Shown here: one piece after another, positions 1 to 33,296 of the stretch
Layout: each line of letters begins with the position of its first letter
Position numbering within the stretch: position 1 is the stretch's first letter
Source of the DNA: Pseudolabrys sp.
Lineage (GTDB): Bacteria; Pseudomonadota; Alphaproteobacteria; Rhizobiales; Xanthobacteraceae
Direction of reading: 5' to 3'
NCBI GenBank assembly: GCA_030651965.1
Contig: JAUSBQ010000023.1
Location: 1 to 33,296, forward strand
DNA length: 33,296 bases
Program-made: the position numbers and the translations under genes
Notes under the pieces: model-generated
Told to the model about the DNA's origin: nothing
The model's input: the letters and a program-made list of their open reading frames with translations, nothing else
Database searches by the model: none

Positions 1-1
1 C

Positions 2-820
2 CTTATTTCGGCAAACAAGATCACCTGCACCGGCACAACAGAACCGGATGTCGGCTCTGACCCGCGCAGCGTCAAGACACGCGCCGAGGTCGACGGCAGC
101 GACTACATCATCAATGGCCGCAAGATGTGGATCACCAATGCCAGCGTCTGCGACGTTATCAATGTGACAACATCTGTCGGCAAAGATGACGCCGGGCTTA
201 GTCGCATGATGCGCATAGTGGTCGATCGCGAACAATCGCGGTTCGAAGCCCGCGAGATTCCAACGCTCGGCCTCCGACAGGGCCATCTCGGGGAAGTGGT
301 GTTCGACAATTGCCGGGTGCCGAAAGCAAACCAGCTCGGCCAGGTGGGCGACGCGGCCCGCATCCTGACGCTGACCTGGCTCGCCAACCGGCCGATCCTC
401 GGCCTCTGCGCCGTGTATATGGCCGACGCTGCGCTTCAGGTCGCCTTGAAGTACGCCGGCGATCGCGTGCAGTTCGGTAAACCAATCGGTTCGACGCAAC
501 TCATTCAGGAAATGCTGGCCGACATTTCGGCAGCCGTCACGACGAGCCGCCTGCTCTGCTACTACGCCCTGTCCTGCATCGACAAAGGCGATCGTGCCAA
601 CCAGATTTCGGCAATGGCAAAGCGCTACTCGATTGCGACCTGCCAGCGCGCGGTCTCGCTCGCCATGGAAATCCATGGCGCGATGGGTATCAGCCGGGAA
701 CTGGGGTTGGAGCGTCATTATCGCGACATCCGCATGCTTCCGATCCCGGATGGCACTAACCAGATCCTCACCCTGATCGAAGGGCGCGAACTAACTGGCA
801 TGAAAGCCTATCGCACATGA
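2..820 (+). CDS. Acyl-CoA dehydrogenase, glutaryl-CoA-dehydrogenase-like (5' end outside window)
   Basis: FAD-dependent alpha,beta-dehydrogenation of an acyl-CoA, with electrons passing to ETF, is the expected role. The frame is open from base 2, so the N-terminal helical domain lies outside the window. What remains starts in the middle beta domain, with the FAD/substrate motif TEPDVGSDP and then KMWITNA, and includes the complete C-terminal helical domain (QFGKPIG, IHGAMGISRE). The C-terminus (GRELTGMKAY) resembles glutaryl-CoA dehydrogenases. In that alignment the catalytic glutamate of the YEGT motif is replaced by aspartate (PDGTNQ; Asp codon at 749-751). The stop overlaps the next start as ATGA, so it is probably translationally coupled to the CoA-transferase downstream. 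Family assignment is firm; substrate is unknown, and the Glu-to-Asp change warns against calling it a standard glutaryl-CoA dehydrogenase. Confidence 0.9.
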   Translation, partial: LISANKITCTGTTEPDVGSDPRSVKTRAEVDGSDYIINGRKMWITNASVCDVINVTTSVGKDDAGLSRMMRIVVDREQSRFEAREIPTLGLRQGHLGEVVFDNCRVPKANQLGQVGDAARILTLTWLANRPILGLCAVYMADAALQVALKYAGDRVQFGKPIGSTQLIQEMLADISAAVTTSRLLCYYALSCIDKGDRANQISAMAKRYSIATCQRAVSLAMEIHGAMGISRELGLERHYRDIRMLPIPDGTNQILTLIEGRELTGMKAYRT

Positions 821-2964
821 CCGCGCCCGCGGCCACATCGAAGGCCGTCCCGATAAAGTGCCTCGACGGAATCGTGGTTATCGAAAGGGCGGATCGTCTT
901 GCGGTCTCGGTTTGCGGAAGCCTCCTTGCCGAACTCGGAGCAACGGTGCTTCAAGTGCCCGGCAGCGGCCATGACATCGGGCTGACGGCACAGGCCTCCA
1001 TAAAGGCGTCCAGGCTGACTGCCCTCGGAAAAACCCGCGTAAAACTGGACGAAAGCAATCAAGCGGATTCCTGGAAACGGCTGGTCGAGCGGAGCGACGT
1101 CGTTGTCATTGGATATGATAGCCCCGCCGATGCGGAACTGCTGGCGAAAGAGAGCAGCCGGCGAATTGTTTGCGCGCTAAGTGCTTTCGGAACCGATGCG
1201 CCAACCCCGACGACCAAGTCCGACGAGATGATCCTGCAAGCCGCCGGCGGTCTAATGGCAGCAACGGGCGCGGCCGGAGGCGCGCCGGAGTCGTCGAGCG
1301 CTCCAGCGATCGAAATGATGGCGGCGATCAACGCCGCAACCGCGATCCTCGCAGCGCTGCGTATGGACGGCCGGGGCAGTCTTGATATCGCAGGCTTCGA
1401 TAGCGCAATTGCTTTGCTATCGACATACATTTCGACGGTGGTGAATGGTCGCGTGGACGGCTATCGTGTCGGCTGCGGACACCACTTGTGCTCACCGTGG
1501 AACGTTTATCAGGCGGCAGATGGCTGGGTGCAGATTTGCTCCACCACCGACGAGCAATGGCATGCTCTCCTCCGCCTGGTCGGTCGCGCGGATTTGATTA
1601 ATGAGCCGAGCTTTACCGGAAGTGCCGCGCGCCTCGATAACATCTCCGCGGTGGACGACATCATCGGTACATGGACTACGCAGAAGAGCGTGGATGAATT
1701 GGTGCAGATTGTTCTTGGGATTGGACTCCCGGTCGGAAAGGTTCGCACCGTTTCCGAACTGACGCGCGATGCCGGCCTCACGGCACGCGGTATGGTTGCC
1801 GCGTCGAGTACAGCGGCTGGGTCCGGACCGCGTCCGGGCTCCTTCATCGGAGCAAGTTTTGGCGCTCCGGTCGCGGCCGACGGCAAGAATGCGCCGGTCG
1901 CCGTGGAAACGGCTCTCGCTTCGCTTGGATCGCGCGAGCGCTACCCGGCGCAATGCGCATCGACCGGCAAGAAGCCGCTTGAAGGCATCAGAGTCATCGA
2001 GCTGGGCGCCTACACCGCGGGTCCGCTAGCGGGACGCTATCTCGCCGATCTCGGCGCCGAGGTGATCAAAGTTGAAGCCGCCGGCGGCGAAATCTCGCGC
2101 AAATGGGTGCCGCAATTCGGCGGCCACAGCGGCTATTTTGTCAACTGCAATATCGGCAAGAAGTCGATCGTGCTCGATCTCAAATCGGGAGACGATCGCA
2201 CGCGTCTGCTCGAACTGTTGACGTCAGCGGATGTCTTAATGGAGAATCTGCGGCCCGGTGCGCTCGACAAGATCGGGCTCGGGCCCGAGGAGCTACTTCG
2301 GCTCAAGCCTCGACTTGTTTATTGCTCGCTGTCCGGGTTTGGCCGCGCCGCGGGCTCACGGCCCGCCCTCGACACCGTCGTCCAGGCTGAAGCAGGCATG
2401 ATGTGGCTGGTCGGCGATGGGGGGCGGCCCCAGCGTGTCGGCATTTCGCTCGCCGATCAGGCCGCGGCGCATGCCGCGCCGCTTCTCATTCTCGCCGCCT
2501 TACGAGGCCGGGATTTGTCCGGGGAAGGCCGGCACATCGATCTGTCGATGCAGGACGTTCTCGCCTGGATGATCGGGCTGGCGTGGCCGGACGGCGAAGC
2601 CGCATTGTCGCCATGGGCCACGCTCGCCGTGAGTGATGGTTGGATCGTGGCGCGCGATGGCACACGCGCGCGGGCATTGCTTGAAAAAACAGGCGCGGTA
2701 ACCCGGCAGGATGCAGTGGCTCTGCTTGCCGCGGCAGGCACAGAGTCAGCCTACGTTCTCGAAATGGGTGAAGTTATGGCCCACGAATCCGTTCGCCGCC
2801 GCAACCTTATCCAATGGGTCCCGGCGGCGGATGGCGCCAAAATACCGGTGCTGTCCGCGCCGCAACGTGTCGGCGGCACGCCTTTCGCGACAGGCCCGCT
2901 TCCCAGCGCTGCCGGGGCCGACAACGACAAATTCCTAGGCCGCGCCAAAGTAAATCAAACGTAG
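817..2964 (+). CDS. Fused two-domain CaiB/BaiF (family III) CoA-transferase
   Basis: This cytosolic enzyme would move CoA from a CoA-ester donor to a carboxylic acid through an aspartyl-CoA thioester. At 715 aa it is about twice the usual length (about 400 aa) and holds two family III modules. The N-terminal module spans about residues 7-370 and includes SPWNVYQAADGW. The C-terminal module starts near residue 385 (PLEGIRVIELG, ADLGAEVIKVE). The C-module keeps the nucleophilic aspartate position (ISLAD, Asp547), while the N-module has glutamate there (AIEMM, Glu166). The second module has a shortened distal part. The start ATG overlaps the dehydrogenase stop. It shares this architecture with the protein at 5372-7591, so the two are probably paralogues. 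Acid substrate unknown. Confidence 0.9.
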   Translation: MTAPAATSKAVPIKCLDGIVVIERADRLAVSVCGSLLAELGATVLQVPGSGHDIGLTAQASIKASRLTALGKTRVKLDESNQADSWKRLVERSDVVVIGYDSPADAELLAKESSRRIVCALSAFGTDAPTPTTKSDEMILQAAGGLMAATGAAGGAPESSSAPAIEMMAAINAATAILAALRMDGRGSLDIAGFDSAIALLSTYISTVVNGRVDGYRVGCGHHLCSPWNVYQAADGWVQICSTTDEQWHALLRLVGRADLINEPSFTGSAARLDNISAVDDIIGTWTTQKSVDELVQIVLGIGLPVGKVRTVSELTRDAGLTARGMVAASSTAAGSGPRPGSFIGASFGAPVAADGKNAPVAVETALASLGSRERYPAQCASTGKKPLEGIRVIELGAYTAGPLAGRYLADLGAEVIKVEAAGGEISRKWVPQFGGHSGYFVNCNIGKKSIVLDLKSGDDRTRLLELLTSADVLMENLRPGALDKIGLGPEELLRLKPRLVYCSLSGFGRAAGSRPALDTVVQAEAGMMWLVGDGGRPQRVGISLADQAAAHAAPLLILAALRGRDLSGEGRHIDLSMQDVLAWMIGLAWPDGEAALSPWATLAVSDGWIVARDGTRARALLEKTGAVTRQDAVALLAAAGTESAYVLEMGEVMAHESVRRRNLIQWVPAADGAKIPVLSAPQRVGGTPFATGPLPSAAGADNDKFLGRAKVNQT

Positions 2965-2994
2965 CGCAAGCCCGTTCTAAACTTCAAGGCGGCA

Positions 2995-3966
2995 TCAGGT
3001 TGTCAGAACGACTTTACCCATCGCGGCGCGGTCGAGCAGACGACGCAATGCTTTGCCAGCATGGGACAACGGATAGACCTCCGTCACAGGCGGATTGATC
3101 TGCCCCGCCTCAAACATTCGGCATAAATCGGCAAATGCGCGCTTATCGATGTCGAGTTTTCGCTCGCGGTAGAAGCTCCACGAAAGCCCAATAATATCGC
3201 AGTTTTTGACCAGCACATGATTGGTAGGCGCGAGCTGGCGCTCGCCGCCGGCAAACCCGACGACGAGAATGCGGCCCTCGAAGTTGATGCATTTGAGCGC
3301 CGCCCTGAACGCGTCGCCCCCGACCGGATCGAAGGCGACGTCGATGCCGCCAGTCAGGCAACGAATGCGCTCAACCACGTCGTCTTTGGCCGAATTGATC
3401 AGGTGATCGGCGCCGTGCTTGGCGGCAAGGTCGAGCTTTTCCGTCGTGCTCGCGCTGGCAATCACCGTTGCGCCGAGCGCTTTGCCAACTTCGACAGCGG
3501 CTATGCCAACCCCGCCGGCAGCGCCAGTCACAAGCAAAACCTCCCCGCGTTTGAGCCGGGCGCGATGCTCCAGCCCGACATGCGCGGTCCCGTACGATAT
3601 TGGAAACGCGGCCGCCTGATTGAAATCCATCTCGGCCGGCATGCGGAATACGTGATCTGCCGGCATCACGGCCTCTTCGGCAAAATAGCCAAACCGCGCG
3701 TAACCGATGACGAAGTCTCCGGGGGCGAGATGCCCGACGCCCGGCCCCACTTCGATAACTTCTCCGCCCCCTTCCATGCCGGGGATCAGCGGCAGCGGCG
3801 GCTTATGCTGATACTGGTTTGAGATCATCAGGGAGTCGGCAAAATTCACCGCCGCCGCGCGCACCCTGATGCGGACTTCTCCGGGACCGGGCTGGCTTAC
3901 CGCAACGTTCGTGATGGCCAAATCTTCCGGGCCGCAGTGCCTTTGAATTTGAATCGCTCGAACCAA
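2995..3966 (-). CDS. NAD(P)H:quinone oxidoreductase-like MDR protein (zinc-free)
   Basis: A 323-aa medium-chain dehydrogenase/reductase of the quinone oxidoreductase type, expected to use NADPH to reduce a quinone, enone or enoyl thioester. The N-terminal GroES-like domain has AAAVNFAD where zinc alcohol dehydrogenases carry the catalytic cysteine. The Rossmann domain has GAAGGVG near residue 147 and DPVGGDAF further on. No structural-zinc cysteine cluster is visible. The start is a TTG at 3966, supported by an AGGAGG ribosome-binding site six bases upstream. It lies 128 bases downstream of the GntR gene on the same strand and may be co-transcribed with it. It converges with the CoA-transferase ending at 2964, only 30 bases away, with no obvious terminator between. 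Acrylyl- or crotonyl-CoA reductase-like activity is possible but cannot be told from sequence alone. Confidence 0.85.
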   Translation of the reverse strand: MVRAIQIQRHCGPEDLAITNVAVSQPGPGEVRIRVRAAAVNFADSLMISNQYQHKPPLPLIPGMEGGGEVIEVGPGVGHLAPGDFVIGYARFGYFAEEAVMPADHVFRMPAEMDFNQAAAFPISYGTAHVGLEHRARLKRGEVLLVTGAAGGVGIAAVEVGKALGATVIASASTTEKLDLAAKHGADHLINSAKDDVVERIRCLTGGIDVAFDPVGGDAFRAALKCINFEGRILVVGFAGGERQLAPTNHVLVKNCDIIGLSWSFYRERKLDIDKRAFADLCRMFEAGQINPPVTEVYPLSHAGKALRRLLDRAAMGKVVLTT

Positions 3967-4094
3967 GAGGCCCCTCCTAGGAACTGTGTGCCATTTTTAC
4001 ATACCTTTTTGGATGCAATATGCAACCACCTCGGGGAAAGCAGCACGAGACACGAAGGCGCTTAGGGGGGCGCGCCGTCCAACGCGCGGCAGAA

Positions 4095-4901
4095 TCAGAT
4101 CGTATCGAACGGCATGTTCGGCAGTTCGTAGAGTTGGGAAAGCAACGCATCACGCGCCGACAGGACATGTTTTTTGAGGATTTGCACCGCAGCACGCTTG
4201 TCGTGGCGGTCGAGCGCGTCGAGCAGTTCGGTGTGCTCGGTCGCGGCCCGCTGGCTGCGATCATAGCGGTAGCCCTCGCTGCGGCGCTTCAGTGCAAGAC
4301 GCTCGAATGTCTGGGCCAGAATGCGTACCACGTAGGCGTTTCCTGAAAGCTCGGCGAGTTTCAGGTGAAACAGGACGTCTGCCAGGATCCGCTCAGTCAG
4401 CACCTGGGCCTTGATGAATTCCGCGTATCGGTCAGCGTAGCCGCCAAGAATAGCGAGAGAACCCTTGGAAATACGTCCCCGGTCCATGGTGACCTGCAAT
4501 GCATAGACTTCGAGGGCCTCACGAGCGCCGTACAGGCCGAATGCCTCCTCCCGCGTAATACCAGCGACATAGAATCCACGGCGCGGAATACGGGTAACGA
4601 AGCCTTCCTGATAGAGCCGCTCAAGGGCTTCGCGCACGGGAGTCCGCGAAACATTCAATACCTGGGCCAAATCTTCGTGAACCAGTTTACGGCCAGGGCC
4701 GAGTTGTCCAGCTAGAATCATCCGCTTTATGCTACCGTAAGTGACGGAGTTGCGGCTTGGGCCCCACTCCGGGTTCTCGGTCTCCGGGATTTCCACAATG
4801 TCCCAAATGGCCTGCCAGTCGAGTTTCGGCAGATCGATAAGCGGCTTCTTCCTGCGCGAAGCCGCTACCTGCCGATTCTTGCCTAAACTCGCCGCTCCCA
4901 T
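4095..4901 (-). CDS. GntR-family transcriptional regulator with FCD domain
   Basis: A 268-aa ligand-responsive DNA-binding protein of the FadR/FCD subfamily. The winged helix occupies about residues 45-115, including the recognition segment LNVSRTPVREALERL and the wing RIPRRGFYV. The all-helical FCD domain follows (REALEVYAL, DVLFHLKLAELSGN, EHTELLDAL, LKKHVLSARD). Its Asp and His residues match the metal/ligand-binding positions typical of FCD proteins. The ATG at 4901 follows an AGGA-like motif placed very close to it, so the start is only moderately certain. The gene is divergent from the large catabolic operon that starts at 5372, with a 470-base region holding palindromes between them. 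It is the obvious candidate regulator of that operon and perhaps of its own transcript; the effector is probably a pathway acid or CoA ester (inference). Confidence 0.9.
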   Translation of the reverse strand: MGAASLGKNRQVAASRRKKPLIDLPKLDWQAIWDIVEIPETENPEWGPSRNSVTYGSIKRMILAGQLGPGRKLVHEDLAQVLNVSRTPVREALERLYQEGFVTRIPRRGFYVAGITREEAFGLYGAREALEVYALQVTMDRGRISKGSLAILGGYADRYAEFIKAQVLTERILADVLFHLKLAELSGNAYVVRILAQTFERLALKRRSEGYRYDRSQRAATEHTELLDALDRHDKRAAVQILKKHVLSARDALLSQLYELPNMPFDTI

Positions 4902-4933
4902 TTCCTCGCTCCCATGGTGAAACTAAAGCTTTG

Positions 4934-4942
4934 TACGACGTA
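4934..4942. promoter_or_regulatory. Short palindrome, possible operator half of the GntR site
   Basis: TACG-A-CGTA is a perfect 9-base inverted repeat 32 bases upstream of the GntR start. GntR/FCD proteins usually bind short palindromes in the divergent promoter. No consensus for this protein is known, so the site is only a candidate. Confidence 0.25.
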
Positions 4943-4963
4943 GGATTGCTTTGCGCTAGCCAT

Positions 4964-4975
4964 ACTATGGATAGT
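4964..4975. promoter_or_regulatory. Candidate GntR/FCD operator palindrome
   Basis: ACTAT-GG-ATAGT is a perfect inverted repeat with 5-base arms, 62 bases upstream of the GntR start. It has the size and AT-rich arms common for FCD regulators in divergent promoters. The assignment rests on position and symmetry alone. Confidence 0.35.
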
Positions 4976-4990
4976 TTTGCATCCAACACC

Positions 4991-5070
4991 GCCCTCGGGG
5001 GCTCCGGCCCACACCGGCCGGGTTGCGGACAACCGAGACCGCACGACAAATCGTGCATTGGCCCGAGGGC
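4991..5070. repeat. Long-range inverted repeat enclosing a hairpin
   Basis: GCCCTCGGG at 4991-4999 is perfectly complementary to CCCGAGGGC at 5062-5070. Inside lies a perfect hairpin GCACGA-CAAA-TCGTGC (5041-5056). A further palindrome CCCCAT-A-ATGGGG follows at 5082-5094. Symmetry does not tell which strand, if any, acts as RNA. No poly-T tract follows, so these are not simple intrinsic terminators. Confidence 0.5.
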
Positions 5071-5229
5071 GGCGGCGCAAGCCCCATAATGGGGAGGTTT
5101 TCCATTTCCGACGGATTTTGCGGACGGCATAACCGCCCCCGCCGCCGGGACGGCCGACGCTACCAGCGGGCAGCGCGCGGAGTCCACACCCCGACTTGCG
5201 CGGCGGACATTTTTCATGCAATTTAGTAT

Positions 5230-5298
5230 CCCGTTAGAGAGGCAGAGCGGCCTTTGCCGCAGTCGAAAAGCCCGGGTTCTGAAAGTTCGACTAACGGG
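5230..5298 (+). promoter_or_regulatory. Predicted three-way-junction leader element upstream of the operon
   Basis: The 3' strand TTCGACTAACGGG (5286-5298) pairs with two separate segments: AACGGG with CCCGTT (5230-5235), and TTCGACT with AGTCGAA (5261-5267). A small hairpin GCGG-CCTTTG-CCGC (5247-5260) fits between them, giving a three-way junction. All stems are perfect Watson-Crick. The element ends 73 bases before the ATG at 5372, so it could lie in the 5' leader of the catabolic operon mRNA. It matches no riboswitch class I recognise. Confidence 0.45.
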
Positions 5299-5371
5299 CG
5301 CCCCCGGCCGGTCATGATTGTATGCAGTACTCAAAAGGACCTCCTCGCATCCTCACGATCAGGAGCGGCGC

Positions 5372-7591
5372 ATGAAGCGCTCAGCCCCCCTGGACGGTAT
5401 TGTCGTCGTTGAGCTCGGCAGCCGCATCGGCGCCGGCGTGTGCGGCTCGCTGCTGGCGCAGCTTGGCGCAACCGTCATCGTCCCGGAACAACTCGGCTCG
5501 ACCGAGGGCAAGTTGCGCTATCGGGCACAGATGCTTGCCGGCAAGATGAGCGCCGTCCTGAACGAAACCAAGGCCGACGCGGAACTGTTGAACAAGCTCG
5601 TAATGCGTTGCGATGTGTTGATCTTATCGAGCGACGTTTACCCTGCCGGGCATCCGGGCGCGTGGCCCCAATCAGCTTCGCGCGTCGAATGCGACGTAAC
5701 GGCCTTCGGCGACAGCGGCCCGATGGCCGGCAAGAACTTCTCCGATGCGCAAATTCAAGCCTTATCGGGCATCGTCGATACGACGGGGATGCCCGACGCC
5801 GGTCCGACGCCGATCCGGCTCCCTGTTGTGGAATTCATGACCGGAGTTTATGCAGCGGCCGCGTGTCTTGCCGCGCTGCGAGTCCGCAAGTACGGTGGCG
5901 GCGGCCAGTCGATCGACATGACCCTGTACGATTGCGCGTTCGCTTCAATGGCGACCTTCTTCCCGCGCCTTCTCGACGGCAGCGGCGCGAAAGTCGGCCG
6001 CGTCGGCAATCGTCACTCGATGGCCTCGCCCTGGAACGTCTACCGCGCCATCGACGGCTGGGTGCTTGTTTGCGCGGCGAGCGATATGCAATGGCGCCGT
6101 ATCTGCTCAATTACGGAACAGCTCGAATTGGCCGAGGATCCGCGCTACCGGAACGTGGCGGACAGAGTGGCCCACCACAACGATGTCGATGCCATTGTGC
6201 AGGAATGGGTCGCGCGCCACACGATCGATCGCTGCGTCTCAGTGCTCGGCGGCGCGGGCATTCCGTGCGGGCCCATTACTAAAGTCGAAGACTATCCGCG
6301 CGAGGCTAATCTTGATCACCGCGAGGCGATCCGAAAACTGCGCGATAGCAACGGCGCCGAACTATTCGTCCCCGCATCGCCACTGCGCATGAGTGGCACG
6401 CCGGGCATTTCACCCAACCACATTCCCGCACCGGACGCCGACCGCGCCGCGATCGTCAAGCTCGCCGCGAGGGATTCTCCGAACATTTCGAACGCCGGCG
6501 CGTCCGCCGAAAAGCGCCTGCCGCTGGCCGGCCTGCGCGTCATCGAGATCGGACACTACACAACCGCGCCGCTGAGCGCGCGCCATCTCGCCAATCTTGG
6601 CGCCGATGTAGTCAAGATCGAGCCGTTCGAGGGCGAAGCGGTGCGATCATGGGCCCCCGCGATGAAGGGTACTGGCTATTTTTTCACGTATACGAACTCC
6701 GACAAGCGAAGCGTGACGCTCGATCTGGAAACGCCGGACGGCATCTGCATTCTCAAGGACATGATTAAGCGCGCCGACGTGTTGGTCGAGAATCTCAAGC
6801 CCGGTGCGCTCGCTAAACGCGGTTGCTCCGCCGAGGAAATTGCGAAACTCAATCCGGGGCTGATCTATTGCGCCATTTCCGGTTTTGGCGCCGACACGAT
6901 CTATGCCGGCCGTCCGGCCTACGACACCGTGATACAGGCGATGTCGGGCTTCATGGATTTGACCCGAGCCGACGGCGTTCCGGTGAAGTCAGGCATCTCC
7001 TATGCCGATCTTATGGGCGCAGAGGTGGCTGTAGTCGCGATTCTCGGCGCATTCGAAGCCAAGGATCGGACCGGTCTCGGGCAGGTCATCGACCTCTCCA
7101 TGCAAGATGTCGGCTCGTGGCTAACTCTGCCGCTGTGGAATGGCGATCAATCGGCGCCGGAGCCGAAAGTCATTTCGGCGAAAGACGGCTACGTGTTGGT
7201 AGAGATCGACAGCACCCCGCAGATCGGTGCCTCGCCCGATAAAATATTGCCCGAGCAGGCCCGCGGCATGACGCGCGCCGAACTCGCCGCCGCCTTAACC
7301 AACGCCGGCGAGCGCGCCGCCCCCATTCTGACGGCCACCGAAACGCTGCAAGCCGAGCAGACCCGCGCTCGCGCGCTGGTGTTTTACACCACCGATGACG
7401 AAGGCGACCAATGGCCAATGCTGGCAAGCCCGTTGCGGCTCAAAGGCACGCCACCCGTTGTCGGCCGTCCAATGGCAAAGCTCGGCGCCGATGGACCAGC
7501 CGTTCTGGCCGAGTTCGGCATCGTTGCGGGCGGGCAACAGCCCACTGCTGTCGGCGAGAGGCCTGCGGTTGCCAAGGTGACGGCGCGATGA
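5372..7591 (+). CDS. Fused two-domain CaiB/BaiF (family III) CoA-transferase
   Basis: First gene of the catabolic operon; 739 aa with two family III CoA-transferase modules. The N-terminal module spans about residues 1-365 and contains SPWNVYRAIDGW. The C-terminal module begins near residue 381 (LAGLRVIEIG, NLGADVVKIEPFEG). The C-module keeps the catalytic aspartate (ISYAD, Asp546), and the N-module has glutamate at that position (PVVEF, Glu154), as in the paralogue at 817-2964. I chose the ATG at 5372 because AGGAG sits seven bases upstream and the family motif begins at once (LDGIVVVELG). A TTG at 5318 in the same frame would add 18 non-conserved residues. The stop overlaps the next start (ATGA). 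It probably activates the pathway's acid substrate or an intermediate with CoA. Confidence 0.9.
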   Translation: MKRSAPLDGIVVVELGSRIGAGVCGSLLAQLGATVIVPEQLGSTEGKLRYRAQMLAGKMSAVLNETKADAELLNKLVMRCDVLILSSDVYPAGHPGAWPQSASRVECDVTAFGDSGPMAGKNFSDAQIQALSGIVDTTGMPDAGPTPIRLPVVEFMTGVYAAAACLAALRVRKYGGGGQSIDMTLYDCAFASMATFFPRLLDGSGAKVGRVGNRHSMASPWNVYRAIDGWVLVCAASDMQWRRICSITEQLELAEDPRYRNVADRVAHHNDVDAIVQEWVARHTIDRCVSVLGGAGIPCGPITKVEDYPREANLDHREAIRKLRDSNGAELFVPASPLRMSGTPGISPNHIPAPDADRAAIVKLAARDSPNISNAGASAEKRLPLAGLRVIEIGHYTTAPLSARHLANLGADVVKIEPFEGEAVRSWAPAMKGTGYFFTYTNSDKRSVTLDLETPDGICILKDMIKRADVLVENLKPGALAKRGCSAEEIAKLNPGLIYCAISGFGADTIYAGRPAYDTVIQAMSGFMDLTRADGVPVKSGISYADLMGAEVAVVAILGAFEAKDRTGLGQVIDLSMQDVGSWLTLPLWNGDQSAPEPKVISAKDGYVLVEIDSTPQIGASPDKILPEQARGMTRAELAAALTNAGERAAPILTATETLQAEQTRARALVFYTTDDEGDQWPMLASPLRLKGTPPVVGRPMAKLGADGPAVLAEFGIVAGGQQPTAVGERPAVAKVTAR

Positions 7592-8112
7592 TCGAAGGGC
7601 TGGAGAAATTTATAGGCATCCAGTCCGAGTGGGAGACCGCCTGCGACGCGGTCGAGCCCGGTGCGGTTCGACGCTTTACGCAAGCGATTATGGACGACGA
7701 TGACGCTTACGCGCCCAAAGCCGCCACGCGCTTCGGCGCACCGGTAGCGCCACCGCTATATCCGATGATGATGTTCCGCCGCCCGCACGGCGCGCCCGAT
7801 CCGCTGCGGATTCATGGCAACGATCCGGATTTCGACGGCCTGGGTCAATCGAGCAGCCTGACGCGCGGCCTGCCGGAGATAGAGCCGCTCGCGGGTTACG
7901 CCTTGCTCAACGGCGGCACGGAAGTGGAACTATTCCGCTATGCACGTCATGGCGAGACGATCCGCATGCGCTCGCGCTATGCCGACATCACGGAAAAAGA
8001 GACCAGCAAGGGACCGATCGTCCTTGTGACCACAGAGTCAGAATTTGCGACACCCGATGGCGAGGTGCTGCTGCGCGCTCGCCGAACGCTGATCCGGAGG
8101 AAGCCAAAATGA
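7588..8112 (+). CDS. MaoC-type dehydratase, FAS1-like N-terminal hot-dog subunit
   Basis: A 174-aa single hot-dog protein of the kind annotated as MaoC dehydratase N-terminal or FAS1-like dehydratase domain. Recognisable segments are RRFTQAIMDDD and VAPPLYPMMMF near the N-terminus and LNGGTEVELFRYARHGETI in the middle. Such subunits usually lack the catalytic Asp/His motif and form a heterodimer with a catalytic hot-dog partner. That partner is encoded directly downstream with a 4-base ATGA overlap. The ATG at 7588, itself overlapping the previous stop, has AAGGTG upstream. A longer in-frame opening from 7411 lies inside the CoA-transferase gene and was rejected. The pair is expected to hydrate or dehydrate an enoyl/3-hydroxyacyl-CoA in the cytosol. 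Confidence 0.85.
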   Translation: MIEGLEKFIGIQSEWETACDAVEPGAVRRFTQAIMDDDDAYAPKAATRFGAPVAPPLYPMMMFRRPHGAPDPLRIHGNDPDFDGLGQSSSLTRGLPEIEPLAGYALLNGGTEVELFRYARHGETIRMRSRYADITEKETSKGPIVLVTTESEFATPDGEVLLRARRTLIRRKPK

Positions 8113-8576
8113 CGGTAGCCTTCGAAGACATTCAAACCGGCCAGGAGATTGCACCGCTGGTCAAGGGCCCGCTCGGCACGATGCATCTGATGCGCTGGTC
8201 GGCGGCGATGGAGAACTGGCATCGCATCCACTACGACCGCACCTTTGCCAAGGAGCACGACAAGCTTCCGGATATCCTGATCAATGGATCGCTGAAGCAG
8301 CAGTTCGTTCTCCAGTTCCTCAAGGATTGGGCCGGACGCGATGGCTGGGTCTGGAAAGTCAGCTTTCAATTCCGCGCGATGAACCTCGTCGACGAAACTC
8401 TCGACATCTGGGCGCGCGTCAAGGACAAGCGCGACATTGGGCCTTACGGCCTTGTCGAACTTGAAATCGGCATTCGCAACGCGGCCGGCCTGGAATCGAC
8501 GCCGGGCTCCGCGACCATCGCTCTGCCGCACCGAAACGGATCGCCCGTGCCCTATCCTTTCCGTCCATCTGCGTGA
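8109..8576 (+). CDS. MaoC-family hydratase, catalytic hot-dog subunit
   Basis: A 155-aa hot-dog protein carrying the active-site signature NWHRIHYD (Asn36, His38, His41, Asp43). The classic (R)-hydratase motif is G-D-x-N-P-x-H. The N-x-H-R-I-H-Y-D variant seen here resembles the HTD2 / mesaconyl-C4-CoA-hydratase-like branch as I remember it. That branch handles methyl-branched and dicarboxylic enoyl-CoAs, which would fit the CoA-transferases and HMG-CoA-lyase-like neighbour, though this is inference. It is translationally coupled (ATGA) to the upstream non-catalytic subunit and probably forms a heterodimer with it. The next gene starts 19 bases on. Family is secure; the direction of reaction and substrate are not. 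Confidence 0.85.
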   Translation: MTVAFEDIQTGQEIAPLVKGPLGTMHLMRWSAAMENWHRIHYDRTFAKEHDKLPDILINGSLKQQFVLQFLKDWAGRDGWVWKVSFQFRAMNLVDETLDIWARVKDKRDIGPYGLVELEIGIRNAAGLESTPGSATIALPHRNGSPVPYPFRPSA

Positions 8577-8594
8577 GACGTCCTGGAGACTTCA

Positions 8595-9566
8595 ATGTCA
8601 GACCTCCCCAAACAAATTCAGGTCAACGAAGAAGGCCCCCGCGAAGGCTTCCAGTTCGAGCGCGGCCCCATACCAACGGCGCGAAAGATCGAACTAATTG
8701 ACAGCCTTTCGGAAACTGGGCTGAACCAGATCCAGGTCGCGTCCTTCGTCAATCCGAAAAACGTGCCAGGCATGGCCGACGCCGATGAGGTCGTTGCCGG
8801 CTTCAAACGAAGGCCGGGCATTCTGTACACCGGCCTTTGGCTAAACGAAAAAGGCTTGCAACGCGCTCTTGCGTCCGGGCGCCTCGATGTGAAGGGCTCA
8901 TTGTCGGTCACTGCGTCCGAAATATTCCTCAAGCAAAACCAGAATCGTACGGCAGCGCAGGATATCGAAGCCGAACGCGGGATCGCTCGCATGTACAAGC
9001 AGCACAACGTTCCGGTTAGTCGCATTTCGATCCGGGCCGCATTCGGCTGCAACTACCAAGGTGATATTCCCACCGGCCACGTCGTCAGTATGATCGGCGA
9101 CCTCATCCGCATGGCCGCCGAAGAAAACTTCACCATCAAACTCGTCTCGCTCGCTGACACGATGGCTTGGGCCACGCCTGCCGGCGTCAAGCGGCTGGTC
9201 GGCGCGGTCCGCGGTGCCTATCCCGATTTGAAGATCGCACTCCATCTACATGATACGCGCGGCATGGGCATCGCGAACGCTTATGCGGGCATGGAGATGG
9301 GTGTTTCGATCTTCGACTCCTCCGTCGCCGGCCTTGGCGGCTGTCCCTTCGCCGGCCACAAAGGTGCCGCCGGCAACGTTTGCACGGAGGACCTCGTATT
9401 CATGTGCGACGAAATGGGCATCAAAACCGGCGTCGACCTCGAAAAGCTGATCGTCTCTGCGCGCCTTGCGGAAGATGTCGTCGGACATCCCCTTCCCGGC
9501 TCTGTCATGCGCGGCGGCAGCCTTGCCGCGCTGCGCGCCGGCATCCGCGCAGGAGCCGCCGCATGA
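8595..9566 (+). CDS. HMG-CoA-lyase-like protein (DRE-TIM family)
   Basis: A 323-aa TIM-barrel protein similar over its whole length to hydroxymethylglutaryl-CoA lyase. That family cleaves a 3-hydroxy-3-substituted acyl-CoA into acetyl-CoA and a keto-acid. Seen features are SFVNPKNVPGMADADEV, the metal-binding histidine pair LHLHDTRG, and the flexible loop VAGLGGCPFA with its cysteine (Cys250). The first catalytic motif, GPRDG in true HMG-CoA lyases, reads GPREG here, with Glu17 in place of the catalytic aspartate. The substrate may therefore not be HMG-CoA; in this context a hydrated branched dicarboxyl-CoA made by the upstream hydratase is plausible (inference). The ATG at 8595 follows TGGAGACTTCA. 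The stop overlaps the next gene (ATGA). Confidence 0.85.
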   Translation: MSDLPKQIQVNEEGPREGFQFERGPIPTARKIELIDSLSETGLNQIQVASFVNPKNVPGMADADEVVAGFKRRPGILYTGLWLNEKGLQRALASGRLDVKGSLSVTASEIFLKQNQNRTAAQDIEAERGIARMYKQHNVPVSRISIRAAFGCNYQGDIPTGHVVSMIGDLIRMAAEENFTIKLVSLADTMAWATPAGVKRLVGAVRGAYPDLKIALHLHDTRGMGIANAYAGMEMGVSIFDSSVAGLGGCPFAGHKGAAGNVCTEDLVFMCDEMGIKTGVDLEKLIVSARLAEDVVGHPLPGSVMRGGSLAALRAGIRAGAAA

Positions 9567-10930
9567 GCGCCGTTCAGATCACCAGAGAGCTGGGTGCCTT
9601 CATCGCCGGGCTCAACGAAAGCAAGACGCCATCGGAGGCGCGAAAGCGCGCCATCAACGGCTTTATCGATTGCATCGGCGTCATGACCGCTGGCGCCGAC
9701 GAAGACGTGGTGCGTATCGTGCGCCAGGCTGAGCGGCCATCCGGCGGCACGGCGTTCACGTGGCCAGACGGCCAGCGCGCCCCGGCTCCATCGGCGGCGC
9801 TCATCAACGGGATCGCGGCGCATGCCCTCGACTATGACGATACGGGCCTGAAAGGTCATCCGAGCGCGGTGCTCGTCCCGGCCATCATGGCGGTGGCCGA
9901 GCAACTCGGGTCGAGCGGTTCGCAAATGGTGACAGCTTATCTTGCCGGCTACGAAACCTGGGGTGAGTTGATCTACCGCGAGGCCGGTCAGCACGCGACG
10001 AAAGGCTGGCACATCACCGGAATTTTCGGGCCGATCGCCGCCGCGGCGGCCTGCGCCTCGTTGCGCGGGCTGAACGCGGCGCAGTCGACTACAGCGCTCG
10101 CGCTCGCAGCATCACAGAGTTCGGGCCTACTCGCGAATTTCGGCACCATGGCTAAGCCTATGCATTCCGGCATCGCAGCGCGATCCGGCGTCTTCGCGGC
10201 GGAACTCGCGGCGCTCGGCATGACCGCGTCGCCGGATGTCCTGGAACATCCGCAGGGCTTTCTCGCCGCTGTCTCGCCGGCAGGAAAGATCGATGTCACG
10301 TCGCCGGTTCTGGCCGGCCGCCATTGGCGGATGCTTGAGGTCGGCCTCAACGTCAAGAAGTATCCCGTATGCTACTGCGCGCATCGGGCAATCGACGGCG
10401 CTCGCGATCTGAAGGCCAAGTTCGGCCTCGAGCCGCACGATATCGACACGGTCGAGGTTGCGATGAGCCGCCGCAATGCGACGATTCTCCGTCACCACGC
10501 GCCGACCGAAGAGCTCGAAGCCAAATTCAGCATCGAGTTCGCCATGGCCTCGGCTTTCACCGCCGGCGACGTGAGCCTCCGTGAAGTTCGGGACGACTTC
10601 GTGCAACGGCCCGATATCCAGGCATTCTTCCCGCGCGTGAAGGTTCACGACGACATCGAGAGCGATCCGATCACCGGGCACAGCCGCTACGAACAGGTCA
10701 ATATCCACCTCAAGGGTGGACGCACTGTCTCAAGCGGCCAGATCTTCGCGGCGCGTGGCGCGGCGAGCATTCCGCTAACACCCAATGAAACATTTGCCAA
10801 GTTTTCATCCTGCCTTGAGCGCGCCGACGCCGGGCTGGCTGCGGACGCGCTCTTCGACCGCCTCTCGAATCTCGACGACCTCAAACACGTCAAGGATCTT
10901 TACGCCTCGCGCGCCCGCGCGACGGCATAG
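9563..10930 (+). CDS. MmgE/PrpD family protein (methylcitrate dehydratase / aconitate decarboxylase superfamily)
   Basis: A 455-aa member of the MmgE/PrpD superfamily, which includes 2-methylcitrate dehydratase, cis-aconitate decarboxylase and several epimerases acting on carboxylic acids. Visible family motifs are LDYDDT near residue 90 followed by GHPSA, the histidine in GWHITG, GTMAKPMHSG, and KKYPVCYCAHRAID. The ATG at 9563 overlaps the upstream stop and has AGGAG seven bases before it; an earlier in-frame opening lies within the lyase gene. It sits between the lyase and an acyl-CoA dehydrogenase. A second member is encoded at 18711-20081. Which of the known reactions, or a new one, it performs cannot be decided from sequence. 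Confidence 0.85.
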   Translation: MSAVQITRELGAFIAGLNESKTPSEARKRAINGFIDCIGVMTAGADEDVVRIVRQAERPSGGTAFTWPDGQRAPAPSAALINGIAAHALDYDDTGLKGHPSAVLVPAIMAVAEQLGSSGSQMVTAYLAGYETWGELIYREAGQHATKGWHITGIFGPIAAAAACASLRGLNAAQSTTALALAASQSSGLLANFGTMAKPMHSGIAARSGVFAAELAALGMTASPDVLEHPQGFLAAVSPAGKIDVTSPVLAGRHWRMLEVGLNVKKYPVCYCAHRAIDGARDLKAKFGLEPHDIDTVEVAMSRRNATILRHHAPTEELEAKFSIEFAMASAFTAGDVSLREVRDDFVQRPDIQAFFPRVKVHDDIESDPITGHSRYEQVNIHLKGGRTVSSGQIFAARGAASIPLTPNETFAKFSSCLERADAGLAADALFDRLSNLDDLKHVKDLYASRARATA

Positions 10931-10938
10931 GAGTCAAA

Positions 10939-12189
10939 ATGAACCAAAATTCCAATGTAAAGGTATCGCCCTCTTACGGAATCGATCGGCCGGAAGAAAT
11001 CGCCGCAAGTTTCCAATTGCCGGCCGAAGTAGTAGAATTTCGCGATTTGGCGCGCAAAATCGTTCGCGAAGAGTTGTTACCACTTGAGCAGGAATTCCTG
11101 CCCCATCCAGGGCACGCCTATGGCCTCAAGGAAGTGCTCTCGCTCAAGGCCGTTTTTCCCGCGGCAGTCGTCGACCGGCTGATCAAGATCTCGCGCGACA
11201 CCGGGTTCTGGTACCTGCTCGTTCCAGAATCGCATGGCGGCAGCGGCCTGTCGATGCTCGCTCGCGCTGCGGTACTTGAGGAGTTCATGTACACGGCCGT
11301 GCCGTTCCCGTTCGCGAATGTGCCGAACATTCTCTATCACTGCACCGGCACCCAGGCCGAGAAATACCTGAAGCCGGTGATTGAAGGCGAGAAGACCACC
11401 AGCTTCGCGCAGACCGAGCCGAATGCGGGCTCGGACCCGGGCGGCATGATGCAAACCCGCGCCGTGCGCGATGGCACAGGATGGATACTCAACGGCACGA
11501 AGATGTGGATCTCGATGGCAGCAGAAAGCGATTTCCTGCTTGTTCAAGCCGTCACCGACTCGGCCAAACGCCAGCGCGGCGGAATCACCATGTTCCTAGT
11601 CGACCGCAACAATCCCGGCCTAAAGATCGAGGAGCCAGGCATTCGAACATGGCTGGGACCGCGTCCGGCACAGTACATCGTGCATTTCGACGATTGCCGC
11701 GTTGGCGATGATTCCGTGCTGGGCGAAGTCGGCAAAGGCTTCACGCTCGGGCAGACCTGGCTGACCATTCACGACCGCTTGATGCGTGGTCCCTATGCGC
11801 TTGGCAAAATGCAGCGCGCGCTCGACATGTCCGTCGAATACGCCAAGCAACGCGTTACCTTTGGCAAGCCGATTTCAGAGCGCCAGGCGATACAGTGGAA
11901 ACTGGTCGACATGTACGTCGATATCAAAGCGCTGCGTGCTCTGGTCTACGAAATAGCCTCCCGCGCCGACAGAGGCGAAGACGTGCGTGCCGAGGCGGCG
12001 ATGGTCAAGCTGTGCGCTTCGGATTGGGGCACGCGAACGCTAGACCACGCAATCCAGGTGCACGGCGCGATGGGCGAGTCTCTAGAACTGCCGCTAACGC
12101 TGTTCTATCGCTACGTCCGTCATACCCAGATTGGCGGCGGCACGAGCGAAATCCAGCGTCACCTTATCGCGCGAAAATTGTTGGCTTAG
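10939..12189 (+). CDS. Acyl-CoA dehydrogenase
   Basis: A 416-aa full-length acyl-CoA dehydrogenase. It has the N-terminal helical domain, the beta domain (FAQTEPNAGSDPGG, TKMWIS) and the C-terminal domain (RVTFGKPISERQAIQ, QVHGAMGESLELP). The usual catalytic glutamate in the C-terminal YEGT-type motif is replaced: the motif reads IGGGTSEIQ (Gly400). This is the arrangement of isovaleryl-CoA dehydrogenase, whose base lies on another helix. The residue at that alternative position here is Asp279 (IHDRL), where isovaleryl-CoA dehydrogenase has Glu. Electrons presumably go to the EtfBA encoded downstream. GGAG lies five bases before the ATG. Probably acts on a branched or functionalised acyl-CoA. 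Confidence 0.9.
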   Translation: MNQNSNVKVSPSYGIDRPEEIAASFQLPAEVVEFRDLARKIVREELLPLEQEFLPHPGHAYGLKEVLSLKAVFPAAVVDRLIKISRDTGFWYLLVPESHGGSGLSMLARAAVLEEFMYTAVPFPFANVPNILYHCTGTQAEKYLKPVIEGEKTTSFAQTEPNAGSDPGGMMQTRAVRDGTGWILNGTKMWISMAAESDFLLVQAVTDSAKRQRGGITMFLVDRNNPGLKIEEPGIRTWLGPRPAQYIVHFDDCRVGDDSVLGEVGKGFTLGQTWLTIHDRLMRGPYALGKMQRALDMSVEYAKQRVTFGKPISERQAIQWKLVDMYVDIKALRALVYEIASRADRGEDVRAEAAMVKLCASDWGTRTLDHAIQVHGAMGESLELPLTLFYRYVRHTQIGGGTSEIQRHLIARKLLA

Positions 12190-12201
12190 AGGCCACCCAT
12201 T

Positions 12202-13464
12202 ATGACGTTGAATTCAGCAGAGCCTGTGAAGAAAGCAGCGAGTCCTCCCGCGGCCGCAGGGCCGCTCGTCGGACTTCGCGTCATCGATGTCGGCATGCTG
12301 TTTGCCGGACCGCTTGTCTCTGCATTTCTCGCGGATCTCGGCGCCGACGTGATCAAGGTCGAACACATCGAAGGTGACGAAGTCCGCAAAATGGGCCCGA
12401 CCAAGGACGGCCATGCCCTATGGTGGCGCGTTATGGGTCGCAACAAGCGGCTGGTTTCCATCGATCTTGGCAAGCCCGAGGGAGCGGCTGTGCTGCGGCG
12501 TCTGATCGATACCGCGGACGCGATGGTCGAAAATTTCCGACCCGGACGTATGAAGAAATGGGGCCTCGACTACGATACTCTTCGCGTGACGAACCCCGGT
12601 CTGGTCATGCTGCACATCAGCGGCTGGGGCCAGACGGGGCCCTACAGCCAGCGTCCCGGATTGGGCACTTTGGCCGAGGCATTCAGCGGCTTCGCGCATG
12701 TCACCGGCGAAAAGGATGGTCCGCCGACATTGCCGGCCTATCCGGTCGCAGATACGGTCGCCGCGCTTACTGGTGCCTACAGCATGCTCGCCGCGCTTCT
12801 TAACCGAGAGCGCAATGGCGGCATTGGCGACGAAATCGATCTCGATCTCGTTCAGCCGATGATCCCGGTCCTCGGCTCCATGATCGTGCACTACGACCAA
12901 CTCGGCATCGTGCCGGTCCGAAAGGGCAACCGCTCGACCTGGACCGTCCCGCGCAACTCCTACCGCACAAAGGATGGCCGCTGGGTCGTGCTATCTGGCG
13001 CGGCGAACGAGCCGGTTATGCGCCTATTCCAGGCAATTGGACGTCCTGACCTGGCTGACGATCCATCGCTCGCGACCAACCAGCTCCGCGCCAAGCGCGT
13101 CGATGAGATCGATGGCATCATGGCCGAATGGATCGGCCGCCACACTCAGACCGAGGTTCTGGACGCCCTCGAAAAAGCTCAGGTAGTGGCGGGCCCGATC
13201 TGCGACGCTCAGCAACTGGTCGAGGATCCGCACATCACGGCGCGCGAATCCTTCCTGCGGATGCCTGATCCGGAGCTAGGTTCGATCCTCCTTCAAAACG
13301 TCGTGCCGCGCTTTACAAACAAACCCGGCCGTATTCGTTGGGCCGGAAAGCCGACCGTCGGTGCTGATACATATGACGTTCTGACGGAAGCGGGTTTCGA
13401 TGCGGAGGAAATCGAGAAGCTGGCGTCGGAGGGCGTGATCCGTACGGGGCAGGAGCAATCTTAG
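12202..13464 (+). CDS. CaiB/BaiF (family III) CoA-transferase, single domain
   Basis: A 420-aa single-module family III CoA-transferase. The N-terminal nucleotide-fold motif is VGLRVIDVGMLFAGP, followed by DLGADVIKVE. The catalytic aspartate is present (YPVADT, Asp184), and the small-domain motif is SYRTKDGRWVV. Unlike the two fused paralogues in this locus it has the usual length and an intact nucleophile. It would activate a further acid of the pathway, perhaps with succinyl-CoA or another pathway CoA ester as donor (inference). It begins 12 bases after the dehydrogenase stop, with GAGG about ten bases upstream of the ATG, and ends one base before the E1-like gene. It is firmly part of the same transcript by spacing. 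Confidence 0.9.
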   Translation: MTLNSAEPVKKAASPPAAAGPLVGLRVIDVGMLFAGPLVSAFLADLGADVIKVEHIEGDEVRKMGPTKDGHALWWRVMGRNKRLVSIDLGKPEGAAVLRRLIDTADAMVENFRPGRMKKWGLDYDTLRVTNPGLVMLHISGWGQTGPYSQRPGLGTLAEAFSGFAHVTGEKDGPPTLPAYPVADTVAALTGAYSMLAALLNRERNGGIGDEIDLDLVQPMIPVLGSMIVHYDQLGIVPVRKGNRSTWTVPRNSYRTKDGRWVVLSGAANEPVMRLFQAIGRPDLADDPSLATNQLRAKRVDEIDGIMAEWIGRHTQTEVLDALEKAQVVAGPICDAQQLVEDPHITARESFLRMPDPELGSILLQNVVPRFTNKPGRIRWAGKPTVGADTYDVLTEAGFDAEEIEKLASEGVIRTGQEQS

Positions 13465-13465
13465 C

Positions 13466-16165
13466 ATGAACGGCCTGGCTGCTACGAGCGTCGCGTTCCT
13501 GGAAGACCTATACCGCCGCTATGAAGTTAACCCGTCTTCGGTCGACTATAGCTGGCGCTGTGCCTTCGACCTCGCACGTGCCCTTTCGGAGAGCGAGCGC
13601 CCCGCCACGAACTACACGGGCGGAACGGCGGCCCTTGTCGCCGAGCTTGTTCGTCAGCGCGGTCATATCGCAGCTTCGTTAGACCCGCTTGGCAGGCAAC
13701 CCGAGGACGCCGCGGTATTTGAACGAACTCTCGCAATTGCCTCCGTAGCGCAGCATTCGGTCGATCGTTTGAAAACGCTCTATCGCTCGTCATTCACCGT
13801 CGAGACCGCGCATATTGACAATCCAGAGATGCGCAAATGGGTGCAGGAAGCATTCGAGGCCGAAGCCGCGCCACGCTCGAAAGTCGATCTGCTTCAGGCG
13901 CACAAGAAAATTGTGCAGGCCGACGAGTTTGAGGCCTTTCTCGGTCGCAAATATCCGACCAAGAAGCGTTTCGGCGCGGAAGGCGCGGAATCTCTATTTG
14001 CGCTGATGGACCGCCTCTTCCGGACGGCCGCCAAGAGTGGGATCGAGGAAGTCGTCGTCGGCCCGATGCATCGCGGCCGTACGAGCCTGATGGGCATCGT
14101 CTTTGGCATGCCGCTGGCGGAGCTGTTTGCCAAATTCAAAGGCGCCCATCCCTTCCCCGCTGATCCTCACAGTCCCGCGGACGTGCCGTACCATCTCGGG
14201 GCCGAAGCAACGCACGAGTTCGATGGCCACGAGCTCCGCGTGACCTTGTGCCCGAACCCATCGCATCTTGAGGCCGTCGATCCGATGGTCCTCGGCCGCG
14301 TGCGCGCCCGCCAGGATGTTCGCAAGAACGGCGAAGCCTCGCGCGTGCTCAGTTTTCTTTTTCATTCCGACGCGGCGGTTGTCGGTCAGGGCATCGTCGC
14401 GGAAACGCTCCAACTTGCCGGAATTCCTGGCTTCGAGACGCGCGGTACGGTCCACGTCGTCGTCAACAACCAAATCGGGTTTACGACCGAGCCATGGGAA
14501 GGCCGGACGTCGCGGCATTGCACCGGTCCCTTCAAGGCGATCGACTCGCTCATCATTCATGTCAACGGCGCCGATCCAGAGGCCTGTATCCGTGCCGCCG
14601 ATTTCGCCATCGCCTTCCGCCAGCGTTTCGAAAGCGACGTGGTTATCGACTTCATCTGCTATCGCCGTAACGGCCATAACGAGCTCGACGAGCCACGCTT
14701 CACGCAGCCGGTGCACTATGCGGCAATCGACGCCGAAACCACATATCGCCAGAGCTTCGAGAAGCGCCTGATTGCCGATGGCGTGCTGACTGCCGATGCC
14801 GCCGCCGCGGTTGCCGAAGATTATAAGCGCGAGTTGCAGATAGGCTACGACGCCGCCGCCACCTGGCGGCTCAACCGCAGCAGATTTCCCGGCGGGCAGT
14901 GGGAGCCTTTCCGGCCGAATTCCGAGCCGGTTGCCGAGCCGAGTACCGGCATTCCGCTGGAACGCCTCAACCGGCTGCTGCGCACGCTTGCGACCCCGCC
15001 CGATGACGTCGCGGTGCACCCGAAGGTCAAACGGCTGGTCGAGCAGCGCGCCGAAGCGGCCGAACGCGGCGTCCAATGGTCGCTCGGCGAAGGCCTCGCC
15101 TTCGCGTCGCTCGTCACCGAAGGTATCCCGATCCGTCTCAGCGGCCAAGACGCGGTACGCGGCACATTTTCCAGCCGGCATTTCGGCATCGTCGACGTCG
15201 AAAACGGAAGGCGCTTTTCAACTATAGCGCATATTGATCCGGCGCAGGCGTCATTCACTATCCTCAACAGTCCTCTCTCAGAGTACGGTGTGCTTGGGTT
15301 CGAGTACGGTTACAGCCTAGAGCGTCCCAACGCCTTGACGATCTGGGAGGCGCAATTCGGCGACTTCGCCAATGGCGCGCAGATTATTATTGACCAGTTC
15401 GTCGCAAGTGGCGAAGAAAAGTGGCTTCAGCCGTCAGGCCTCGTGCTGCTGCTACCGCACGGATTGGAGGGACAAGGACCGGAGCACTCTTCGGCTCGTC
15501 CCGAACGGTTCCTACAACTCGCGGCTCGCGACAATATCCAGATTGCCAATCCGTCGACTCCGGCGAACTACTTCCATTTGCTGCGGCGGCAACTTATGCG
15601 CCGGACGCGCAAACCGCTGATCGTGCTGACACCCAAGACACTGCTCCGGCTGCCCGCGGCGGTGTCGCCGCTTGACGACTTCGGACCCAACAAGCGTTTC
15701 ACGCCGACGCTGACGTCCGGCGCTCCCGGCGCGCGGCGTATTCTGCTCTGCACGGGCAAGATCGCTTATGAACTCGAGCGCGAGCGCTCCGCGCAAGGCG
15801 AAGACCGCACTCAAATTGTACGGCTCGAGATGCTCTACCCGCTGCCTTCCGCCGAGCTGTCGGCGATCCTTGCCGCCTCGCCTAACGCTGAACTCGCGCT
15901 GGTCCAGGAAGAACCCGAGAACATGGGCATATGGTCGTGGATACGTCCTCGTATCGAAGATCTCGCACTGGCCGCAGGCCATCGCAATCCGAAGCTGCGG
16001 TATGTCGGGCGTCCGGAATCGCCGTCCCCTGCCGGCAGCTTTCATGGCGATCACGATGCCGATCAAGCGGCAATCGTAAAGACCGCATTCAGCGCGGCTT
16101 TCGACAGAAAACGCAACCAGCCGACTGTACCCGCTGCGCACACGATCGGCGGCACGCATGGATGA
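13466..16165 (+). CDS. 2-Oxoglutarate-dehydrogenase-E1-like thiamine-diphosphate enzyme
   Basis: An 899-aa relative of 2-oxoglutarate dehydrogenase E1 (usually about 930-990 aa). An E2-binding-type N-terminal segment is kept (FLEDLYRRYEVNPSSVDYSW). The two histidines that contact 2-oxoglutarate in E. coli E1 (His260, His298) align with those in MHRGR near residue 201 and DVPYHLG near 241. The thiamine-diphosphate region reads HSDAAVVGQG (near 299; E. coli has HGDAA) and NNQIGF. YRRNGHNELDEPR and EEPENMG are also conserved. The HRGRLN motif is changed to HRGRTS. No E2 or E3 gene is nearby. It may borrow the central complex, or act alone as a 2-oxo-acid decarboxylase or carboligase. AGGAG lies ten bases upstream of the ATG. 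A dedicated role in this pathway is inferred from position. Confidence 0.88.
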   Translation: MNGLAATSVAFLEDLYRRYEVNPSSVDYSWRCAFDLARALSESERPATNYTGGTAALVAELVRQRGHIAASLDPLGRQPEDAAVFERTLAIASVAQHSVDRLKTLYRSSFTVETAHIDNPEMRKWVQEAFEAEAAPRSKVDLLQAHKKIVQADEFEAFLGRKYPTKKRFGAEGAESLFALMDRLFRTAAKSGIEEVVVGPMHRGRTSLMGIVFGMPLAELFAKFKGAHPFPADPHSPADVPYHLGAEATHEFDGHELRVTLCPNPSHLEAVDPMVLGRVRARQDVRKNGEASRVLSFLFHSDAAVVGQGIVAETLQLAGIPGFETRGTVHVVVNNQIGFTTEPWEGRTSRHCTGPFKAIDSLIIHVNGADPEACIRAADFAIAFRQRFESDVVIDFICYRRNGHNELDEPRFTQPVHYAAIDAETTYRQSFEKRLIADGVLTADAAAAVAEDYKRELQIGYDAAATWRLNRSRFPGGQWEPFRPNSEPVAEPSTGIPLERLNRLLRTLATPPDDVAVHPKVKRLVEQRAEAAERGVQWSLGEGLAFASLVTEGIPIRLSGQDAVRGTFSSRHFGIVDVENGRRFSTIAHIDPAQASFTILNSPLSEYGVLGFEYGYSLERPNALTIWEAQFGDFANGAQIIIDQFVASGEEKWLQPSGLVLLLPHGLEGQGPEHSSARPERFLQLAARDNIQIANPSTPANYFHLLRRQLMRRTRKPLIVLTPKTLLRLPAAVSPLDDFGPNKRFTPTLTSGAPGARRILLCTGKIAYELERERSAQGEDRTQIVRLEMLYPLPSAELSAILAASPNAELALVQEEPENMGIWSWIRPRIEDLALAAGHRNPKLRYVGRPESPSPAGSFHGDHDADQAAIVKTAFSAAFDRKRNQPTVPAAHTIGGTHG

Positions 16166-16244
16166 ACGCACGCCCGCATGACGATTCGATCCTGTCGTGT
16201 CCATCGGACGCTACAGCACCCTAAGAATTCAAGGGAGAAACACA

Positions 16245-16901
16245 ATGACAAACGATGAACGCGAGTTGTTGGCTCGCTGCGTCGAGATCGGAACGAGCAC
16301 CTGGTCAGACGCGATGGATGCGTGCGGCATTGATGGTGTGATACGGGGGTTGACGCGACGCAGTGGACAGGGCCGTTTTGCCGGTTATGCGGTGACAGCG
16401 CGGGAAACTGCGGGCGTCCGAGGGCAGTTTCAGCGCAATGCCTTCGGAGTTGGCGAGATCATCGGTGCCGTTGGACCCGGCCAGGTCCTGATGGTCGATA
16501 TGGCCGGTGCCGACATTTCAACCTTCGGCGGCCTCGCCGCCCTTGCTACCGCAAAACGCGGCGCCGTGGCTGTTGTAATTGATGGCGGGTGCCGCGACAT
16601 CGACGAAATGATGGTGTCCGGGCTTTGGCTTGCCAGCCGACATGTCACGCCGACTACCGGAAAGACCCGACTCAAGCTGGAAGGCATCAACCAGCCGGTT
16701 AAACTCGGCGGCATTGCCGTCGCTCCCGGCGACATAGTTGTCGGCGACGACACCGGCATCGTCGTCATCCCACGCAAAGAAGCCGAAAGGGTCATGGCGG
16801 AGGCCGACAGAATGCTGGTGATAGACCATCAGATGGAGCAAGCGATCGGTAGCGGAGCATCGTTCAAGGATGCCGCATCCGACGCGAACTATATCCGCTG
16901 A
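16245..16901 (+). CDS. RraA-like protein (HMG/CHA aldolase family)
   Basis: A 218-aa protein of the RraA / 4-hydroxy-4-methyl-2-oxoglutarate aldolase fold. The signature VIDGGCRDIDEM (about residues 108-119) supplies the Arg-Asp pair used for metal and substrate binding in the class II pyruvate aldolases. A GDDTGIVVIP segment follows. Members include pyruvate-releasing aldolases, oxaloacetate decarboxylases and the RNase E inhibitor RraA. The catabolic context favours an aldolase or decarboxylase role. The ATG at 16245 has AGGGAG seven bases upstream; an earlier in-frame GTG lacks support. The gap to the upstream gene is 79 bases and to etfB 34 bases, so it probably belongs to the same operon. 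Confidence 0.8.
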   Translation: MTNDERELLARCVEIGTSTWSDAMDACGIDGVIRGLTRRSGQGRFAGYAVTARETAGVRGQFQRNAFGVGEIIGAVGPGQVLMVDMAGADISTFGGLAALATAKRGAVAVVIDGGCRDIDEMMVSGLWLASRHVTPTTGKTRLKLEGINQPVKLGGIAVAPGDIVVGDDTGIVVIPRKEAERVMAEADRMLVIDHQMEQAIGSGASFKDAASDANYIR

Positions 16902-16935
16902 ACGCTTTTCCCCGCTATCGGCATAAGGACGGGAT

Positions 16936-17685
16936 ATGAAAATTCTGGTGCCCGTGAAACGGGTCGTCGATTACAACGTCAAAATCCGTGTCAAACCGGA
17001 CGGTTCCGGCGTCGAACTCGCCAACATCAAGATGTCTATGAACCCCTTCGACGAAATCGCCGTCGAAGAGGCGATCCGTCTGAAGGAAGCCGGCAAGGCG
17101 ACCGAAATCGTCGTGGTGTCGATCGGACCGGCGCAGGCCTCCGAGACCATCCGCACCGCGCTCGCCATGGGCGCCGACCGCGGCATCCTGGTGAAGGCCG
17201 AAGGCGCGGTGGAACCGCTGGCGGTGGCCAAGATCCTCAAGGGCATCGTCGAAGCCGAACAGCCCGGCCTTGTCATTCTCGGCAAGCAGGCGATCGACGA
17301 CGACAGCAACCAGACCGGCCAGATGCTCGCAGCATTGCTCGGCTGGGCGCAGGGCACCTTCGCCTCGAAGATCGCCATCGACGGCGACAGCGTCTCGGTG
17401 ACGCGCGAAGTCGACGGCGGCCTGCAGACGGTGAAACTGAAGGCGCCGGTGATCGTCACCACCGATCTGCGCCTCAACGAACCGCGTTACGCATCGCTGC
17501 CGAACATCATGAAGGCGAAGAAGAAGCCGATCGAGGAAAAGACCGCGGCCGACTACGGCGTCGACACCAAGCCGCGCCTCGAGATCGTTAAGACCAGCGA
17601 GCCGGCCGGCCGCAAATCCGGCGTCAAGGTCGGCTCGGTCGCCGAGCTGGTCGCCAAGCTCAAAGACGAAGCGGGAGTTATCTGA
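16936..17685 (+). CDS. etfB: Electron transfer flavoprotein beta subunit
   Basis: The 249-aa beta subunit of the soluble ETF heterodimer, which collects electrons from acyl-CoA dehydrogenases and passes them to ETF:quinone oxidoreductase. Diagnostic segments are [17 protein letters not shown] at the N-terminus, the AMP/nucleotide region [15 protein letters not shown], and the dehydrogenase-recognition loop [14 protein letters not shown] followed by lysines. The start ATG has AAGGAC upstream. It is two bases from etfA and inside the catabolic operon, so a dedicated ETF for the two acyl-CoA dehydrogenases is likely. By eye its codons are much more uniformly GC-ending than those of its neighbours, which suggests a duplicated housekeeping copy or high expression. 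Confidence 0.97.
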
Positions 17686-17687
17686 TC

Positions 17688-18641
17688 ATGGCCACGCTTC
17701 TTCTCGCCGAGCACGACAACAAGTCGCTCAAGGACGCCACCGCCAAGGCGCTCACCGCTGCCAAGGCTCTGGGCGGCGACGTCCACATCCTGGTCGCCGG
17801 CAAGGATGCCAAGGGTGCGGCCGATGCTGCCGCCAAGCTCGACGGCGCCGGCAAGGTGCTGCTGGCCGATGGCGCTGCTTATGAACACCAGCTCGCCGAG
17901 CCGCTCGCGGCGCTGATCGTGTCGCTCGCCGGTTCCTATGACGCCATCGTTTCGGCCGCGACCAGCAACGGCAAGAACGTGATGACGCGCGTCGCCGCGC
18001 TGCTCGACGTCATGCAGATTTCCGAAATCACCAAGGTGATTTCGCCCGACACGTTCGAGCGGCCGATCTATGCCGGCAACGCCATCCAGACCGTGAAGTC
18101 GACGGACGCCAAGAAGGTCATCACCGTGCGCACCTCGACCTTCCAGGCGGCGGGCCAAAGAACAGATGCCGGCTCGGCCACGGTCGAGAACGCCACGGCG
18201 GCGGCCGATCCGGCGCTGTCATCTTTCGTCGGGGAGGAACTGTCGAAGTCCGACCGGCCGGAACTGACCTCCGCCAAGATCATCATCTCGGGCGGCCGCG
18301 CCATGCAGAACCGCGAGAACTTCACCAAATACATCGAGCCGGTGGCCGACAAGTTAGGGGCCGCCATGGGCGCCTCGCGCGCCGCGGTCGACGCCGGTTA
18401 TGCGCCGAACGACTGGCAGGTCGGCCAGACCGGCAAGGTGGTCGCGCCCGACCTGTACATCGCGGTCGGCATTTCCGGCGCCATCCAGCATCTCGCCGGC
18501 ATGAAGGACCCCAAGGTGATCGTCGCGATCAACAAGGACGAGGAAGCGCCGATCTTCGCGGTCGCCGACTACGGTCTGGTCGCCGATCTTTACACGGCGC
18601 TGCCGGAACTGGCCGAAGAGCTTGGCAAGATTGGACGTTAA
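17688..18641 (+). CDS. etfA: Electron transfer flavoprotein alpha subunit
   Basis: The 317-aa FAD-carrying alpha subunit of ETF. The C-terminal FAD-binding domain shows [15 protein letters not shown], then [20 protein letters not shown] and [10 protein letters not shown], all typical of EtfA. The N-terminal domain starts [17 protein letters not shown]. Only two bases separate it from etfB, so the subunits are co-translated. Codon choice is as strongly GC-ending as in etfB and differs from flanking genes. The following gene starts 69 bases downstream, without an obvious terminator, so transcription may continue. Confidence 0.97.
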
Positions 18642-18710
18642 AGTTCTCGTTTTGTCGCACAGGTCTGAAGCCTTTCGAAAGTGCGCCGAAGACATCTAGG
18701 GAGCGTATCT

Positions 18711-20081
18711 ATGTCGTCTACGCCCAACGCCGACGCCGCCACCGCCTTCATCACCGGCACCGCCGACAGGCGCCTCCCGGATGCGGTGCTCAACGCCGCG
18801 CGCATGTGTCTGGTTGACTGGTTCGGTGTTGCCATCGGCGCTCGCGATGAAGGCGCTGCCCAGGTGGTCGGTCAAGTCGGCCAGAGTTGGGGGCACACCG
18901 GCGGCGCGCAAGTGCTGTTCGGCGCCAAGGCCGATCCGGCAACTGCCGCACTTATCAATGGCACAATGGCGCATTGCCTGGACTTTGACGACACCCATGT
19001 CGGTTCTCTCGCGCACCTGAGTGGGCCAACCTGGGCGGCGACACTGGCTGTCGGTGCCGCGCTGAACTCCCAACCCGCCGACATGCTCCAAGCGTTCGTC
19101 ACTGGTTTTGAAATCGGTGCGCGGATTGGCGGCGGAGGCTTCGGCGAGGCATTAAACACGCGCACTTTGCATTCGACAGGATTTTGTGGCTGCTTCGCGG
19201 CCGCGGCCGCGGCAAGCGTGCTCCTGCGGCTCGATACTGCCCAGGTCGGGAACGCACTCGGTGCCGCTGCGACGCAGGCCGCCGGCCTGACCGGCTCATT
19301 CGGGACAATGAGCAAACCGTTTCACGCTGGGAAAGCCGCACTCAATGGGGTGCTTGCCGCGCAACTCGCCAATGCAGGCTTTACCGCTGCGGACAATTTG
19401 ATAGAGGCCGAGAATGGCTTGGCCACAGCGCTGATCCAAGATGGATCGCAGACCATCTCCGCAATGACATTTGCGGCGGGGGACTGGGAAATTCTGCGTA
19501 ATACTTTCAAGCCATACGCATCTTGCCTGCTTACCCATCCGGTGATCGATTCCGCCCGCAAGCTACTGCCTCAGATCAGGGAACGGGCGATTAAAGCCGT
19601 CACGATCAATGTACATCCCATGGCGGTCCAGCTTGCTGGTAAGTCAAACCCGCAAAGCCCCCTCGAGGGAAAATTCAGTACTGCCTACTGCGCAGCGCTG
19701 GCGTTAAGTGGTCACGTTGTGGCAGCGACCGACTTCTCTGCGGATCGATTGCACACCCCGCGATTGCGAGACCTCATCACTCGGGTAAATCTGATTGCGA
19801 CACCGGAGATGGAAAAAACCGCCGCGTCGATGACCGTCACCCTCACCGACGGAAGCCTACTCAAGGCCGATACTCCCTTGGCCTTGGGAAACCCTGGCAA
19901 CCCAATGCAATGGGAAGACATGGAACAGAAATTTATTGGTCTCGTCGAGCCAGTTCTCGGCCGCCGGGCTGCTCCGACCTATCTCTGCTTACGCCGCTTT
20001 GAGGCGAGCGGCGATCTTGACAACGTCTTCGCCGCACTCGCCGCGAGTTGCGCCGAGGCGAAAGAGTTGATCACGCACTGA
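18711..20081 (+). CDS. MmgE/PrpD family protein, second paralogue
   Basis: A 456-aa MmgE/PrpD superfamily protein, clearly related to but diverged from the one at 9563-10930. Family motifs are LDFDDT near residue 90, SLAHLSGPTWAATLA, LHSTGFCGCFAAAAA, FGTMSKPFHAGKAA and YASCLLTHPVID. The ATG at 18711 follows AGGGAG with seven bases of spacing; a GTG further upstream in frame is less likely. Reactions in the superfamily are dehydration, decarboxylation or epimerisation of small carboxylates. Two different members in one operon suggest two distinct steps or stereoisomers (inference). The LLM oxidoreductase starts 59 bases downstream. Confidence 0.85.
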   Translation: MSSTPNADAATAFITGTADRRLPDAVLNAARMCLVDWFGVAIGARDEGAAQVVGQVGQSWGHTGGAQVLFGAKADPATAALINGTMAHCLDFDDTHVGSLAHLSGPTWAATLAVGAALNSQPADMLQAFVTGFEIGARIGGGGFGEALNTRTLHSTGFCGCFAAAAAASVLLRLDTAQVGNALGAAATQAAGLTGSFGTMSKPFHAGKAALNGVLAAQLANAGFTAADNLIEAENGLATALIQDGSQTISAMTFAAGDWEILRNTFKPYASCLLTHPVIDSARKLLPQIRERAIKAVTINVHPMAVQLAGKSNPQSPLEGKFSTAYCAALALSGHVVAATDFSADRLHTPRLRDLITRVNLIATPEMEKTAASMTVTLTDGSLLKADTPLALGNPGNPMQWEDMEQKFIGLVEPVLGRRAAPTYLCLRRFEASGDLDNVFAALAASCAEAKELITH

Positions 20082-20140
20082 CCTTCAACCCGGCCTGCCT
20101 ATGGGGCTGGCTGGACTTACGACACAGGGAGTTTTATTTC

Positions 20141-21172
20141 ATGAAATTTACCTTGCTCATCGGTGCAGAACACCGCCCAACGGACTCCATGGTGACGCGT
20201 CTTGCCGAACATGTGGAGCAGGTACGGCTCGCTCGAGAAGTAGGGTTCGATAGCATCGTGATCGGAAGCCACTTGTCCTATGGTACGGCCGCTTGGTTCC
20301 CACCGATCGAAACGTTGATGCGCCTCTCCGCTGCCGCCGATGGCATGTCACTCGGGACCTGCATGCTTGTGCTCCCGCTATATCACCCCGTTGAGGTCGC
20401 CGAACAATTTGCATTGCTCGATGCCGCTTGCGGCGGGCGCGCCGTGATGGGGGTGTCGCCGGGCTGGACACAAAGCGAGTTCGATCTTGTCGGGCTCGAT
20501 TTTTCGAAGCGGATTGGCCGCTTTACAGAGGCAGTAAGCCTTATCAAGCGGCTTTATACCGAGAACGAGGTCACCTTCGAGGGCAAGCACTTCCGCGTCA
20601 ATAACGCAACACTCGCGCTGAAACCAACACAGAAGCCGCGTCCGCCGATGTGGCTTGGCGGCAGCGTGGAAGCCGCGGTTAAGCGCGTTGCGTCTATCGC
20701 CGAAACCGACCTTGGCGACACTTGGTGCGCATCGTCGCACCTGAAGACCGACGTGATCGTCCAGCAAGCGGCTGTGTTCAAAGAAACGCTGAAGGATCTC
20801 GGCAAATCCATGCCGAAGGATTTTCCGGTGCTGCGGAATGTCGTCGTCGCCAACGACCGTGCTACAGCAATCCGCGAAGTCGGCCCGGCCATCGCCGAGA
20901 GCTATAAGATATTCGGCGACTGGGGTCTGTTCAAAGAAGTGGTCGGCGACGCGAAGCCACACCCGGATTTTGAGGAACTGATCAACGGTCGCTTTATCAT
21001 CGGTTCACCCGAACAGGCGGCAGAAGATATAACGCAACTCGCCACTGTCACCGGCGCTACGCGAATGGTGTGCCGCAGCCAGTGGGTGGGTATGGATCAT
21101 AAGCATGTCATGCGCACGATCGAATTGGTCGGCACAAAGGTTGCGCCGCTTGTCCGCAAGGCTCTGACGTAA
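20141..21172 (+). CDS. LLM-family flavin/F420-dependent oxidoreductase
   Basis: A 343-aa luciferase-like monooxygenase superfamily protein, a single TIM barrel with RLAREVGFDSIVIGSHLSYG near the start, the core GGRAVMGVSPGW, and PPMWLGGS. Members use FMN or F420 to oxidise alcohols, reduce double bonds or ring systems, or oxygenate substrates. Cofactor choice cannot be read from the motifs alone. F420 is the best guess because the next six kilobases encode F420 synthesis and recycling. The ATG at 20141 has AGGGAG nine bases upstream; an in-frame opening from 20048 is not supported. It lies 59 bases after the MmgE/PrpD gene and 105 before fbiC, bridging the catabolic genes and the cofactor genes. 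Confidence 0.85.
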   Translation: MKFTLLIGAEHRPTDSMVTRLAEHVEQVRLAREVGFDSIVIGSHLSYGTAAWFPPIETLMRLSAAADGMSLGTCMLVLPLYHPVEVAEQFALLDAACGGRAVMGVSPGWTQSEFDLVGLDFSKRIGRFTEAVSLIKRLYTENEVTFEGKHFRVNNATLALKPTQKPRPPMWLGGSVEAAVKRVASIAETDLGDTWCASSHLKTDVIVQQAAVFKETLKDLGKSMPKDFPVLRNVVVANDRATAIREVGPAIAESYKIFGDWGLFKEVVGDAKPHPDFEELINGRFIIGSPEQAAEDITQLATVTGATRMVCRSQWVGMDHKHVMRTIELVGTKVAPLVRKALT

Positions 21173-21188
21173 GGCTCCCAAACTGATC

Positions 21189-21210
21189 AATGTATCGGAT
21201 AAGATGCATT
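21189..21210. promoter_or_regulatory. Interrupted palindrome upstream of fbiC
   Basis: AATGTATC-GGATAA-GATGCATT is a 22-base inverted repeat with 7 of 8 arm positions matching, 68 bases before the fbiC start. It is the only conspicuous symmetry in the 105-base gap and could be an operator for a separate F420 promoter. Nothing else supports this. Confidence 0.25.
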
Positions 21211-21277
21211 GCGCTGTCTAGAGGTATTGTTCGGTCAAGTCAGTACGCCGTTTCGCTCAAGGTAAGGAAAGAACGCT

Positions 21278-23692
21278 GTGCACACATCACTTCGAATTGG
21301 CACGGGCACTCCGAGAGTGGAAGATATCCGGCGCTGGGCTGAGTTGCCGCTTGAGGAACTGATGGCCGAGGCAGCGGCCACCCGCGACGCAGCTCACGGT
21401 AGTGTCGTTTCTTATTCGCCAAAAGTGTTCATTCCGCTCACTCGGTTGTGCCGCGACACCTGTCGGTACTGTACCTTTGTGCGCGGGCCGGGGGCGGTCG
21501 GTGAGGCCTATCTGTCACCCGACGAAGTGTTGGCAATTGCGCGAGCAGGCGCTGAGACGGGCTGCCACGAAGCACTGTTCACACTCGGTGATAAGCCGGA
21601 GCTAAAATACGACAGTGCGCGCCGCGCGCTCGCCCGCCTTGGTTACTCAACGACGGTAGAATATCTCGCCGCGATGTGTGCACTTGTGCTGGAAAGCACG
21701 GGTCTTCTGCCTCACGTCAATGCCGGCGTAATGACCGAGGACGAAATCGCCACGCTGCGCCGTGTATCGGTTTCTCAAGGGCTGATGCTCGAATCGACAG
21801 CCGCGCGGCTTTGTGAGCGCGGTGGTCCGCACTTTGGCTCTCCCGACAAAGCACCGGCAGTGCGACTCGCTATGATCGAGGCCGCAGGACGCCTAGCTGT
21901 GCCCTTTACCACCGGCATTCTGATCGGCATCGGCGAATCGGTCGACGAGCGCATCGACGCGCTGTATGCCATTGCGGACACGCAACGCCGCTACGGCCAT
22001 ATCCAAGAAGTCATCATCCAGAATTTTTGCGCCAAGGAACGCACGGCTATGGCGACGGCGCCCGAGCCGAGCGGGGCCGATCTGCTTCGCACCGTGGCGC
22101 TAGCGCGGCTGATATTTGTAGCTGATATGAATATTCAGGCTCCGCCGAATCTGAGCCCGGGGTTGCATGGGCAATTGATCGCTGCCGGGATTAACGATTG
22201 GGGCGGCATCTCGCCTGTCACCCCAGATCACGTCAATCCCGAAGCGCCGTGGCCGCAGATCGCGCAGCTTGCACAACAAACTGCCGACTCGGGCAAATGC
22301 CTGACGCCGCGACTCGCGATCTATCCAAGCTACGCACTTGCGCCACAGCATTGGCTTGACGTAAGCCTGCATACGCCCGTGCTGCGCGCGATAGATGCAC
22401 ACGGATTTGCGCGCGAGGATCCCTGGGCGCCGGGCAAGACGCCCAAGCAGGTAAAAGCACTCAAACCTGTCAGCTACGCGAGACAAGCAGGCACCGATAA
22501 GATTGGCAATTTGCTACGTCGTGCCGAAGCCGGAGTGAGGCTTGAAGAAGCCGACATTGTCACGCTTTTTGGCGCCCGCGGCGGCGACTTCGACGCTATA
22601 TGCGCCGCCGGCGATGCATTGCGGCGAAATGTCAACGGCGACACCGTGACCTATGTTGTCAACCGCAACATCAACTATACCAATGTGTGCTATTATAGCT
22701 GCCGCTTCTGCGCCTTCTCGAAAGGAAAGCTAGGCGAAACGTTGCGCGGCCCGGCCTACGACATCAGTGACGACGAGATCATGCGACGGGTGCGAGAAGC
22801 GTGGGATCGCGGTGCCACGGAAGTGTGCATGCAAGGTGGTATACATCCACGCTACACAGGACAAACCTACCTCGATATTGTCGCTGCCGTTAAGACGGCG
22901 GCGCCCGATATCCACGTTCACGCCTTCTCACCGCTCGAAGTATATCACGGTGCGGAGACGCTCGACGTTTCAGTCGATGCCTTTCTGATGCAACTTCGCG
23001 AGGCAGGTCTTTCTAGTCTTCCCGGAACCGCGGCAGAAATTCTGGACGATGACGTGCGGCGAGAGCTTTGCCCCGACAAGCTCTCAACCGTGCAGTGGCT
23101 GTCTGTGATCGAAGCCGCACACCGGCAGGGCCTGCGCACTACCGCTACGATCATGTTCGGGCACATTGATCGGCCAGTCAATTGGGCGCGGCACCTCCTG
23201 CATATTCGCGATTTGCAGGCCCGTACAGGTGGCTTCACCGAATTTGTGCCGCTACCGTTTGTGCATATGGAAGCGCCGATGTATCTGCGCGGGCGAGCAC
23301 GGAAAGGTCCGAGCATGCGCGAAACGATCCTAATGCACGCGGTCGCCCGACTGGTCTTGCACCCGCTTATTCCTAATATCCAGGTCTCTTGGGTCAAGCT
23401 TGGCACGGACGGTGTGCGGTCTTGTTTGGCCGCGGGGGCTAATGATCTCGGCGGCACATTGATGAATGAAAGTATTTCGCGCGCCGCCGGTTCCGAGCAC
23501 GGTCAAGAACTCCCGCCTGAAGAAATGGATGCCTTGATCACGTCTTTCAACCGTATTCCGCGTCAGCGAACTACACTTTATGCGGCCGCACCGGCTCACC
23601 GGAATTCGGCATCGTATGGAGCAGCACCGCTCGAGCCGGCTGTCCTTAACACCCGACACCGCGCTAATGTCGCAGCTTCAGGAACAGCATGA
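21278..23692 (+). CDS. fbiC: FO synthase (fused CofG-CofH radical SAM enzyme)
   Basis: FbiC makes the deazaflavin chromophore FO from tyrosine and 5-amino-6-ribitylaminouracil, using two radical-SAM modules. At 804 aa it contains both. The CofG-type half has its iron-sulfur motif at Cys58, Cys62, Cys65 (CRDTCRYC), and the CofH-type half has its motif at Cys471, Cys475, Cys478 (CYYSCRFC). The fused form is typical of bacteria, whereas archaea often encode separate proteins. The start is GTG at 21278 with AAGGAAA seven bases upstream. The stop overlaps npdG (ATGA). All six iron-sulfur cysteines are present. By eye, codon usage is more mixed than in etfBA, which fits acquisition of the F420 locus as a unit. 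Confidence 0.96.
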   Translation: MHTSLRIGTGTPRVEDIRRWAELPLEELMAEAAATRDAAHGSVVSYSPKVFIPLTRLCRDTCRYCTFVRGPGAVGEAYLSPDEVLAIARAGAETGCHEALFTLGDKPELKYDSARRALARLGYSTTVEYLAAMCALVLESTGLLPHVNAGVMTEDEIATLRRVSVSQGLMLESTAARLCERGGPHFGSPDKAPAVRLAMIEAAGRLAVPFTTGILIGIGESVDERIDALYAIADTQRRYGHIQEVIIQNFCAKERTAMATAPEPSGADLLRTVALARLIFVADMNIQAPPNLSPGLHGQLIAAGINDWGGISPVTPDHVNPEAPWPQIAQLAQQTADSGKCLTPRLAIYPSYALAPQHWLDVSLHTPVLRAIDAHGFAREDPWAPGKTPKQVKALKPVSYARQAGTDKIGNLLRRAEAGVRLEEADIVTLFGARGGDFDAICAAGDALRRNVNGDTVTYVVNRNINYTNVCYYSCRFCAFSKGKLGETLRGPAYDISDDEIMRRVREAWDRGATEVCMQGGIHPRYTGQTYLDIVAAVKTAAPDIHVHAFSPLEVYHGAETLDVSVDAFLMQLREAGLSSLPGTAAEILDDDVRRELCPDKLSTVQWLSVIEAAHRQGLRTTATIMFGHIDRPVNWARHLLHIRDLQARTGGFTEFVPLPFVHMEAPMYLRGRARKGPSMRETILMHAVARLVLHPLIPNIQVSWVKLGTDGVRSCLAAGANDLGGTLMNESISRAAGSEHGQELPPEEMDALITSFNRIPRQRTTLYAAAPAHRNSASYGAAPLEPAVLNTRHRANVAASGTA

Positions 23693-24390
23693 CAAAAAAT
23701 GTAGCACATCAACCACTACCACGGATCGCCGTTCTCGGCGGAACCGGAAAGGAAGGCTCCGGGCTCGCGCTTCGCTGGGCTCACGCCGGCTATCAGATTG
23801 TCATCGGATCGCGTGATCCCGAGCGCGCCAGGGTCACAGCGGCCCAAATCAATAATTCGACCGGCGCGAGACGCGCCTTCGGCGATACTATTCTTGCGGC
23901 TGCGCATGGCGCCGATATTGCCGTTCTCGCCGTACCCTATTCTGCGCAACTCAGCGCGCTTGCCGACGTCAAAGACGCGCTCCAAGGCAAAATTCTTGTC
24001 GATGTCACAGTACCGCTAGTGCCACCTCAGGTAGGGCGCGTGCAATTACCAGTCGGCGGTTCAGCCGTCGTCGTCGCTCAACAGCTCCTCGGCGATTCTG
24101 TACGTGTCGTCTCAGCATTCCAAAACGTCTCTGCCGAGCACCTTAATCATCTCGGTACGTCAATTGACTGCGACGTGCTCGTCTGCGGTGACGATCGCGC
24201 GGCGCGCGAGGCTGTAATTGCGCTTGCACAGGCGGCGGGCATGCGTGCCTATCATGCCGGGCCTCTCGCCAATTCGGCGGCGGCCGAAGCGCTGACGTCG
24301 ATCCTCGTCACGATCAACCGTCATTATAAGATCAAGCACTCCGGCATCCGTATTACAGGAATTCCGGACAGTACGGGCCTACAGGCGTGA
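23689..24390 (+). CDS. npdG: NADPH-dependent F420 reductase
   Basis: A 233-aa F420:NADP oxidoreductase (Fno/NpdG), which transfers hydride between NADPH and F420. The N-terminal Rossmann motif LGGTGKEGSG (about residues 16-25) is followed by SRDPERA, the usual NADP 2'-phosphate binding segment. AFQNVSAEHL and GPLANSAAAEALTS match the F420-binding part of the family. It is coupled to fbiC by an ATGA overlap and to cofE by a GTGA overlap. Its presence suggests that F420H2 is used reductively, or that F420H2 made by the LLM enzyme is recycled to NADPH. The symbol fno would be equally acceptable. Confidence 0.93.
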   Translation: MTKNVAHQPLPRIAVLGGTGKEGSGLALRWAHAGYQIVIGSRDPERARVTAAQINNSTGARRAFGDTILAAAHGADIAVLAVPYSAQLSALADVKDALQGKILVDVTVPLVPPQVGRVQLPVGGSAVVVAQQLLGDSVRVVSAFQNVSAEHLNHLGTSIDCDVLVCGDDRAAREAVIALAQAAGMRAYHAGPLANSAAAEALTSILVTINRHYKIKHSGIRITGIPDSTGLQA

Positions 24391-25169
24391 CGGCACACGC
24401 GTCATCGACTTCAACCGAGCTGCGTCTGATCGCGCTCGCTAGTATCCCGCAAGTTCGCGCGGGAGACGACATCGCTTCGCTGACTATCGCCTCGCTGCAG
24501 CAATCCCGATTGTCACTGCAACACGGTGACGTGCTGGTTATCGCCCAGAAGATCGTTTCGAAGGCCGAAGGCCGCATGGTCAATCTTGCGAACATCACGC
24601 CTTCGCCGCGCGCACTTGAATTAGCGTCGCACGTAAACAAGAATCCACGGATTGTGGAGTTGATCCTTCGGGAATCGGTTGAAGTCGTGCGTTACCGTAA
24701 GGACGTACTGATTGTTGCGCATCGTTGTGGCTATGTCCTCGCCAATGCCGGCATAGACGCTTCAAATGTCTGCGGCGACGGCGGATCTGTACTGTTGCTG
24801 CCCGAAGATTCTAATCGCTCCTGCCTCGAGTTGCGCGCGCGTCTTGCCAAGCAGACAGGCGTCGCACCCGGAGTTATCATCAATGACAGCCTCGGTCGGG
24901 CATGGCGCAATGGCACTGTGGGTGCTGCGCTCGGTTCAGCTGGCATTCCAGCGCTGCTCAATCTGCGCGGCAGGCTCGATCTTTTCGGCCGCGAGCTTGT
25001 CTCAACCGAGGTTGGAGTCGCCGATGAGATCGCTGCGGCCGCCTCGCTGCTGATGGGGCAGGCAAACGAAGGACGGCCGGTGATTCTAGTGAGAGGGTTG
25101 AACTTGCCAGAGAGCGGCGGAAGCGCCGCAGATCTGATCCGGCCGCGCGACCTCGACCTGTTCCGCTAA
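24387..25169 (+). CDS. cofE: Coenzyme F420-0:L-glutamate ligase
   Basis: A 260-aa single-domain CofE that adds gamma-linked glutamates to F420-0. Characteristic segments are VLVIAQKIVSKAEGR, GYVLANAGID, and INDSLGRAWRNGTVGAALG. The GTG start at 24387 overlaps the npdG stop. In mycobacterial FbiB this domain is fused to a nitroreductase-like domain that reduces dehydro-F420-0. No such domain is fused here or found elsewhere in the window. A 253-base gap separates this gene from cofD. Confidence 0.93.
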   Translation: MTAHASSTSTELRLIALASIPQVRAGDDIASLTIASLQQSRLSLQHGDVLVIAQKIVSKAEGRMVNLANITPSPRALELASHVNKNPRIVELILRESVEVVRYRKDVLIVAHRCGYVLANAGIDASNVCGDGGSVLLLPEDSNRSCLELRARLAKQTGVAPGVIINDSLGRAWRNGTVGAALGSAGIPALLNLRGRLDLFGRELVSTEVGVADEIAAAASLLMGQANEGRPVILVRGLNLPESGGSAADLIRPRDLDLFR

Positions 25170-25198
25170 AGGCGTATGGTTTAAATGTTTGCCACAAA

Positions 25199-25426
25199 AT
25201 GCCGATGGAACATTTGATGACCCCACAGAGCATTGCATTCACTTTACAAAAACTTCCGGCTCCAGCGCGTGGGGTCAGCGCTTTCAGGATGTGTGCGCCG
25301 CTGACTTATCCCAATACCGTTCGGGCGGGACTAGCTGAGAATTGGCAGCCTTCGCTGGTAAATCTCTTGTACGGTGTCGGCCGATGGCGCGGACAGTGGC
25401 CAGTCACAGGAATTCTTAAGCAATGA
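25199..25426 (+). CDS. Small unrecognised open reading frame between cofE and cofD
   Basis: This 75-codon frame starts at an ATG at 25199, and its stop overlaps the cofD start as ATGA, the coupling style used elsewhere in this locus. The predicted peptide contains PAPARGVSAFRMCAP and ends GRWRGQWPVTGILKQ; I recognise no family. No good ribosome-binding site precedes it. It may be a real small protein, a degraded remnant, or a chance frame in an otherwise empty 253-base gap. The overlap is the only argument in its favour. Confidence 0.25.
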   Translation: MPMEHLMTPQSIAFTLQKLPAPARGVSAFRMCAPLTYPNTVRAGLAENWQPSLVNLLYGVGRWRGQWPVTGILKQ

Positions 25427-26382
25427 ACGCTGCTCGTCAGGTGCTTGCGTTGGCCGGCGGCGTAGGCGGCGGCAAGCTTGCGCGCGGACTTGCCGCGGTG
25501 CTGTTGCCAGACAACCTTACTCTCGTCGTCAACACGGCTGACGATTTTGTGCATCTCGGTTTGCACATATCGCCTGATATAGACTCGGTTCTTTATGCGC
25601 TCGCCGACTTGAACGATTCCGTACAGGGCTGGGGGCTCGCTGGCGATACCGATCATGTCATGGACGCGCTTGCGCGGCTCGGCGGCGACACTTGGTTTAA
25701 GCTTCGCGACCGCGACCTGGCGACGCATCTGTTGCGTACACAGAAAATTTCTGAAGGCTATTCGCTATCGCAAGTGACGCAGCTTATCGCGGATCGCCTT
25801 GGCGTCGGTCACCGTGTCGCGCCGATGACCGATGCGCCGGTGAGTAGCGTCGTTGATACCGAGCGGGGATATCTCGCCTTTCAGGACTATTTTGTGCGGC
25901 AACGCTGCGCCCCAATATTTTATGGCGTGCGGTTCGAAGGAGCGGCCCTTGCGGAGCCAAGCGCCGCTTTCGTCGCCGCGCTCGAATGTGCCGACGCTAT
26001 CGTTATCTGCCCCTCCAATCCATTTCTTAGCATAGACCCGATCCTCGCACTTGTTGGTGTGCGCGCTCATCTAGAATCGTCGAGAGCGCCGGTCATTGCG
26101 GTGTCACCGATTGTTGGTGGCAATGCCGTAAAGGGGCCGCTTGCGAAAATGATGGGCGAGCGGAAGATTCCGCCTACGTCTCTGAGCATCGCGCGACATT
26201 ATAGTAGCATGGTGCAAGGCTGGCTAATTGATGCGGCGGATCGCGACGAGGCCGCGGCTATAGAGAGCCTCGGCTGCGCGGTTCGAGTCACCCGAACACT
26301 GATGACGACGCCCGAAGACAAATCGCAGTTGGCCGAAGCCGCTCTAGACTTCGCTGCAGATCTTGCACGGCAGAATTCTTAG
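25423..26382 (+). CDS. cofD: 2-Phospho-L-lactate transferase (CofD/FbiA)
   Basis: A 319-aa transferase that joins the activated phospho-C3 acid to FO, giving F420-0 or its analogue. It shows ALAGGVGGGKLARGLA at the N-terminus, VVNTADDFVHLGLHISPDID, the family block GWGLAGDTDHVM, and ICPSNPFLSIDPIL. These are the usual CofD/FbiA landmarks, and the length is normal. The ATG at 25423 overlaps the stop of a small open frame. The stop TAG shares its last base with the GTG of cofC. Whether the natural donor derives from phospholactate, phosphoenolpyruvate or 3-phosphoglycerate cannot be read from it. Confidence 0.95.
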   Translation: MNAARQVLALAGGVGGGKLARGLAAVLLPDNLTLVVNTADDFVHLGLHISPDIDSVLYALADLNDSVQGWGLAGDTDHVMDALARLGGDTWFKLRDRDLATHLLRTQKISEGYSLSQVTQLIADRLGVGHRVAPMTDAPVSSVVDTERGYLAFQDYFVRQRCAPIFYGVRFEGAALAEPSAAFVAALECADAIVICPSNPFLSIDPILALVGVRAHLESSRAPVIAVSPIVGGNAVKGPLAKMMGERKIPPTSLSIARHYSSMVQGWLIDAADRDEAAAIESLGCAVRVTRTLMTTPEDKSQLAEAALDFAADLARQNS

Positions 26383-26996
26383 TGATGGCATGCTGGGTCA
26401 TTATTCCTGTTAAGTCAGTCGCCGGCGGCAAGTCGCGTCTTGCCGGTATTCTCAGCGATATCGAACGGTATGCGTTAAACAGCTCGTTAATCCTTCATGT
26501 GCTGAAAACCGGGATCGCGGTCGTTGGCGCGTCTCACACGCTAGCCGTAAGTGCGGACCCGGAGGCACTTGCACTCGCGATTGGTCAAGGCGCGAATGCC
26601 CTGACCGAAGTGCCCGCGGAGGGACTTAACGGCGCGCTATCGCAGGCATGTCGCAGAGCGAAAGAACGCGGCGCGGATACAATAATGGTGCTTCCCTGCG
26701 ATCTTCCGTTTCTGATACCGGATGACGTAAAAGCATTACGAGAGGCGGCCGCGGGCGGGAAGTCAGTCGTCCTCGCCCCTGATAGGGCGGAAGCGGGAAC
26801 CAATGCGCTGGTAGTGCCCGCGACGATGGACCATGTGTTCCGGTTTGGACAAGGAAGCTTTATTGCGCACCAGAATTTATTTCTATGTGGTGGGTTGAAC
26901 TGTCGAATACTACGTCGGCCGTCGCTCGCCTTCGACCTCGATACGCCCGACGATTATGCCTTGTTCCAAGAGAGCTTTGCCCCGGGTAAAGACTGA
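26382..26996 (+). CDS. cofC: Phospho-C3-acid guanylyltransferase (CofC/FbiD)
   Basis: CofC activates the phospho-C3 acid (2-phospholactate, phosphoenolpyruvate or 3-phosphoglycerate, depending on the organism) with GTP for CofD. The 204-aa protein has the nucleotidyltransferase signature VIIPVKSVAGGKSRLAG, then MVLPCDLPFL and the substrate-side motif AGTNALVVP. Two adjacent starts are possible: GTG at 26382, sharing a base with the cofD stop, or ATG at 26385. No clear ribosome-binding site separates them, so coupling to cofD is likely. It is the last recognisable F420 gene; no terminator is evident after it. Confidence 0.92.
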   Translation: MMACWVIIPVKSVAGGKSRLAGILSDIERYALNSSLILHVLKTGIAVVGASHTLAVSADPEALALAIGQGANALTEVPAEGLNGALSQACRRAKERGADTIMVLPCDLPFLIPDDVKALREAAAGGKSVVLAPDRAEAGTNALVVPATMDHVFRFGQGSFIAHQNLFLCGGLNCRILRRPSLAFDLDTPDDYALFQESFAPGKD

Positions 26997-27430
26997 GGTT
27001 CGTGGGATCTCGGTGACATGTTTGTGGTCTGCCCTTGAAAACGTGTTCCCTCAAGAGGCCCGGCAGCGCCCCGACCAAAGCCATCGCCGGCGCGCGCCAA
27101 ACGAACCCATTTTTCGTGCGACCCTTTCGCACCAAAATGATTTAGATCGCTACATAAAGCCCAAATGATTTGTCGCCGGTCTGCGCCATGTTCAACGTCC
27201 TTCCAAACAAGCGATCTTATGCAATTGCAGCGAATTTATTTTGTAAGGCATTGATTTATCAAGCCTATATGTCCTTGACTGCGATCCCAGGGATGAGCGA
27301 AAGTCACATTGCCTCACGCGAGATCCAGTAGGGCCTTGAGCATGCCAACCATGGCGTTGGACCATGCTCTCGCCCGCGCCGCATGGCCGGTAGACTGGCA
27401 AGTAGTGTGTAGATGAGGGCGTGACGCCCG
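26997..27430. other. Gene-poor junction between the F420 locus and the accessory region
   Basis: I see no convincing gene in these 434 bases; frames on either strand are short and lack family motifs. The first half is GC-rich and the middle (about 27200-27280) clearly AT-rich. It contains two direct copies of AAATGATTT (27135-27143 and 27163-27171) and a strong hairpin at 27338-27369. It could mark the edge of an inserted segment, but no tRNA, integrase or target-site duplication was found. Confidence 0.5.
27338..27369. repeat. Perfect two-step hairpin in the junction region
   Basis: GAGCATG-CCAAC-CATGGC-GTTGG-AC-CATGCTC forms a 12-base-pair stem interrupted only by a two-base bulge, with a six-base loop. 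It is far stronger than expected by chance. It has no poly-T tail on either strand, so it is not a standard terminator. A recombination site, a mobile-element relic or a structured RNA are all possible. Confidence 0.5.
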
Positions 27431-28216
27431 ATGGGCCCTGGAACCTGCATGGCAGGTTTTCTCGAGCATCGTCGCGGGGTCACGCCGTATTTTTTGTCGC
27501 TCCCCCGCACGGCTATTTCAATTCAGCCAATGGGGGATTCTGTGCGCGCTTTACCCATCACCGACCAAGGCCGTGACACCGGAGCAAACGGTCACGCTCT
27601 GGCGTGTAACACGCAAAATAGCGGCCACAATGCGTTACCGTTCGCAGGGCAACGCCCTACTGCAACTGCGCCTTATGTTGAGTTCAAGCTCGCGCCGCCC
27701 GTCGTTGCCGGCACTATTCTGACCGGCGCCGAAATCGGTTTCCTTGAGTTTCTGACTGACCCGGCTTCCGCGGATTATTGCGAGCTGCTGCTCGGTGGTC
27801 AGGCAACGTCTGCCGCAACAATGTTGCGGGAATTTCGCAAGGCGACCGAGTTTCACTTCTTCGGTCACCGGCACGCCAAACCCGGGCGCAAAAAGCCGCG
27901 CAACCCGGGCATGCTGACGGCGCCCGCTTCGGCAACCAAGAAACTACTGAAAAAATACGCTCGGCTGGCCTACCGCGGCGACCCGGAACGGCGCGGTGTG
28001 GCGTTTTGGGAACGCGTCGCGTGGCTGGTTTGGAATTGTTACGCGACATTGATGGCACTGCGATGCCGCGCCGAAACAATCAGACAACAAGAACTGAAAC
28101 GAATGGCCGACCTGCCGACAAAGCGGGCCGGACGGACTGAGTATATGCGCGGCTACCGAGCCAAGCAGCGCACGAATACTGCGAGCCACACCAAGACCGA
28201 AACAGAGGAGGCATAA
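27431..28216 (+). CDS. Unrecognised protein upstream of the ParB-methyltransferase
   Basis: An open frame of up to 261 aa of unknown function. The first 80 residues look poorly conserved. The stretch from about residue 85 looks protein-like: LTGAEIGFLEFLTD, MLREFRKATEFHFFGHRH, a basic segment KPGRKKPRNP, and WERVAWLVWNCYATLMAL. The C-terminus is basic (TEYMRGYRAKQR). The start is uncertain: ATG at 27431 and 27449 lack good ribosome-binding sites, the latter sits in the loop of a hairpin AACCTGC-ATG-GCAGGTT, and another ATG in frame is at 27530. The gene ends 37 bases before the methyltransferase, so both may belong to one mobile or phage-derived module. No domain is assigned. Confidence 0.55.
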   Translation: MGPGTCMAGFLEHRRGVTPYFLSLPRTAISIQPMGDSVRALPITDQGRDTGANGHALACNTQNSGHNALPFAGQRPTATAPYVEFKLAPPVVAGTILTGAEIGFLEFLTDPASADYCELLLGGQATSAATMLREFRKATEFHFFGHRHAKPGRKKPRNPGMLTAPASATKKLLKKYARLAYRGDPERRGVAFWERVAWLVWNCYATLMALRCRAETIRQQELKRMADLPTKRAGRTEYMRGYRAKQRTNTASHTKTETEEA

Positions 28217-28253
28217 CGAACGGAAAGACTCAAACCAGAAAAGGAGATACCTA

Positions 28254-29633
28254 ATGAACATTGAATATACACATGTGAATGAGCTGCGGCCCTATGCCGG
28301 CAATGCAAGGACGCACTCCAGAAAGCAAATTCGCCAGATCGCGAAAAGTATCGAGCGGTTTGGCTTTAACAATCCGGTCCTGATCGACGACAGCAAGCAG
28401 ATCGTTGCCGGTCACGGACGGGTCGAGGCGGCAAAGCTATTGGGAATGACCGCGGTACCAACGGTTCGGCTTTCGCATCTCAGCGAAGCCGACAAGCGAG
28501 CCTATATTCTGGCCGACAACAAGCTTGCCGAGAAAGCCGGCTGGGACCGCGAGATTCTGGCGATCGAGATACAGGCCTTGGTCGACTTGAACATTGATAT
28601 CGAGTTGACCGGCTTCGAGACCGCAGAAATCGACATCATCCTTGACGAGGCGCGGGAAGTGGCCGGCTCTCCGGCTGAACCCGAAGACCATGTGCCGGTA
28701 TATGCGGCTGGCTCTGCGGTATCTCGTCTCGGCGACCTGTGGTTGCTCGGGCAGCACCGGTTGCTGTGCGGTGATGCCCGGGACCAGACCGCTTACGATG
28801 TACTTCTGGAGGGCGCAAAGGCTGAGTTTGTCTTCACCGACCCGCCCTACAATGTGCCGATCGACGGTCACGTCTGCGGCCTCGGCCGCATCCGCCATGG
28901 CAATTTCGCCATGGGATGCGGCGAGATGAGCGAAACCGAATTTACCAGGTTTCTGGAGACCGTGTTCGGGCTGCAGGCCGCCAACACGGTCGATGGCTCG
29001 ATTCACCAGATTTGCATGGACTGGCGGCACATGGGCGAGATGCTGACTGCCGGCCACCAAGTCTACAGCGAGCTTAAGAACCTTTGCGTTTGGAACAAAT
29101 CCAATGGCGGCATGGGCTCGTTCTACCGTTCTAAGCATGAGCTTGTGTTCGTGTGGAAGAACGGCAGTGCGCCGCACATCAATACCTTTGAGCTCGGTCA
29201 GCATGGCCGGTCGCGCTCTAATGTATGGGATTATGCCGGAGTCAATGTCCCAAAGGCCGGCCGGCTAAGCGACTTGGCCATGCATCCCACCGTCAAGCCA
29301 GTCGCCTTGGTGGCGGATGCCATTAAGGACTGCTCCCGCCGCAATGGGCTTGTCCTTGATCCGTTTGGTGGCAGCGGCACGGTACTAATTGCCGCGGAGC
29401 GAACCGCCCGCAAGGCGCGCGCCTTGGAAATCGATCCGCACTATGTCGATGTCGCCGTGCGGCGGTGGCAGGTTTATACCGGCAAGGCTGCGGTGCTTGC
29501 CGCAAGCGGCGCCACCTTTGAGCAAGTTGAAGAAGAGCGCCTCAGCGACATGGCGCAGACCGATGCTCCGCTGCAGCCCGAACTGCCACAAGCCATGATT
29601 GAGCACTCGACTGAGAAGGAGTGCGCACAATGA
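28254..29633 (+). CDS. ParB-domain DNA methyltransferase (N6-adenine/N4-cytosine type)
   Basis: A 459-aa fusion of a ParB/sulfiredoxin-like N-terminal domain (about residues 1-110) with a DNA methyltransferase. The ParB part shows LRPYAGNARTHS, FGFNNPVLID and IVAGHGRVEAAKLLGM. In the methyltransferase, the catalytic DPPY (Asp196 onward) precedes the S-adenosylmethionine motif DPFGGSG (residues 369-375), the beta-class order. Such proteins are common in prophages and other mobile DNA as orphan methyltransferases. The ATG at 28254 has AAGGAG upstream. Its stop overlaps the DUF5681 gene start (ATGA). No partner restriction endonuclease is adjacent. Target sequence unknown. Confidence 0.93.
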   Translation: MNIEYTHVNELRPYAGNARTHSRKQIRQIAKSIERFGFNNPVLIDDSKQIVAGHGRVEAAKLLGMTAVPTVRLSHLSEADKRAYILADNKLAEKAGWDREILAIEIQALVDLNIDIELTGFETAEIDIILDEAREVAGSPAEPEDHVPVYAAGSAVSRLGDLWLLGQHRLLCGDARDQTAYDVLLEGAKAEFVFTDPPYNVPIDGHVCGLGRIRHGNFAMGCGEMSETEFTRFLETVFGLQAANTVDGSIHQICMDWRHMGEMLTAGHQVYSELKNLCVWNKSNGGMGSFYRSKHELVFVWKNGSAPHINTFELGQHGRSRSNVWDYAGVNVPKAGRLSDLAMHPTVKPVALVADAIKDCSRRNGLVLDPFGGSGTVLIAAERTARKARALEIDPHYVDVAVRRWQVYTGKAAVLAASGATFEQVEEERLSDMAQTDAPLQPELPQAMIEHSTEKECAQ

Positions 29634-30145
29634 TGGAAACAGAGGACAGCACCAACGACCAAGCAATGTCCGACACCGAAAACCCGCCTTTGGGCGACTA
29701 CGATGTCGGTTACGGCAAGCCCCCTCGCCGCTCCCAGTTCAAGAAAGGCAACTCTGGAAACCCGAACGGGCGGCCAAAAGTACGAAACGACCTCAGTGGC
29801 CTCCTTGCTGAAGCGTTCGATGAGCAAATTCGAACCACCAGCGGCGGCGTTGAAAAGAATGTTTCAAAGACCAGGGCCCTAATGTCCGCTCTGCTCAACA
29901 AGGCCCTTAAAGGTGATCGGAGGGCGTTGCGGTCATGGACCAAGCTTGCGGTGAGAACGGGCAACCTTGAACCACTTCCGGACTTCAGGGACCACATTCC
30001 CGTTATTACGATGACAGCCGACGAGATGACGCAGATTCGGGAACACCCCGAGAGGCGCGATCAGCTGGTCGATCAAGCCGAGGAGCGCGAGTTTAAACGC
30101 CGTGCCGAGACTCTTGAGCGGGCACGCCGCGCTGGTTACCGCTGA
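29630..30145 (+). CDS. DUF5681 domain protein (short form)
   Basis: A protein of 171 aa carrying the DUF5681 signature SQFKKGNSGNPNGRPK near residues 36-51. The basic glycine/proline-rich motif is followed by an alpha-helical stretch. The function of the family is unknown to me; such proteins are often found beside ParB-type methyltransferases and phage genes. The start at ATG 29630 overlaps the methyltransferase stop (ATGA) and has AAGGAG nine bases upstream; the very next codon is also ATG. A charged C-terminus (EEREFKRRAETLERARRAG) may form a coiled helix. Translational coupling suggests that it works with the methyltransferase. Confidence 0.8.
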   Translation: MMETEDSTNDQAMSDTENPPLGDYDVGYGKPPRRSQFKKGNSGNPNGRPKVRNDLSGLLAEAFDEQIRTTSGGVEKNVSKTRALMSALLNKALKGDRRALRSWTKLAVRTGNLEPLPDFRDHIPVITMTADEMTQIREHPERRDQLVDQAEEREFKRRAETLERARRAGYR

Positions 30146-30168
30146 GCTCAAAACGAAAGGAGGCTACG

Positions 30169-31143
30169 ATGAACAAACTTTTCAAAAACCGCTCAGCCGA
30201 TGCCGAGACGGACCACACGGATGAGGCTCTCATGGAATCTAACGCGGACGCACTGCCCGTGGGGTATACGCGACCACCGGTCGAGACACGGTTCAGGAAG
30301 GGTCGATCGGGGAATCCCAAAGGGAGGCCAAAGGGCAGCGAGAGCCTATCCAAAGTGTTTCAAGAAGTATCGGCAGAACGGATCTCGGTAACGCAAGGCG
30401 GCAAGGTCAGGCGCATGTCCAAGGCGCAAGCGCTTGTTCATCTCACGATGGCTCAAGCGATAAAGGGAGATGTTAAGGCGATCGACGGAATGCTCCTGTT
30501 TGCCGATAGAATCGGCCGGCTTGATATGCCAAACGATGACGGAGAGACCAAACTGCCCGTGATTCTCGTGCCGGAGAAGATTTCTGATGATGAAGAATGG
30601 GAGCGGCTTTACGGCGCAGACGCGCGTGGAGAAAAACATTTAAACCACGACCAACCTCAGCCTCGCAAAGTGACCAGGCCTTTTTCGATCGAAGCCGGCG
30701 ATGTGCTTGCGACAGAGTGTGAATTCGATGAAGCGCTTGCTTGCTATCGCCGCAATCTGGCGATGTGCCAAGTAAGAATCGCAAGAAATGGAATTGATGC
30801 CGAGTTACAAAATAGCCTGCACCTTGCTGTCGTTCGGATTGCTTACGTAAGTCTTCAATTTATCGGGAAAGGCCAATTGGCGAAGGCCATCGATACACTC
30901 GACCAGGCCATCGATTTGGAGCCGACCGAGATGCGATGGCAGCGGTTCCGCGCTCTGGCGTTAATGCTGTATGGCAACGTGCATCAGGCCGAGGCGATTT
31001 ATATAGAGCATTCCAACGATGAGGCGTGGAAAGCAGACACCCTAATAGATTTCAAGGGCGCGCGGGACTGTGGCTACACCCACCCGCTGATGGATAAGAT
31101 TGAGAAGCTGTTCACCGCGGACGGCAGTGGACAAACTGGCTAA
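30169..31143 (+). CDS. DUF5681 domain protein with TPR-like C-terminal region
   Basis: A 324-aa protein with the DUF5681 motif TRFRKGRSGNPKGRPKGS near residues 43-60. A middle helical part shares the alignment RRMSKAQALVHLTMAQAIKGDVKAI with its neighbour's KTRALMSALLNKALKGDRRAL. The extra C-terminal half (about residues 175-320) looks like tetratricopeptide-type helices: FDEALACYRRNLAM, LAKAIDTLDQAIDLEPTEMRWQRFRALALML. Domain duplication with the preceding gene is therefore likely. AGGAGG lies seven bases before the ATG and the gap to the previous gene is 23 bases, so it completes a methyltransferase-DUF5681-DUF5681 operon. Confidence 0.78.
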   Translation: MNKLFKNRSADAETDHTDEALMESNADALPVGYTRPPVETRFRKGRSGNPKGRPKGSESLSKVFQEVSAERISVTQGGKVRRMSKAQALVHLTMAQAIKGDVKAIDGMLLFADRIGRLDMPNDDGETKLPVILVPEKISDDEEWERLYGADARGEKHLNHDQPQPRKVTRPFSIEAGDVLATECEFDEALACYRRNLAMCQVRIARNGIDAELQNSLHLAVVRIAYVSLQFIGKGQLAKAIDTLDQAIDLEPTEMRWQRFRALALMLYGNVHQAEAIYIEHSNDEAWKADTLIDFKGARDCGYTHPLMDKIEKLFTADGSGQTG

Positions 31144-31203
31144 GTGTTTAAGGTGCAGTCGTTTCGTCGGCTTTCAACACGAAGACGCCCTTAGCGCGGT
31201 TTA

Positions 31204-31239
31204 GCCAGCGCAACAGGCCGTACGGTTTTCTGCGCTGGC
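31204..31239. repeat. Nine-base inverted repeat upstream of the cold-shock gene
   Basis: GCCAGCGCA (31204-31212) and TGCGCTGGC (31231-31239) are perfectly complementary, separated by 18 bases. The position, 88 bases before the cold-shock start, allows a role in its 5' leader or as the end of the upstream operon. No T-run follows. Confidence 0.4.
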
Positions 31240-31326
31240 GCCAGCCTATTTCCGCTCTATTAGCGGTATGCAGTGCTTGTCCTCTCTCGTACAATGGTCT
31301 TGCTGGTAGAAACTGGGAGAGTGATT

Positions 31327-31530
31327 GTGGCAAAAGGTACCGTGAAGTGGTTCAACCCGACTAAAGGATACGGCTTCGTTCAGCCGGAGAGCGGCGGCAA
31401 AGATGTATTCGTGCACATTTCCGCCGTCGAGCGCGCCGGTTTGAGCACGCTCAATGAGGGCGCCGTGATCGAGTACGAAGTCGTTGCCAACAAAGGCAAG
31501 GAGTCGGCCGAGAATATCAAAGTGAAATAG
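31327..31530 (+). CDS. Cold-shock domain protein (CspA family)
   Basis: A 67-aa single cold-shock domain that binds single-stranded RNA and DNA and acts as an RNA chaperone in the cytosol. It has the full set of landmarks: AKGTVKWFNPTKGYGFVQP (RNP1 KGYGFV), DVFVHISAV (RNP2), and the C-terminal EVVANKGKESAENIKV. I chose the GTG at 31327, which gives the usual MAKGTVKWF start and has GGGAG seven bases upstream. A longer in-frame reading from 31273 adds 18 residues foreign to the family. It is followed by a strong intrinsic terminator, so it is a self-contained transcription unit. It does not obviously relate to either neighbour. Confidence 0.95.
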   Translation: MAKGTVKWFNPTKGYGFVQPESGGKDVFVHISAVERAGLSTLNEGAVIEYEVVANKGKESAENIKVK

Positions 31531-31554
31531 AGCTACGCCGCTTCGAACATTGAG

Positions 31555-31577
31555 CCCCGCCTAGTGCGGGGTTTTTT
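31555..31577 (+). terminator. Intrinsic terminator of the cold-shock gene
   Basis: CCCCGC-CTAGT-GCGGGG forms a perfect six-base-pair GC-rich stem directly followed by TTTTTT, 24 bases after the cold-shock stop. This is a textbook Rho-independent terminator. Confidence 0.92.
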
Positions 31578-31700
31578 ATTTGGCTTCGGATTATTCGACA
31601 TTGCCTACAAAGATGACAGTCAAATTGTGTAACTGAATTTAGGAAGAGCTTACGATAAATGGAACCCGCGGATTGAACTGGTGATTGCCTCATTGTAAGC

Positions 31701-31724
31701 AGCCCTGCCTTTCAGGGGGGCTTT
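31701..31724 (+). promoter_or_regulatory. Hairpin overlapping the ribosome-binding site of the small SANT-like gene
   Basis: AGCCC at 31701-31705 pairs with GGGCT at 31718-31722, and CCT/AGG extends the stem inside. The G-run at 31715-31720, the only candidate Shine-Dalgarno for the GTG at 31729, is inside the stem. It may limit translation, or be a terminator-like relic since it is followed by TT only. Confidence 0.4.
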
Positions 31725-31728
31725 AATC

Positions 31729-31923
31729 GTGCGAATTAAACAGAGGCGGCCGTGGTCCGCCGAGGACGACGAAGCGCTGCGTCGCTTGGCTGGACTCAGA
31801 CTTTCAGCATTGCGAATTGCCGCAAAATTGAAACGCACCACGCCATCGGTGCAGAGCCGCGCCCGCGAACTTCAACTAGATATCGCCGCGGGCAAGCGCC
31901 AAACCCACCGCCCGACTAGGTAG
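31729..31923 (+). CDS. Small SANT/Myb-like helix-turn-helix protein
   Basis: A 64-aa basic protein resembling the short SANT/Myb-like DNA-binding proteins frequent in Bradyrhizobium-type genomes. Key features are RPWSAEDDEALRRLA (a Myb-like tryptophan helix), then a helix-turn-helix-like stretch LSALRIAAKLKRTTPSVQSRARE. The start is GTG at 31729 with a G-rich ribosome-binding site ten bases upstream, partly buried in a hairpin. A Gly-X-basic tail ends the protein. It stands alone between the cold-shock terminator and the convergent GIY-YIG gene. Its target is unknown; the fold assignment is by pattern only. Confidence 0.65.
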   Translation: MRIKQRRPWSAEDDEALRRLAGLRLSALRIAAKLKRTTPSVQSRARELQLDIAAGKRQTHRPTR

Positions 31924-32003
31924 CTCATTGGTACCGGCTCGGCCGTCCGCCAACTCCCGCACGAGAAACATTGTGCCCATGTCCGGAGCCCGACACAGTC
32001 GAA

Positions 32004-32924
32004 TTAGTTAGCCTCGGCATGATCGGCGAGATTGGCAGCCCGCCATGCCTTGTAAGTCTGGCCCGTTCCTCGGACCAACCATTCCTTCGGCCCATTGACG
32101 CTTCGCGCCAGGATAATTGCCGCAGCCGCGGTCGGGCTCGGGCAGGAAACGTCCTTGGTAAAGCGGTATAGGCCTGGCTCGCCATCTTCGATGAGCTTGC
32201 TGTCGGCGATCAGCTGATCCCGAAAGCCCTGATATCCGCGGGGGAACGTTGGCGTCCCATCCCGCCGCGCGATCGACCCGGCCAGCACGATAAAGCCGTT
32301 GTCAGCTTCCCGCGCGGTGGCGCGAACGCCGACGGCATTGAGTTCGAATACGGGACTTTGCTCATCCGCGCCAACCAGCAACATCTGCCGGCGGTCTGCT
32401 GCGCGGAACAGGTCGAAACCCAATATCGGCAGGACCGTGCGCAGCTGCTCGATAAAAAAGCCCATGTCCGAACGGTCGGCTTCGGGCAGTAGGGAGAATT
32501 CCGGCTCGGTGCTGTTCGCTAGAACGACCGTGCCGGCCTCCTTGGTTAGTCTGATGATCTGGCTTTCAAGGAAACGGGCGTGCGCCTTGGTCAGGTTTTC
32601 GTCTTTGCTGACGACGAAGGCCACCCGGTCGAAAAAGTCCATTTCTTCGTCGCTCTCGTGGCGGCGAAGTCTCTTCCGGATGTTGTCGGCCTCCCCAACA
32701 TAGACCTTCAATCCGTTTATACGGTCGGGGTCTGGGCCAATCAGCAGATAGATCCCCGTCCGCTCGGCCTCTTCCCGTCGGATCAACTGGCCCAGCCGTG
32801 CCCGCGGCGCCGACATCACCTTGCCGGTCCAGTTTACGACATCGGCCATGATAATGCCGGCGGGCGATCCGTCGACCAGGAACAGCTTGATCTGGCGTAG
32901 GCCGTTGGCGGTATGCTCGCTCAT
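32004..32924 (-). CDS. GIY-YIG nuclease-fold protein with C-terminal DUF4357
   Basis: A 306-aa protein with a GIY-YIG domain: TGIYLLIG near residue 56, KVYVGEADNIRKRLRRH at 73-89, and the conserved glutamate in ARFLESQII (Glu120). The C-terminus matches the DUF4357 pattern (SPTAAAAIILARSVNGPKEW). Such proteins are putative endonucleases commonly found in accessory DNA; no biochemical role is established that I know of. I prefer the ATG at 32924, preceded by AGGGA, over an upstream in-frame GTG at 32960 that has no ribosome-binding site. It is divergent from an XRE regulator starting near 33074, with symmetric sequence in the shared promoter, and may be under that regulator's control. Confidence 0.85.
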   Translation of the reverse strand: MSEHTANGLRQIKLFLVDGSPAGIIMADVVNWTGKVMSAPRARLGQLIRREEAERTGIYLLIGPDPDRINGLKVYVGEADNIRKRLRRHESDEEMDFFDRVAFVVSKDENLTKAHARFLESQIIRLTKEAGTVVLANSTEPEFSLLPEADRSDMGFFIEQLRTVLPILGFDLFRAADRRQMLLVGADEQSPVFELNAVGVRATAREADNGFIVLAGSIARRDGTPTFPRGYQGFRDQLIADSKLIEDGEPGLYRFTKDVSCPSPTAAAAIILARSVNGPKEWLVRGTGQTYKAWRAANLADHAEAN

Positions 32925-33024
32925 GGTCCCTGCCTGCGACCTTGTCGCGCGGATCGGCACGCTGATGGCGCCAGAAAGGGCCGGTTAGCGCGGCGATTGC
33001 TGCAAGGTGCTCCCCAAAGGTAAA

Positions 33025-33047
33025 TATATCCTTTTTTGGGATAATCC
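33025..33047. promoter_or_regulatory. Palindromic promoter/operator candidate between the GIY-YIG and XRE genes
   Basis: TATCC (33027-33031) and GGATA (33039-33043) form an inverted repeat around a T-run, and GGAT-A-ATCC (33039-33047) is itself a palindrome. GGGAT recurs at 33054-33058. The segment is AT-rich between GC-rich genes and lies in the divergent promoter. XRE proteins typically bind such sites, but no consensus is known here. Confidence 0.4.
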
Positions 33048-33073
33048 GATGATGGGATCATTTTTCTGCGTGC

Positions 33074-33296
33074 ATGGCTTCACGCGCGCGCGGCATGAGC
33101 AAATCCGTCCATTCTCCGGCCCATCTGGCCTTTTGCGAGCTGATGATAAAGGCTCGCAAGGCCGCGGGCCTGACCCAGCACGACCTGGCAAAGCGCCTGA
33201 AAAGGCCCCAGTCCTTCGTCGCCAAATACGAAGGCGGCGAGCGACGGATCGATGTCGTTGAGTTCTTGGCCGTCACACAGGCCATCGGCGCCGACC
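33074..33296 (+). CDS. XRE-family helix-turn-helix regulator (3' end outside window)
   Basis: The frame is open from 33074 to the window end. It encodes an N-terminal extension and then a lambda-repressor-like HTH: LMIKARKAAGLTQHDLAKRL, then QSFVAKYEGGERRIDVVEFLAV. The motif LTQ-(x)2-LA-(x)9-SxVxKYExGxR is the classic XRE pattern. Two ATG codons in frame, 33074 and 33095, are possible starts and neither has a strong ribosome-binding site. Its position, divergent from the GIY-YIG gene, fits a local repressor. The C-terminal part is missing, so a larger fusion cannot be excluded. Confidence 0.85.
   Translation, partial: MASRARGMSKSVHSPAHLAFCELMIKARKAAGLTQHDLAKRLKRPQSFVAKYEGGERRIDVVEFLAVTQAIGAD

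Follow-up and report, generated by a model that had tools for sequence, protein, structure and literature searches.

A nearly complete F420 biosynthesis cassette with an FbiE-type relic and a candidate F420-dependent oxidoreductase behind a catabolic operon

In the window, that is, the whole stretch of 33,296 nucleotides analyzed, the evidence on balance favors a nearly complete cassette of F420 biosynthesis genes lying behind a catabolic operon, with a luciferase-like oxidoreductase (LLM) as most likely client in front of the cassette and with a probably horizontal origin. The cassette is ordered fbiC-npdG-cofE-[fbiE]-cofD-cofC, where brackets denote a relic. The organism is known from a metagenome alone (MAG contig), and its description in an earlier, sequence-only reading as an apparent alphaproteobacterium agrees with the named LLM orthologues. 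The following features were assigned.

2-820: acyl-CoA dehydrogenase, truncated where the contig begins, preceding the second fused CoA-transferase
817..2964, + strand: second fused CoA-transferase, conserved in stretch L213
2995-3966: zinc-type dehydrogenase
4095..4901, - strand: GntR/FCD regulator separating the two halves of the operon (71% in L213)
5372..20081, + strand: catabolic operon of 14.7 kb (profile matches)
20141..21172, + strand: LLM, PF00296 luciferase-like oxidoreductase with an ATG start, likely an F420H2-dependent hydride transferase (profile and co-occurrence)
21278..23692 (start possibly 21317), + strand: fbiC, fused CofG-CofH FO synthase (NF006687)
23689..24390, + strand: npdG, NADPH:F420 reductase (TIGR01915)
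24387..25169, + strand: cofE, F420-0 gamma-glutamyl ligase lacking a nitroreductase domain (TIGR01916)
25199..25426, + strand: FbiE-type nitroreductase relic, C-terminal part (tblastn against shuffles, alignment)
25423..26382, + strand: cofD (TIGR01819)
26382..26996 (start possibly 26385), + strand: cofC, guanylyltransferase with 2-PL/PEP-type residues (TIGR03552)

The five F420 genes are genuine, with scores against curated models far beyond chance (FbiC: 1139.8 bits, cut-off 1018; NpdG: 207 bits, cut-off 149.8; CofE: 274.2 bits, cut-off 180.65; CofD: 284.6 bits, cut-off 257.45; and CofC: 122.5 bits, cut-off 105). FbiC contains two CX3CX2C stretches, CRDTCRYC and CYYSCRFC, which we take to be the two copies of the radical-SAM motif expected in this protein. 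LLM and the F420 genes share one strand from 20141 to 26996, the LLM start and cofC end given in the sequence-only reading. That reading was also correct in placing LLM before the F420 genes and closely 3' of the operon, the last gene of which ends 59 bases upstream. The F420 genes are indeed adjacent, as had been proposed, although they do not mostly overlap: overlaps (4 bases each) are seen only for fbiC/npdG and npdG/cofE, while cofE and cofD are 253 bases apart. The spacing of cofD and cofC is 2 bases, or a 1-base overlap with a GTG start, and that of LLM and fbiC is 105-144 bases, depending on the choice of fbiC start. The dN/dS ratios of fbiC to cofC relative to clusters L141 and L135 (0.13-0.33) point to purifying selection, these values being only rough due to the high dS (1.4-2.1). 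Phage-like genes lie downstream of the locus. Genes beyond the window were predicted with a purpose-written codon-score script.

Examination of the cofE-cofD gap revealed a truncated remnant of an FbiE-type nitroreductase, a dehydro-F420 reductase, newly recognized here. The relic is an open frame of 75 codons, the stop of which overlaps the cofD start (ATGA), the same arrangement being found in L135. In tblastn, it scored 42.4 bits, as compared to at most 24.3 bits in 1000 dinucleotide shuffles, and seven of nine nitroreductase-like queries against the gap beat all 1000 shuffles, with those from the distant L132 and L189 not doing so. A chance resemblance was thus rejected. Moreover, as some 123 residues of the relatives' protein are missing and the gap is just 253 bases long, a small sequencing error cannot account for the relic, which on its own matched no Pfam or NCBIfam model. 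Several relatives retain an FbiE-type nitroreductase at the locus, fused in L074 to CofE (NF009810: 348.9 bits, cut-off 304). No intact nitroreductase-type reductase was recognized at the present locus or in the genome, a MAG that is 90% complete; the best genomic score with TIGR03553 was 19.3 bits (cut-off 249.55), and the three other nitroreductases examined better fit BluB, PRK10828, and PRK10765. Because the local dehydro-F420-0 reductase is reduced to a relic, the cell would need 2-PL, a reductase encoded elsewhere, or a dehydro form of the cofactor.

The CofC sequence speaks to the nature of the side chain. At the position of Mrhiz-CofC S162, the protein presents G, neither S nor T, and presents L at positions 91 and 95; G is found at position 162 in 76 of 77 aligned CofC matches, the remaining one being a fragment with a gap at that site. 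These residues are of the 2-PL/PEP type rather than the 3PG type, as judged from sequence, and production of 3PG-F420 was ruled out by the G at diagnostic site 162. The best solved relative of CofC is the Mycetohabitans enzyme (7p97). In the available parts of PMC8764529, loss of the dehydro-F420 reductase is the supposed background of the switch to 3PG-F420. The relic would thus capture such a loss while CofC has not switched to 3PG.

To place the cassette among its relatives, F420 loci were surveyed in 84 of the 93 genomes, out of 391 in the family, that contain an FbiC match (the present genome included, among the matches listed), as well as in seven of 20 other genomes of the order and in the five genomes behind named LLM loci. 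Other clusters of the alphaproteobacterial type contain the same enzymes, mostly ordered cofE-cofD-cofC-fbiC, as opposed to the fbiC-first order of the window. This common order (type B), with no FbiE-like gene, describes 42 of the 61 complete clusters, a count that omits 45 of 106 stretches missing any of fbiC, cofC, cofD, or cofE. As none of these 42 stretches contains an FbiE-like gene of at least 100 bits, a locus lacking one can still go together with normal F420; profile matches below 100 bits, such as those of L132 (92) and L189 (59), were not counted. In an FbiC tree generated by a quick method, the window does not join the other FbiCs of its genus but groups with L135, L141, and L148 of genus g111 (SH-aLRT 100). 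GC3 is 0.58-0.64 in the F420 genes versus 0.67-0.86 in the operon. Composition and tree together suggest that the F420 cassette was probably acquired horizontally. At the same time, this MAG contig may be misbinned, as the genes searched for (FbiC, LLM, and the CoA-transferase CoAT2) each have their nearest kin outside genus g1, and the host genus is uncertain.

The link between LLM and F420 is supported by comparative genomics. LLM matches PF00296 (158.1 bits, cut-off 27.9), and among NCBIfam models it fits TIGR03619, an F420 subfamily, best, yet with a score (121.3 bits) below cut-off (166.9). It is the only one of the seven PF00296 proteins of the genome for which an F420 subfamily is the top model; another, L267, scores higher on TIGR03619 (128.6 bits) but has an FMN type as its top model. 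FbiC is present in 18 of 18 genomes encoding an LLM homologue versus six of 62 LLM-negative controls from the same class sample (Fisher, 3.8e-13), the controls being the first 62 such genomes in the list and so non-random; when only genomes of at least 2.8 Mb were tallied by hand, the numbers were 18 of 18 and four of 27. In four of the 18 (G672, G786, G687, and G796), the LLM homologue adjoins cofC/fbiC. An FbiC match was likewise found in all six searchable genomes with orthologues of 56-68% identity (G263, G583, G584, G585, G586, and G955), that of G585 being incomplete and under cut-off, and in eight of 11 genomes with named LLM loci, the other three containing more distant relatives (24-36%). 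As such, LLM is the most likely client of the cassette among the luciferase-like proteins compared, although such co-occurrence can also reflect a common niche.

By contrast, that part of the sequence-only reading which tied F420 to the catabolic operon was not borne out across relatives: when fbiC neighborhoods were compared, the operon and the F420 genes do not travel together. The operon comprises genes for a fused CoA-transferase, FAS1-like dehydratase, orf155, an HMG-CoA lyase-like protein, MmgE/PrpD, acyl-CoA dehydrogenase, CoA-transferase, an OGDH E1-like protein, an RraA-like protein, ETF beta and alpha, and a further MmgE/PrpD. Its closest counterpart (dehydrogenase 89%, lyase 87%) belongs to an FbiC-negative genome, a status assigned to G232 (89% complete) by the family-wide FbiC search. 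In turn, L135 and L141, the nearest F420 clusters among the matches listed (the L148 stretch being cut off), contain neither LLM nor the operon, the L141 stretch presenting only a lone CoA-transferase match (33%), and no operon was found in the 59 kb read around the nearest LLM relative (68%, G263). CoAT2 homologues occur in 10 genomes of the family, six of them FbiC-negative. A conserved operon-F420 unit was therefore rejected. A link restricted to this genome is possible, given the shared strand, the short gaps, NpdG, and the failure to see here a reductase found in sister operons.

That reductase is an Old Yellow Enzyme (OYE, PF00724), encoded in the fetched stretch of seven of the nine other family genomes with CoAT2 and absent from this contig. 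OYE of at least 50% identity was found in eight of 11 fetched operon stretches (L213, the query's own, included) versus one of 105 F420-locus stretches; among CoAT2 holders, it is present in six of six FbiC-negative but only one of four FbiC-positive genomes (Fisher, 0.033, a post hoc value with query genome G232 counted in). In L221-L223, OYE lies between CoAT2 and MmgE2, while in the window, MmgE2 comes before LLM. As the contig contains no OYE, LLM, using F420H2 from NpdG, might perform the reduction assigned to OYE. The operon would then functionally own the F420 genes and LLM, with one operon step needing F420H2 and, more sharply, with LLM replacing OYE in reducing a double bond created by the MmgE/PrpD dehydratase. 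Taken jointly, we consider these proposals unlikely. In their favor, no terminator-like site appears on either side of LLM, whether toward the end of the operon or toward fbiC, although such sites occur at chance level overall (10 versus 10.2 +- 3.2 expected), and the LLM homologue in L067 is followed some 670 bases downstream by MmgE/PrpD. Promoter-like sites numbered 7 versus 3.8 +- 1.8 expected, and the scan for both kinds of site was not decisive. However, no other stretch, most being about 4 kb, has MmgE/PrpD within 6 kb of LLM, G247 and G304 have operons that differ considerably, the operon-LLM junction was observed a single time, and the zinc-type dehydrogenase could serve as the reductase. 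Furthermore, because the contig begins inside the acyl-CoA dehydrogenase and L213 contains a second, partial OYE upstream of that gene, OYE may lie off-contig.

That LLM is instead an FMN-dependent monooxygenase of the operon, with the F420 genes being neighbors by chance, is improbable. Apart from its TIGR03619 score, this idea draws on Foldseek comparison of the LLM model, in which the best solved matches are FMN enzymes (2i7g: E 2.6e-23, TM 0.86), with F420-dependent Mer ranking thirteenth (E 5.0e-19, TM 0.77), a ranking that is not decisive; the idea is at odds with the co-occurrence with FbiC, with LLM homologues adjoining cofC/fbiC in other genomes, and with those orthologues whose surroundings were read, which sit outside this operon. 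A decaying locus, in which fbiE was lost first with the other genes to follow and in which the cofactor is not made, would fit the relic, the divergence of cofC (at 43-50%, the most diverged gene of the cassette), and the phage-like genes, yet is improbable to a still greater degree, given that the five remaining genes are open and score over their cut-offs, with dN/dS ratios far under 1. Equally speculative is dehydro-F420 as working cofactor, the reductase having been lost and PEP-type CofC kept, charged by NpdG and used by LLM in place of OYE in the operon; if true, one gene run would combine a variant cofactor with the replacement of one enzyme by a non-orthologous one. In the favored scheme of an LLM client served by the cassette, FbiC would produce FO, CofC and CofD would attach a 2-PL- or PEP-derived side chain, CofE would supply the glutamate tail, NpdG would transfer hydride from NADPH to F420, and LLM would hand this hydride to an organic substrate, the genes presumably being co-transcribed. 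Were the operon linked here, LLM would carry out one reduction of its pathway.

As described in the available parts of PMC8498797 and PMC8764529, the PEP route involving FbiB (mycobacteria) or FbiE (Thermomicrobium) shares with the window the fused FbiC, CofC, CofD, and CofE, and 2-PL/PEP-type CofC residues; the FbiE-type nitroreductase is found in relatives of the window, and the L074 CofE fusion resembles FbiB. The window differs in that its nitroreductase is a C-terminal relic, with no TIGR03553 match over cut-off in the genome. Among the papers listed in two of the literature searches, FbiE was named only in the 2021 review (PMC8498797). The 3PG-F420 system of Mycetohabitans, in the portions of PMC8764529 available, likewise lacks a dehydro-F420 reductase at the locus, and its CofC is the solved structure closest to the window protein, the latter differing at positions 162, 91, and 95. 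According to the accessible sections of PMC8498797, F420H2-dependent reductases and F420-reducing dehydrogenases were uninvestigated in F420-making bacteria beyond actinobacteria, and why Proteobacteria make F420 was raised as a question. The LLM subfamily offers a concrete candidate for a proteobacterial F420H2 enzyme, together with a possible reaction type. The picrate hydride transferase of Rhodococcus is an F420H2-dependent LLHT reductase (PMC8498797, as far as available). The Rhodococcus npd cluster is alike in gene context, in that LLM and NpdG are encoded close to each other and to catabolic genes, with NADPH as likely hydride source in both cases; in the window, unlike in Rhodococcus, F420 biosynthesis genes lie in the same run.

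The LLM gene and fbiC, npdG, cofE, cofD and cofC were confirmed at the positions and on the strand assigned to them in the sequence-only reading, which had rightly placed the F420 genes, the LLM gene and a catabolic operon together. The window is the entire contig C254 (33,296 bases), one of the 468 that make up a 90% complete metagenome-assembled genome (MAG) of 4.66 Mb. FbiC, NpdG, CofE, CofD and CofC all scored above curated NCBIfam cut-offs, while the LLM protein matched Pfam family PF00296. The five F420 genes had also been described as mostly overlapping; 4-base overlaps were indeed seen at two junctions, but cofE and cofD lie 253 bases apart. Domain and NCBIfam matches gave the following for the region preceding the F420 genes.

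5372-20081: catabolic operon, before the LLM gene, encoding in listed order a fused CoA-transferase, FAS1-like dehydratase, Pfam-less ORF, HMG-CoA lyase-like, MmgE/PrpD, acyl-CoA dehydrogenase, CoA-transferase, 2-oxoglutarate dehydrogenase E1-like, RraA-like, ETF beta, ETF alpha and second MmgE/PrpD protein
20141-21172, plus strand: LLM gene

The HMG-CoA lyase-like protein matched NF004283 (278.4; cut-off 246) and the E1-like protein NF006914 (975.7; cut-off 764). Because the genome holds another E1 gene that scores higher (1399.6 bits), the operon E1-like gene is a paralogue, the product of which may act on another 2-oxo acid. The operon-borne gene lies at 13466-16165, and no E2 gene was seen among the window ORFs scanned. 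The domain model matched repeatedly in two family III CoA-transferases (5372-7591, 739 aa; 817-2964, 715 aa), both apparently two-copy fusions. A Pfam scan of the 155-aa operon protein at 8109-8576 returned no matches.

FbiC, scored as present given a model match at E 1e-100 or better, occurs in 21 of 199 genomes at the level of the order (11 above cut-off) and in 93 of 391 at that of the family, the MAG counted (86 above cut-off); F420 genes are therefore not rare in these relatives. Within the genus, eight genomes gave a match and at least 20 did not. In a 99-row FbiC tree, the window sequence clustered with those of L135, L141 and L148, loci from three genomes of another genus (SH-aLRT 100), and was placed apart from the FbiCs of its own genus. 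Gene order is common to the window and these loci, the L148 contig ending after npdG, with identities of 70-72% for FbiC, 71-72% for NpdG, 68-71% for CofE, 63-64% for CofD and 46-49% for CofC. The surroundings of L135 and L141 hold neither the LLM gene nor the operon, the sole trace being one 33% CoA-transferase match in L141. Upstream of fbiC, L135 encodes an HpaB-type hydroxylase, an arylmalonate decarboxylase-like protein and DUF1003, and L141 an EAL/GGDEF protein, all unrelated to the window. In L108, L111, L120 and most other loci of genus g3, fbiC stands without cofC, cofD and cofE in stretches of up to 20 kb; in this genus, the pathway is scattered or FO alone is made.

Horizontal acquisition is the preferred reading for the F420 cassette. 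The F420 genes have a GC3 of 0.58-0.64, down from 0.67-0.86 for the operon, and the nearest relatives of FbiC, LLM and CoAT2 (the CoA-transferase used as operon query) all lie outside the genus to which the MAG is assigned; alternatively, the contig may be misbinned. Behind the F420 genes, phage-like genes occur.

Within 28254-32960: ParB-like/DNA methylase protein (phrog_498, 421.5 bits)
Within 28254-32960: two DUF5681 proteins (phrog_26239)
Within 28254-32960: GIY-YIG/DUF4357 protein (phrog_12629, 258.6 bits)

All of fbiC, cofC, cofD and cofE were present in 61 of 106 locus stretches, 12 of these, the window among them, being of type A (gene order fbiC-cofE-cofD-cofC) and 42 of type B (cofE-cofD-cofC-fbiC); six have an inverted fbiC and one (L102) was classed as 'other'. 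Nitroreductases scoring 100 bits or more against a purpose-built profile, and hence considered FbiE-like, were found within the stretch in 7/12 type A and 0/42 type B loci, as well as in L102. The gene lies between cofE and cofD in L135, L159 and L191 and behind cofC in L152, L157 and L158; L074, which belongs to the same genus as the window, has it as a fusion with cofE (6912-8321), of the kind known from FbiB. The four nitroreductases scanned scored 120-144 bits with TIGR03553 (FbiB C-terminal domain; cut-off 249.55). For each, the best nitroreductase-type model was either TIGR03553 or NF009810, a related FbiB model; the L074 fusion exceeded the NF009810 cut-off.

In the window, the gap between cofE and cofD matched the C-terminal part of such a nitroreductase, at 42.4 bits with L135, as compared to a best of only 24.3 bits in 1000 dinucleotide-preserving shuffles.

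25199-25426: fbiE relic frame, ending at a stop that shares ATGA with the start of cofD

The L135 nitroreductase gene likewise overlaps its cofD by 4 bases. The relic is without about the first 123 residues, including an HNRQPWR stretch common to relatives, and has a few short internal deletions. A model search of the rest of the genome (MAG 90% complete) found no FbiE-like proteins above cut-off, and three other nitroreductases examined better fit models other than the FbiE type. Type A loci L101, L127, L141 and L144 also have no FbiE-like gene; the relic search covered the window gap. The relic is one of two parts of this analysis worth following.

The best solved relative of the window CofC is the 3-phosphoglycerate enzyme 7p97 (79.8 bits), with FbiD 6bwg scoring 41. 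One CofC residue is called diagnostic in PMC8764529; the window protein has G there, and L at positions 91 and 95. Because of this G, 2-PL or PEP is the precursor predicted from the protein sequence, and 3PG-F420, despite 7p97, is not. When 77 CofC matches were aligned, all 76 covering the site had G. Were PEP used, dehydro-F420-0 would be formed and a reductase, which the window locus has lost, would be wanted. Type B loci (among L075-L190) have no nearby FbiE-like gene, yet those of their CofCs that cover the site look 2-PL/PEP-type. That these clusters too have no reductase nearby makes a 2-PL route, or a reductase encoded at an unlinked site, a serious possibility.

CoAT2 homologues (E 1e-100 or better) were detected in 10 of 391 family genomes, the MAG (G000) counted; G000, G247, G304 and G374 have FbiC and the other six do not. 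The nearest operon, in G232, has the same gene order as the window (acyl-CoA dehydrogenase 89%, lyase 87%, E1-like protein 74%, regulator 71% and CoA-transferases 58 and 67% identical), and the stretch read there contains neither LLM nor F420 genes. Thus, the strong form of the earlier proposal, that the operon needs F420, failed by the comparison which that proposal itself had named, as the context is not conserved in relatives. In G232, the E1 gene is followed by that of an Old Yellow Enzyme (OYE; PF00724). Since OYE relatives of 50% identity or more occur in 8/11 fetched operon stretches, that of G232 counted, versus 1/105 F420-locus stretches, OYE goes with this operon class. OYE was present in 6/6 FbiC-negative versus 1/4 FbiC-positive CoAT2 genomes (Fisher 0.033, found post hoc), and the window contig has none. 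This suggests as a possibility that a reduction done by OYE elsewhere has passed to LLM, using F420H2, although the contig begins inside a dehydrogenase gene, such that an OYE gene could sit off-contig.

The proposed link between LLM and F420, by contrast, survived the conserved-context test. Twelve LLM relatives were found among named genomes, five at 56-57% identity, all from MAGs labelled Alphaproteobacteria, Rhodospirillaceae or Proteobacteria. FbiC matches were obtained in 8/11 searchable genomes (four above cut-off), including all four searchable genomes of the 56-57% relatives; the FbiC model search was negative for the genomes of L068, L072 and L073, with LLM relatives at 24-36%. The sole orthologue in the family (68%) is in G263, which has FbiC. 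In a survey of 385 genomes of the class, LLM homologues (E 1e-40 or better) were found in 18 besides the MAG, with FbiC above cut-off in 18/18 versus 6/62 LLM-negative controls (Fisher 3.8e-13), or 18/18 versus 4/27 for genomes of 2.8 Mb or more. The LLM gene lies between cofC and fbiC in G672 and G786 and adjoins cofC-fbiC in G687 and G796. For mycobacterial LLMs, such co-occurrence had suggested F420 as cofactor, with confounders named, according to PMC5300114. The second part worth following is this F420-restricted LLM subfamily. Seven PF00296 proteins are encoded in the genome, an F420 subfamily being the best model only for the window LLM (121.3 bits; L267 scored slightly higher on this model, at 128.6 bits). 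The LLM AlphaFold model (pLDDT 91.6, pTM 0.91) most resembles FMN enzymes, and F420-dependent Mer comes 13th; such proximity of the predicted fold would speak against F420 in LLM, yet distribution was weighed higher than fold.
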